From Bidens hawaiensis (Eukaryota; Streptophyta; Magnoliopsida; Asterales; Asteraceae), in the NCBI GenBank assembly GCA_021521415.1, contig JAIQDT010000172.1:2004501-2068500 (forward strand): DNA of 64,000 bases, written 5' to 3'. The notes under the pieces are model-generated. The model had not been told where the DNA came from and did not search any database. It saw nothing but the letters and a program-made list of their open reading frames with translations. A program made the position numbers and the translations under genes. Numbering within the stretch: the first letter of the stretch is position 1; each line of letters starts with the position of its first letter. Of this stretch, positions 1 to 64,000 are shown one piece after another.

Positions 1-1617
1 TCTAAGGTATCATGTGTTGATTGTGATTATAATAAATCTAAAATTGATTCATTAAAACTTCAAAATGATAATCTGCTAAAAGAGATTGTGTCCTTAAAAG
101 ATACTTATAGACAATCCTTGACTTCTCAAATTAATTCAAGAGAGAAAATTGAGGCTTTAACTATAGGTAATCATGATCTCAAAGATGAGTTATCTGTGAA
201 AATGACAATTAATAACCAAAAGTTTCAAGAAATTTTGAAACATCGTTCAAAGATAAATGAGCTTGAGAATGAGGTTCTTGAGTTAAAGAACAAATTGGGC
301 AAATTTCGAAATTCATCTTTTCTGTTGAATGAAATTATAGAAGTTTCTGGAAAACAAAAAGATTCAAAGAAGGGTATAGGTTTTGATTAAATTCCACAAC
401 CATTTCATAATGTTTATAAAATTAATCCTTTTGCTCCAACTGTGGAAGATGTTATTCTTAATGAGCCTGTGATTTCAGAAAATTCTTACCCAAGTAAGTC
501 TAAAACTGTTAAAACCCAATCTGTTTCTCAGAAACCTCATGTTCAAAGCAACAAAGTTTTTGTTGAAAATGTTGACAAAGTTATCATTGAGGATGTGTTT
601 GAACCGGAAATTATACACAAGAACAAGAACATTCCAAGTTCTAATCACATACTGTGTGAACCTCATGAATTTGAGGAGGCTGTGTATGGTTCGCACACAA
701 CTAAGATGAAACAAGATGTTTTTGTCAAACCAATGAAGGCTAAGAAACCAGAAAAACCCAAAATTTCTGATGAGGATTTGTTACGTTTTATAAACCTAAT
801 GCACTTAAGCCATCATCTGCTCGTGTATTTAAGTTAAAGGGGATGGATACAATGTTCACTGAAAAAGACATTCCAATAAGTATCATCAAACCTGAACTCA
901 TTGAGAGTGTGTTTTGCAATGAAACCTCCAAGGTTCATGAACTTGAATGTCAATATGCTCATGCGAAAATATCAGCTTCATCAGCTTCATCAGACACATT
1001 GACTAAAGCAAAACAAGTTTTGAAACATGCTTAGAAAATTAACTTTGTGAAGTCAACTGGGACAGACACATTGAAAAGTTTTTCGAACTGTTCTAATTTA
1101 GATTTTTTACTTGAAAAATAAATCTGAATTATCTGATGAGTTTGCTAAGAGCATGACCAAGAATGTGAGTCATCAATCATCATCTGTGTCACATGTTCCA
1201 ACAAATTTTCAACGTCATCAAGTTGACATGCGAAGTTGTTTTCTTTGCGGTCAACAGGGTCATGTAGTAAGAAATTGTGGCCAGAATAACTATCAGAATC
1301 TTCATCCTTTTATCAAGGATCATTCCAAACCGGTTCCTTTGGTAAAGGAGACTTTGAAACGACCTGTGTCTTGTGCTGATGATACTCATATTATGTTTTC
1401 GAACATACATCCTCAAAAAGTTGTTCATGTGAATGAAACTCATGGTTCCGTTAAACCTAAGTTTATTCCTACTGAACCACTATGCAAAAATATTAATTCA
1501 AATGTGGTTCAAGCTGCGTATCTATGACGAAAGTCTAAGAAACTTGTAACTTATTTTCAAGTTTCTGAACAACAATTGAATGCAACTAAGGTTAACTTTT
1601 CTCAAGAAAACCAAAAG
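1..1617 (+). pseudogene. copia element A gag (C-terminal part), degenerate
   Basis: Gag forms the virus-like particle and packages element RNA. Only the C-terminal part is in the window. Positions 1-390 encode a charged, heptad-rich coiled coil (continuous ORF from 88). A low-complexity linker follows, then a CX2CX4HX4C zinc knuckle (CFLCGQQGHVVRNC) near 1236-1278. Frame breaks or stops lie near 388, 835, 1032 and 1525. The frame ends in a TAA around 1656, just before pol, inside an intron-like sequence (see 1618-1676). The same coiled coil and knuckle recur in element C, which confirms that this is gag despite the breaks. Confidence 0.85.
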
Positions 1618-1676
1618 GTGCCCAAGACTGAGGCCTGGGCTGCCTTTTTGAACTAATCATTTTCTTTTGTTTGTAG
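1618..1676 (+). other. intron-like segment at the gag-pol boundary (copy A)
   Basis: This 59-nt stretch starts with GT, holds a branch-point-like CTAAT, runs into a T-rich tract and ends in TGTAG. The gag stop codon TAA is part of the CTAAT. The gag frame enters at 1618 and the pol frame leaves at 1677, and removal of exactly this segment would put the two in frame. The donor (AAG/GTGCCC) is weak, and 59 nt is short for a plant intron. The equivalent in element C is 60 nt (24974-25033). Splicing is inference; stop-codon readthrough or independent initiation at 1713 are alternatives. Confidence 0.4.
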
Positions 1677-4600
1677 GGTTCATCCAAGACCATTTCTGGT
1701 GAAAACTGGATCATGGACAGTGGATGTTCTCGTCATGTTACTGGAAATCTCAATCTCTTATCAAACGTGAGAAATATTCAAGGGGGTTATGTGGCATTTG
1801 CTGGGAATTCCGGGGGTATGATTACGCAAGAAGGTGATGTGTCAAATGGGAAGATTACTTTTGAGAAAGTTTATTATTGTGATAAAGTGGACCATAATTT
1901 ATTGAGTGTGTCGCAAATATGTGATAAGCAATACACTACAGTATTTACAGATAAAGAGTGTCTGATTCTGAAACCGGGTTATGTGATTCCCGAGGACATG
2001 GTTGTCATGCGATCACCACGATCAAATGATATTTATGTCTTGAATATGAATTCTAAAGTATCTACATCGATCGAAACGTGTTTTGTCTCAAAAGCAACCG
2101 AGAAAGACTCAGTGCTTTGGCATCGAAGAATGAGTCATATACATGTTCGAAAGATGAACTACCTAATGGCAAACGATTTGATAGAAGGGGTGTCATTAAA
2201 GAACTTTAAGTTATCTGATCACTGTGTTTCTTGCAAAAAGGGCAAACAGAAGAAGAAATCGCACCCCTCTAAGTTACTAAATTCCATTGATACTCCACTT
2301 GAACGACTTCATATGGATTTGTTCGGTCCAGTGAATCGTGCGAGTATTTCTGGAGACTGGTATTGCCTAGTCGTGACTGATGATTATTCGAGATACTCAT
2401 GGGTCTTATTTATGAGTTCGAAAGATCAAACGCCTGTTTTGGTACAAAACTCTATCACTAAAATCGAATCACTTTACAAACAAAAGGTGAGGAGAATTTG
2501 CAGTGATAATGGAACTGAATTCAAAAACACTATATTGGATTTCTTTTGTCTTGAAAAAGGAATTCACCGTGAATATAGTGCACCTTATGTACCTCAACAA
2601 AATGCCGTTGCTGAACGAAAGAATAGAACTTTGATTGAAGCTGCAAGGACTATGCTCGCTGATTCTAAGCTTCCTGTACAATTTTGGAATGAGGCGGTGA
2701 ATACGGCTTGTTATACACTCAATCGTGTTCTAACAGTTAAACGACTCAAGAAGACCAGTTATGAATTATTGAATAATCGTAAGCCTAACTTAAAGTATTT
2801 GGAACCTTTTGGGTGCCCTTGTACTATGATAAGAAGGGATGTGGGTAAATTTGATGAAAAGGCCATTGAAGGTTATTTCTTGGGGTATGCGTCTCCTAAG
2901 AAACGGGTTTTTCATTTTACGTCTGGTTGTGTTGAGGAGTGGTACCATGTTGACTGTCAAAAGTACACCACTCCTCTACAAGGGAAAGGTCCCGACTGGA
3001 TGTTTGACTACGATGGATTGTTCAATTCATTTACTCCTTCAACCGATCATCCAGATGAAGATTTAGTCCGTGCTTATTTTGAAGAACATTTAGAAATGCC
3101 AAGATTTGCAAGTTCAAATGATGTTGAAGCTCCATTGGTTGCTCCAATTGAAGAACCTGACAATGAGTCTCCTGTTCATCATGATAATACTTCTACTTCA
3201 TCTGATGATAATGCAATTGTGGATCAAGTTATTGAACTTGACAGTGATGTTTCATCTCCTGAATTGGGTGAACATTACACTAATTTATTTGAAAATGTTG
3301 CTGTTTCTGAAAATCCTACTGTCAGGATTCATAATTACCATCCACAAGAAAACATTATTGGAGACCTTGATTTAGGGGTTCAGACACGACATCAAGTTGC
3401 TTCTTCAAGTGATAATAATGTTTTATGTGCTTATGCCGATTTACATTCCACTGGTATTGTAAATACAGCTAAATTCTCTTGTTTTTTATCCCAAGTTGAG
3501 CCTACAACTCCTCGTGTGGCTCTGCAAGATCCATCTTGGGTAGAAGCCATGCAAGAAGAATTACAGCAATTTGCATGTTTAGGTGTTTGGGATCTTATTG
3601 ACAAACCTGCTAGAGTCAAGAAGGCAATTCCGACTAAGTGGGTATATAAGTGTAAGAAAGATGATCGTGGGGTAATTGTGAGAAACAAGGCACGTTTAGT
3701 GGTGCAAGGTTTTCATCAGCAAGAGGGTATTGATTACACTGAGGTGTATGCTCCAGTTGCAAGATTAGAGTCGATTCGAATCTTCCTGGCATATGCTGCT
3801 TACAAGAATATCAAGGTGTATCAAATGGATATTAAGAGTGCTTTTCCCAATGGTGAACTTCATGAGGAAGTGTATGTTTTACAGCCTCCAGGTCTTGAAG
3901 ATCCTGATTATCCTGACTGTGTTTACCAATTAAACAAGGCATTATATGGTCTACATCAAGCCCCGAGAGCTTGGTATGGCACGCTCGCCGACCATCTGAC
4001 GGATAACGGTTTCAAACGTGAAACTGTGACTGCACTTTATTTTATAAAAATATTGGTGATGATCTTCTGCTCGTTCAGATTTATGTTAATGACATAATTT
4101 TTGGGTCTACATACGACATGTTGTGTAAGGAGTTCGAGAAGTCTATTCAAACCAAGTTCGAGATGAGTTCGATGGGAGAGATGAATTTCTTTTTAGGGTT
4201 GTAGGTTCATCAGTCTGCGAAGGGAATCTTCATTCATCAGACAAAATATGTGAACGATGTCTTGGACCAATTCAAGATTACTGCCGGAAAAATCCCTTCT
4301 ACTCCTCTTCCCGTGGGTCACAATTTATCACCGGACGAATTGGAGGATACCGTTGATCCGACCCTCTATCGTGCCATGATTGGTACTTTAATGTATTTAA
4401 CTGCTTCTCGACCCGACATAATGTTTGCTGTTTGTTTATGTGCTTGGTACCAAGCTAGTCCCCGAGTGACTCACCTGGCAGTGGTCAAGCGTATTCTTCA
4501 ATATCTACGGGGAAATCCTGACATCGGGTTATGGTACCCCAAAGATGATACTTTCGATCTTACTGCTTACACAGACTCAGATTATGGAGGATACAAGATC

Positions 4601-5043
4601 AATTTCAAGTCTACTACAGCGGGATGTCAATTCTTAGGAAGCCGGCTTGTTTCCTGGCAGTGTAAGAAGCAGACAACGGTCTCCACTTCAACCGCCAAAG
4701 CTGAGTATGTTGCAGCCTCGAGTTGCTGTTCCCAGGTTTTGTGGATACAACAACATCTTCGCGACTACGGTTTGAAGTTTCTTACTACTCCCATCTTGAT
4801 TGATAATTCTGCTGCTATTAGTATCACCAAGAATCCCGCACAACATTCTAAAACGAAACATATCGAAATTCGATATCATTTTATACGGGATTGTTATGAA
4901 AAGAAATTAATTGATCTTGAGAAAGTGCACACTGATTTTCAAAAAGCCGATCTATTTACCAAAGCGTTTGATAAAACACGTTTTAATTTTTTGCTTGGTT
5001 TAAATGGATTGAAGACCCTTGCTGAGATCCTAAAATTAGGATA
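1677..5043 (+). pseudogene. copia element A pol: protease, integrase, RT, RNase H
   Basis: This is the polyprotein for cDNA synthesis and integration. Protease: MDSGCSRH active site at 1713. Integrase: zinc-binding HRRMSH and CVSC (about 2120-2240), then a DDE core with DDYSRY, SDNGTEF and the Glu in VAERKNR. RT: the VQGFHQQ region (about 3700) and a catalytic motif that reads YVND instead of YVDD (4082-4093). RNase H (4250-5043) has TDSDYGG and STAKAEYVA. The main frame is open from 1713 to about 4025, where a single-base loss shifts it; a stop follows at 4201-4203 (CAG to TAG compared with copy C). The protease motif looks intact but RT should be dead. Confidence 0.92.
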
Positions 5044-5694
5044 ATTATCTTTACTTTTATTATTGTTCTAGTTTAAATTTCATTCTGTTTTTAGGTTTTA
5101 GGAGGTGAATCTTAGAAAATAAAAAAATATTGTGCTTTGTGTTTGTATAGATAAAACCCAAAAACATTAGAAAATTTTGAAAATTCAAAAATATTGTGTT
5201 CTTTCTTGTTTCATTTTTGAAAATCCAAAAACATTTTAAAATTATAAAATACCAAAAAGATTGTGATTTTTTCTTGTATAGAAAATTTTTGAAAAAGGCA
5301 AAAAGAATGTGAATTTTCTTGTTTTTTAAAGAAAAATCCGAAAAGATAAAAAGATTGTGTTTTTAGTTTGTAAAGAGAAAAACCAAAAAGATTTTTGCTT
5401 ATGTTCGCTGAAAATTACGTCATTTGCTTCTATTTTGAAGAACATATACTTGTGTATGTTTGGTCCTGATAATTTCTTGGAAATCTTCAGGTTAGCCATT
5501 TATCTGAAAAATGGACAGTACTTGGGTGTTCATTAAGCTTTCTATTTATTTTTAGCTGAGAATTTAGTCAGTTATTTAAGTCTGTGAAGCGTGATTGCAT
5601 GTTTTGGTCCCGTTCTCTACTTGTAGATTGATAGAATAGCCATTAATTTATAAACATAAATTAACTGGGGCACTTTAAAAACATTTTATTTTAT
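5044..5694 (+). repeat. A/T-rich imperfect tandem repeats downstream of pol (copy A)
   Basis: This is noncoding. From about 5105 to 5400 a unit of roughly 45-55 bp recurs, built on AAAAAGATTGTG followed by a T-rich stretch and a short AAAACCAAAAA-type tract. The same array follows pol in element C (28490-28745). Purine-rich copies could serve as extra polypurine tracts, as reported for Sireviruses, but no function is demonstrated here. Positions 5400-5694 hold nothing I recognise. Confidence 0.6.
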
Positions 5695-6505
5695 GCTCCT
5701 CAAAATTTTGAGTTTTTGAAGCAAAATGAGAAAATGATAGTACATTGATTATTTGACCCCAAATCCAGAAAAGAAATAAGCTTAAAAGGCTATGTGCTTA
5801 ATCATCAGTGTATTGATAGGTCTTAAACAAGAAATTAGAGTAAAGTAAGTGATATAAACTTAAAGTAAACCCAAATTGAAAGAGGTGTTAGTCTCTAGCA
5901 AAAGTCTCGGTGAAGATGGCAGAAATGTAATAACCAATCATACTCAAGCTTTATAATTGTTGATCACCCAAAAATCTGATAAAGAAAATAACAAGCGTTA
6001 GGATTCTGGACACTGTGAGTCTTTATACGGCTTAATCATCTGGGTATTCATAAGCATGAATATTTCACTCGCTTTCTAGAGCAAACCCAAAGTCATTAAA
6101 CTTGATCAATGCTGTACTTTGTACAATCTAAATTACTGACTTGATCAAAATTCGCTGTTAGTCATACAATTGTTCCTCCCTTGCGTGCGTCTCAATACCA
6201 ATAAGAAACAGACCCCAGGGGATACAATGTATGTAAGCCGACAGATGGACTCATGCATACTCACTCACAGTAAAGGAAACTTGATGCATCGCTCAGAGTT
6301 TGTCAATTGGTATCAAATTTTGATCAACATTATAATGGTTTAAGTCAAGTTGGGGCGATTTGGAAAAAATCAAATTAAGCTTGAACCGAGATTAGAGGCT
6401 GATAGTTTCTGATATTCTGTGCGCTAATTGAACCATAACTCATATCACAAAAATGCTCGAAGGTTTGTTATAAGATTTAAGTGGACAACAATATCAATGA
6501 CCGAC
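5695..6505 (+). other. conserved noncoding block shared with copia C and with Athila (copy A)
   Basis: There is no open frame. Islands of near identity recur in the same order at 29043-29855 and, on the opposite strand, at 58625-59471 inside a Ty3/gypsy Athila element. Landmarks here are CTCAAAATTTTG (about 5699), GTGATATAAA (about 5849), ATCTGGGTATTCA (6038-6050), AGAGCAAACCC (6078-6088), GACTTGATCA (about 6138), the strongest island at 6176-6275 (with GTCTCAATACCA and ATGTAAGCC), TTTAAGTCAAGTTGGGG (about 6340) and TTTAAGTGGACAA (about 6477). Spacers between the islands differ. The pattern suggests a constrained RNA or DNA element; function unknown. Confidence 0.75.
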
Positions 6506-7113
6506 TTAACGCCAGCAGTAATATAGCTGAAATATAAAACTGTGATAGAAGGGCATTTTGGTCAATATGATTCTCTGCTCAAACTCAACAAAAATACAAA
6601 AATATGTACTGCTTTTGATAAATCATTGAAAAACACAAAAAGATTGTCCAATTTTTATGTTCGGATGCTTCTTTGTAAATACATTCTTTAATTTTTACAA
6701 AATACCAAAAATATTTTATCTTTCGTACTTTACAGATTATTTAATATACGAACTAGCTCAGATTATTTAATATACGAACTAGCTCAGCGAACCACTTCCT
6801 CATCGAATCAAATACTTACTCATCAAATCTGTAACGAACTAGACTTTAGTTCGTTAATCTTTTATAGTTATGTCATTGTGTCTCTTTCGTTAATTTTTTT
6901 ACCTGATAGCAAATTACTTGATTCGTTACTACATGGTAACGAATCAGAGTGATATTCATACGAATGACATATCATTTTAATGATTTAATTAAATTAAAGT
7001 TACCTTTTGCATTAAATACATTATTTCAACCGTCTAAATGCATTAATTACACACGACAAACTGTAATTATTTCTTCATATTACTCATACCTTTCTAAATT
7101 CTATTCAGTTAAA
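6506..7113 (+). promoter_or_regulatory. spacer with clustered TTCGTTA/TAACGAA motifs upstream of third ORF (copy A)
   Basis: The stretch 6735-6965 holds about ten copies of the core TTCGTTA, its complement, or the variants CGAACTAG and CGAATCA. They include a 21-bp-scale duplication around TACGAACTAGCTCAG. The same core forms the hairpin stems of this family's LTRs. The cluster ends about 150 bp before the ATG of the third ORF, so a regulatory role for that ORF is possible (inference). Nothing else is recognisable here. Confidence 0.45.
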
Positions 7114-10100
7114 ATGGTTGATCAAGTAAATCAAGATCCACCGGTTGTCGATCAAGGGCAACAAGAACAACCACCACTAGGCCAACCTCCTCAAGTATAG
7201 AAAGAAGATGTTATCTTATTACCGTATGACAAAAAACACAACATTTGTGCATACGTTGATCAAGATGTTGCTGATGTTGCTGAGTTTGGAGACATGTTGA
7301 CATTCTTAAGACGTTCAGTAATATATTATGCAATCACCGCTCGACCTAAAGTCTATCTAAGCATTATCAGGCAGTTTTGGAATACTGCTGTGTATGTTGA
7401 GGGAGAAAAACACATTCGAGCCACGATTAATCAAAATGTTATTACAATTGATGTGGAAGTGGTTCTTCATGTGCTTCGATTTGGTGACAATGATGACAAC
7501 CCGAGTGAGTTTAACAAGCAGCTGATCAAGGGTTTGTTTACTCGTCTACATTATGGTGGTGATATTGATAAATCTTTGTTGAACAAAAATGGTTTATGCC
7601 CACCATACAAGTATCTTCTTCATGTTCTAATTCATTGTATGAGTGGTCGTCGTGGAGGATTTGATGAATGTAGAAGCAGTATACAATCGGCTTTTGTTGC
7701 TCTTATACTCAACAAGCCATTTAACTATTCTGAGCTGGTTTTTGATCATTTGAAAGAACAAGTTCATCAGACGACTCAGTCGAAGAGGTTTCTAATGTAT
7801 CCCCGATTTCTACAATTGATAATTCAAGATTTGATTCCAAACTTGGTAATTAATCAAGCTTTAAGGAATGATGCGCTTCCTTTGGAACACATGAAGGCAG
7901 ACACGGTACGTCGAATGAAAGTGTATCGTAAAGAGAAGCCTCGGGATAAATGAATGATTGGTCATATAATTAATCCTAATTATGTATGTCCTCCTGATGA
8001 ACGCTAGATCCATGACGACTCGGATTCCGAGCGTGAAGGGGGAGAAGGTGGGAACGATGAAGATGATGATGGGAATGATGATGGTAATGATGGTGATAGT
8101 GGAGCTGGTGATGCAGATCTTAGAGAACAACAAGCTACAGTTGAAGCTGCGTTAGCTGCCACCATTGCAGCTAAACAAGAACGAAAGAGGAAAGGGAAAG
8201 CGGTGGCAACTGGAGAGCCATCGAAGAAAAGACGTGTTTCCACTGGGGCAGGGGTAATTATTGGTGTACCACCACCTCCTTAATCAAAGCCTCAACGCTC
8301 GGTAGTGCCGCCTACTACTAGCACTCCGATGCTTACATTGACTACGACGATGGTGTCCCATGAAAGGCTTGGTTTAATTCCTCAAATGGCGTTAACTGAA
8401 ATACCAATGCCTCCTGCTACATTGTCAACAATCCCTTCAACACCATCCATAAGGCCTCCTCCTCCTCGTCCTACTCCACCTCCTCCAAGTGATGTCTCAT
8501 TTATAAGAATCACTCGGCCTCAGGGACCGATTCAACCTGTTCATCCCTCACTATACAACTTACCACCAAACCGTCAGACTGAGATGCTGCTGAATCTTCT
8601 ACATCTTTGAAAACCAAATGGCAGCTGACCGTCAGAATCAAGAACGTCTTATGGAGAATCAAAGATGGATGATGAGTTATATCTCATTTTGTCAAAAGGA
8701 GACTAAAGCGCTGCGAGCGATTGTTGAGTCTCAGGGGGTGAAAATGAAAGAACAAGAAGAACTAATTTTGCAATTGACTTGCAAAGAAGATGCCCTTAAG
8801 AAACTCAAAAATGACGATCAAGATCCTGACGAGTCTGGTGCAGGAGGTGAGCCTAAACAATCGCATGATTCATCTTCCGGTGCTGGTACAAGTGGCAGTG
8901 AAGACTCGGGTAAACAGATTATTATATATCAAGATCCAACTGCTGCTAAGCCAATTGAGATGATTGCGGCTAATACTGTGATATTTGTGGATGGTTAGGA
9001 GTGTGGTGAAGAGAGATGAGATAGAGTTTGGTGAGTTTGTGGATAGGTCTCTGACACGGGATCAGATTTCTATATTGCTTTGGCTGAATGACGATCAGTT
9101 GACTGCTTTAGAGACTGAGCCTAATCTAGAGGTGGTGAATGAGGAAGGTATATCGGATGATCTGTCAATTCAGATGAATACGGACTTTATTTATTAAGAT
9201 GAGGATGTTGAGATGGAAGATGTAACTGCTGAGGAGTATCCGGACTTGTTTCAACACACTAATGTTGATCAAGGTTCTCCGGTATTTGATGAACAGACGG
9301 TTAAAGCGGCAGAAGATGAATTGGAGAAGGTGTTGAAGTGTAAGCGGACAGTTCAGTCACTTGAAGTCATAACTGATGATGATATTGAAAGATGGTTCAA
9401 ACGCCAAAAGTGGGTAAAATCATCAGTGCGTATCGATATGTTGATCAAGAACGTGAAGACACCGCTGCTGCATGGGTTAAAGAAAACCAAGTGACCTCCT
9501 TCAAGACTGTTTCCAAGGTATATGGTGATATTGTCTCATGGCTTTATGATTCTGAGCTTAAAGTATGTATAATTAAATGGGAGAAGGGGATCCAGTACTA
9601 CGAAACGATAATGGATGTTTTGACATTATCGTGTTGGGATGTTTGTACCCTCGCGAGACGTTCATTTATCAATCGTGGTGGTTACCGGACAGCTGAGTGG
9701 TTTCATCAACACTTACTGTTTGAGGTCAATCATGGCTTCAAGTTCTTCAAGCCCCAGGACCCGAGACGCAAACGCATTGATGAGATTGATCCAAGGACTG
9801 GCTGGAGAAAACTTGTTCTTAAGGTAAAGCCGCCAAAGACGATGTAGCGGGTTCCTGTGAAGACGATGCCCCAACAGATGCATCTCTCATTCAACCACTG
9901 GTATTATGACAATCGTATTGGCGAGGCATAATTGTCCTTGGTAAAGGACTAAAAACTGAGCTCATCAAGATAATCGACCCGATGTGGTTGGTTAATTTAT
10001 CTGAGACCGATAATGACGTGCTCCATAAGAAACAGATCCTGATCGAGCACAATGAAGACTACGACCTGGCTATGCAATTCCAACGCGTTGTGCGTGTTTG

Positions 10101-10155
10101 TTATGAAAATGGAATTATTAGTTGCAGAGACTGGCAGTCCAAGCGCTTCAAGTAA
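7114..10155 (+). pseudogene. third ORF of copia element A (unknown function), degenerate
   Basis: It is a long extra ORF between pol and the 3' LTR. It starts at MVDQVNQD (7114) and ends at a TAA aligning with the stop of copy B. Recognisable parts are: an N-terminal globular region (7200-7950) with YDKKHNICA, FWNTAVYV and PHLLHVLIH-like segments; an acidic Asp/Glu/Gly run (8010-8130); a Ser/Thr/Pro-rich linker (8240-8560); a coiled-coil-like stretch (8618-8830); and a basic C-terminal region (9380-10150) with RTAEWFHQH, EIDPRTGW and FNHWYYDN. In-frame stops lie near 7198, 7951, 8006, 8281, 8608, 8996 and 9195, with frameshifts near 9410 and 9930. I see no signal peptide or membrane anchor, so it is not a classical envelope. 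It resembles unnamed proteins common in Asteraceae annotations. Confidence 0.75.
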
Positions 10156-10173
10156 TTTAAAGACAAAGATCTC

Positions 10174-10189
10174 AAGATGAGGGGGTGTC
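10174..10189 (+). other. polypurine tract, element A
   Basis: The run AAGATGAGGGGG followed by TGTC ends directly at the LTR TG. The equivalent tracts of elements B and C are nearly identical and sit in the same place. It primes plus-strand DNA synthesis in LTR retrotransposons. Confidence 0.8.
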
Positions 10190-10710
10190 TGTTAGTGCAC
10201 GGTTTTGCATCTTGAGTCTTTGTAATTATCGTTAACGTATTTGTTTATGTTTAATGTAATAATTCATTAAGTTAAAGGCTAGTTCGTTATATGTATTGCC
10301 TAGTTCGCTAGGGATGTTAGCGAACTAAGATTTAAGGTTATTCCCTCTGATTCGTTAGGGGGTGTTAACGAATCAGAGGATGATTCATCTTATTAATGTA
10401 TGTAACAAAGTATCGTCTGGTTCGCTAGGGGATGTTAGCGAACCAGACCTATCTTCTATATATAGTGAACACTTTTCACGTTTAATTTAAGTTTTGAGAG
10501 TTAATTAACGAAACCCTATCCAAATCCTCTCTCGATCTTCATCCTAACATTATAACATAACTAATACATATATACTGATAATATATAAACATATATAACA
10601 CTGAACCTAAGGTAAGTATGATCTAGATCTATAGTTAAGGTATTAATCGGTTTAACACAGATCCGAGATCCGTTAATTATTATTAGATTGATACTGTCCA
10701 GGTTCCAACA
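10190..10710 (+). repeat. 3' LTR of copia element A
   Basis: It runs from TGTTAGTGCACGG to GGTTCCAACA (521 bp). The first bases match the LTR starts of element B (minus strand) and element C. It contains three hairpins (10300-10448), a TATA box CTATATATAG (about 10457-10466) and downstream R/U5-like sequence. Confidence 0.85.
10300..10466 (+). promoter_or_regulatory. triple hairpin plus TATA box in LTR A
   Basis: Three successive inverted repeats occur: 10300-10328 (stem TAGTTCGCTA), 10344-10379 (stem CCTCTGATTCGTTA) and 10415-10448 (stem GTCTGGTTCGCTA). The loops are GGGATG(T)-like. The last ends about 8 bp before CTATATATAG. The same order is found in all LTRs of the family here, with stem changes that preserve pairing (compare 34350-34528). 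A promoter role is inferred from position. Confidence 0.7.
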
Positions 10711-11437
10711 TTGGGCAAAACACAATTTGTGCCCGAAGTAACCATTATCATTACTCGAGATCAATCTTATATGTTCATTGTATGCCCGGTACATCAAAAC
10801 TTCATTTCTGTATCATCAATTACTTATTTGCCCTTGTAGAACCTGCTTGAATATTCACTTAGCATTTGCTACAACAAACAATGATAATATTGCCTTTAGT
10901 ACCTATTCATTCTTGACTTGTACCTTCTTCATACCAGTTTGTACCAACGGCAACGTTTTCCAATATACCATATCCTGTTTGTGCAGCACATTTATCAAAA
11001 TCAATATCGAGCAAACAAAAACCCTAATTCTTTGAGATTGAAAAAGTAGTTCCGAAATCTGAAAAGAATCGATGAGAAATATCCAGGTCATCTCGAACTA
11101 AATAAAAGAAATCTATCTTCAATCTTATCCACAGCCTTTTCAGATATGGAAATCATCAAATAAACAGAGTTGCCCCAAAACGAGCCAAATAACACTGTTA
11201 CATCAGATCCGGACCATTCTGACCAAATAAACATGAAATTGATGTTGGATCTCTAAACGAGTCATCAACCCAAACATCAATCCATATACTTTTCTCCAAA
11301 TCATCAAATAATTTCAAAACCCCCAAAAATAATTTCAACGAACTTCATCATTTAACGTCCATGGTGGATTCAATAGCGAAATGAATCTATTCAGCAGTTA
11401 GTCTGAACGATTCAGTAACCCAGGCTCTGATACCAAT
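10711..11437 (-). mobile_element. leader fragment of an older minus-strand LTR retrotransposon
   Basis: This is internal sequence on the minus strand just downstream of a primer-binding site. GCTCTGATACCA at 11424-11435 is, on the minus strand, TGGTATCAGAGC, complementary to the 3' end of plant initiator Met-tRNA; the LTR begins 2 bp away. I could not recognise gag in the 700 bp remaining before element A cuts it off at 10710. Small ORFs here look like chance. Confidence 0.55.
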
Positions 11438-12120
11438 TGTGAGAACCGAGCCCCGGTGCGGAAGCATGAATAATCGGTATTAACGGTGGAGCTCGGATCT
11501 AGGGTTAGGATCGAATCGTATTCGTTATTCACTCTTGAAAGATGATTGTATGGATGAAGTGTATTGGGAGAGAGTCTGATTTGATTAACAATCAATAATT
11601 GGATGAACAATTGTAATCAAAAACACAAACAAGATAAAACTGGCAGTATGATTTCATTAGTCGAATGATTCAATAAAGATGAACCACTCATACATACATT
11701 CATACATACATACATACATACACAAAAGAAATATCAGTCGCCACCAGGAGAGCTCATCCTGGAGGCGGAGACTCTCTCAAAGGGATAAAACCCTAAATCT
11801 CACACATACACAATACAGTCACTCATACTAGACAAATAAATAAAAACATATATTTATACTAGTCTAGCATGACTTGGCCTTCATGCCATCCACCATTGGT
11901 TGAGACCAAATAATATGACCCCCGTTGGTCATATCTTCCAAGGCCTAGCCCACGATTATGGTATGACCCCCGTTGGTAATATCTTCCAAGGTTTAAAGGT
12001 TTTCACCATTCTTATAAATTGGAGTTTCTACACTCTCGCCTGGAGCGCACGCTATCCAACGTATAGTCTGGGGCAGCGGGACTAGTACACGTTTTGTGGC
12101 TGAAAATTTCATTGTCTTAG
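11438..12120 (-). repeat. 5' LTR (minus strand) of the same fragment, outer end unresolved
   Basis: The LTR starts with TGTGAGAACC directly beside the PBS. A minus-strand TATA-like TATAAATATA lies at about 11850-11858. A CATA microsatellite is at 11690-11722. The tandem segment TATGACCCCCGTTGGT occurs at about 11921 and again at about 11961. I could not fix the outer TG/CA end, so 12120 is only a guess. Confidence 0.45.
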
Positions 12121-12583
12121 GCTATATGAAGGATCCTACGATTTATAGTAGACGTACCATACCACCGGTTTATAACGTTTTCATGTTATCTCACGTTTGG
12201 GGTAGATCCCGGTTTGGGCGAGTCCCTAGTTAACATCCGTATCTTTGGGCCAGTCCCTAGTTTGGGCTTGTCCCTAGTTTTTTGGGCTTGTCCCCAGTTT
12301 ATTTGGGCTTGTCCCCAGTTTGTTGGGTTTAATCCCAGTTAATATCATAAGTTATTTGCATCAGGTATCCTAAATTCAATTACAAGGATCTCAGAATGAT
12401 CAACACTTATGGTAACTTAATGGTGTTGGATATACAGCCGGAAGGGAAGTTCCCAAGGAAACTCCAATGATATATGACAATTATACCCAGTTTGTCAAAT
12501 CTCATCTATTTTGCAGGAAGTTTGATTTCAAAGGCAAAATGACAGCTGTGATCTTATCACAACCGCCATTTTGGGGGCAATTG
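12121..12583 (+). mobile_element. 3' internal end of a + strand Tat-type gypsy copy, with short tandem repeats
   Basis: Positions 12225-12345 contain about six imperfect copies of a roughly 20-bp unit with GGGCTTGTCCCTAGTTT. From about 12360 to 12583 the sequence leads to the purine-rich TTTTGGGGGCAAT immediately before an LTR starting TGTTAGTGCACGG. No coding sequence is recognisable. Confidence 0.5.
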
Positions 12584-13237
12584 TTAGTGCACGGAAATTT
12601 GACACTGTGGATATGTTATCCTGGCATATAATCTGGATCAATTATCCTTAGAATATGTTGCAGATCCTGTCAGGTTCAATGATCCTCAGTACTTATTATT
12701 TATTAACGATTTTCCTTTGTTATATTGATAATTTTGGTAGGTACACCGGCTAATGACCAAGTCCAACCTATATTTTCGCAATCAAATCAATAAACCGGGT
12801 GGATAATGAAGGAAACAGCTACAATGAAGGAAATGCTTGATTGAAGGCTAAAAATTAGGAGAATTAGTTATTCTATATCATGTATATATAGAAGCTTGAT
12901 CAGCTAGGTTTAGACACAAGATCACAACACATCATACACGACTTATAGACTTTTCTCTTAATTCTCGAGTAGACACACACACTTAGATTCGTTGTATTCG
13001 CTGATCATAGCTTCCAACCCTTGTAACACCCTTTTTTGGTTAATAAAAGTGGTGATAGATGATTTGTCGTCACCCGGGGTTTTTGTGCCGGCGATCCGAC
13101 CAAGATCAAGGGCTTTTCCTTGTAACAAATACTTGTGTTCATCATTATTTCGTTTTCATATTCCCTGTTATCATTGTAGCACTAAACCTCACATAACAGA
13201 TTTGGATACATTATCCTTAGCAGATTTTTATCCAAAA
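12584..13237 (+). repeat. Tat-family 3' LTR, + orientation
   Basis: It starts TGTTAGTGCACGG and ends near TATCCAAAAC (about 654 bp). Its second half (about 12970-13237) matches the reverse complement of 16822-17100, including GTCGTCACCCGGGG and TCAAGGGCTTTTCCT, so both are LTRs of one family in opposite orientation. A TATA-like TATATATAG is near 12884. The first 7 bases also match the copia LTR start, which I take as coincidence in a short terminus. Confidence 0.8.
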
Positions 13238-13239
13238 CG

Positions 13240-14117
13240 GCTTCTCTCTGCTTGGGGTTCACTTATATTCCCCTTTTGGTCACTATGTATCCAAGACACT
13301 TCCCAACTCTAACACCAAAATGGCTTTTTGACAGGTTCAACTTCATATTGTACTGATCCAGGATATTGAATGCTTCTTCAATATCTCTGAGATGATCCTC
13401 AGCTTTCTTCGACTTCACTACCATGTCATCTATGTAGACTTCCATAGTTTTTCCTAACTGTTCCTTGAACATCATGTTAACCAATCTTTGATATGTTTCC
13501 CCTGCATTTCTTAGTCCGAACGGCATATCAATATAGCAATATATGCCGGTAGGAGTCATGAAAGCTGTATCCTCCTGATCAGATGGTTCCATTTGAACTT
13601 ATTGAAATCCAGAGGAATCATCCATAAAGGTAAGCATCTCATGTTCTTCCGTTGCATCCACCATGGAGTCTATATGTGGTAACGATAAAGGATCCTTGGG
13701 GCATGCCTTGTTTAAATCGGTGAAATCGACACACACCCTCCACTTTCCATTCTTTTTAAAAACAACAACCACATTAGCCAACCATCTAGGATACTTAACC
13801 TCTCTGATCATACCGGCCTTAAGATGTTTTTCAACTTCATCTTGTATGATCGAGTTCCTCTCAGGAGCGAATTTCCTTCGCTTTTGGTGGACGGGTTTAA
13901 TAGAATAATCAAGGCCCAACCTGTGAGTAATTACCTCCTTAGAAATACCTGTCATGTCTGAAATTCTGAAGGAAAATGTGGATTTTCTTCGCTTTAGGAA
14001 GGATACTATATCCTCCTCTATCCCATTAGGGATACTGGATCCTCGGAACACCTTCACGTCTGGATCTTCATGGTTCAAGGATGCTTCTTTTATGTCTCGC
14101 TCCCGAGCTTCCAGCAC
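13240..14117 (-). pseudogene. Tat-type gypsy reverse transcriptase, partial
   Basis: The RT fingers and palm region is present: CVDFTDLNKACPKD at about 13700 and YIDDMVVKS (YxDD type) at about 13420, with MPFGLRNAGETYQRL between them. A frame break at about 13595-13600 separates the two halves. Downstream coding stops at about 13240, soon after the VNPKQ-type motif that normally precedes the RT connection domain. RNase H and integrase are absent. Confidence 0.88.
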
Positions 14118-14255
14118 GTCCGTAGGATGTTGCTGTGGTTGCTATGCTATCTTCTGTTTAGATGTTGCTTTCAAGGATGAAGAATAATAATTCTTTGCTT
14201 CCACCTGATCACCATCTATCCTTACTACTCCCCATGGAGTCGTTAGTTTGATACA

Positions 14256-15304
14256 CTAATGGTACGTAGAGGCTACAGCCTTCATCCCAAGTATCCAAGG
14301 CCTGCCAAGGATAACATTGCAACAAGAAAGATTGTCAATAAAACAAAAATTTTGATAAGGGTTTAACCCTTCAATGTATATTGGGAGTTTGATGTCCCCC
14401 AATGTTTTCTTGGTTTCACCACTGAAACCCACTAGCACCGACGTTCCTGGGATAATTTCCGAGTCTGGAATGTTCATTTTCTACAGCACGTCATCTGGAT
14501 GATGTTGACCAAGCTTCCACCGTCAACTAGGATCCTGCGTACATAGTGGTTTGCAATAAACAGGGTTACAATCAAACCGTCATGGTGAGGATCCAGGATG
14601 CTTGAGTTATTCTCTTCATCAATGAAGATCCTTTTGTCAGTCGTCAACGTAGTGGATATGATTGGTTGTTCCCCGTTCTCCAATTTGGTTTCTTTGGCGA
14701 GTCTCTTTGCTGCGGAGTATGTAGTACCATATATATCTAAGCCACCAGAGATGAAGTTGATTACTTGTGCTTCTGGTGGAGGCGGAGTTGCTTTTTGTGG
14801 AAGCTCCTCAGGATCCTGGATCCTAGACTTCTTTATTCCCAAGAGCTCTTTGAAGTGGCCCTTGCTTAGGAGGTATCCAATATCTCTCCTTAAACCAATA
14901 CAATCGTCAATCTGATGGCCGAAGTCCTCATGGAACGCACACCATTTGGACTTGTCCTTGTAGGATGTTGTTTTCTCATTTCTCCAAGGCCACCTTGCCT
15001 TCTCACCTAGATCCTTCATAGCCCAAATTAAACCATGAGTATCCACTGAGAAGCAATATTCTGAGATGCTCGGGTAATCTTCATTGTTATCATCTCCTTT
15101 TTCAACAGCTCTGACATTTTGATTGTTAAATTTAGAGTAGGGCATCGAGTTGTTGTTATTGAATGAGGATCCTTGTTTCTTGTCGGGAGATTCTTTCTTT
15201 GTTTGAACCCCTAACCGATCCTGGATCCTCTTGTCATTCTCTAACCGTATGAATCTGAGCGCCCTGTTTCTGACTTCATCTAGAGTCCTGCATGGAGTCA
15301 TCAC
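14256..15304 (-). pseudogene. Tat-type gypsy gag C-terminus and protease
   Basis: From the minus-strand start, a gag C-terminal part includes WCAFHEDFGHQIDDC (a CCHC-like pattern, about 14910-14950). A retropepsin follows, with active site ILVDGGS in place of the common DTG/DSG (about 14525) and VILGRPWI (about 14290). A frame shift lies at about 14474-14480, just after the active-site strand. The LVDGGS form occurs in many Tat elements, so it is not by itself a defect. Confidence 0.8.
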
Positions 15305-15384
15305 AAGATCATCATAAAAGGGGGGCCCCTCTGAAGTCGCATCTTGAATGCTTCAACAGCAGTAGCCATATCAAGATTAGGAAT

Positions 15385-16736
15385 TTATAGGGCTTCCCTG
15401 CCAAACCTTGTAACGAAATCCCCAAGGGATTCATCATAAGGCTGGACAACTCGGTATAAATCACTAGTTAACTTTTCAAATTTCCTACTACAAGAAAACT
15501 GACTGTTGAACAAGTTAACTAAATGCGAAAATGAAGTAACAGAGTAAGGTGGAAGACTTAGTAGCCATTTAAGTGCAGATCCTATTAGCGTGGATCCAAA
15601 ACCCTTGAATAGACAAGCCTCCTTGAGTTTTTCAGGGATTGGGTTTATCTCCATCCTTTCCCTGTATTGAGCCACATGCTCTTCGGGATCATTTGTTCCA
15701 TCGTACACCTTTATGTTGGGGGTATGAAATCTCTTTGGGATTTCAACATCACAAATAGGTTGAGCAAATCTAGACAACTTATGGCTCCCTTCTAGTATTT
15801 CAGGGATCAGTCGGACCAACCATGGCACACTGGATATCATATCCTTAAGCTTCTGCAATTCCATAGCCATAGCTTGGTTGATACCCGCACCCTGCATAGA
15901 ACCAAGATTAGCATATAAGAATGTAGGATTATATGAGTTACCTCTTTATTGCGTGAATGTCGGAATCCCAGAACAATAGCTGAGGTAAGAAGCATCTGCT
16001 ATAGGAGTTGGTCCACTAGAAGCTATGGTCTGCATGGGGATTATATCTCCTTCATGGACCTCGGAGGACCATTGACGTTGAACTTCAAAGGATCCTTGAT
16101 TCTGGAAGAAGGATCCTTGAGGCTGAGAGCTGTAGGATCCTTGGTGATACAACCCAAAGGATCCTGGTTGAAGGATCGAGGAACCATGGATCTGCTGACC
16201 CATTGACACTGAATTAAAGATGGATGATCCTTGCTGAAAGGTCGAGGATCCTTGAACCTGCTGACCCATGGACCCCGAATTCAGGATAAATGACCCTTGC
16301 TGAAAAATTGAGGGTCCTTGTACCTGCTGGCCAATTGACCCCGGATTAAGGATGGATGATCCTTGAGTAAGTTGAGCCAAGGATCCCGGAGTGGTAAAAT
16401 CCAGCATCCTAGGCACTAATGGAGTCTGATCCTCCGCTGGCCTCTTGTCCTCTTTAGGTCTTCTATCTCCCGAAGGATCCTCTGGTTAGTCTTGTTTTGC
16501 AACTCTATGTATGCTTTAACCTGTGAAAACATAGCAGAAAAATCATTGTTAGTATTAACCACCGAAGTGGCAACAACAGTTTTCGAGCTCTGGAAGACTG
16601 GTAGTTGCGTCTTGTTTCCAGTAGTAGTAGCCCTTGGTGCTCCCGTAATTGGAGGAGGCATCGGTGGTAAGGTTCCCGATGAGAGAGAAACCGAAAATGG
16701 CATGGAGGTTGAAGCAGAAGATTGTTGAGAGGCCAT
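15385..16736 (-). pseudogene. Tat-type gypsy gag
   Basis: A Met-start ORF from 16736 leads into a Ser/Thr-rich N-terminus. A Gln/Gly/Ser-rich repeat follows (about 15990-16400), in which QGSS-type motifs recur because GGATCCTTG recurs in the DNA. The retrotransposon gag core comes next (about 15390-15770) with YDGTNDPEEHV, ALKWLLSLPP and LGDFVTRF. Frames break near 16416 and 15900. In this family gag builds the particle. Confidence 0.82.
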
Positions 16737-16821
16737 TGATGGCGATATGGGTATGAAAAGTTGAATATTGATAAGAATAATATAGATTATAGCACCAATT
16801 GCCTCACGGTGGGCACCAAAT

Positions 16822-17123
16822 TGTTTTGGTCAAAAATCTACTAAGGATAATGTAACCAAATTCGTTTGGTGAGGATTAGTGCTAATTTGATAAGAACGAT
16901 GATAAATCAGTTGCAAACACAAACACGAGGATTTGTTGCGAGGAAAAGCCCTTGATCTTGTCGGATCGACGACACAAAAACCCCGGGTGACGACAAATCA
17001 AGAATCACCTCTTTATTAATCAAAAAATTTGGTTACAAGGTTGGAGATTATGATCAATGAATACAATGATATCTAAGTGTGTGTTTTTTGCAAAAGAGAA
17101 TGTCAAATTTCCATGCCCTAACA
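16822..17123 (-). repeat. Tat-family 5' LTR, minus orientation, internally shortened
   Basis: The + strand reads TGTTTTGG to CCCTAACA (302 bp). Compared with the 654-bp + copy at 12584, the first about 20 bases and the last about 260 match, but the middle is missing: the sequence passes from GGAAATTTGACA almost directly to TTCTCTT. The U3 promoter part is therefore largely lost. A PBS-like tract lies adjacent at 16802-16819. Confidence 0.75.
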
Positions 17124-18737
17124 GAATTGTAGATGTAAATTATAGTGACACATATATATAAAAAGGAGTAATGTCGCAAAGATCGACAAGTTTGACATAT
17201 CTGTGCCTATGTGTTATTAATATCTTGCTTACCTTATAATTTAATTACGATATTAATAATTCCATTCTTGTATGTAATTCAGATGTCGAACGAGCACAAT
17301 CACGAAAACGAGCATAATCACAAAAACGGGCATAATCATGAAATTTTCAATCAAGAAAGTCGTCTGAATATGAATGCTATTGAAAATATGATAGCTCAAA
17401 AATCACTGAAGCAATTCCTTTAATTGCTGATGCTATTAAGCAACCCGTTTCTATAATTAGGCATAAGACCGAGAGTAATAAACAAAAGTCTAACACTAAG
17501 GCTAGTAACAGTGTGAATGGAGGAAATAGAAACCCATTGCCCAAAATGTTAAAAGTTCATGGTTGTACTTACAAAGATTTCTTGGCCTGTAAGCCAACCG
17601 AATTCTCTGGAAATGAAGGATCTATTGATGCACTACGTTGGTTAGAAAAGACAGAAGCTATCATAAGAATCAGTAAATCTGCTGAAGAAGATAAAATATT
17701 ATATGCTTCATATCTTTTCATTAATGAATCAATTGAATGGTGGAACACAATCCTTCAGTCAAAGGGAAGCAACATACGTAGGAAGAATTTAAAGAAATAG
17801 TAGAAAGAAAATTTTGTCCTCCTCATGAAAGAGAAAAGATTTCTACTCTGTTTTTAAACCACGGGATGGAAGGTGTGAAGTGTCGTGAGTATACGACAAA
17901 ATTCTTCGAATATGCTAGAATGGTATCGGCTTTGGCTTCACCAGAATCAATGCTAATTTCTTGTTATATTTAGGGATTAGTAAATGAAATCCGCGATCTG
18001 GTAAAGTCAGCTAGACCTCAGTCTATTGAAGAAACGGTTGAGCTAACTAATACCATGACAGACGAATTAATCCGAACTCAGGAAGAAAACAAAAAGAAAG
18101 ATCTAGCCTAGAAGATTACCCAAGAATTTTGGAAGAAAGGAACATGGAAATCTTATACTCATCCTATCTGTAGAATTTGCAGAAAGTGGCATTCGGGGAG
18201 ATGCGCTTTTAAGAAAACTAAGTATTGCAGTTATTACAAAATGGCTGGACATACGGATGAAGAAAAGAAAGCCATGTTTGCTACAACTGCGGAGAACCTG
18301 GACACATCCGTTATGAATGTCCAAAGCTAATAAAGGTGTCTGACAACAAAGCCAAGAACATAGATGGACCTAAGAAGACTGCACGAGCTTTTCAGCAAAC
18401 TGCACAAGCAACAATGATTCCAGACGTCTTTGCGGGTATTTTTCTTATTAATAACGTTTACGCTAAAGGATTTTTGATTCTGGAGCAAATCAAAGTTTTA
18501 CAAACACAAAGTTTTGCCAAGCCCTAAATCAACCATTAATCAAACTTAATCGAGTCTGCATCGTAGAAATGACTGATGGAAATTCCATTCATATTCACGA
18601 ACTACCTCAAGAAGAAAACATAAACTTACTGGGCCACAAGTTTAGAGCAAATTTACTCCCAATGAATCTGGCTGGATTCGATGTCATATTAGGAATGGAC
18701 TGGTTTGCATTCAATCATGCTCGAATCCTATGAAATA
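17124..18737 (+). pseudogene. Ty3/gypsy gag and protease remnant, + strand
   Basis: The frame starts at MSNEHNHENE (17283) with a His/Asn/Glu-rich repeat. A gag core follows (17540-18000) with FSGNEGSIDALRWLEKTE and WWNTI. Two zinc-binding stretches follow, one near 18170-18250 and a knuckle CX2CGEPGHX4C at about 18274-18320. The protease tail contains VILGMDW near 18690. Many stops and frame shifts occur. The sequence stops at about 18737 and passes without an LTR into copia gag. Positions 17124-17282 are leader-like and noncoding. A gypsy pol tail at 35482-35686 could belong to the same element, but that is not shown. Confidence 0.75.
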
Positions 18738-19366
18738 CTAATTCTGATGAAGATTATGATCAAGTAGACCCTGATGATTTGGATCTTATGGATCTTAAAT
18801 GGAACATGGCGATGATCGTGAGAAAAGTGAAGAAGTTTATGCAAAGAACTGGTAAAGATTTACCTGCATTGAACAAGAAGATTGGGTTTGATAAGCTAAA
18901 AGTCAAGTGTTTCAATTGTCAAGAATTTGGTCATTCGCGAAAGTGTAATAATGCTGATAAACCATCTGGTGGTAAACCGTCTGCTTCGGAATCACAAGCC
19001 TTACTTTCTTCCGTTGATGGAACTAATTGGTCTCAACGTTTATTATGCAACGAGAATCAAGCAAATTGGCTATGTTTGAGACACATGAAAGGTTTCAAGA
19101 TGCAAGTGGGAATGAACTATCATCTGAAATTGACACTGATTCAGACTCTGATGATTCTTGTTGTATGCAGCCAACTACATTTGCATGCATGGCTAAGATC
19201 GATGAGGTTAGTCCTTATTCTTCTAACTTTGTTAATTGTCTGCTAATGTGCCTTGTGTTACTTGTGAGACAAACAAGACTAAGTTAGAAACTTTGAAAGC
19301 CCATAATGACAGTTTGGTAAAGAAATTGCTTCACTTGAGGACACTTATAGACAATCATTAGAATCT
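18738..19366 (+). pseudogene. copia element C gag, upstream part
   Basis: Copia gag sequence with the zinc knuckle CFNCQEFGHS (about 18910-18950; its last cysteine follows a short indel), an acidic DTDSDSDDSC stretch and the beginning of the coiled-coil region (CETNKTKLETLKAHND, about 19260-19310). This covers gag upstream of what the window contains for element A. Stops and shifts are present. It is cut at 19366 by element B; AATCT at 19362-19366 is the left target duplication. Confidence 0.78.
19362..19366. repeat. target-site duplication AATCT, left of element B
   Basis: AATCT precedes TGTTGGATCC here and is repeated at 23540-23544 after CACTAACA. The copia gag coding sequence continues across the pair. 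Confidence 0.9.
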
Positions 19367-19875
19367 TGTTGGATCCCGGATTAACAGTCAATCGATAACA
19401 ATAAACAGATCTCAGATATGAAACTATCCGATTACCACTATTAACGATCTAGTTCATAGTTTACCTTGATTTAATGTTATGTATGTGTATATATTATCAA
19501 TAGATTAAACGAATAATGTTAAGGTGAAGCTTGAGAGAGAGCAATTACTGAAAACTTTTCTCTCCAAAACCTCTTTTACAAAATGAACAGTAGTTCACTA
19601 TATATAGAAGGCGACTTGGTTCGCTAACATCCCCTAGCGAACCAGCTTCCCCTTCGTTACATAAATTATCATAGCGAACCACCCCCTGATTCGTTAACAT
19701 CCCCTAACGAATCAGGAGGGAATACATTATAATATCATAGTTCGCTAACATCCCTAGCGAACTAGACTTAACCTTAACGAACTAGTCAATAATAAACATA
19801 AAATATTACATTAATTAATGAATAAAACATTAACGATAAATACAAAGACTCTAGACGCAAAACCGTGCACTAACA
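19367..19875 (-). repeat. element B 3' LTR
   Basis: It runs from TGTTGGATCC to GTGCACTAACA on the + strand (509 bp). It is nearly identical to 23039-23539 apart from a few substitutions and an 8-bp length difference near the outer end. The triple hairpin is at 19616-19646, 19685-19717 and 19737-19763; the TATA box reads CTATATATAG at about 19598-19607. The adjacent PPT is the complement of CCTCTCGTCTT at 19881-19891. Confidence 0.92.
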
Positions 19876-19909
19876 GACACCCTCTCGTCTTGAGGTCTTT
19901 TTCTTTAAC

Positions 19910-22124
19910 TTATTTGAAGCGCTTGGACTGCCAATCTCTGCAACTATGAATTCCATGTTCATGACACACACGAACGACTCGTTGGAATTGCATAGCCAGG
20001 TCGTAATCTTCTTGGCGTTCAAACAAAATCTGCTTCCTGTGTAGCACGTCGTTGCCTGTCTCTGATAAATTAACCAACCACATTGGGTCGATTATCTTGA
20101 GGAGCTTAGTCTGCAGTCCTCGACCACGAACAATAACGGCCTCGCCAGTACGATTGTCATAGTACCAACGGTTGAAAGACAGATAAATATCTTGAGGCAT
20201 TTTCTTCACAAGAACCTTTTTCATCGTCTTTGGCGACTTCACTTTCAAGACAAGTTTCTTCCAGCCGGTCCTTGGATCAATCTCATTAATGCGCTTACGT
20301 CTTGGGACCTGGTGTTTGAAGAATTTGAAGCCATGATTGACCTCGAACAGTAAGTGTTGATGAAACCACTCAGCCGTTCGGTGACCCCTACGATTGATAA
20401 ATGGACGTCTCGCGAGGGTACGTACATCCCAACGCGGTAGAGTTAAAACATCCATTATCCTCTCGTAATACTGGACACCCTTTTCCCACTTTACTATACA
20501 TACCTTAAGGTCATAGTCATAATCCCATGAAACAATATCACCGTGTACCTTTGAAACAGTCTTGAAGGTAGTCACCTGATTAGCCTCAATCCAAGCAGCA
20601 GCAGTATCTTTTCTTTCTTGATCTACATAACGATAAGCACTGATAATTTTACCCACTTTCTGACGTTTGAACCATCTTTCTACGTCCTCAGCAGTCACTT
20701 CTTTGAGTGAAGGAACTGTTCGCTGCACAACCTTTTCCAGGTCATCCTCAGTCTCTTTAATTACTTCTTCATGAAATACCGGAGCACCTTGATCAACGTT
20801 TGCGTGTTGGTACAAGTCCGGGTACTCTTCAGCTGTAACATCCTCCATCTCAATCTCTTCATCCTCATAAATAAAGTTCGTGTTCATAAATATCGGATCA
20901 ACTTCCAATTCTTCCTCAGTTATCACTTCGACATCGGGCTCAGTCTCTAAAGCAGTCAACTTATCGTCATTCAGCCCAAGCAAAATCGAAATCTTCTCTC
21001 GTGTCAAGGATCTAATCACAAACCCACCAGCCTCTATCTCATCTCTGTTTACCACACTACAAACTACCCCTGATCCATCAACAAATACCACTGTGTTAGC
21101 TGCAATCATTTCAATTGGCTTGGCAGCTGTTGGATCTTGATAAATAATTATCTGCTTGCTCGAATCATCACCGCCACTAACATCTGCACCAGAGGATGAA
21201 CCATGTGATTGTTTAGGGTCACCTCCTGCATCAGACTCGTCAGGATCATCATCGTTATTCTTAAGTTTCTTGAGGGCATCTTCATTACAAGTTAATTGTA
21301 AAATCAACTCTTCTTGTTCTTTTAATTTCACCCCCTGAGACTCAACAATCATACGTAACGACTTAGTCTCTTTTTGACAAAAAGAAATATAACTTATCAT
21401 TCGTCTTTGATTCTCCATGAGTCGTTCTTGAGTTTGACGGTCAGCTGCCATTTGATTTTCATATAGATGTAGCAGATTTAACAGCATTTCAGTTTGACGA
21501 CCTGGTGGCAAGTTGTATACGGATGGATGAACAGGTCCTTGAGGCCGAGTAATTCTCATGAAAGAGACATCACTAGGCGGAGGTGGAGGAAGAGTAGTTG
21601 TTGGCGGAGGAGGAGGTCTCATTGATGTAGTAGAAGATACTGTAGAAAATGCAGCAGGAGGTCTCGGTATCTCGGTTAACGCCATTTGAGGAATAAGACC
21701 GAGCCTCTCGTGTGACACCATCGTCGTCGTCAAGGTGAGCATTGGAGTGCTAGTAGTTAGCGGCACCGCCGAGCTTTGAGAAGTTGATTGACGTGGTGGT
21801 GGAGTTCCAATAATTATCCCAGCCCCAGCAGACACGCGGGGCTTCTTTGATGGTTCACAGTAGCTACAGGTTTACCCTTTCTTTTTCTTTCCAGCTGAGC
21901 TTTCATGGTGGCAGCTAGAGCAACATCGACTGCATCCTGTTGTTCTTTAAGAGCACGTTCACCAGCTTCACCATCACCATCACCATCATCATCTCCACCA
22001 TCATTGTTCCCACCTTCTCCCCCTTCACGCTCGGAATCCGAATTATCATGGATCCAGCGCTCATTAGGAGGACATACGTAATCCGGATTGATTATATGAC
22101 CAATCATCCGTTTATCCTGTGGCT
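19910..22124 (-). CDS. third ORF of element B (N-terminally truncated), longest intact copy
   Basis: A 641-residue frame is open from 21835 to 19910. An overlapping frame (22107-21814) supplies the preceding acidic segment through an apparent one-base deletion near 21855. Residues about 1-100 are Ser/Thr/Pro-rich. Residues about 105-200 look coiled-coil. Then come a conserved region with PTAAKPIEMIAANTVVFVDG, an acidic segment, and a basic C-terminal domain of about 250 residues (RWFKRQKVGKIISAYRYVD, RTAEWFHQHLLFEVNHGFKF, EIDPRTGWKKLVLKV). The N-terminal region present in copies A and C is deleted. No signal peptide or membrane helix is seen. Function unknown. Protein similarity to copies A and C exceeds what the diverged DNA suggests, which implies past selection on the protein. 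Confidence 0.7.
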
Positions 22125-22580
22125 TGTATTTTCAACGAATAAGGTTAACGAATCATCCAAATGGCGAATAAGATGATGGTTTAGCGAATCACAAGTCAAC
22201 TTAGCGAATCACAAGTCAACTTAACGAATTGACTAAACGAATCACAAAGGATTAGTTTAGCGAATCAAATGATAATCAGTAACGAATCACTAAGAAATAC
22301 TTAGCGAATTAATATAACGAATCAACTATAGTTGATTAACAAATCACACTATAGCAAATCAGGTTGTTACAACCGTTTGTAACAAACTCTGACACCTTAT
22401 GCCACGTGGCAAAGGTTGTTATGACACAAATCCTAAGAAGAACACGTGTCACACGAATCGGTTAATCTAGTTAACGAACTAGATAACACGAACCAATAAC
22501 TCACATGAATTGATTAACGAAATGGGTAGCGAATTACCACTGTTGATAACGAATCACCAAGAAGAAGATAACGAATTACA
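22125..22580 (-). promoter_or_regulatory. dense array of TAACGAATCA/TAGCGAATCA motifs in element B
   Basis: About 17 copies of a CGAAT/CGAAC core, mostly (A/G)CGAATCA, lie in about 450 bp, all in one orientation on the + strand and irregularly spaced. Two adjacent units share the flank CACAAGTCAACTTA. The core equals the stem sequence of the LTR hairpins. The array sits upstream of the ORF in element B's own (minus) orientation. This region replaces the N-terminal coding region found in A and C. Confidence 0.6.
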
Positions 22581-23024
22581 TTCATCTTCAAATCTTCAAA
22601 ACTTCAAACGAATTTCCAGAAATTTTGAAGATCAAACCCAGAAACTCAACAATACCAAATTCGTAATACAACCTCGTTACTCAACCAAAATGCACAAATA
22701 ACCTACCAATCTACTCGTAAACCAAACCCGAATTCAATACACATAACCTCGTAGCCGATTAACACCTTAAACCAAATCAATTTGATCAAAAACAAACCCC
22801 TGTTTCGGACTTAAACCAAAACCAAAACCAAACCACACAAATCCAAATCAAACCTCAATCTCTCTTAATCCACACCTATCCAATACCTTAACCAACACAA
22901 ATTCATTCAATCCGTCCATAATTCAACCAAACTAAACAAAAATTGATTCAAAATCGAACAAAAACCAAAAAACTTGATAACAATAACAATTAACACATCA
23001 AATCAAGTGTAAAGAGCACCAACA
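22581..23024 (-). other. untranslated leader of element B
   Basis: A-rich, C-rich, gene-free sequence on the + strand with many short CAAACCAAA-type runs, lying between the PBS and the motif array. Nothing is recognisable beyond its leader position. Confidence 0.5.
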
Positions 23025-23036
23025 GCTCTGATACCA
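23025..23036 (-). other. tRNA-iMet primer-binding site of element B
   Basis: GCTCTGATACCA on the + strand is TGGTATCAGAGC on the minus strand, complementary to the 3' end of plant initiator Met-tRNA. It lies 2 bp inside the 5' LTR boundary at 23039. Confidence 0.9.
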
Positions 23037-23038
23037 CT

Positions 23039-23539
23039 TGTTGGATCCCGGATTAACAACTCTGATAAACAGATCACAGATCTGAAACTATCCGATTACC
23101 ACTATTAAAGATCTAGTTCATAGTTTACCTTGATTTAATGTTATGTATGTGTATATATTATCAATAGATTAAACGAATAATGTTAAGGTGAAGCATGAGA
23201 GAGAGCAATTACTGAAAACTTTTCTCTCCAAAACCTCTTTTACAAAATGAACAGTAGTTCACTATATATAGAAGGCGACTTGGTTCGCTAACATCCCCTA
23301 GCGAACCAGCTTCCCCTTCGTTACATAAATTATCATAGCGAACCACCCCCTGATTCGTTAACATCCCCTAACGAATCAGGAGGGAATACATTATAATATC
23401 TTAGTTCGCTAACATCCCTAGCGAACTAGACTTAACCTTAACGAACTAGTCATTAATAAACATAAAATATTACATTAATTAATGAATAAAACTTTAACGA
23501 TAAATACAAAGACTCTAGACGCAAAACCGTGCACTAACA
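23039..23539 (-). repeat. element B 5' LTR
   Basis: It runs from TGTTGGATCC to CACTAACA on the + strand (501 bp) and is the partner of 19367-19875. Hairpins lie at 23282-23311, 23349-23381 and 23401-23429. The high identity to its partner suggests recent insertion compared with the strongly diverged A and C copies. Confidence 0.92.
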
Positions 23540-24973
23540 AATCTCAAATGAGATATACGGAGAAAATTTAAGCATTGTCTATTAGTAACCATGATCTTAA
23601 GGCTGAATTGTCTGTCAAAATGACAATTAATGATCAAAAATTTCAAGAAATCTTGAAACATCGTTCAAGATAAACGAACTTGAAAATGAGGTTCTTGAGT
23701 TGAAAAATAAACTGGGCAAATTTAGAAACTCATCATTTTTATTAAATGAAATTATTGAGGTGTCTGGTAAGAAAGAAGATTCAAATAAAGGTATTGGTTT
23801 TGTTGAAATACTACCACCGTTTCACAACGATTACGCAGCAAATCCTTTTGCTGGAAAAGAAGAAAATGTTGTTACTGAACCGATTGTTGACATAAAATTT
23901 AAAATTGCTAAAAATGACAATGTGACTATTCAATCATCAACACAAAAACCTCATATTCAAAGGAAAAAAGGTCTTCGTTAAAGATAATGTTGAGAAAGTA
24001 CTTGTTGAGAATGTGTTTGAACCAATTTGTACACAAAAATTAGGGCATTCCACGTTCGAATCACATTTTATGTGAACCTCGTGAATATGAGGAAGTTGTG
24101 TATGGTTCAAATACGACTCAAGTGAAAAAGGAAACACATGTTAAGGTTAAACCAAAGAAATCTGAAAACCCAAAGATTTTGGATGAGGATTTGTTTAGTT
24201 TCATCAATCCTGTTGCAAGTAAACCTTTTATTGGCTGTGTGTTTAAATTAAAAGGTTTGTACACCATGTTCACTGAGAAAGACATTCCAATTAGTATTAT
24301 AAAACCAGAATTGATCGAAAGTTTCTTTCTCAATGAAACTTCCCAGATACAAGATCTTGAACGTTAGTTTACTTGTGCCAAAACATCAAACACATCTGAC
24401 TCATTGATTAAAGCTAAGAAACTGTTAAAAGTTGCTAACAAAGTTCATTTTATGAAATCAACTGGAACTGACACATTGCAAAGTTTTTCAAACTGCTCTA
24501 ATCTTGATTTCTACATAAAAAAAAATCTGTGTTAAGAAATTATGGCATCAGGTTTTACAAAATCTCAACATTATCGTGTGGACATGAGAAGTTGCTTTCT
24601 TTGTGGTCAACAAGGTCATGTGGTAAGAAATTGTGGACAGAAGACGTCTCAGATTCTCTATCCATTTATAAAGGACTAATCAAAACCGGTTCCTGTGATA
24701 AAGGAGATTTTGAAACAAACTTTGTCATGTAATAATGAAGCTCACATAATGTTTTCTAATGTTAATCCACGTAAAGTAATTCAGGTGAATGAAACATCTT
24801 TTCATGTAAAACCAAAGTTTGTTCCAACCGAACAAATTTGTAAGAACGTGAACTCAAATGACGTTCAAGCTGCCTATCTAAGACGAAAGTCAAAAAGGCC
24901 TATAACTTATTCCCAAGTTGTTGAACAACAATTGAATTCTGTTAAGTTTGATTCTTCTCATGAAACTCAAGAG
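23540..24973 (+). pseudogene. copia element C gag, downstream part
   Basis: Gag resumes after element B: coiled coil (23600-23780), linker, then a second zinc knuckle CFLCGQQGHVVRNC at about 24595-24640, as in element A. Several frameshifts and stops occur (for example about 23670, 23980, 24365 and 24540). The last frame (from 24695) runs to a TAA at about 25010, inside the intron-like segment. Confidence 0.82.
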
Positions 24974-25033
24974 GTGCCCAAGACTAAGGCCTGGGCTGCC
25001 TTTTTGAACTAATCACTTTCAATTTGTGTGTAG
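24974..25033 (+). other. intron-like segment at the gag-pol boundary (copy C)
   Basis: A 60-nt counterpart of 1618-1676: GTGCCC start, CTAAT containing the gag stop, T-rich tract, TGTGTAG end. Removal keeps gag and pol in frame. Because 60 is divisible by 3, readthrough of the TAA would also stay in frame in this copy, unlike copy A. Confidence 0.4.
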
Positions 25034-28000
25034 GGTACATCCAAGACCGTGTCTGGTGAGAACTGGATAATGAACAGTGGATGCTCTCATCATATTACTG
25101 GCAATCTTGACCTCTTATCAAATGTTAGAAATATTCAAGGGGGGGGGGGAGTATGTTTCTTTTGCTGGAAATTCTGGGGGTATGATAACACAAGAGGGTG
25201 AAGTTTCAAATGGGCATATCACGTTTGAGAAAGTCAACTACTGTGACAAAGTTGATCATAATTTATTAAGCGTGTCACAAATTTATGACAAGAAGTACAC
25301 GACTGTATTCACTGAGAAAGAGTGCATTATTCTAAAACCAGGATATGTCATTCCTGAAGAGATGGTTGTCATGTGATAACCTCGATCGAATGATATTTAT
25401 GTCCTAAATATGAGTTCTAAGGTATCTACATAAATTGAAACATGTTTCGTCTCTAAAGAAAGTGAGATGGACTCTATTCTATGGCATCGTAGGATGGGTT
25501 ATATTCATGTTCGAAAGTTGAATTAATTAATGGCAAATGACTTGGTCGAAGGTGTTTCTTTGAAACATTTTAAATTATCTGACCACTATGTTTCTTGCCA
25601 GAAAGACAAACATAAGAAAAAGTCACATCCTTCTAAGTTATTCAATTCCATTGATACTCCTTTAGAACGACTTCATATGGATCTGTTCGGTCCAGTGAAT
25701 CATACTAGTATCGCTGGGGATTGGTATTGTCTTGTAGTTACTGATGACTATTCAAGATATTCATGGGTTTATTTATGAGTTTGAAGATCAAACACCTGTT
25801 CTAGTTCAGAATTTAATCACTAACATCGATCGAATCACTTTACAATCAAAAGGTGAGGAGAATTCGAAGTGATAATGGTACTGAATTCAAAAACACTGTA
25901 TTGGATTTCTTCTGTATTCAAAAAGGAATTCATCAAGAATAAGGTGCCCCCTATGTACCACAACAGAATGGTGTTGCTGAGAGGAAGAACAGAATTTTGA
26001 TTGAAGCAGCTAGAACAATGCTTGCAGATTCTAAGCTTCCTGTTCAATTTTGGAACGAGGATGTGAATATTGCTTGCTATACGCTAAGTCGTCAGTCTGC
26101 CAGTAAAGAGATTGCAAAAGACAAGTTATGAGCTTTTGAATAAGCAAAAACCAAATTTAAAGTACTTGGAACCGTTTGGGTGTCCATGTACAAAGTTGAA
26201 AAGAGACTCGGGTAAATTTGAAGAAAAAACTATTGAAGGCTAGTTCTTATGTTATGCATCTCCTAAGAAAAGAGTTTTTAATTTTACTTCTGGTTGTGTG
26301 GAGGAATGGTATCATGTTGACTGTCAAAAATATACCACTCCGCCTCAAGGTAAAGGACCTGACTGGATGTTTGATTATGAGAGTCTATTCAACTCTTTTA
26401 CTCCAATAGTTGATCAACCAGATGAAGATTTGGTGCGTACATATTTTGAAGATCAGTTTTTACCACCAAAAGCTTCTAGTCCTATTTATCAAGCTGCCAC
26501 ACAAGATGATCTACCGGATGTTTCTGATGTGAATTCGATCTCATCTGATGATGGCCTTTTTGTTGATTCCTCCTCAGCTCCTCTTTCTGAAACACATGAC
26601 ACCGGTGAATCATCTCATGTTGTTGAGGAGAATATCACTAATTTATCTGAAACAGTTGTTGTGCTTGAAAATCCGACTCTTCGGATTCATTATTATCATC
26701 CGTAAGAAAACATCATTGGTGATCTTGATTTAGGTGTGCAAACACGTCATCAGATTGCTTCTTCTGGTGATAATCATATTTTATGTGTTTATGCTGCTAT
26801 GCACACTTCGGGAGTGATAAATCTGGCTAAGGACACTTGCTTTCTTTCTCAAGTTGAACCATCAAATGTTCGTATGGCTCTTGTTGAACCATCTTGGGTA
26901 GAGAAAATGCAAGAAGAACTGCAACAATTTCAAAGATTGGGTGTATGGGATCTTATTGATAAACCTGCTAAAGTGAAGAAGCCGATTCCTACAAAGTGGG
27001 TATTTAAGTGTAAAAAGGATGACCGTGGGGTGATTGTTAGAAATAAAGCGAGACTTGTTGTTCAAGGATTTCATCAGCAAAGAAGGCATTGACTACACCG
27101 AAGTATATGCTCATGTTGCTCGATTGGAAGCTATACGTGTTTTCTTGGCCTATGCAGCATATAAGAATATCAAGGTCTATCAGATGGATGTGAAAAGTGT
27201 GTTTCTCAACGGAGAATTGCATGAAGAAGTGTTTGTTTTCAAAACTCCTGGCTTTGAAGATCCTGATTATCCGGATCGCATTTACCGACTAAACAAGGCC
27301 TTGTATGGTCTCCATCAAGCCCCGAGAGCTTGGTATGGCACGCTTGACGACCATCTAACTGATAACGGCTTCAAGCGAGGAACGGTCGACTGCACTCTCT
27401 TTTATAAATCTTTTGGTGATGATCTACTCCTCGTCCAGATATATGTCGACGACATTATCTTTGGCTCAACAAACGACACACTGTGTAAGGATTTCGAGAA
27501 GTATATACAAACGAAATTCGAGATGAGCTCGATGGGAGAGATGAACTTTTTCTTAGGGTTGCAGGTTCACCAGTCTGACAAAGGAATCTTCATTCATCAG
27601 ACAAAATATGTGAATGACGTCTTGAGCCGATTCAAGATATCTGTCGGAAAAACCCCCTTCAACTCCTCTCCCCGTGGGTCACAATTTATCACCGGATGAA
27701 TTGGAGGATGCCATTGATCCTACCCTCTATCATGCTATGATTGGTTATATAATGTATTTAACTGCTTCTTGACCTGACATTATGTTTACAGTTTGTTTGT
27801 GTGCTAGGTACCAATCCAGTCCCCGAGTGACTCACCTGGCAGCGATTAAACGTATACTTTAGTATCTGAGGGGTAATCCTGACATCGGGTTATGGTATCC
27901 CAAGAACGATAACTTTGAACTCACTGTGTTTTCTGATTCTGACTATGGAGGTTGCAAGATCAACTTTAAATCAACTTCAGCGGGTTGTCAATTTCTGGGA

Positions 28001-28398
28001 AGCCGGCTTGTTTCCTGGCAGTGTAAGAAACAGACAACGGTCTCAACTTCAACCGTTGAGGCAGAATACGTGGCAGCCTTGAGTTGTTGTTCATAGGTTT
28101 TATGGATACAACAATATCTTCGCGACTACGGTTTGAAATTTCATACTACTCCAATTCTTATTGATAACTCTGTTGCCATTAGTATCACCAAGAATCTTGT
28201 GCAACATTCTAGAACTAAACATATTGAGATTCGATATCATTTTATACGAGATTTATTTGGAAAGAAACTAATCGATATCAAAAAATTGCACACGGATTTT
28301 CAACGAGCAGATTTGTTTACCAAGACATTTGATAAAACTCGTTTTAAATTTTTACTTGGCTTAAACGGTCTGAAGACACTTGCTGATATCCTTCAATA
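25034..28398 (+). pseudogene. copia element C pol: protease, integrase, RT, RNase H, heavily mutated
   Basis: Same domain order as in A. The protease motif at 25070 reads MNSGCSHH, so the catalytic Asp is Asn. A run of G at about 25140-25149 shifts the frame. The integrase zinc finger has lost ligands (MGYIH for MSHIH, HYVSC for HCVSC). The integrase core retains SRYSWV and VAERKNR with several stops. RT (27034-27699) retains YVDD at about 27446-27457. RNase H (27700-28398) has SDSDYGG and ends with a QRADLFTKTFD motif. Stops occur near 25375, 25432, 26120, 26700, 27770, 27860 and 28095. Confidence 0.88.
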
Positions 28399-29042
28399 AG
28401 GATGACTATCTTAACTAGCTTTGTTTATTTTACTATATTTTTACTTTATTTTTGTTTTTTACTTTGATTATGTTTTGGGTTTTAGGGGGTGAAAATTTGA
28501 AAACTACAAAAATATTGTGATTTCAGTTTGTAAAGATAAAAACCAAAAACATTTAACAAAATATGAAAACTACAAAAATGTGTGCGTTTTGTTCTAAAAA
28601 TTTGAAAAAGACAAAAATATTGTGCTTTTTGTTCTAAAAATTTGGAAAAGACAAAAAGATTGTGAATTTCTTGTATGTATAGAAAAATACGAAAAAGCCA
28701 AAAAGATTGTGTTTTTATGTATGTAAAGAGAAAAACCAAAAAGATTTTACATACGTTCGCTGAAAATTATGTCAATTACATACATTTGATGGACATATAC
28801 GTGTATATGTTTGATCCTGATGTTTACTCATAAATGTTCAGGATTGCCATTTGCCTGACAATGGAACGTAGTTGGGGCGTTTGATATGCGGTTTTACTTT
28901 ATTCTTTCGCTGAAAACTATGTCGGTTATTTAAGTTTGTGGAACATGCTTGCATGTTTTAGTCCTGTGATCTACTTGTAGATTGATAGGATAGCCATTAA
29001 TCTATAAACTGAAAGTGACTGGGGCGATCGAATTTATTTTTA
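28399..29042 (+). repeat. A/T-rich imperfect tandem repeats downstream of pol (copy C)
   Basis: Counterpart of 5044-5694. About five imperfect units with AAAAATATTGTG or AAAAAGATTGTG lie at 28495-28745, followed by unrecognised noncoding sequence that is collinear with element A. Confidence 0.6.
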
Positions 29043-29855
29043 TGTTCCTCAAAAATTGAGTTTTGAAGCAAAAAGATAAAATGATAGTACATTGATCATT
29101 TGACCCCATATCCAGAAAGAAATAAGCTTAAAATACTGAGTGCTTAAGTGCATTGGTGCATTGATAGGTCTTAAACAAGCTGTTATAGTAAAGTATGTGA
29201 TATAAACATAAAAGAAACGCCAAATTGAAAGAGGTGTTAGTCTCTACCAAAAATCTCGGTAAGGATGGCAGAAATATAATAGCCTGTCATATTCAAGCCT
29301 TATTTTTGTCTGATCACCAAAAATAAAATAAAGCAAATAACAAGCGTTAGGATTCTGGATACTGTGAGTCTTTATGCGACTTAATCATCTGCGTATTCAT
29401 ATGCATGAATATTTCAATCGCTTTTAGAGCAAACCCAAAGTCATTAAACTTGATCACTGCTGTACACTATCCGAACTAAACTACTGACTAGATCAAAATC
29501 CGATGTTAGTCATACATCTATACCTTCCTTGCGCAGGTCTCAATACCAGTAAGAAACGGACCCCAGTGAATACAATGTATGTAAGCCGACAGATGGGCTC
29601 GTGCATACTCATTCACAGTAAAGGAAATTTGATTCATTGCTCAAAAATTTATATAAATTAAAATTTTGATCGATATCGTAATGTTTTAGGTCAAGTAAGA
29701 GTGATTTGGTAAAAATCAAATTAAGCTTGAACCGAGATTAGAGGCTGATAGTTTCTGATATTCAGTTCTTTAATTGAGCAATTAATCATATCACAAAAAC
29801 GCTCGAAAGTTTGTTATAAGATTTAAGTGGACAACTATATCAATGACCGACTTAA
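29043..29855 (+). other. conserved noncoding block (copy C)
   Basis: Collinear with 5695-6505. It keeps CTCAAAAATTGAG, GTGATATAAAC, ATTCATATGCATGAAT, AGAGCAAACCC, the island at about 29535-29625 with GTCTCAATACCAGTAAG and ATGTAAGCCGACAGATG, and GATTTAAGTGGACAAC at about 29820. The GTCAAGTTGGGG island is degraded here. A small ORF at 29843-30082 that begins in this block is fortuitous. Confidence 0.72.
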
Positions 29856-31281
29856 CGCCAGTCACAATATCACTGAAAGATAATACTGTGATGGAAGGGC
29901 AAATTGGTCAATATGATTCTCTGCTTAAACTCACCAAAAATACAAAAACATTCAAAAACACAAAAATATTTTACTTTTACTTTTCGGATATTTTACTTGT
30001 AAATATTTTAATACAAACATGCGAAATACCAAAAAGATTTTTCTTTTTAGTTTACATATTATTTAAATTCATTTTAAATTAAGTGTTTGATCGTAAAACA
30101 CGTTAAGGTATTTGATCATCGGGATACGGTATTTCGTTGTCTTATATATTAATTTTAGTATTCTTTATTTAATTGATTTATTTATTCAATTTAAATTAGA
30201 TAAATCTAGTTCGTTATTTATGAATAACGAATTGGGGCCATTTACAACGAATTACATTTCAATCCGTTAACTTAATTCGCTTCCGCCACTCTGTAGCGAA
30301 TAACCTTTAGTTCGTTATACATAACTTAACGAATCAAGCACGAACTAAGCACAAATTACTACTAATTCGTTAATAACTAGTGTTAAGTTTTAATGATTTA
30401 AATTTAATTCATGTGCCACGCGTTTTAAATGTGATAACGAATCAGTTGACTCGTTAATTCAAATTTTAACGAATCAAATGATTCGTTGCCTTGGAGATTG
30501 TGACACATCGTGATATATAGGGAAAAGCGAAAACCGATTCGTTTCTCACTTTTCACTTTCTTCGTTCTTAAGAAAAGTTACTATGGCAAAAATTTTTAGA
30601 AGACCCGATCTTAACCATATTCAACTTTGACTCACATTTCTGATTCGTAAGGTAATTGGTTTCAAAACATGATAGGTTTCGTCAGATTTGATGAACGTTT
30701 TAGGGGTTAATTAATCGATTATATTATCGGTTTTTAAGTTATACATAAAACCTACAATTTACCTAACTTATACCATGATTTGGTGCAAATGGACAATATG
30801 AATCATGTTGCGATGTGTTTCCGAGATACTTGTGATCATCTGTTCGGCCTTACATCGTCAATCATGTGCGAATTGCATTCAGATTGCAATTTTGACTTGG
30901 ACTTTAATAAGTCAAATATTAAGCCTATTAAGGGTCATTCGTTATGTTGTGACGAATTGGAACTAATTTGTGTTCAATTCGTTACACCGATCAAACGAAT
31001 CAGGATATTTATCATAATTTATAACGAATCAAGCTTTAATTCGTTATTCTTTCACTCATGATTAGTTAGAGGTAATTCGTATTATTTACTTGATAACGAA
31101 TTAGCCAATTTGTCATAGCGAATCACCATTTCATTATAACGAATCAGCTTATTTAACGAATGACATTTTAAATTATTATAAAATTGATAGTTTATAAATT
31201 AGTATAATTTTAATATTTTATTTAAACTTAATATTATGTTTTATTCGTTTCACTAAATCTCGGGTTTATGTATTATCAGTT
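29856..31281 (+). promoter_or_regulatory. spacer with dispersed TTCGTTA/TAACGAA motifs upstream of third ORF (copy C)
   Basis: From about 30195 to 31170 more than twenty copies of TTCGTTA, TAACGAAT or close variants occur in both orientations, some as close inverted pairs. The cluster ends about 110 bp before the ATG of the third ORF at 31282. A promoter-like TATATAGG lies near 30513. No protein-coding sequence is recognised; the ORF at 30780-31061 has no family resemblance. Confidence 0.5.
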
Positions 31282-34230
31282 ATGGCTGACAATATGTATC
31301 AAGATCTTCCTGCTGCTGAGCCACAACAACAACAACAAGAACAAGGTCTTCCGTTGCTTTCGTACGACAAGAAGCATAACATTTGTGCTTTTTTTGGTAC
31401 GAACTTTGCTCACGAAGATGTGTTTGGGGAATTATTAGCTTTTATCAGACGTTCACACCATTCATTATGCTGTAACGGCGAGTTCGACTGTTCATTTCAG
31501 CATTGTTCGTCCTTTTTGGAACTCGGCATGCTACATCGAGTCCGAGAATCATATAATAGCTGAAGTCCAAGGACAGTCTATCACGATTACTCATGGTTTG
31601 ATCCGTCGAGTTCTGCAGTTTGGGGATAACATGGATAATCCATGTGAATTTGACAAAGGGTTGATTAGAGGACTATTTAATCGTGTGTTTTACGTTGGTG
31701 ATCTTGACATGACCATGTACAAAAAGGCATACTTGTGTCCCACATACAACTATCTACTGCATGTATTAATACATTGCCTTGTTGGACGAAAGGGCGGCTT
31801 TGATGAGTGTCACATCATGTTACAATCAGTGTTTGTTGCCCTGATTTTAAACAATCCCTTCAACTTCTCTGAGAAGATTTTTTATCATCTAAAGGAGAAT
31901 TGTCTTGTGGTGAATATACGCAAGAAATTTTTAATGTATCCACGCTTAATTCAACTGATCGTCCAAGACTTGATTCCAAACTTGGTGATTAATCAAGGTG
32001 TAGTTGATGATGTGTTGCCATTGGAACATATGAAGGCTGATACCATCAGGCGTATGAAGACGTATAGAAAGGATCAACATCCTTGAAATAAGCGCTTGAT
32101 TGGTCATCTAGCCAATCTTTATTATGTATATCCTTCTGATGATTGTTGGATCCACAACGATTTGGATTCCGAGCATGAAGAAGGTCCAAGTGGGAACGAT
32201 AGTGATGGTGGTTATGATAATGATGGGGGTGATGGTGGTGATCTGGGTCAACGACAAGCTGAGGTTGAGGCATCTCTGCTCAAGCTGCTCAACGTAAACG
32301 GAAAGGGAAAGAGGTGGCCGGTGAAGGGTCATCTAAACGTCGTGTGACAGCTGGTGCTGGTGTTTCATTTAGAGTTCAACCTCCAAGGTCTTCTGCTCCT
32401 CAAAGACCGGTGGTGCCGCTTACTACTAGCACCCCGGAACTTACATTGACGACCACACTCACATCGGATCCTCGACTTGGAATGATTCCACAATCTTTTA
32501 TATCTACATTGCCAAGGCCTACTACAACATCGGTGATTTCTCTAACACCGACGATAACACCTTCACCACCTATGGACATTTCATTTATGAGGATTAATCG
32601 ACCTCAAGGATCTGTACAGCCAGTGCCTCCGTCTTTTCATGCTATGCCTCATGAGACTCATATGAACATGCTCTTGAGTCTAGTTCATTTTTATAAAAAT
32701 TAGATGGCTGCTGATCGTCTGGCTCAGGATCAGATGCTGGAAAATCAAAGAAGGCTGATGGGATACATCTCGTTTTGTCAAAAGGAGACAAAGGCTATTC
32801 GTGAGATTGTTACGTCTTAGGGGGTGAAAATTAAAGAACAGGAGGATCTGATTCTGCAGCTTACTTGTAAAGATGATGCTTTGAAGAAGCTAAATGACGA
32901 AGAGGAACCAGATGCCTCGGGTGCAGGGGGAAGTTAGCTGAAACAAACTCACGGTTCATCTTCCGGTCTACGAGTGCTGCTCGTAATGTTGATAAACAGT
33001 TGGTTGTTTATCCGGACTCGACGAATGCTAAACCCATTGAGTCGATAAAAGCCAATACTGTTATATTTATTGATGGTACGGGGTGGTCAGAAGCATTGTA
33101 AATGCTGATGATATAGAAGTGGGACAGTTTGTGGAAAGGTCCTTAACACGAGAGCATGTATCTATACTACTGGGTTTGAATGAATTTGAGCTGAACGTGT
33201 TAGAGACTGAGAATGATGTGGAGGTGGAGAATGACGAGGAAATCCTAGATGATCCAACAATTCAGATGAACACGTCATTTATTTATGAAGATGAGGAGGT
33301 TGAGATTGAGGATGTGACGGCTGAGGAATACCCTGATCTGTTTCAAAGAACTATTGTTGATCAGGGTGCTCCTGTATTTACAGAAGAAAATGTTAAAGCA
33401 GCCGGAGACCACTTGGAGAAAACGTTAAAGGGTAAGAGTATTGATACCAGATTCGACTCAAAGCAAAATCCAACTGTTTCTGATATTCAAGGATGGTTTG
33501 CTTGTCGAAACAAGAGAACTCGTAAGATTTTAGATGCATACAGATATGTTGATGAAGAACGAAAGAAGGAAGCCATTGTACATGCTAAAGCCAATCAAAT
33601 AACTTCTTTGAGGGCCGTGTCAAAAGTTCGAGGTGATATTATTTCATGGATTTTCGATTCTGATTTAAAGGTCTGTATCATCAAATGGGAGAACGGTGTT
33701 CAGTACAATGAAAACATTACTGATGTTCTCTAATTACCGCGATGGGATGTCCGTACCCTCACGTGTCGACCTTTCATCAACTGTGGTGGAAATCGTCAAG
33801 CAGAATGGTTTCATCAACATTTGCTTTTCGAATTCAACCACGGGTTTAAATTCTTTAAGTCACAGATTCCAATCCGTAAACGCATTGACGAGATAGATCC
33901 AAGAACGGGTTGGAGGAAGCTTGTGCTTAAAGTGAAACCACCAAAGACTATGAAGACCGTGTCAGTCAAGACGCTGAATCGACATATTTATTTTTCTTTC
34001 AACCGTTGGTACTATGATAATTGTACTGGAGAGGCCGTTATTGTTTTGGGAAAGGGCTTAAAGACCGAGCTGATTAAGATTATTGATCCGATGTGGCTCG
34101 TGAACTTGACTGAGACCGACAATAATGTGCTCTTCAAGAATAAGATATTAATCGAGCACCGTGAAGACTATGACCGAGCAATGCAATTTCAACATGTTGT
34201 TCGTGTTTGTCATGAGTTCGGGATTCAAGA
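31282..34230 (+). pseudogene. third ORF of copia element C, degenerate
   Basis: It starts MADNMYQDLPAAEPQ, followed by a Gln run and the N-terminal region (SYDKKHNICA, then RRVLQFGDNMDNPCEF and GGFDECHIMLQS up to about 32090). An acidic run follows (32160-32250), then a Thr/Pro-rich linker (32340-32690), a coiled-coil-like part (32700-32900) and the C-terminal domain (33480-34230; AEWFHQH and EIDPRTGWRKLVLKV). Frames shift or stop near 31500-31600, 32085, 32300, 32701, 32818, 32936 and 33733. Relative to copy A about 55 bp are missing at the 3' end, so the last about 11 codons are lost and the frame runs into the LTR. Confidence 0.75.
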
Positions 34231-34242
34231 CGAGGGGGTGTC
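34227..34242 (+). other. polypurine tract, element C
   Basis: AAGACGAGGGGG plus TGTC directly before the LTR TG; it matches the tracts of A and B. Confidence 0.8.
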
Positions 34243-34640
34243 TGTTAGTGCACGGTTTTACGTCTCGAGTCTCTGTATTTATAGTTTTGTCTTTATTATT
34301 ATTATAATGAAAAAGTTATTAATACTATACACTAGTTCGTTAAAGTAAGTCTAGTTCGTTAAGGGTGTTCAACGAACTAGATAGTTAATTTAAGTTAACC
34401 ATTCGTTAAGGATGTTTAACTAATGGGATCTTAGTTCGTTATGTTTATTGATTATGTGTAATGTAACGAAGTGGAGTCTAATTCGTTATGGAATGTGTAA
34501 CGAATTAGCTCCATCTTCTATATATAGAGGTTCATACATCTATTAATTAAAAGTTTTGGCTAATTAACGTATTGAAAACCTGTCTGATTCTCTCTCGATC
34601 AAAACTTCACATAAGCTATACATAATTCACATATTACAAC

Positions 34641-34677
<37 letters not shown>

Positions 34678-35358
34678 AGAGGATCATGAGAGAACTCTAT
34701 TTTATGGAGAGAACTAGAGAACTAATAATTAAGTATTTTTAATTTAATTAAAAAAAATTTTAAAATTTTTTTTCTTTCATCCTTCTTATATGTTGTTATT
34801 CTTCGCCACAAAAAAAATAAAAACAAAAAAAAATATTAAAAAAGTAAAAAAAATTAACGTTGTAATGCATATATGCAATACATCGACTTTTTTTATAATG
34901 TATATGTGCAATAGTGTGCATTTTGATATTTGAAATAATGTTGAATATCATATATATAGTTGTTTGTATTGTATATTTGCAATAGTGTTATATTATATAC
35001 AAAAATTAAAAAAAAATCGATATAGTGCATATGTGCATTAGTGTTGTATTACATATATCCAATATTGTGTTTTGCATACAACTATTAGTCTTGTATTTGC
35101 ATATATACAATAGTGTGTATTAGATAATGTATTTGTGTTGGTATATATGCAATAAAACACTATTTTATATATACAATACACATTAATGCACATACGCATT
35201 ACATCGACGTTTTTTTTTCTTTTTTTAGGAACAATATCATCTTATTAGAATGAAGAAAGAAAAAAAATCACAAAATAATTTTTAAAAATAGTTAAAAATA
35301 ATTCTTTACTAGTTCTCTAGTTCTCTCTTTAAGAGGAGTTCTATCTAGATCTCATCCC

Positions 35359-35390
<32 letters not shown>

Positions 35391-35465
35391 TTGATTAACA
35401 GTAATCAATAAACTAGATCCGTTTATCGTATTAAGATCTTAGATCTGAAATCGTTACTTGAAATT
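34243..35465 (+). repeat. 3' LTR of copia element C, split by a TIR element
   Basis: It starts TGTTAGTGCACGG. Hairpins lie at 34350-34381, 34399-34426 and 34473-34512; the TATA box CTATATATAG is at about 34519-34528. A (TA)n tract (about 34648-34675 and 35358-35390) brackets the inserted TIR element. The remaining LTR end (about 35391-35465) is diverged and its CA terminus is not clear. Confidence 0.7.
34676..35358. mobile_element. MITE-like terminal-inverted-repeat element in a (TA)n tract
   Basis: The left end starts GGAGAGGATCATGAGAGAAC. The right end, read as reverse complement, starts GGGATGAGATCTAGATAGAAC. Both continue into the same GAGAGAACTAGAGAACTA, giving imperfect TIRs of about 50 bp. 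The A/T-rich interior has repeated GCATATGTGCAATA-type words and no ORF. Flanks are TA repeats on both sides, so the target duplication cannot be delimited. I do not assign a superfamily. Confidence 0.75.
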
Positions 35466-35481
35466 AGATTTGAGGTTCAAA

Positions 35482-35686
35482 GAAGTACCCCTTCAAGATA
35501 TAAAGGTAAATGAAAAGTTGAAATTCGTTGATAAACCTTTGAAAGTTGAAGATAGAAAGATCAAGAATCTCAAGCTAAAAGAATAGTTCTGGTCAAAGTG
35601 AAGTGGGATTCAAACCATGGACCAGAATATACATGGAAATTAGAAACATAAATGAAACGGAAGTACCCACATTTATTCCAATAAAT
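35482..35686 (+). pseudogene. Ty3/gypsy pol C-terminal remnant
   Basis: The sequence after integrase typical of Ty3/gypsy polyproteins: EVPLQDIKVNEKLKFVDKPL, then (shifted frame) VKVKWDSNHGPEYTW and KYPHLFQ before a stop. The two parts are in different frames (shift near 35580). Everything upstream (RT, RNase H, integrase core) is missing here. It may be the far side of the gypsy element whose gag is at 17124-18737 (inference only). Confidence 0.75.
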
Positions 35687-36500
35687 CTCGAGGACGAGAT
35701 TCAAAACATGGAAATTACATCCCACATTGGTGGAGGAAAGAAAAGGAAAGGCTTCCACCATGGTATAAATAGGAATGTAAGTTTTTGTCCACATCGCTAG
35801 ATTATAAAATTAGTGAGCTCTTTATAAGAAATAAAACTCATATGTTAATATTCTTATAAGAAAAATCACACCCAGTGGTCCTAGCGGAGGGTGCGAAGCA
35901 TCCGAACGCGTACATGCATGGGCTCGGGCGAAGTGCGATGAGCGCAATGTGGCGCAAGATGGCGCACTTTGCATGCTCGCATCGCAGAGATCCGTTTATG
36001 GGCCGCCTAAGTATTTTTGTGGAAAATTAAAATTTTTAATAATCCTCCCATCGCTATACGCGACAGGTATAGGTTAGTCTCATCGCGTTACGCGATGACG
36101 TGTAATTTATCCAGAAACTTTGCGGCGTCGCGATACGTGATGGACTATTAAAGTAACACATCACGATACCCAACGTGGAGGTTACGCAGACAAGACACGT
36201 AACATGCCACGTGGCGTGCTACGTAGCTTACCTAGGGCTGACTCGACAATGCTAAAAGATTCTTCGCGATGTACAATGTCCTTTGTTTATGACTATCGCG
36301 TATTGCAACGGGTTCCAAAATCAGCTATAAATAGATTGGAAATGGGACGTTCATTCTTACCCCAAAATCATATATTCTCTCTAAATTTTCTATATATATT
36401 AAGAAGATGGTATAATATCCGAGTGATCGTAGCGATATCCTATCCGACCGAAAGAAACTTATATACGCGAATCCATAAGCTCTACCTATCAAGGTAAGAC
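35687..36500 (+). repeat. probable gypsy LTR-type sequence with two TATA boxes
   Basis: No genes. TATAAATAGG lies near 35764 and TATAAATAGATTGG near 36326. CG-containing palindromic sequence includes CATCGCGTTACGCGATG at 36081-36097 and further GCGATRCGYGATGG-like repeats at 36050-36160. A donor-like CAAGGTAAGAC is at about 36490. The composition resembles U3-R of gypsy elements following a pol end. LTR boundaries were not found. Confidence 0.4.
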
Positions 36501-38640
36501 ATTGTGTCATTGTGTAAAGTTTCTAATCTCGTGATTATCGTTATGATTATTGGTTTTATATTAATCTGGATATACTACATTGTGTTTAACCTAGGTGCTA
36601 AATACCAGGAACGTTATTTAATTGTAAACTTGCAAGGTGAGACATTCGAGTTTTTGTAAAACTCACATTTGAATGAAAAAACTGTTTTTTCGACAGTGTC
36701 ATGTTAATTTCAAAACCTACAAAACTCATGGCAGATGGTCTAATTGTTTTCAAATATATATTTAAAGTATTTTAAATACATTTCAATGATTAAGTCTCTG
36801 TAGACTTACGAGATGGTTAATATTGGTATTGTGGGGTTTTGTATACAAGGCTTGCCTACTGAGCTATTACACGTTACTTAATGGACAAGTGTTAGCCAAT
36901 AAGTAATATGACCATAGTCATATATATGGTCGAGTGATAAGTACTTTTCGGTAATTTGTAAGTAGGCAGATGTAAAAACATCTTAATATTGTAAATGTAA
37001 AATGTGTCATCTACCAATGAATGTACTAACCAGTATTTCTTGCTGATCAAATATTTTAAATATGTTTCAGGTGACTTGTTAGAGACAAAGGAATGATGCA
37101 TGCGGGCTTCCAGCTTAAATAAGTGGCTTGTCACCAGAATAAAGAAACGTGTTTTGTGAATTAGGATTTATCCATATAAAATTATGTTTGTTTCAAAAAG
37201 GGTTAAATTCCCAGTTTACAATAATAAGAATCATAGTGTTTTTATAACTCTGATTATTTTTCATAACTATGGTTCTGATATAATATTTCATTACAAAATA
37301 ATTTATTAAACACCGATACCACCAATTAATGTTCATAGCTTCCCTTTCAGGTATATAGGTCATGGGCTCTGACATGTTCCCCTCCAAGTATTTGTGGAAA
37401 TACCCAAGTAAACTAGAATCATAAACATGACATCTGGTATTTTAGTAGATGTAGACACATGGGTAGGCCGAAAGTGTTCTTTCATCAACGTTGTCAAACA
37501 CTGGCTTATTAATTGGAATCTTTTTTTATACTGAGTTCTACCTCTACTAATTATGTTTCTCTTTTTTATGAAGGCTGATGCAACAATTACAAACCATATA
37601 TTGTTGGCAATGCAGACTTATGTTTTGTATCAATAGGCATTTTCATGGTTCATGCAGACTTATGTTTTGTATCAATAGGCATTTTCATGGTTCACGGGGA
37701 CAGAAAAATTTATACGTTATGATAACATGGTATTGATTTTACATTCTTTTATTTATGCTTTTACATGCTTTCTTTCAATAGCTTTTGTCAAATCATAATG
37801 TTCGGGACCTCGAATATCCAAGAGAAAAGGGAATGGCAGCTATAATATCTTATTTTAGTTATAGAGTTGATATGTAGTCCTTTAAGTGATATTTATATAA
37901 TACCGAAACCATGATTGTAAGTGATTGAATGATCGATCCCCTATTTTCGAGGTGGGAGATTGGTGTGTCGGGTGATGAGTTGATACATGCATTTTCGTAT
38001 AGGCTTTGTCAGGTTGACCTTCAACATAAGGTAGCTGAACGTGCTCAATAGTCTATGGTACATCACATGCTTGAGCATCTGAGGTTTTGATTGATCTTTT
38101 TTGGGCTTTTAATGTGACTGGTTGTAAAAAAATTGTTTCATCCTGTGTTTTTATCTGCGCTTGGATGGTGGAGGTTTTCGTTTAGTCATTAGGTTTAATT
38201 ATGTTTATGCATGTTTGTGTGTTGCCCTTGATAGTGAGGCTTTTGTAGTTTTGTTAAAAACCGAACCATTCACTGAAAACGATATGAACTGTGCTCGCCC
38301 CTATTTCATGCTACATTTTTTTTTTATCTTTAATTTTTAGTTTTTTTGAACCATTATATGATGTGATTTTGACATTATTTTTAGAATCAGAAGTTGTTTT
38401 GAGAGTATGTTAGCCATTTGCATAAAGCCAATTTGGTTTTCTCAATTACCTGCATATTGGACAAAGACTGTGTTTCGATTATACATGGTGTTGGTTATTT
38501 TAAATAATTACTTAATTTAAATTATTTCAAACTTTATTTACATTTTTTAATTCAAAAAATAAATGAACAAACAAATATATACATATTAAATCAAAACAAA
38601 ACTCGGTTATAAAATAAAACAATTAAATATTAAAATAAAA
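36501..38640. other. gene-free A/T-rich sequence with a 42-bp tandem duplication
   Basis: I see no coding sequence or RNA gene. A perfect 42-bp duplication occupies 37610-37651 and 37652-37693 (unit begins ATGCAGACTTATG). A 33-residue frame near 37968-38049 (WEIGVSGDELIH) looks gene-like but has no recognised homology. The rest may be the continuation of LTR-type sequence from 36500 or intergenic DNA. Confidence 0.4.
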
Positions 38641-38698
38641 TTGTAAAATGCTTAAAAAAATCTAATTAAACCCACGTAACACGCGGGCTAAAAGCTAA
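38641..38698 (+). mobile_element. possible Helitron 3' terminus
   Basis: A short hairpin CCCACGTAACACGCGGG (38671-38687, one mismatch) is followed after 7 bp by CTAA at 38695-38698, preceded by A/T-rich sequence. Plant Helitrons end with such a hairpin about 10 bp before CTRR. No 5' TC end was located, and the base after CTAA is G rather than the expected T, so the call is tentative. Confidence 0.35.
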
Positions 38699-39309
38699 GA
38701 ATATATATAAACGAAACCTTTAAAAACTCTCTGACTGCTCCATACATTCTTTCAAGTCACCAAATTGCATTATTTGTAATAGGTACTTCTCATGCATTTA
38801 ACCCGAATTCACGGGTATGGTTCTCACCAAACCCATATAGTCCTTAAACAATTTATAACATCTCATTAAATTAAAACTTAATATCACTAAATATTTGATA
38901 TGATAATCCTATAAAATAGGGATTTCATAGGGATATACTAAAAATTAATATATGGATTTTTTTAAAATAATATTATTTATAATTAGGAAACATTTTTATA
39001 GTAAAAAATAAGCTGACTATGGTCTCACCAAACCTATATAGCTTTTAAATCGGGTTATAACATCTCATTTATTTTTGAAATAAATTATAAGTAAATTATT
39101 AACTTCATTACCATAAATAGAATAAAAATCCATAAAATATATATAAATATTAAAAACGAATAATATAAAACAACACTATAATACAAGAATAAAAACTAGT
39201 TTTTAATAATGAAAGAAAAATTTATGAATTCGTGTCATACCATGTGATTAATCCAGGTTGGATATGAGACGTGGGGGGTGTTCTGGAGTAACTAAATCTG
39301 AATTGTATA
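38699..39309. repeat. gene-free sequence with a dispersed direct repeat
   Basis: The segment with ATGGTTCTCACCAAACC and TATAACATCTCATT at 38819-38875 recurs in diverged form at 39018-39070. A second CCCGAATTCACGGG hairpin is at about 38801-38815. Nothing else is recognised. Confidence 0.4.
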
Positions 39310-39627
39310 TGACTTTTAAATGAAAGTGATATACCAGAGCTCACACAATATACGATAAATGGAATTAGATTGATAGAAGAGGGTTGGGTATACAAGAGTT
39401 ATAGAGAGAGAGAGAGAGATGAGAAAAGAAGCATAACAAACTCATACACCATTCTTGTCCTCACTCACACATCCTACGTACATTTCCATATAAAGGCAAA
39501 TCAATTAATTAAATGTGACGTGGCAGCAATATTTCACTCTCTTAGCTTAACAGGTAATTTTCTCACATGGTCACTTCTTATTAGTGCACCCGGTTCGACT
39601 TGTTGAGCTGTCGATCCGGTCACAACA
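39310..39627 (-). repeat. 3' LTR of Reina-like element
   Basis: The + strand reads TGACTTTTAAATG to CGGTCACAACA (318 bp). It matches 43575-43801 plus 44819-44904. It contains a GA microsatellite (about 39402-39420). The PPT, the complement of TTACCCTCTCCGTT, lies at 39628-39641. Confidence 0.85.
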
Positions 39628-39657
39628 TTACCCTCTCCGTTAGCAACCACCTTGTCC

Positions 39658-40476
39658 TCAAGGTGTATCTTTGTCCTCCCAAGTGGCTTCATCAGAAGTT
39701 AACCCTTCCCAATGGACAAGACATTGGACCAATGATCGATCAACTCGTATAATTTCTCGATGAGCCAAAATAGCAAACGGTTGAAGCACTAGAGCGGCAG
39801 AAGAATCAACTAAATCCAGGGGAGTTACCTGCTGGTCCGATCTACCGAGACACCTCCGCAGCAACGAAACATAAAAAACATTATGAACATTTGCACCAGT
39901 GGGTAAATCGAGCTTGTATGCAAGAGGGCCAATCTTAGCCTGAATTTGATAAGGACCGAAATAACGCCGACCCAGTTTATGATGACGTTGTAGTCGGATT
40001 GAGCCTTGGCGGTAAGGCTGAATTTTGACAAAAACCCAATCTCCCACTAAAAACTGGACTTCACGACGATGTGAATCAGCGTAATTCTTCATTCGAATTT
40101 GTGATTTTGTTAGATTTTTCTTGAGAACATCCAGAATTGTGTCTTGTTCTAAAAGCTGAGCTGAGACTAACCCGTTTCCGGTAGAATCTAAGATGTAACG
40201 ATTAATAGTAGGGGGTGATTGACCATACAAAACCTCAAAAGGAGTCAATTTCGCAGCAGTTTGGTAAGAAGTGTTATACCAATACTCGGCCCACGGTAGT
40301 AAACGTAGCCACTCCTTAGGCAAATCAGAAACAAAACAACGTAAATACATCTCAAGGAACTTATTTAGTGCTTCTGTTTGCCCATCTGATTGTGGGTGAT
40401 AGGCAGTAGTAAACGAAAGACTGGTACCTTGTAAACAATGGAGTTCCTTCCAAAAATATGACGAAACGTGGGTCAC
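39658..40476 (-). pseudogene. Reina-like integrase C-terminus and chromodomain
   Basis: Contains the end of the integrase core (TAYHPQSDGQTEALNK, catalytic Glu, about 40370-40410), a GPY/F-type region (RYFGPYQIQAKIG, about 39940-39980) and a chromodomain with CLVHWEGLTSDEATWED (about 39665-39720). In chromoviruses this domain directs integration, often to heterochromatin. The frame is open for 272 residues and stays clean to the end; an upstream frame shift lies at about 40440-40480. Confidence 0.9.
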
Positions 40477-41272
40477 GGTCCGATACTATGTCGAGAGGAA
40501 TACCATGTAAACGGACAATTACATCAACAAAGGCAGCCGCCATAATAGAACTTGTAAATGAAGAAGGCAACCCAATAAAATGGCCATATTTTTATAGTCG
40601 ATCACTTACCACCATGATTACAGCTTTACCTTGTGAAACAGGTAAACCGGTAGTAAAATCCATAGCAATATTTTCAAATACTAATTGAGGAATAGGTAAC
40701 GGTTGAAGTAATCCTCCAGGAGGCAGAAACAAGGACTTCATCTGTTGGCATATCTGACATGAAGTGACAAAAGCATGAACATCTGCGCGCATGTTTTTCC
40801 AATAAAAGTTGGAAGATAGCCTGTGAAACGTGCGGGTAATACCCGAATGACCACCCATGAGAGAATCATGAAATTCGTTAAGAAGTTGTTTACGGAGGGA
40901 AGAGGAAGATGGTATCACGAGTCGCCGTTTAAACAGTAATAAGCCAGCTGTGACACTATATTCAGGGATAGAAAGCGGATCTTTGAGAGTAGCAGCTAAA
41001 AGCGAAACAGTATCTGGATACTTATGAAGTTCAGACCGTAATTCATTCAAAAATGGTAAACTTTGACTCGAGAAAGCGGTAAACTGAGCCGAATAGACAC
41101 GAGATAATGCATCAGCCACTGCGTTTTGTTTACCGGGGCGATATATAATATCAAAGTCGTATCCCAAAAATTTCCCCAACCACTTTTGTTGATCGGGCAT
41201 TTGAATAACTTGGTCTTGCAGATTACGTAAAGATTGTTGATCGGTGATTATACGAAAGTGCCGTCCCAACAA
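40361..41272 (-). pseudogene. Reina-like RNase H C-terminus and integrase N-terminus and core
   Basis: Begins in RNase H (FRIITDQQSLRNL), then a tether with DALSRVYSAQ, the integrase HHCC zinc finger (HDSLMGGHSGITRTFHRL, CQICQQMK at about 40740-40760) and the first catalytic Asp in MDFTTGLPVS (about 40640). A break at about 40600 passes into another frame that holds the second Asp (SDRDPRF, about 40470-40490). Confidence 0.88.
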
Positions 41273-42354
41273 CTATTGTCGCCATTTAGCAAGGGCTTGA
41301 GTAATTGCAAACATTTCCCGTTAATAAGCCAAAGCGTGTTGGATACGAGGACATAATTTTTTACTATAAAAAGCAATGGGGTGAGGTTCTTGGGAAAGAA
41401 CCGCACCAATACCAGACCCGGAAGCATCCGTCTCAATCGTAAATGGTTTGGAAAAATCTGGTAATTGAAGGACCGGGGTATGACTCAATGCGGACTTCAA
41501 TTGCTCAAAAGCAGTGGGTGTATGAATGGTCCAACAAAAAGCATATTTCTTAAGTAGATCGGGAAGCGGGCCTGCAATAGAAGCAAAATTCCGAATAAAG
41601 CGCCGATAATACCCCTCTAAACCAAGAAAACATTGAACGTCTTTGACTGATTTTGGTACGGGCCATGTTGAATACTGATAATCTTTTCTGGGTCCAATGC
41701 AACCCCTTGGGCTGAAATTAAGTGACCCAAATGACCCACCATCGTCTGTCCAAACATACATTTAGCCAATTTTGCAACTAACCCATGGTGCAACAATGTT
41801 TGAAACAGTACTTTCAAATGCCTCAAATGCCTCAAATGCTCAGTCCAAGTCGAACTATAAATCAATATATCATCGAAAAATATCAAGACAAATTTGCGAA
41901 GAAAGGGTCGAAAAACATCATTTATTAACCTTTGAAAAGTTGATGGAGCATTTGTCAAGCCGAAGGGCATAAAAAGAAACTCTTAATGACCATCATGCGT
42001 ACGAAAAGCGGTTTTAGCAACAGTGCCCTCCTGAAGACGTATTTGATGATACCCAACCAGTAAGTCCAACTTAGAAAAATAATGGGCCCCGTGTGATTCA
42101 TCAAAAAGTTCATCGATAGTCGGAATAGGAAATCGGTCGCGAACTGTAATGGCATTAAGTTCTAGGTAAAAAACACAAAACCGCCACGTTCCATTCTTCT
42201 TACGGACCAACAAAACAGGGGAGGAAAATGGACTGGTACTAGGATGGATGATGCCTTGGGTAAGCATTTCTTGAACCAAACAGTCTATTTCTTGCTTTTG
42301 AAAGTGAGGATAACGATATAGACGAAAGGCTACATGGGAACTGTTGGGCAACAA
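41273..42354 (-). pseudogene. Reina-like reverse transcriptase and RNase H
   Basis: RT motifs: PSTSPFSSPVLLVRKKNGTW (about 42200-42260), KLDLLVGYHQIR (about 42040), MPFGLTNAPSTFQRL (41960s) and catalytic FFDDILIYS (about 41860-41885). RNase [17 protein letters not shown] (about 41390-41440). Frames shift at about 41985, 41700 and 41300. In RT the FCVFYLELN stretch replaces the usual FCVDYRELN, so an active-site-proximal Asp is lost. Confidence 0.88.
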
Positions 42355-42369
42355 CTCAATGGTGTGATC

Positions 42370-43574
42370 TTAAGGTCTAACAGGTGGTAACCCTTTTGGA
42401 ACTTCAAAAATGTGAGCAAATTCTTTGTGAAATGGTTGAATATCAGGTGTATTTTCAACTGGAAGTATAGGATCAGGGGTAAGCAACTTTAAGTGATAAA
42501 AATCTGTTATGGCATCATTCTGTGCTAAACGGCGTAGACCATTAAACTGAATAGGTTGAGCCACAGGACTAGGGTCACCCTGCCAAACAACCCGTGTACC
42601 GGCTAATTCAAACTCAAAAGTTGATGTAGCATAATTAGTCACCACCGGACCCAAAGTAGATAACCATGACACACCAAGCACCATATCCCAGCCTTGTAGT
42701 GGTAATACATAGAAATCAACAAAAACGGATGAATTTTGAACAAGTTCAACCTGCTTCGCCAAACCTAAACAAGGCAATTTTTCACCACTTCCTATCAATA
42801 CTGAAAATGGTGTGACTGATTCGATTGGCAAGTTAAGAAAGGTAGCAATCCAAGTTTGTACAAAACAATGAGTACTCCCTCCATCAAGCAAAATTTGAAG
42901 CGATTTGCCTTTAACCGACCCTGTGAAACGTAAAGTAGTAACACAAGTACCTCCTGCTAATGTGTTATATGAGATGGCAGAATGCGTTTTCACTTCCACT
43001 AACTGAAGATCCTTTGCTATCGTTGAATCGATATCCGGAGAAGAAACATCCAACATCAGTTCCTCGTCAAAGAATAGTAACTGGGGAGCCGACTTACATC
43101 GGTGATTAGATGTATATTTTTCATCGCAGGGATAACACAAGCCCTGAGCTCGTTTTTGTGCCAATTCAGTTGGAGTGAGGCGATGAAAGCCGATCGAACT
43201 AGAAGCCGATGGAGTAGTAGGATGTGTGACAGAGACAGTACCAGTCGCCGGAGATGGCGGGAACTTAGGGTTCGACAGTATGGGCTTAGAATACTGGTTA
43301 ATACTGACTGTTTAATATCGGTACACAAACCGGGAATAAAACAGTGAACGGGGAACTTTGGCGGTAAAGGCATCGTACGTGTCGCAATCTCTTATAATCG
43401 GTGGCGATACTCAGCCACCGTTGACGAGTAACCTTCCGGTTCCTCAAGACCATGAACACGAAATCGTTGAATCAAGGTCTCGGTGACTGCCTCCCAATCA
43501 GTTAATCGTTGATGCCTCGTCGAGATAAAACGAAGCGATTGTAATACGATCCAAATATGAAATCGCATAAAAGT
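42370..43574 (-). pseudogene. Reina-like gag C-terminal part and protease
   Basis: The gag remnant from 43574 includes WEAVTETLIQRFRVHGLEEP-like sequence (about 43440-43500) and a zinc knuckle CYPCDEKYTSNHRC (CX2CX8HX2C-type spacing, about 43095-43140). The protease active site reads LLDGGSTHCFVQ (about 42880); VLGVSWLSTLGP (about 42650) closes the domain. The first half of gag and the PBS are absent and the LTR is directly adjacent. Confidence 0.8.
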
Positions 43575-43801
43575 TGACTTTTAGATGGAAGAGATATAAC
43601 AGAGCTCACACAATATAGGGTAAATGTAATTAGATTGATAGAAGGGGGTTGGGAATACAGGAGTTATAGAGAGAGAGGAGAAAAGAAGCATAACAAACTC
43701 ATACATCATTCTTGTCCTCACTCATACGTACATTTCCGTATAAAGGCAAATCAATTTATTAATTAATTAAACGTGTCGTGGCAGCAATCTTCACTCTCTT
43801 A

Positions 43802-44818
43802 GGTGTTGTTTGTTTTTGCAGACATAAACTGTCTGCAAGCTGATTTCATCTGTTTTCATGTCTGCAACTGAAGATGTGGTCTGAAGATCTGCAAGCTGAA
43901 AATATAAGACTGTTTGTTTTTATAAGCTGATACTGTCTGCATAACTGTCAAACTTATCTCACAAGATAGAAGTCATTTATTCAAGTTACATCTAGTTTTT
44001 AGTCTTTGCTTGCCATGCCGATTTGGTTTTGGTGGGTGGTGGAAGGTGGTGGTGGTGGATGGTGGTGGTGGCGGCGGACGGTGGGTAGTGGTGGTGGATG
44101 GTGGTGGTGGACAATGGGTGGTGGTGATGGATGGTTTTGGTTGGTGGTGGACGGTGGTGGTGATGGATGGTGGTGGTGGTGGGTGATGGATGGTGGTGGT
44201 GGTGATGGATGGTGGTGGTGGTGGATGGTGGGTGGTGGACGGTGGTGGTGATGGATGGTGGTGGTGGTGGCGGACGGTGGTGGTGATGGATGGTGGGTGG
44301 TGGACGGTGGTGGTGATGGATGGTGGGTGGTGGACGGTGGTGGTGGCGGTGATGGATGGTGGTGGTGGTGGCGGTGATGGATGGTGGTGGTGGTGGGTGA
44401 TGGATGGTGGTGGTGGCGGTGATGGATGGTGGTGGTGGTGGCGGACGGTGGTGGTGATGGATGGTGGGTGGTGGACGGTGGTGGTGATGGATGGTGGGTG
44501 GTGGACGGTGGTGGTGGCGGTGGATGGTGGTGGACGGTGGCGGCGGGGTACGGGGGTGGTGGTGGCGGCGTACGGTGGGTGGTGGTGTTGGCGGACGGTG
44601 GTAGGAGCAGTGGATGAGAGGGTGGCTGCAAAGGGAGAAGAGTAGGGTTTTTTTGTGAAGATGTTTTAAGCAAGATTTCCTTGCTTTTCTTTTAAGATGA
44701 AAGAAGATAACTTCAGATCTGTTTTAAGAAAAAAAACAAACAGTCTTCAAGGGTAATGTCTGCGCGCCTGCAGACATTAGCTCCCTTGAAGATGTTTGAA
44801 GAAAAAACAAACACCCCC
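43802..44818. mobile_element. PIF/Harbinger-like non-autonomous element carrying a GGTGG minisatellite
   Basis: It is inserted in the LTR with TTA on both sides (43799-43801, 44819-44821). The left end is GGTGTTGTTTGTTTTTGC and the right end as reverse complement is GGGGGTGTTTGTTTTTTC. The TTA duplication and GGG..TGTTTG ends suit PIF/Harbinger (Tourist-type). Subterminal regions are rich in GTCTGCA/TGCAGAC words (43818-43960, 44755-44780), which could bind transposase. Near the right end is an interrupted palindrome with TTCAAGGG and CCCTTGAA arms (44747-44790). No transposase is present. Confidence 0.8.
44031..44640 (+). repeat. GGTGG-type minisatellite inside the Harbinger-like element
   Basis: About 600 bp of GGT/GGA/GAT triplet-like repeats (GGTGGTGGTGATGGATGGT and GGTGGACGGT words) is organised in higher-order units of about 33-39 bp with variants. 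All strands read open because stops are rare in this composition; the His/Pro/Ser-rich and Trp/Gly-rich frames are artefacts. The G-rich strand has many GG runs and could form two-tier G-quadruplexes. Confidence 0.85.
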
Positions 44819-44904
44819 TTAGCTTAGCATGTAATTTTCTCGCACGGTCACTTCTTCTTAATGCACCTGGTTCAACTTGTTGAGCTGTCGATCCGGTCAC
44901 AACA

Positions 44905-45775
44905 TGTTCACTCAATTCAAATGCATCAACGTGAGGCCCCTCTACGTCTTTTTTAAGAATATTAACTAATAAATATTAACAAATCATCTTTCTTGCTCCC
45001 CATCCACACCACACGACATGGTCTACCGTAAAATATATTCTAATCTAAATTAACAACAAAAACATTGTGTATCGGGTTTAAGTTATCATACAGTGAGACT
45101 TTAACTAGCCACAGGGTTAACTAGGTTTATCAAGATGTTAAAATAAATGAATTGATTGTTAGTGGGGTGGATCCACTAAAATTTAAAAGAAAAATAAAAA
45201 TAAATGAATTTACTGTTAGTGGGGTGGACCCACTAAAATTTGTGTTTCACGCCGTTATACACATGGCGTTTGACCTTCATGGCGCCTTGTTCGTTTGAGG
45301 TGGTGTGGTGTTCACGGCGCCATTATACCCATGTGGCATGAATGACGCCCCCCATAACACAAAAACTAATTGCAATCAGTTTCTTTAAATTGATACTAAA
45401 CAGTGTTCTTTAGTTTTTCTGAACCTTGTGAATATATCTTTTTCTTGGTTTAATTCGGGGATTTAATAAATCTCTGCATGATGAGTGCTTCTGCTATGGC
45501 TCACGTCATAATATGAATGCATCAAGTATGTATCTTGACAATAGTATAATACACAAATCTCTCTTTTTTGGGTTATGCATGATTAAGTCTTAGGTTTCTT
45601 GTTGAACAAGTCAAATATCCTGATTGGCATGCTTAATGTTCTACAACTAGGCATGACTTTTTCACGCAAAATTTTCAATATAAAACCAACATTGTTATAG
45701 TGAATGTTGAATATATATCTTTTTAGTTAGTCCATATCTGCTTTTCTAGAGCCGTAAAAGGTTTATGAAAAAGTT
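44905..45775. other. gene-free sequence upstream of the TTL pseudogene
   Basis: A tandem pair lies at about 45141-45184 and 45198-45241 (AGTGGGGTGG with CCACTAAAATTT). Inverted GGCGCC/ATGGCG words at 45248-45350 suggest a small foldback element. The remainder probably contains 5' flank or intron of the TTL-like gene, but no exon is recognised. Confidence 0.35.
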
Positions 45776-46187
45776 ATGACTGATTTAACAAAGTACGAGT
45801 GTGGCATACTTAATGTTTTTTTCGGGCTAAGGCTAAGACGATCAGCATCGTCCAAATGTACATCACCGCCTTCTGATGTGCTGAATTTTGTTAAAGCTGC
45901 AAACAACCAGAAGAGGTCTGGTTCAAGTAGACAAAATGTCATGCATAATGAACGGTTTGATTACTCGTCAAACGCGGAACAACCTCAGAAGAAAACAGAC
46001 CGAATTATTGGAAGGCCTTCACAAAGTCATAAAACGACAAAAGCCACACCACAGATGCATGTTGGAAACAACAAGGTTCTGAAAGTGTCAAATGGAATAT
46101 CAGGATAGCTTGAAGCCATGATTGATGAAACTGAAAGATTAAACTATGCGTGTAACAAGAAGGTTTATGGAAGTCTTGGTAATATAG
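45776..46187 (+). pseudogene. TTL-like gene (TPR thioredoxin-like), first fragment
   Basis: This is plant host coding sequence. The frame from MTDLTKYECG (45776) includes CGILNVFFGLRLRR, a Ser/Lys-rich linker and, after a stop at about 46106-46108, LEAMIDETERLN and KKVYGSLGNI, as in the N-terminal part of TETRATRICOPEPTIDE THIOREDOXIN-LIKE proteins. It is interrupted at 46187 by the Tekay element and resumes in frame at 55687 beyond the TATAG duplication. TTL proteins are known as TPR scaffolds in brassinosteroid and osmotic-stress responses. In-frame stops here and at about 55969 make it a pseudogene. Its true start may be upstream. Confidence 0.7.
46183..46187. repeat. target-site duplication TATAG, left of Tekay element
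   Basis: TATAG precedes the LTR TGTAACATCC and is repeated at 55687-55691 after CCTTACA. The host coding frame continues across it. Confidence 0.92.
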
Positions 46188-46865
46188 TGTAACATCCTAA
46201 ATATTCTAATAATAAATAGAGAATGTTGCGTTAAATTGTCGTGCGTTTAATGTTACTAATTAACGTCTAATAAGGAAAAGATCATGGACTTGGACTAATT
46301 AAGATGGATTAAAGGAAATGGGCCTTAGGTCCATGGGCTTTAAGGGGTAAAAATATCCCCTAAACCAACCTTAAACCCTAAACCATCATTCATTTCCATC
46401 TTAATCTCTACACACTCAAAAACACACACATCCTTCACCTCACACGGCCGCGAGAGAGAGAGAACAGGACTCGAGTCCAAAATCAAGCCAACCGTTATTA
46501 GACCTTCGATATACGAGCTAGATACGAGATAACCAAGCAAACCGCGACCACACCGAACGCGTAAAGGTATGCCTTTTACCTTAAAGTTTACGTTTTTAGG
46601 ATCGGTTAGCTTTGAAGCTTAAACATAAAGTAAATCGGGTCTAAACGAAACGTAAAGCAACAAACTTGACAAACCTATGGCTATGTACGGCGACTTGTTA
46701 TTAAACGTTTAAGCCGAAAGCTCCAAACTTTATGTCTTTCCGGGCTAAGTTTTACCCGAACTAGGCCATGGGAATGATCGCGGAGTTAGTTAAAGTAATA
46801 TCGAAGAGATTCTCGATGAAATAAGGGTGATTTTGGTGATTAAGATTGAACAGAGACGGCAGCTG

Positions 46866-47188
46866 GGCAACTTCGCCTGCAAGCCATAACTTCGCCTTCA
46901 TGCAAGTTCGCTTGCAAGCAAGTTCGCCTAACTGGTAACTTTGCCTAAGGCCAAGTTCGCCTAGCTGATAACTTCGCCTAAGGCCAAGTTCGCCTAGCTG
47001 ATAACTTCGCCTAAGGCCAAGTTCGTCTAACTGATAACTTTGCCTGGTGATAAGTTCGCCCATGATAACTTCGCCTGGTGATAAGTTCGCCCATGATAAC
47101 TTCGCCTGGCATATGTTCGCTTAGGGTTAACTTCGCCGATCACTAACTTCGCTTATTGTTAAGTTCGCTTAATGATAAGTTCGCTGGA
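46866..47188 (+). repeat. AACTTCGCC/AAGTTCGCC minisatellite in Tekay 5' LTR
   Basis: About 20 units of a 15-17-bp motif (AACTTCGCCTAAGGCC and AAGTTCGCCTAGCTGAT alternate) are partly grouped in 33-34-bp pairs. The 3' LTR array (54157-54430) has fewer units: one AAGGCC/AGCTGAT pair and one GGTGAT/CCCATGAT pair are missing or rearranged. Confidence 0.85.
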
Positions 47189-47264
47189 GTTAGCAAATTA
47201 GAAAATAAATTAAAAACATAATGAAAAATGTGTTAAGACAGTTAATGGATAAGTTCGACCCCAA

Positions 47265-47365
47265 CCAGGGGCTCTGCCCCTTGGACCTGCTAGGGGCAGC
47301 CGCCCCTAGACCCCACTGCCAGGGGCGCTGCCCCCGGACCCCCGTTCGTTGTGGGTTATATAAAG
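47265..47365 (+). promoter_or_regulatory. three GC-rich hairpins and TATA box in Tekay 5' LTR
   Basis: Palindromes CCAGGGGC..GCCCCTTGG (47265-47284), CTAGGGGC..GCCCCTAG (47290-47309) and CCAGGGGC..GCCCCCGG (47319-47337) are followed by TTATATAAAG. The same arrangement occurs at 54508-54609. A promoter role is inferred from position only. Confidence 0.6.
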
Positions 47366-47755
47366 ATAGAAATACAACATGAGTAGTAGTAGTTAATTGA
47401 TACATGTAAATATTATACAGTTAGCCGTGCACAACTTAAGAAGGGAATAATGATTAACGGAGAGCGTAACAGGATTCAGGTGAGTTTCTTGCCCCACTTC
47501 TGTGTTATGTTTTCGGGGCTGTGTGCATACTCGATATGTTTGTTAATACACTTATCCTAAGTGATAAGTGTATGCCTTATATGAATGATGTGAAATGTAT
47601 GAATGATTGCTTGTTAGTACGTGAACGATCTTCGGATATTGCACGTACTGTCAGGTTGTAACGCTATGTATAAGGTAAGTATGATATGTATGCATATGTG
47701 TATGAATGTGATAAAGTTAATAAAAGAAGGAAAGGATGGTTGTATGGTTACGAAG

Positions 47756-48008
47756 AGGGTACCGGGCCCTAATAATACTCTAGGTATGATGTATGGTTGT
47801 ATGGTAACGAAGAGGGAATCGAACCCTACAAATATTCGAGAACTAGGAAACCGAACCCTACTAATATTCGAGGAAAGAGGGTACCGAGCCCTAATAATAC
47901 TCGAGGAAAGAGGGTACCGAGCCCTAATAATACTCGAGGAAGGAGGGTACCGAGCCCTAATAATACTCGAGGAAGGAGGGTACCGAGCCCTAATAATACT
48001 CGAGGAAT
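47756..48008 (+). repeat. 33-bp tandem repeat in Tekay 5' LTR
   Basis: The unit has GTACCGAGCCCTAATAATAC then TCGAGGAAAGAGG. There are about five good copies plus diverged copies upstream. Because 33 is a multiple of 3, all frames stay open; the resulting repetitive frame is not a gene. The counterpart is at about 55000-55252. Confidence 0.85.
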
Positions 48009-48442
48009 GTAGGGCGTAATGCTCTTTATAACGTAAGATATGAAAGCAAGTTAATACAAAATAAAGTATGAAAGTATGAAAGTATGAAAGTATGAATGAA
48101 AGAATATAAGTTTGTGTGTATTGTATAATGTATGATTAACTAGAACTCACTCAGCGTAGCTGACTTTTAGTATGCACGCAAGTGAGTAGGATGAGGCAGC
48201 TCGCTTGAGGAGACACGTGGCACTGAATAAGAGGCTGGCATCGGAAGAATCAAGACGTTTAAGTCTAATGTTTTGTTTATTTTGAAAGACAAGATGTTGT
48301 TTTAAGACAAGATGTGTTTTGTTATGAAATGTTTTATGAAAGCTTTTATATTCCGCGAATGTTTTAATTAACTCTGATATTAGAACTGCATTTATGAGTA
48401 AATCCAACGCAAAAGTAGGGCTACCGGTAACGGGGCCTTACA

Positions 48443-48457
48443 AGTTAGTATCAGAGC
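48443..48457 (+). other. Tekay primer-binding site
   Basis: AGTTAGTATCAGAGC directly follows the LTR. It resembles the tRNA-iMet site TTGGTATCAGAGC with one G-to-A change, which would weaken pairing slightly. Confidence 0.75.
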
Positions 48458-48844
48458 AAAGTTCGAGAGATTTAAGCATCCTACATGCTTAGACTCGAAC
48501 AGAGAATGGGATTTAAGTAAGAAAAGAAAGAAGATGCTAGTTCAAGAATGCCATGTGTCGCTCAAGCAAGATCAGTAAAGGTAAAGTGTATGATTAAATG
48601 ATATATATTAATGAGAAAGAAAAGATATGTGAACGACAGGGATAGGAATAATTGATTGTTTCATTTGACTAACTGCTTAAGTAGAACCAGCACAAATAGA
48701 CTCATAAAGGGAAGTGTATAGGACACGGAAAGTAACGTGATCAGCTAATCACAGCTGGCCACTGTTATTACCTGTTAGTCTTACTATCCTTGTACTAAAT
48801 AGTTCCTTGAGTGATGATGTTTGTGTTTTTCCTTTTAGAATACG
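48458..48844 (+). other. Tekay untranslated leader
   Basis: Noncoding sequence of about 390 bp between the PBS and the gag ATG at 48845. Nothing else is recognised. Confidence 0.6.
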
Positions 48845-49530
48845 ATGGCTGGAGCTGGAGACATTGCTGGAGCTGGAGGTCGCACTGGACGACGCGGCAG
48901 GCCTCGTCATGTCCAGCAACCTTCGGTTGAGACAGCTTCCAACACCGGAGATGAGGGGAGTGCAGCTGGAGGAGGTAACAAAGGGGTTCAACTGGATCCC
49001 GCAATTCAAGCAGCTATTGTTCAAGCTGTAGCCACTGCTGTGAAGAATATTACTCCGGGAGGGTCTGCTGGAAGCCGTGAAAGAACTGTTGAAGGGGCAG
49101 GTGGTAATGGTAGGAAAGATGATGAGAGGGAAAAAGGTGATTCAAGTGAGGTAAGGTCTGTGAAAGTTGATGATAGGAAGAGGGGCCGAGGTGGTTGCAA
49201 CTATAAGTCCTTCAAAGGTTGTGACCCGCCTAAGCTGACTGGTTTAGGAGACGCAATCGCTACTCTTCAGTGGATAACCGCCATGGATAAAATTATCCGA
49301 ATCAGTGAGTGTCGTCCTGACCAAGCTGTCGGTTATGCCACCCAATCGTTTGAAGAAGAGGCAATGTATTGGTGGGAATCGATTGAGCAAAGAAGGAGTC
49401 GAGAGGAAATCAAGGCCATGAAGTGGGAGGATCTGAAGGAGTTAGTGATGAAGAGGTTCTGTGCTGATGCAGAAGTTGAAAGGGCGGAGATGAAGTTCCT
49501 GAACATGAAAGCTGGGACGATAGTTCAACC
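48845..49530 (+). pseudogene. Tekay gag, N-terminal and core
   Basis: Starts MAGAGDIAGAGGRTGRRGRP. Gly/Ala- and Arg-rich N-terminus, amphipathic region (DPAIQAAIVQAVATAV) and gag core with FKGCDPPKLTGLGDAIATL, AMYWWESI and LKELVMKRFC. At about 49528 a small deletion removes the few codons normally joining the core to the next segment and shifts the frame; the current frame stops at 49567 while the real continuation lies in the frame from 49533. Confidence 0.9.
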
Positions 49531-49532
49531 GA

Positions 49533-50615
49533 ATGTCCAGGTTGGTGCCCGATATGGTCAACACTGAGGCTAAGAGAATCAAGTGTTATGTGAGGGGATT
49601 ACCACAGAGAGTCCGCATGTTAGTCAGGACAAGTAAACTTGCTACTTTCGATTCCGCCGTCGAACTCGCAGAGATGGTCTATGCAGACCTGGCTGCGGAT
49701 GATGTGGTGGTGGTAGACGAGAAGAAGGAGAAGAAATGGGTCTCTCCTCCTAAACGACCCGGTACCCAGATGTGGAACCCTAAGAACAAGCAGCCGAGAG
49801 TTTGGGAGAACAGGTCGTGCAAGACTTGTGGCAAGGCACACAGTGGTGAGTATAGGTGGGGAAAGGGTTCGGATACATGTCATAAGTGTGGAAAGATGCA
49901 TGCTGGAGAGTGTAGAGTTGGGTCGAATGTTTGCTACAAGTGTGGGAAGGCAGGTCATTATGCTCATTATGCTCATGAGTGCAGTTCTAAGCCTGCATGC
50001 TACAAGTGTGGTAAGACAGGTCACATTGCTAGGGAGTGTACCGAGGGTGAAGCTGGAGGTAGTGGAAGGAAGGATGCCGATCAAGCTAGGACAAGAACTA
50101 GAGCCTACATGCTGACCCAAGAACAAGCCAAGGTCGTCACAGGTACGTTTCTAGTGAACGGTATTTCCGCTTCTGTATTGTTTGATTCGGGCTCAAACAA
50201 AAGTTTCGTAGCCACACCATTTAGTAAACTAGCTAAAATGAAATGTTGCCGAGTGTCTGAAACTCTAATAGTAGAAACCGCTAGCGACACTTCGGTTGAA
50301 ATAATAAAAATGGTTAAGAACGCTAAGATAGAACTAGAGGGACATGAGGTCCCTGTTACCTTGTATGTTATGACCTTAGGAGGGTTCGATGTGGTTTTGG
50401 GGATGGATTGGTTGTCTGAGTTTGAGGCTCAAATAGTATGTAAGAGTAGGATAATAAGGTTAAAGTCCTTGGATGGTAGTGCGGTGACGGTTTATGGTGA
50501 TAAGGAAAGTTATGGGCTTAATGTCATTTCGATGATAAAAGCCGAGGGTTTGTTAAGGCGAGGGTGCGGTGCCTACCTGGCGTATGTTGTTAATGCAACA
50601 GCCGAGACGAAATAA
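49533..50615 (+). pseudogene. Tekay gag C-terminus (three zinc knuckles) and protease
   Basis: An open frame of 360 codons. Zinc-binding stretches: two CHKCG/CKTCG-type partial motifs (about 49815-49915), then CYKCGKAGHYAHYAHEC (49930-49983; a duplicated AHY gives abnormal spacing) and CYKCGKTGHIAREC (49998-50040). Retropepsin: LFDSGSNKSFV active site (about 50178-50210) and DVVLGMDWL (about 50390-50415). The frame ends at 50613-50615, before the RT linker. Confidence 0.9.
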
Positions 50616-51394
50616 ATGAAAGATGTTCCTATTGTGCGCGATTACCCAGAAGTATTCCCTGAGGATCTTCCGGGGTTGCCACCAGAGCGAGAGATATAAT
50701 TTCAGATAGATTTAGTACCAGGAGCCCAACCTGTCGCGAAAGCGCCTTACCGTCTAGCGTCGTCCGAAATGAAAGAATTGATGTCCCAACAGCAAGAACT
50801 CCTCGACAAAGGTTTCATAAGACCAAGTGTTTCCCCGTGGGGCGCACCGGTGTTGTTCGTGAAAAAGAAGGATGGAAGTATGAGAATGTGCATAGACTAT
50901 CGTGAGTTGAATAAGCTTACGGTAAAGAATAGATATCCTTTGCCAAGGATTGACGATCTGTTTGACCAACTGCAAGGTTCAAGTTGGTTCTCACGAATAG
51001 ATCTCAGATCAGGCTATCATCAGCTGAAGGTGAAGGAGGCAGACATCCTAAGACAGCGTTCTGAACGCGGTATAGACACTACGAGTTCCTCGTAATGTCA
51101 TTCGGTCTAACAAATGCTCCTGCAGCATTTATGGACATGATGAATAGGGTGTGTCGACCGATGTTGGATAAGACGGTTATCGTCTTCATTGATGATATAT
51201 TGATTTATTCAAAGAGCGAGTCTGACCATGCTGAGCATCTGAGAGAGGTATTGGAGACCCTGAAGAGAGAGAAGTTGTATGCTAAGTTTTCGAAGTGCGC
51301 GTTCTTGTTAAGAGAAGTGCAATTTTTAGGTCACGTGATTAATCCGGAAGGGATTACCGTGGACCCAGCTAAGATTGAAGCGATAACAAATTGA
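50616..51394 (+). pseudogene. Tekay reverse transcriptase
   Basis: The RT linker (LPGLPPER, about 50665-50690) is followed by a stop at 50697-50699. RT motifs are [18 protein letters not shown] (50830s), [33 protein letters not shown] (50990s), [17 protein letters not shown] (51098 on) and catalytic FIDDILIYS (about 51186-51212). A one-base frameshift lies at about 51045-51090 and a stop at 51392-51394. Confidence 0.92.
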
Positions 51395-52903
51395 AAGACT
51401 CCACATAATCCGACTGATATATGAAGCTTCCTAGGGTTAGCTGGCTACTATAGGAGATTCATCGAAGGTTTCTCCAAGATAGCCGCACCATTGACCGGTA
51501 TGACCCGAAAGTCGGTAGTATTCAGTTGGGGTAAGTTTCAGGAAGAAGCTTTTGAGGAGTTGAAGAAAAGACTCACACAAGCTCCAATCCTTAATCTACC
51601 CGATGGTGATGAGGATTTGGTTGTTTGTGCAGATGCCTCGCATCAGGGGTTAGGTTGCGTGTTGATGCAACGAGGAAAGGTGATAGCTTACGCGTCTAGA
51701 CAGTTGAAAGTCCATGAGAGTACTTATCCAACGCATGATTTAGAGTTAGCAGCTGTAGTGCATGCTCTTAAGATATGGAGGCATTACCTGTATGGTACTA
51801 AGTGTACTATTTATACAGATCATAAGAGTTTAAAGTATTTATTTGAGCAGAAGGAATTGAACATGAGGCAGAGAAGATGGTTAGAATTGATAAAGGATTA
51901 CGACTGCGACATTAAGTACTATCCCGGTAAAGTTAACGTGGTCGCCGACGCGCTAAGCCGTAAGAACGAGGAAGTTCTTGCAACAGTAAATTCATACAAG
52001 TTGATCATGAACCCAAGTCTTTTTGAAGAAATCATCAAGGTGCAGTCAGAGGTGTTAGTAGATAAATGGTTAGTAAAGAAAGAAAGGATTTATGGCCAGC
52101 AAGATGAGTTGATGGAAAACACTCATGGAGTTAAGACTAGGTTCGACCGTATGTGGATCCCACGTCATGGTGATCTTAGAAGTCGAATCTTAGATGAGGC
52201 TCATAAGTCAAGATATTCGATTCACCCAGGAGCTAGAAAGATGTATCAAGATTTGAAAAGAGACTACTGGTGGCCGGGGATGAAGAATAATGTAGTGGAT
52301 TATGTTAGTAAGTGCTTAACTTGCTTACAAGTCAAAGCCGAACATCAAAAGCCTTATGGGAAGATGCAACCGCTAGAGATACCTGAGTGGAAATGGGAAC
52401 ACATCACCATGGATTTCATAACTAAGCTACCTCGTACAGCTAAGCATCATGATACCATCTGGGTGATAGTGGACCGTTTGACCAAGAGTGCTCACTTTCT
52501 GCCTATACGAGAGGCCATCTCGTCAGAAACGTTAGCAAGCTTGTTCATTAAAGAAGTAGTAACCAAGCATGGAGTACCGTTATCGATCGTGTCTGATAGA
52601 GATACACGGTTTACTTCGAGGTTCTGGAAGAAATTCCATGAAGCTATAGGGACAAGGTTGAACATCCGTACGGCGTATCATCCTCAAACCGATGGACAGT
52701 CTGAAAGGACGATCCAAACCCTTGAGGATATGTTGCGTGCTTGTGTTTTAGATTTTGGTGGGAGTTGGGATGATCATCTGCACCTGGCAGAGTTCTCCTA
52801 TAACAACAGTTACCATTCAAGTATTGGTATGCCACCGTTCGAGATTCTTTACGGTAGACGATGTAGAACCCCGGTGTGTTGGGGTGAGATTGGTCAGAAA
52901 TAA
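51395..52903 (+). pseudogene. Tekay RNase H and integrase
   Basis: After a short stretch with SFLGLAGYYRRFI and a stop near 51421, a 470-codon frame (51491-52903) is open. RNase H: CADASHQGLGCVLMQ, YTDHKSLKYL. Integrase zinc finger: HKSRYSIHPGARKM and CLTCLQVK (HHCC). DDE core: MDFITKLPR, SDRDTRFTSRFW and YHPQTDGQSERTIQTLE, with all three acidic residues present. This is the best-preserved part of the element. Confidence 0.95.
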
Positions 52904-53432
52904 ATGGGAAGCCTAGAAGTGGTTCAAGAAACGTCTTCAAAGTTCGATTAGATCAAAGCAAGAATGAAAGCCGCTCAAGACAGACAAAAGTCTTATGACC
53001 AATTGAGTTCAACGTTGGCGACAATGTGATGCTTAAGGTCTCGCCTTGGAAAGGAATTATCCGTTTTAGAAAGAGGGGGAAGTTGAGTCCGAGGTACATT
53101 GGACCGTTTAAGATTGTAGATCGTGTGGGTGAAGTAGCTTATAAGCTGGATTTACCCGATGAGTTAGAAGAAATTCATTCAACCTTCCATGTTTCCCATC
53201 TAAGGAAGTGTCTAGCTGATGACACGTCTCACGTTCCATTGATGGACATTGAGGTTGATAAACATTTGAACTACATAGAGCAACTGATAGAGATCGTTGA
53301 TCACAAGGAGAAGTAGCTTCGTCACAAGGTTATACCTTTGGTGAAAGTGATATGGAAGCACCACAAGGATCGGACGCTACTTGGGAAGCTGAGGATGAGA
53401 TGCGCAAGTTTTACCCCAATCTGTTTATGTAA
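52904..53432 (+). pseudogene. Tekay integrase C-terminus and chromodomain-like end
   Basis: A GPY/F-type region (LSPRYIGPFKIVDRVGEVAY, about 53080-53140) leads into FHVSHLRKCLADD. After a stop at 53314 the distal part reads in another frame, with ATWEAEDEMRKFYPNLFM to the TAA at 53430-53432. Frame breaks lie at about 52900-53020 and about 53370. Confidence 0.88.
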
Positions 53433-53459
53433 TAGTTAGGTTTCGGGGACGAAACCGCT

Positions 53460-53475
53460 TTAAGGAGGGGAGACT
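53460..53475 (+). other. Tekay polypurine tract
   Basis: TTAAGGAGGGGAGACT ends at the 3' LTR TG. It is the expected plus-strand primer site. Confidence 0.85.
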
Positions 53476-55686
53476 TGTAACATCCTAAATATTCTAATAA
53501 TAAATAGAGAATGTTGCGTTAAATTGTCGTGCGTTTAATGTTACTAATTAACGTCTAATGAGGAAAAAAGATCATGGACTTGGACTAATTAAGATGGATT
53601 AAAGGAAATGGGCCTTAGGTCCATGGGCTTTAAGGGATTTAAATATCCCCTAAACCATCCTTAAACCCTAAACCATCATTCATTTCCATTTTAATCTCTA
53701 CACACTCAAAAATACACACATCCTTCACCTCACACGGCCGCGAGAGAGAGAGAACGAGACTCGAGTCCAAAATCAAGCCAACCGTTATTAGACCTTCGAT
53801 ATACGAGCTAGATACGAGATAACCAAGCAAACCGCGAACACACCGAACGCGTAAAGGTATGCCTTTTACCTTAAAGTTTACGTTTTTAGGATCGGTTAGC
53901 TTTGAAGCTTAAACATAAAGTAAATCGGGTCTAAACGAAACGTAAAGCAACAAACTTGACAAACCTGTGGCTATGTACGGCGACTTGTTATTAAACGTTT
54001 AAGCCGAAAGCTCCAAACTTTATGTCTTTCCGGGCTAAGTTATACCCGAACTAGGCCATGGGAATGATCGCGGAGTTAGTTAATGTAATATCCAAGAGAT
54101 TCTCGATGAAATAAAGGTGATTTTGGTGATTAAGATTGAACAGAGACGGCAGCTGGGCAACTTCGCCTGCAAGCCATAACTTCGCCTTCATGCAAGTTCG
54201 CTTGCAAGCAAGTTCGCCTAACTGGTAACTTCGCCTAAGGCCAAGTTCGCCTAGCTGATAACTTCGCCTAACTGATAACTTCGCCTAAGGCCAAGTTCGC
54301 CTAACTGATAACTTTGCCTGGTGATAAGTTCGCCCATGATAACTTCGCCTGGCATATGTTCGCCTAGGGTTAACTTCGCCGATCACTAACTTCGCTTATT
54401 GTTAAGTTCGCTTAATGATAAGTTCGCTGGAGTTAGCAAATTAGAAAATAAATTAAAAACCTAATGAAAAATGTGTTAAGACAGTTAATAGATAAGTTCG
54501 ACCCCAGCCAGGGGCTCTGCCCCTTGGACCCTCCTAGGGGCTGCCGCCCCTAGACCCCGCTGCCAGGGGCGCTGCCCCCGGACCCCCGTTCGTTGTGGGT
54601 TATATAAAGATAGAAATAAAACATGAGTAGTAGTAGTTAATTGATACATGTAAATATTATACAGTTAGCAGTGCACAGCTCAAGAAGGGAATAACGATTA
54701 ACGGAGAGCGTAACAGGATTCAGGTGAGTTTCTAGCCCCACTTCTGTGTTATGTTTTCGGGGTTGTGTGCATACTCGATATGTTTGTTAATACACTTATC
54801 CTAAGTGTTAAGTGTATGCCTTATATGAATGATGTGAAATGTATGAATGATTGCTTGTTAGTACGTGAACGATCTTCGGATATTGCACGTACTGTCAGGT
54901 TGTAACACTATGTATAAGGTAAGTATGATATGTATGCTTATGTGTATGAATGTGATAAAGTTAATAAAAGAAGGAAAGGATGGTTGTATGGTTACGAAGA
55001 GGGTATCGGGCCTTAATAATACTCGAGGTATGATGTATGGTTGTATGGTAACGAAGAGGGAATCGAACCCTACTAATATTCGAAAACTAGGGAACCGAAC
55101 CCTACTAATATTCGAGGAAAGAGGGTACCGAGCCCTAATAATACTCGAGGAAAGAGGGTACCGAGCCCTAATAATACTCGAGGAAGGAGGGTACCGATCC
55201 CTAATAATACTCGAGGAAGGAGGGTACCGAGCCCTAATAATACTCGAGGAATGTAGGGCGTAATGCTCTTTATAACGTAAGATATGAAAGCAAGTTAATA
55301 CAAAATAAAGTATGAAAGTATGAAAGTATGAAAGTATGAATGAAAGAATATAAGTTTGTGTGTATTGTATAATGTATGATTAACTAGAACTCACTCAGCG
55401 TAGCTGACTTTTAGTATGCACGCAGGTGAGTAGGATGAGGCAGCTCGCTTGAGGAGACACGTGGCACTGAATAAGAGGCTGGCATCGGAAGACTCAAGAC
55501 GTTTAAGTCTAATGGTTTGATTATTTTGAAAGACAAGATTTTGTTTTAAGACAAGATGTGTTTTGTTATGAAATGTTTTATGAAAGCTTTTATATTCCGC
55601 GAATGTTTTAATTAACTCTGATATTAGAACTGCGTTTATGAGTAAATCCAACGCGAAAGTAGGGCTACCGGTAACGGGGCCTTACA
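53476..55686 (+). repeat. Tekay 3' LTR
   Basis: 2211 bp, TGTAACATCC to GGGGCCTTACA. Collinear with 46188-48442 and shorter mainly in the TTCGCC minisatellite (about 54157-54430). GC-rich hairpins lie at about 54508-54593, TATA at about 54600 and the 33-bp repeats at about 55000-55252. Confidence 0.93.
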
Positions 55687-56059
55687 TATAGATCCGAAAA
55701 GGAATCAGGAAGTCTTGCCTAATGGGACGGGGAACATAAGTAGGAAAACGAGCAAAGAGATTAACAATCCCGCCAATACAACTTCTTATTGTAAAGCTCT
55801 TTCTGCACGAATGGATCCTGAGCAGTTGAAGATCATGGGCAATGAAGATTATAAAAATGGGAGATTTGCTGAGGCTTTGTCACTCTATGATGCTGTAATT
55901 TCAATCGACCCGGAGAAGGCATCATATAGAAGCAATAAAAGCGTGGCTTTAACCGGTTTGGGGAGACTTTAGGAAGCCGTATTTGAAGCTAGAGAAGCAA
56001 TCAGAATAGAACCATTCTATCAAAGGGCTCACAACCGTTTAGCCACGTTATATCTCAGG
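55687..56059 (+). pseudogene. TTL-like gene, TPR-encoding part of the split exon
   Basis: Continues the frame of 45776-46187 after the TATAG duplication. MDPEQLKIMGNEDYKNGRFAEALSLYDAVI, then SYRSNKSVALTGLGRL, a stop at 55969-55971, EAVFEAREAIRIEPFY and AHNRLATLYLR form two TPR motifs of TTL type. The exon ends at the donor in ATCTCAG/G, where the hAT-like MITE inserted. An alternative identity is another TPR co-chaperone, but the Asn-Glu-Asp-Tyr and AHNRLATLYLR context and the next exons favour TTL. Confidence 0.82.
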
Positions 56060-56216
56060 CAGTGGCGGACCCAGAAATTATTTTCTTGGGGGCGACATCG
56101 GGACTTAACACTAATTTTAAGGGGGGCGATCGGGATTTTCACATGCAAATAACACTAAAAAATAAAATTTAAGGTGGGCGGCAGCCCCCCTTAGTTTCCT
56201 AATAGGTCCGCCAATG
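56060..56216. mobile_element. 157-bp hAT-like MITE at an exon-intron boundary
   Basis: Ends CAGTGGCGGACC and, as reverse complement, CATTGGCGGACC. An 8-bp target duplication ATCTCAGG flanks it (56052-56059 and 56217-56224). The 8-bp TSD and CA(G/T)TGGCGGA ends suit the hAT superfamily. The interior is G-rich, then A-rich (GGGGGGCG, GGCGGCAGCCCCCC) with no ORF. Confidence 0.85.
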
Positions 56217-56345
56217 ATCTCAGGTCATTATTCAACAAATCATTTTATTCAACACAATTTACAGATCATAATATTCACACAATAAACTTTATGTTTTTTT
56301 TTAGTTTGCATAAACCAATATTAGCATAAATTGAATGCATTTGCA
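56217..56345 (+). other. intron of the TTL-like pseudogene
   Basis: Begins at the duplicated donor CAG/GTCATT (after 56223) and ends at TTTGCAG before 56346. T-rich, with no other feature. Confidence 0.6.
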
Positions 56346-56544
56346 GATTAGGAGACGCGGACAAAACAGTGTGTCATTATAAACAGGCTGGGTCAAAATG
56401 TGAGGTTAACCTGATCATAAAAGTGCAAACTCTTCAGGTGCATCTTAACAGGTGCAATGAGGCAAAGAAGCGAAGAGACTGGAGCACATTTTTAAAAGGA
56501 GGCCAGTCTAGTCATATCAGCTGGTGCAGATTCTGCACTGCAGG
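56346..56544 (+). pseudogene. TTL-like gene, second exon
   Basis: The reading frame LGDADKTVCHYKQAGSK, LQVHLNRCNEAKKRRDWSTF and ISWCRFCTAG matches the TPR spacer of TTL proteins, where a helix with HLxxCxEARxxRDW is typical. A donor-like CAG/GTAACT follows at about 56541-56549. The usual Ala-Asp-Ser-Ala region is altered (ISWCRF), consistent with decay. Confidence 0.75.
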
Positions 56545-56652
56545 TAACTATTTAGATGAACAATATTGTTTGTTTATTAGTTCTAATAAGATGAGCTCCA
56601 AAAGTTAATATTGAGCCTCCATATTTATTTACATATTGACAATATTCAATAG
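56545..56652 (+). other. intron of the TTL-like pseudogene
   Basis: GTAACT at the start, A/T-rich, ending AATAG before GTATATACC (about 56652). Assigned from the flanking exons. Confidence 0.5.
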
Positions 56653-56796
56653 GTATATACCTTGAAAGCTGAAGGGTTATTGAAGTTGCATAGGCATTAC
56701 GAAGCAGACCAAGTATTAAGCAACATACCGAAGTTTGATATAGATGACTGCACCAAGTTTTATGGTTCGATCATCCATGCTTATCTGCTTCTTATA
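56653..56796 (+). pseudogene. TTL-like gene, third exon, cut by the Athila LTR
   Basis: Frame VYTLKAEGLLKLHRHYEADQ, LSNIPKFDIDDCTKFYGS and HAYLLLI, matching the third TPR region of TTL. Coding stops at 56796 where the Athila LTR starts. The remaining TPR and thioredoxin-like exons are not in the window; they could lie beyond the Athila element's far end. Confidence 0.8.
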
Positions 56797-58499
56797 TGAT
56801 GTGCGAAAATATATATATAAATAAAACACAAGTCGCAACTAAGCTTTAAAAACCAAACAATCTATCCTAGTTCACACAAACGGCAAGTGTACTGGTCGCG
56901 TATAGCACAGATGAGGAAAGTCCAGATATCGAACTCGAAGACACGTGAAAACGTTTATAATCACTAAACTCTAACCAAGACTCACCAAAATATTTAATTG
57001 TTTTTTTTGAATTGATTTAACTACTTAACTTAACTAAATGAAAACTTTTAACAAAACTTCGGAAGCTTTGACTGCAGTGATAAAAACGTCTACCTAGGTA
57101 AGAATCATATTGAAGGAGATGACAAGACAATGGATTGAAAACTCTCACGACACCGGTCCTAAAGGATGACACAACTATGGTTCGCTCAAGAAGGTCAGAT
57201 CACCTCTCGGTCTCACTAACAAACTCTAACTTATTTTAGTTGACTTTAAGAACAAACCGGGAAAACAAATTATTAACGTGTTCTAATGTCGACTCACCTC
57301 TCGATCTCACCGACACACTAGCCTAATGGAAACGAATACTACGCAACTAAGGATAGAGGAACAATTCAACATAACTTAAACTAGACCAACTAATCGCACA
57401 AACACCCAAACCCGACAAGAACAAAACCCGCTCTCGCGCAATCTTAATTCTAACAAGTAAAAGTAATGAGACGAGTTTACTTCTTATCACCTCTCGGTCT
57501 CTAAGAAGGTGTTTCACAACTGATTTTATCTAATTAATTTACCCACTTATCCCTACTGTTGTACTTCCCGCAAATAAACCCTGAACACAAAGTAAAGAGC
57601 CTTAAACATGCAACAACTAATCTAAACCGATTCAATTAATTAAAGCACGAGGTTATTAGGTATAATTAAACAAAACACAGCCACTAAACACAATCTAATT
57701 TAATGTTAAATCAAACTTTACATTAGCAATTTAAGCCATGATCATTAACAATCCATATTACTAGTCAAAACCTAACAATATTCATCAAACCTAGGTAGAA
57801 CAAACAAGATTAGCTACTCATTAAGTTTGGACAGCCATTAACATTCAAGTAAATCATCAAAAACATCAACATAAACATAATCAAACTCATTCAAGATCCA
57901 AGAATAGCTAAATCAAAGTCAAACAATCAATTACTTGCAAAATAATCCAAAGAAAAAGATCAATTCAACTAGTTAGGGTTCTTGAACAAAAAAAACAAAG
58001 TTTAAAGATGATTACTTAGGGTTATATGGCTGAGATTATGAATGTATTTGATGCCTAGTAGCTGCACAAGAGTCTCCTTGGTGTTCTTCTTACTCTCCAG
58101 CCGTCACAGCCACCACAGCCGCCAAAATTTTCTTTTTTTTCCTTCTCCTTTGCTGCTGCCGATCGGAACTATGGATAGGAGTTAGGGTTTTTTTATTATC
58201 GGGATTTAGGGCTGGATAATGGCTGAAAATTAAGTTAATTAACTTAATATAATATCATGTAAGGCTTCTAACTTGTGGGCTTGGTTCGGGCCTTGAGTTG
58301 TAGCTTTAAAAGTTGACCAAAAAGGCCCCTAGAATCTTCCAACTAAACTCTTTTTTCACCATCTTTCATAAACCTACAATTAACATTTAAACATTGTAAA
58401 TTATTGCACTTAACCCCCAATACTTTCATAAAATAAACAATTAAGCATAAAAACCATGATAAAATCATAAGGAAAGTAAGTGTGTTTTACTGCACATCA
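56797..58499 (-). repeat. Athila 3' LTR
   Basis: The + strand reads TGATGTGCG to CTGCACATCA (1703 bp), with terminal inverted TGATGTGC/GCACATCA. Inside are repeated CACCTCTCGGTCTC words (57190, 57290, 57485) and A/C-rich sequence; no gene. The PPT (complement of AACATCCCCACACTTAAG) lies at 58500-58517. Confidence 0.88.
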
Positions 58500-58624
58500 A
58501 ACATCCCCACACTTAAGACTTTTTCGTCCCTGAAAAAGATTTGACTGTAGTTGGATCAGAATCGGAAAATCAAAGTCAAATCAAACATATAGGTAGATTT
58601 TAAAGCTCAGAAAAACGCAAAAAC
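58500..58624 (-). other. Athila polypurine tract and flank
   Basis: On the minus strand CTTAAGTGTGGGGATGTT precedes the LTR TG. A second related tract, CCCATCCCCACACTTAGAA on the + strand, occurs near the end of pol at about 59813-59831. Confidence 0.75.
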
Positions 58625-59471
58625 CACGATCATCGATATTATTGTCCACCTAAACCCATGCCTTAATCTTTACCGGGACAAATAAGATCCGACAATAATA
58701 TTACTTAGTGGTTTACACAATTAAGACCCGCTTATTTTCAGCTTTTACCGGACCAGACCACCCCAACTTGACTTAAACCTCAAAGTTAGCAGATTTAAAA
58801 CTTTGTTGCTCCATATTTATGAATATTTAAGATGATCAAGGGTATTGTTTATCCACCTAAGCTTAAGCATCAAAGTCTACCAAGCAGCCATTAGATACGA
58901 TTAAGGTTCAATTTATTAATAGCTAGTGTTCCCCACAACATGACATACCCCCGTTATCAAGCAATACCCTAAATCCATCACCATAGGTGAGTATGCAAAA
59001 TTTCATCTGTAGGGCTTACATGTAGCGTGTCCCTTGTGGTCCGTTTCTTAATGGTAATGAGACGCGAGCAAGGGGACCCCACATGGCTAACAGCGTGGAT
59101 GATCAAGTCTGTAGTGTATTTGTACTTTTGTACTTTTTATGATCATGTTTATAGACTTATAAGGGTTTGCTCTTTGGCTTTATTTTAAATATCCACAACC
59201 CCACTTTGGAATTGTGAATACCCAGATAAATAGATTGCATACAGACCCATGGTCTCCGGACCCGAAGCATCCCATCAATACAGGATTTAAGGTTATAAAA
59301 CCATACGCCAATGAGGTGTAAAACACTAAACTAGCAGTTTAAGATTTATATCACAGGCTACACGGCATACTCTAACGTTAAACCTACCCAAGCATCATAT
59401 GATAACGTATTCAAATTTTTAAAACTCATGATACTACCACTTTTTTTTTTCATACCAAAATTTGAGGCTTG
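58625..59471 (-). other. conserved noncoding block shared with copia elements (Athila copy)
   Basis: On the minus strand the islands run in the same order as in copia 5695-6505: CCTCAAATTTTGG (about 59455-59470), GTGATATAAATCTTAAAC (about 59340-59357), ATCTGGGTATTCA (59215-59227), AGAGCAAACCC (59164-59175), GACTTGATCA (about 59108), the strong island 58986-59100 with GCGTCTCATTACCATTAAG and ATGTAAGCC, TTTAAGTCAAGTTGGGG (58758-58778), and TGGACAATAATATCGATGA (58627-58655). It has no ORF and lies about 125 bp from the 3' LTR. Confidence 0.75.
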
Positions 59472-60437
59472 AGTATGGCCCGACCTTTCATTGCTTATTT
59501 TCCACGGACAAAACGCTTTACCCACAAAAGATTTCCGTTTAACCGTTTTATCAAATTTGCCCTTTCATTTTCAAGGCTGAGCCTACCGACACATCCCAAG
59601 TTAAGTGCGTTTTCTATAATTTATCTCATATTATTAGTAGTTTGAAAAACCGATTTCCGATAAATATCATCATCTCCCACTTTAATGCAAAAGAAACTAA
59701 AAACAAGGGACATTTTTTTAACATAAACAACGTACGAAAACGAAAAACAAGTGAAAACTTTTTATTTATTTATTTTTTTTAAAATTTTTTTCTACAACTA
59801 AGTAAAATAAATTCCCATCCCCACACTTAGAACGAAATCGTCCTCGATGAGAACAAGGAAAAGAAATAAAATAAAAATAAAATGTAAAGCATAAAATTAA
59901 AACTTGAAAGAACAGAAATTAAAATAGAGAACGGGTTACTCCCCTGGTTTAGATGCAGATTCTTTATCAGCTGTGTATGACTCGAACGAACGACCGTATA
60001 GCGTTTCATTTGCGGCCGCAACCTCGGGTGAACCAGTTCCAAAACACCATCAGAGCTACCACGCGCGTAATAATACCTGTAAAAACTCAAACTCGCTCGC
60101 ATGTAGCGGCGTACAAAACAGAAAACAAAAACATAAAAAATAAACATATTTTTGTGTTTTTGATTTTTTTAATTTTTTAGATTTTTATTAAATATTTATT
60201 TTTTTTATTTTTATGTTTTTATAAATATAAATTAAAATAAAACAAATAAAAATAGATAATAAAGAGTATCATAATACAAACTCTACAACTCGGGCTGTCT
60301 CCCGAATGATGCATCCATCACGCCTATTTCTCGGTGAATGAGTCAAGGTAGAACACCTCGACTGTCTGATCAGTTATCGGCTCTCCTATGTAGTGCTTCA
60401 ATTTATAGCTGTTCACCTTAAACTTCCCGCTTCGATC
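59472..60437 (-). other. Athila noncoding region between pol and the conserved block
   Basis: Contains A/T-rich stretches (59750-59790, 60130-60250) and GAGGACGATTTCGTTCTAAG on the minus strand (about 59828-59847), the sequence that usually follows Athila pol. I found no envelope-like ORF; the frame at 59827-60147 shows only hydrophobic low-complexity sequence. Confidence 0.5.
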
Positions 60438-61561
60438 TTATATCTCAATCGTGCCATACGGGAAAACCTCAGTGACCGTGAACGGTCCCGACCATCGGGA
60501 TTTCAACTTTCCCGGGTATAACCTCAACCGTGTGTTATACAGTAAAACCTTATCCCCACACTTGAACTGCGTATTACCCTTCAATTTCCTGTCATGCAGT
60601 TCCTTCGTATGCTCCTTATACCGAAATGATTGTGCATATGTGTGATCCTGGAACTCCTCTAATTCGTGTAATTGATGGAAACGATTACCCTCTGCGGCGG
60701 GTAAATCAAGATTAACCCTTTGAAGGGCCATGAAGCGCGGTGTTCCAATTCAACAGGAAGATGACAGGCCTTCCCATAAATCATCTGAAATGGTGTGGAA
60801 CCAGTCGGAGTCTTGTAGGCTGTATGGAAGGCCCACAAAGCGTCATCTAATTTGTCGGACCAATCCTGACGATTTGAACCAACCGTTTTCTCGAGAATAC
60901 GTTTGATTATCCGATTACTCACTTCTACTTGCCCACTAGTCTGTGGGTGGTAGGCGGTCGCAAGCCGATGGGTGACCCCATAACGCTTCAACGCCTTATC
61001 CATCTGCGAGTTGCAAAAGTGAGTACCTCGATCACTAATCAAGGCTTTCGGGACTCCAAAACGAGCAAATAGACTTTTTAGAAAACGGACTACCACTCGG
61101 GCATCATTGGTGGGTAGAGCTTTGGCCTCAACCCACTTAGACACGTAATCGACGGCCACGAGTATGTATTTGTTTCCACGCGAAGATGGAAACGGTCCCA
61201 TGAAATCAATACCCCAAATATCAAAAACCTCACAAACTTGAATGGCATTCTGGGGCATTTCGTTTCGCGAAGAAATGTTGCCGACACGCTGGCAACGATC
61301 ACAACTCTTAACGAACATATGAGCATCCTTAAAGATTGACGGCCAGTAAAAACCAGAATCAAAGACTTTCTTTGTCGTAGAACTCACACCGTGGTGACCT
61401 CCAGTCGGTCCCACATGAAAATGGCTCAAAATTTGCCATCCTTCCTTGACATCTACACACCTTCTAATAAGCTGATCAGCACCAATGCGGAAAAGATATG
61501 GATCGTCCCAAAGGTAAAATTTGATGTCAGCAAAGAATTTCTTCTTTTGCTGGTAAGACAT
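60438..61561 (-). pseudogene. Athila integrase
   Basis: Zinc finger [12 protein letters not shown] and CDRCQRVGN (about 61270-61420). DDE core with [17 protein letters not shown] (about 61195), [13 protein letters not shown] (about 61000) and [15 protein letters not shown] (about 60930), with D, D and E all present. C-terminal domain RLRLYPGKLKSRWSGPF (about 60490-60545). A one-base shift at about 60735 splits core and tail. The zinc-finger and core frame of 300 codons is otherwise clean. Confidence 0.93.
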
Positions 61562-62152
61562 CTTTGGGAGGTATCCGTCAGCGAGATAGTTCGCGAAATC
61601 AGCAAACTATGGAAAACCTTCCTCTTGTGCAGTAACAAACATCAGACTTTCCGTCGGGAAACGATCATCGATCCTAACTCCCAAATCACCTAAGTCAACT
61701 CCCTCTAGACGTGAAAGATGATCAGCCGCCACATTTTCGGCCTTGGTCAACGTAGATGCAATGATAACCGGAAGCTTCCTCTCTTCATCTAAAAATGCAT
61801 ACTCAAGGTGGGAAGGTAAATCCTTAAGCTCTAAGGAAGAAGGAGGACTCTCGACTGAAGGTCGGTCCATCGGATCGTCTCGTACGATCTCAGCAGACAT
61901 GCCAGATTCAGGGGTATGCGACTCGGTGTCGTCGTTTAAGGACTGATTGGTTATGGCAACCATTTCAATCTCCGGAATCTCCCTATCGAGAATCTGGGTG
62001 TCGGAGGCAGATCCTCCACAAATTTCGCTGAGAAACTCCCCAACATGCTCCATGATGGTATCAATGAAGTATAAGGAGTCATTAGTAGACTTGGGGTGTT
62101 TCAGTGACTGTCGAACGTCAAAGGTGACGTTCTCATCCCCAAGTCTTAAGAT
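61562..62152 (-). pseudogene. Athila linker: protease tail joined to RNase H tail, RT absent
   Basis: The frame 62053-61607 begins with an acidic linker (LNDDTESHTPESGM) and LELKDLPSHLEYAFL and LPVIIAS, which in Athila lead into RT. At about 61750-61765 it passes directly and in frame to ENVAADHLSRLEG, which normally follows RNase H. About 1.5 kb of RT and RNase H coding is therefore missing without a frame break. Between 62152 and 62053 the frame is disturbed. Confidence 0.82.
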
Positions 62153-63157
62153 TCATTTACCCTCGCAGACATCGATCAATGCCTGTGCAGTGGCAAGGAA
62201 TGGTCGGCCCAAGATGAGGGGGACACTATCGTCATCGTTCATGTCCAGGATGACAAAGTCCACCGGGAAGATGAACTTGTCGACACGAACAAGCATGCTC
62301 TCGACCACCCCTCGGGGGTATTTCACGGAACGATCAGCAAGCTGGATACTCATACGGGTAAGCCTCGGTTCGCCTAGACCCAACTTGCGATACACGGAAT
62401 ACGGCATGAGATTAATACTGGCACCAAGATCTGCCAGCGCATAGACGACCGTATTATCACTCAAGATGCAGGGAATTGTGAAACTCCCAGGATCGGACAT
62501 CTTTTCTGGTAACTTTCTCTGCAAGACTGCAGAGCAACCATCACTGAGAGGAATGGAAGAGACTTCGGCTAACTTCTCTTTGTTCGAAAGAATATCCTTA
62601 AGAAACTTTGCGTATTTGGGCATTTGCGTAAGTCCCTCAAGGAAAGGAATATTAAGATGAAGTTGCTTCAAAAGATCAAGAAATTTGGAGTTCTGCTCCT
62701 CGTCTCTATCCCTACGGACTCTCCCGGGATATGGGAGTCTATGTTTGTAGACTCTCGGTGGTGTGCTGGGTAATGGATGGTTCTCGGCCTGTGCTGAACT
62801 TCCGGGGCTGTGCCTCTGATGCACCTTGGCCGGTGGAGACTCCAACTGAATCTCCTCGTCTACCTGCTCCTTTACATATACCGTAGGCTCGTTAACGACT
62901 CCTCTCGTCGCCTCTTGAATCACGGGCTCGCTACGTGCCCCTGCACCGCTCCTTGTCGTCACAGCCTTCGCGAACGCCTTCGGATTTTGTTCAGTGTTAC
63001 ATGGAAGTGTACCTGGCGACCTCTCATTTAGACGACTTGCTATCTCTCCTATCTGACGCTCAAGATTTTGAATTGACACTCCTTGATTTCTCATGAATGA
63101 CTCGTGCTCCCGGAATTTCTCTTGAGTTTCTTTGTGACGGGAGTCCTCTCGAGTCAT
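62153..63157 (-). pseudogene. Athila gag C-terminal region and protease
   Basis: A 334-codon frame: EKFREHESFMRNQG and ASRLNERSPGTLP of the gag tail (about 63000-63150), a Pro-rich linker, LKQLHLNIPFLEGLTQMPKYAKFLKDI, then protease with YALADLGASINLMPYS (active site, about 62400-62450) and LILGRPFLATAQALIDV (about 62170-62220). Athila proteases normally read ALxDLGAS, so the site looks intact. Confidence 0.9.
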
Positions 63158-63160
63158 GAG

Positions 63161-64000
63161 TTACGACAGCATCTGTGTCTGCTGTGCCATCATCTCCTCT
63201 AACGTGGGCTTCTTCTCCCCACTACTCGTTCCCTCACCGAAATCCTGGAATAGGCTCTGACGTTGCTGGAAGCCGGACTGATTTCCATTCCTCCAGTTGG
63301 AATTTTGGTTACATCTCCACCCCGAGTTATAAGAATTGAAAGAATGTTGATTTCGGTTTGGATTATTATCGAAGTCGACTGCCTCCTCCTGGAAGCCTAC
63401 GGGGCACTGAACAGTATCATGTCCCCCTCTACAGATCTCGCATAACTTACTTTTCACCTGCAAGTCCTTCACGATCTTTGCTAACGCTTCAACTTGTGCC
63501 GCAAGTGCGGTGCTCGTGTCGACCGAATGCATGCCGCATGATAGGGAATCGACGGTTTTGGTACTCTTAACTGGTGGTCACTGGTATCCACTCATGGCTA
63601 AACCGTTAAACAAGGCAATGCACTCATCCGTATCCTTCGTTGTCAGTAGGTTACCTCCTGCAGCTGTGTCGAGCATACTTTGAGTTGCGTACGTCACTCC
63701 GTTGTAGAACTTCTCAACAAGCGCCCAGTCTTGTAGGCCGTGGTTTGGACATAACGCAAGTAGATTCTTGAACCTTTCCCACGCCTAGTAGAAGCTCTCG
63801 GTGTCCTCCATCTGGAAAGAATGAATTTGGTTACGCAAACGAGCGGCCTTAGCCGGACGATCGTATTTTTCAAGAAATTGGGTCTGCATGGCAGCCCAAG
63901 TAGCTATGGATCCCTGTGGGAGGGACTCAAGCCACAGACTCGCATGATCAACGAGTGAGAACGGAAAGATTCGGAGTTTTATGGCGTCTTCGGATACGCC
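63161..64000 (-). pseudogene. Athila gag, continuing past the window
   Basis: The zinc-knuckle part CEICRGGHDTVQCP (about 63405-63445) is followed by an Asn/Gln-rich segment. The gag core lies at 63600-64000 with LWLESLPQGSIATW and MQTQFLEKY (about 63870-63930) and a stop near 63787-63789. Gag is broken by this stop and another near 63580, and its start is beyond the window. Confidence 0.88.

Follow-up and report, generated by a model that had tools for sequence, protein, structure and literature searches.

A constrained non-coding block common to Ty1/copia and Ty3/gypsy Athila-type retrotransposons of Bidens hawaiensis, possibly part of an exchanged 3' cassette

The VANC anti-silencing system belongs to the VANDAL (MULE) DNA transposons of Arabidopsis (PMC5735166, PMC10398659), and VANC6 acts also on an unrelated element having its motif (PMC5735166). 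Among retroelements, Athila families swap env modules (PMC2410132), ORFs are common to different types of bdelloid retroelements (PMC5408684), and sunflower Athila 14 carries a 3' ORF of the PF20167 type (PMC11728184). A study of methylation in sunflower described clades of Tork and Athila elements that differ in methylation; according to its authors, whether these elements encode similar ORFs that modulate their epigenetic landscape "remains to be investigated" (PMC12844716).

We analysed a stretch of 64,000 nucleotides of B. hawaiensis DNA, referred to here as the window, in which two copies of a Ty1/copia element and one Ty3/gypsy Athila-type element were found (Table 1). The non-coding DNA of two retrotransposon superfamilies is not expected to align. 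A sequence-only reading of the window had claimed that a non-coding block with the same islands in the same order lies downstream of pol in all three elements, and the alignments bear this out. The superfamily labels agree with the domains: RVT_2, rve and SH3 were matched at 1677-4094, along with gag_pre-integrs, as in Ty1/copia elements, and the Athila-type element has a gypsy integrase. In both superfamilies the element layout places the block downstream of pol in sense orientation.

Table 1. Positions of the elements and features discussed, in window coordinates.
Feature	Position	Strand	Remarks
Shared non-coding block, copia copy 1	5849..6505	+	self-blastn, gapped alignment, collinear words, exact-match chains
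Shared non-coding block, copia copy 2	29197..29853	+	86% identical to copy 1
Shared non-coding block, Ty3/gypsy Athila-type element	58630..59354	-	between PPT-like words 59828 and 58514; just before 3' LTR
Copia pol, upstream of block	1677..5041	+	integrase, RT, RNase H; two open frames
TARCGAA/TTCGYTA motif array, copia copy 1, between block and ORF3	6832..6943	+	5 units
TARCGAA/TTCGYTA motif array, copia copy 2	30209..31279	+	16 units; first 14 reach 31116
Third ORF (interrupted), copia copy 1	7114..10152	+	PF20167-like N-terminal domain, VANC21-like predicted fold; CAG just before ATG (7114)
Third ORF (interrupted), copia copy 2	31280..34345	+	start approximate
3' LTR, copia copy 1	10190..10720 (end approximate)	+	8 motif units
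3' LTR, copia copy 2	34243..34800 (end approximate)	+	7 motif units
Copia-family deletion derivative, inside copia copy 2	19365..23539	-	96.5% identical LTRs, AGATT target duplication
Gypsy integrase, Athila-type element	60662..61606	-	H2C2 + rve

When the window was compared with itself by blastn, copia 6078-6264 matched Athila 59173-58987 (minus strand) at 72% over 193 bp (E 2e-15), and 29527-29611 of copia copy 2 matched the same Athila place (E 2.5e-8). The gapped local alignment of copy 1 with the Athila linker scored 160.8, against a mean of 61.8 (sd 6.8, max 77.8) for 60 dinucleotide shuffles, and that of copy 2 scored 172.4 against 69.7 (sd 7.3, max 93.8). Collinear exact matches of at least 10 bases between copy 1 and Athila added up to 110, a total reached by 0/300 shuffles and to be compared with 31 to 66 for four unrelated stretches of the window; for copy 2 the total was 98, reached by 1/300 shuffles. 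Judged by both kinds of shuffle test, the similarity stands above that of random sequence. Eleven words, chosen from the alignment by eye before counting, are collinear in copy 1 and Athila from GTGATATAAA (5849, 59354) to GTGGACAA (6481, 58649), and 10 of them are collinear in all three blocks; seven of the 11 are unique within the window and the four shorter ones recur elsewhere in it. We conclude that the block is homologous between the Ty1/copia and the Athila-type elements. We recognised no description of such a block in the literature searched, which leaves most subscription journals outside its coverage; the sequence-only reading had known of none either.

The block proved shorter and less regular than had been proposed. 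Its extent is convincing from GTGATATAAA onwards (5849, 29197 and, on the minus strand, 59354) and not from 5695 or 59471: upstream of GTGATATAAA the gapped alignment continues and blastn gives no support. Spacers of similar length, another part of the proposal, were found within the central 230 bp (6038-6264), where the spacings in copy 1 and Athila are 40/54, 60/64, 18/17, 33/29, 42/42, 10/11 and 13/13. The two outer spacers do not follow this rule, the distance from GTGATATAAA to ATCTG being 189 vs 127 and that from TGCATACTCA to TTTAnGTCAAGT 85 vs 220. Nor is the island GCGTCTCA uniform, since copy 2 has GGTCTCA instead.

The block is non-coding and constrained. All its frames are broken (longest stop-free run 67 codons) and codon periodicity is absent, on which grounds a coding origin was rejected: the two copia copies differ at 129 of about 895 block positions (about 14%), spread over the codon phases as 42/49/38, compared with 30/24/84 in the RT-RNase H part. 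Third positions of pol differ at 84/279 (30%), and the block is significantly less diverged than these (p 1.4e-8), in agreement with the constraint that had been suspected from the letters. In windowed comparisons, which rest on one alignment of the two copia copies, 5701-6600 shows 82-90% identity, on a par with the more conserved stretches of pol, whose windows span 51 to 88%; the spacer 6751-7200 has 52-58%, ORF3 53-76% and the LTR 57-63%. The Athila LTR was rejected as source of the block: within the window it matches itself and two 20-bp stretches, never the block.

To see how widely the block occurs, the B. hawaiensis genome (3,474,515,312 bases, 3.47 Gb) was searched. Allowing up to 3 mismatches, the core word was found 13,177 times (6585 + 6592), in comparison with 1 occurrence (0 + 1) of a control pattern read backwards. 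Searches with the copia core and the Athila core returned 3864 and 2909 unconfirmed first-look candidates, respectively; among the closest 40 that were scored for each, 40/40 match, at 97-100% for copia and 98-100% for Athila, and the similarity is thus not confined to one chimeric locus. The first 100 exact core places by contig, which are not a random draw, comprise 52 with the Athila spelling, 32 with the copia spelling and 16 with four others, so further families may carry the block. The exact core pattern is absent from the viral and prokaryote sequence collections searched. Two arrangements were observed along the way: contig C3334 has three Athila-block matches (143149, 187411, 231649) on one strand at intervals of about 44.25 kb, a pattern resembling a tandem repeat of a 44-kb unit, and on contig C6 two block cores lie 223 bp apart on the same strand (1175111 and 1175334).

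Thirty loci of each family, the window's own copies (L001, L045) included, were then considered. Within each family the position of the block does not change among the copies sampled, a check in which one locus (L028) was mis-oriented. Copia-type RNase H adjoins the block in 29/30 copia loci. The window's block layout recurs in the other Athila copies, with words kept in 25 to 30 of the 30 loci: GTGATATAAA in 29, ATCTGGGTATTCA in 26, AGAGCAAACCC in 28, the core in 29, ATGTAAG in 30, TGCATACTCA in 30 (found first at another place in locus L064), TTTAAGTCAAGTTGGGG in 25 and the last word in 27. A constrained block in many copies of each superfamily suggests that a control sequence has passed between Ty1/copia and Ty3/gypsy, an exchange that we infer together with its direction.

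In copia copy 1, the block is followed by a motif array, ORF3 and the LTR. The motif TTCGYTA/TARCGAA, first spotted by eye in the LTR alignment and counted afterwards, occurs 75 times in the window. The non-coding DNA of the copia family, 5.06 kb in all, accounts for 67 of these where shuffles predict about 2; gag-pol and ORF3 together (15.9 kb) have one, and seven lie in the rest. The motif is missing from all three blocks and from the Athila linker and LTR, and we rejected TARCGAA as a link between block and ORF3 for its absence from the blocks. In the three LTRs, 54/70 motif columns are invariant vs 183/394 other columns, a comparison in which motif columns were picked by motif presence in any row and motif copies in related LTRs are non-independent. 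Motif units are present in 30/30 copia loci. All 14 longer copia stretches have 5-18 units in their third 500 bp, 12/14 have an ORF3 match (one a C-terminal fragment only) with the ORF3 part almost free of the motif, and in 9/14 another 7-9 units are clustered beyond the ORF3 match, five of these nine showing the LTR start word. The deletion derivative carries a largely same-orientation TARCGAA array at 22146-22569 and an uninterrupted 653-aa C-terminal part of ORF3; window searches gave neither a gag-pol nor a block match in it. After its 5' LTR stands TGGTATCAGAGC, which we take to be an iMet-type PBS.

ORF3 matches PF20167 (Transposase_32) at E 1.7e-5 and 1.5e-6, with 25.3 and 28.6 bits, both below the gathering score of 45, and 33/46 aligned members match it at E 0.01. 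The predicted fold of ORF3 aligns with VANC21, in the fold of the DNA-binding domain, over 206 residues; searched against the PDB at E 10, a profile of 46 sequences retrieved no VANC chain. The viral structure library gave no match at E 0.001, and viral contigs held no confirmed relatives of the integrase or the copia RNase H part. In one Bidens gene model, P0014 (817 aa), an N-terminal region of the ORF3 type is fused to a C-terminal region with a match to the end of ORF3 as well, at window 9530-9928 and 20572-20066.

Our preferred, still tentative, explanation is that the block is an old homologous cis-acting module that passed between Ty1/copia and Athila-type elements within a 3' cassette, where it would most likely serve as promoter and 5' leader of ORF3. 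The cassette, in the order seen in copia, would consist of the block, the TARCGAA/TTCGYTA array, a third gene whose predicted DNA-binding fold is VANC21-like, and an LTR with the same motifs. The role as promoter and leader is proposed because copy 1 has the TATA-like word GTGATATAAA at 5849 and a GTAAG donor-like word at 6233, beyond the core GTCTCA..GACC at 6189, and because CAG precedes the ORF3 ATG; a conserved leader would end at the donor-like word, and the motif array would lie inside an intron ending at that CAG. The third protein may act against silencing by binding the TARCGAA/TTCGYTA motifs, in the manner of VANC proteins, and the local Athila family would have lost the gene while retaining the block. 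With the block upstream of arrays and a VANC21-like ORF3, the copia layout speaks for a cassette with a control region at least as much as for an RNA signal, and a cassette is favoured by three things together: the block-array-ORF3 unit in copia, the PF20167 ORF of a sunflower Athila element and the env swaps among Athila families (PMC2410132).

The main result against the cassette comes from the Athila family, which has the block without the ORF; this favours a cis element of the element itself. A PF20167 match within 1.5 kb of the block was found in 0/30 Athila loci, and a remnant in the window's Athila region was sought with nine query proteins and rejected. The window's Athila-type element (60662-63160, minus) has a single frame, interrupted by two stops, that spans protease to integrase, and no RT or RNase H match was seen between these two domains. 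Two PPT-like words flank its block, and two AAGTGTGGGGATG words are present in 22/30 Athila loci. Across these loci the block-to-PPT distance is nearly constant, with the second PPT-like word at 2236-2241 where found, and the upstream PPT-like word shifts between 834 and 965. Adjoining the Athila-type element, at 46188-55686, is an element that contains an RVP_2 protease and whose terminal repeats are 95.7% identical.

Accordingly, the block could be a cis element of the full-length RNA, acting in packaging, dimerisation, export or plus-strand priming independently of ORF3 and shared by recombination or co-packaging. This possibility, which we consider rather unlikely, draws on the fixed place of the block in the ORF-less Athila family, with a near-constant distance to one PPT-like word and mobility of the other, on its sense orientation downstream of pol in both superfamilies, on its retention in a copy showing no RT/RNase H match, and on RNA folding, in which copy 1 and the Athila core give a similar predicted hairpin (shared pairing equalled by 8/300 column shuffles). 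However, copy 2 lacks the shared hairpin (273/300 shuffles as good), the antisense strand pairs equally well (5/300), and the RNAalifold score for the three sequences was reached by 50/500 shuffles. Under the structure derived from copy 1, 98.8% of cells pair in 26 distinct copia rows and 88.5% in 17 distinct Athila rows, compared with at most 50% in a slid-partner control, most pairs being invariant across rows; two of 29 copia loci and one of 29 Athila loci were left out of this count because a search word was missing. As read from the table, pairs changed relative to copy 1 are still paired in 5/8 cases in Athila and 1/6 in copy 2. The derivative, with its target duplication and near-identical LTRs, also counts against an RNA element since it has no block match, unless the block was lost after insertion. 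A known structured RNA family was rejected: Rfam gave no match in the window at gathering score and three sub-gathering matches in 5600-6700.

It is improbable, in our estimate, that the block is instead a DNA target, for enhancement or demethylation, of an Athila-lineage VANC-like protein acting through TGATCA-like words and serving the ORF-less Athila in trans, as VANC6 acts on an unrelated element with its motif (PMC5735166). The counts of TGATCA in the three blocks are 4, 2 and 3, giving densities of 6.1, 3.0 and 4.1 per kb compared with 0.69 per kb for the window, and TGATCAA is the most enriched 7-mer of block 1 (uncorrected p 7e-8), but these repeats are few and partly common by descent, TGATCAA is not among the top enriched words of block 2, and the dense arrays of the copia family consist of TARCGAA, not TGATCA. 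More doubtful still is an old insertion of one third mobile element into both families, with the islands as chance leftovers. It would account for a homology that spans about 650 bp and lacks convincing shared flanks; this reading is already weakened by the constraint between the copia copies, by the unchanged position of the block among the copies sampled within each family and by central spacing kept to a few bases. Chance or composition, which short islands in AT-rich DNA might suggest, is excluded in practice by the shuffle tests and by 13,177 core matches against one in the reversed control.

Returning to the exchanged cassette, it may be, and we put this cautiously, that plant LTR retrotransposons of both superfamilies have an exchangeable anti-silencing cassette. 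It would comprise a protein with the VANC fold, arrays of the motif that this protein targets, placed both before its gene and in the LTR, and a conserved control block that has crossed between copia and gypsy and can persist after the gene is lost. The likeness to VANC lies in an element-encoded protein and a dense short motif in the element's own non-coding parts, which in VANDALs include upstream regions and introns (PMC5735166, PMC10398659); here the predicted fold of ORF3 aligns with VANC21 and the copia element has dense motif arrays in its own non-coding DNA. In contrast to VANC, ORF3 sits between copia pol and copia LTR and not in a VANDAL/MULE DNA transposon, the motif is TARCGAA, no sequence similarity of ORF3 was found, and the shared block itself is without the motif. 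Should the linked ORF encode a VANC-type protein, Mutator-like DNA transposons would not be the only elements capable of sequence-specific escape from silencing. The locus offers a protein, a motif and a block for the question raised in the sunflower methylation study (PMC12844716).

In Sireviruses, too, motifs that are repeated and partly palindromic occur both in the LTR and 5' of the third gene of a copia element (PMC2829016), but with a CGG-CCG core where TTCGYTA/TARCGAA is enriched in the LTR here, and the part of that account considered describes no block shared with Ty3/gypsy. Sunflower Athila 14, from the same plant family, resembles our copia element in having a PF20167-type domain in a third ORF downstream of pol, and differs in being a gypsy element (PMC11728184), whereas here it is the copia element that has the ORF, and none is seen in the local Athila family. 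The exchanges known from Athila and bdelloid elements also move 3' modules between retroelement lineages (PMC2410132, PMC5408684); those modules are coding, and the Athila exchanges stay within one clade (PMC2410132), whereas at this locus a non-coding block is common to copia and gypsy, across superfamilies.
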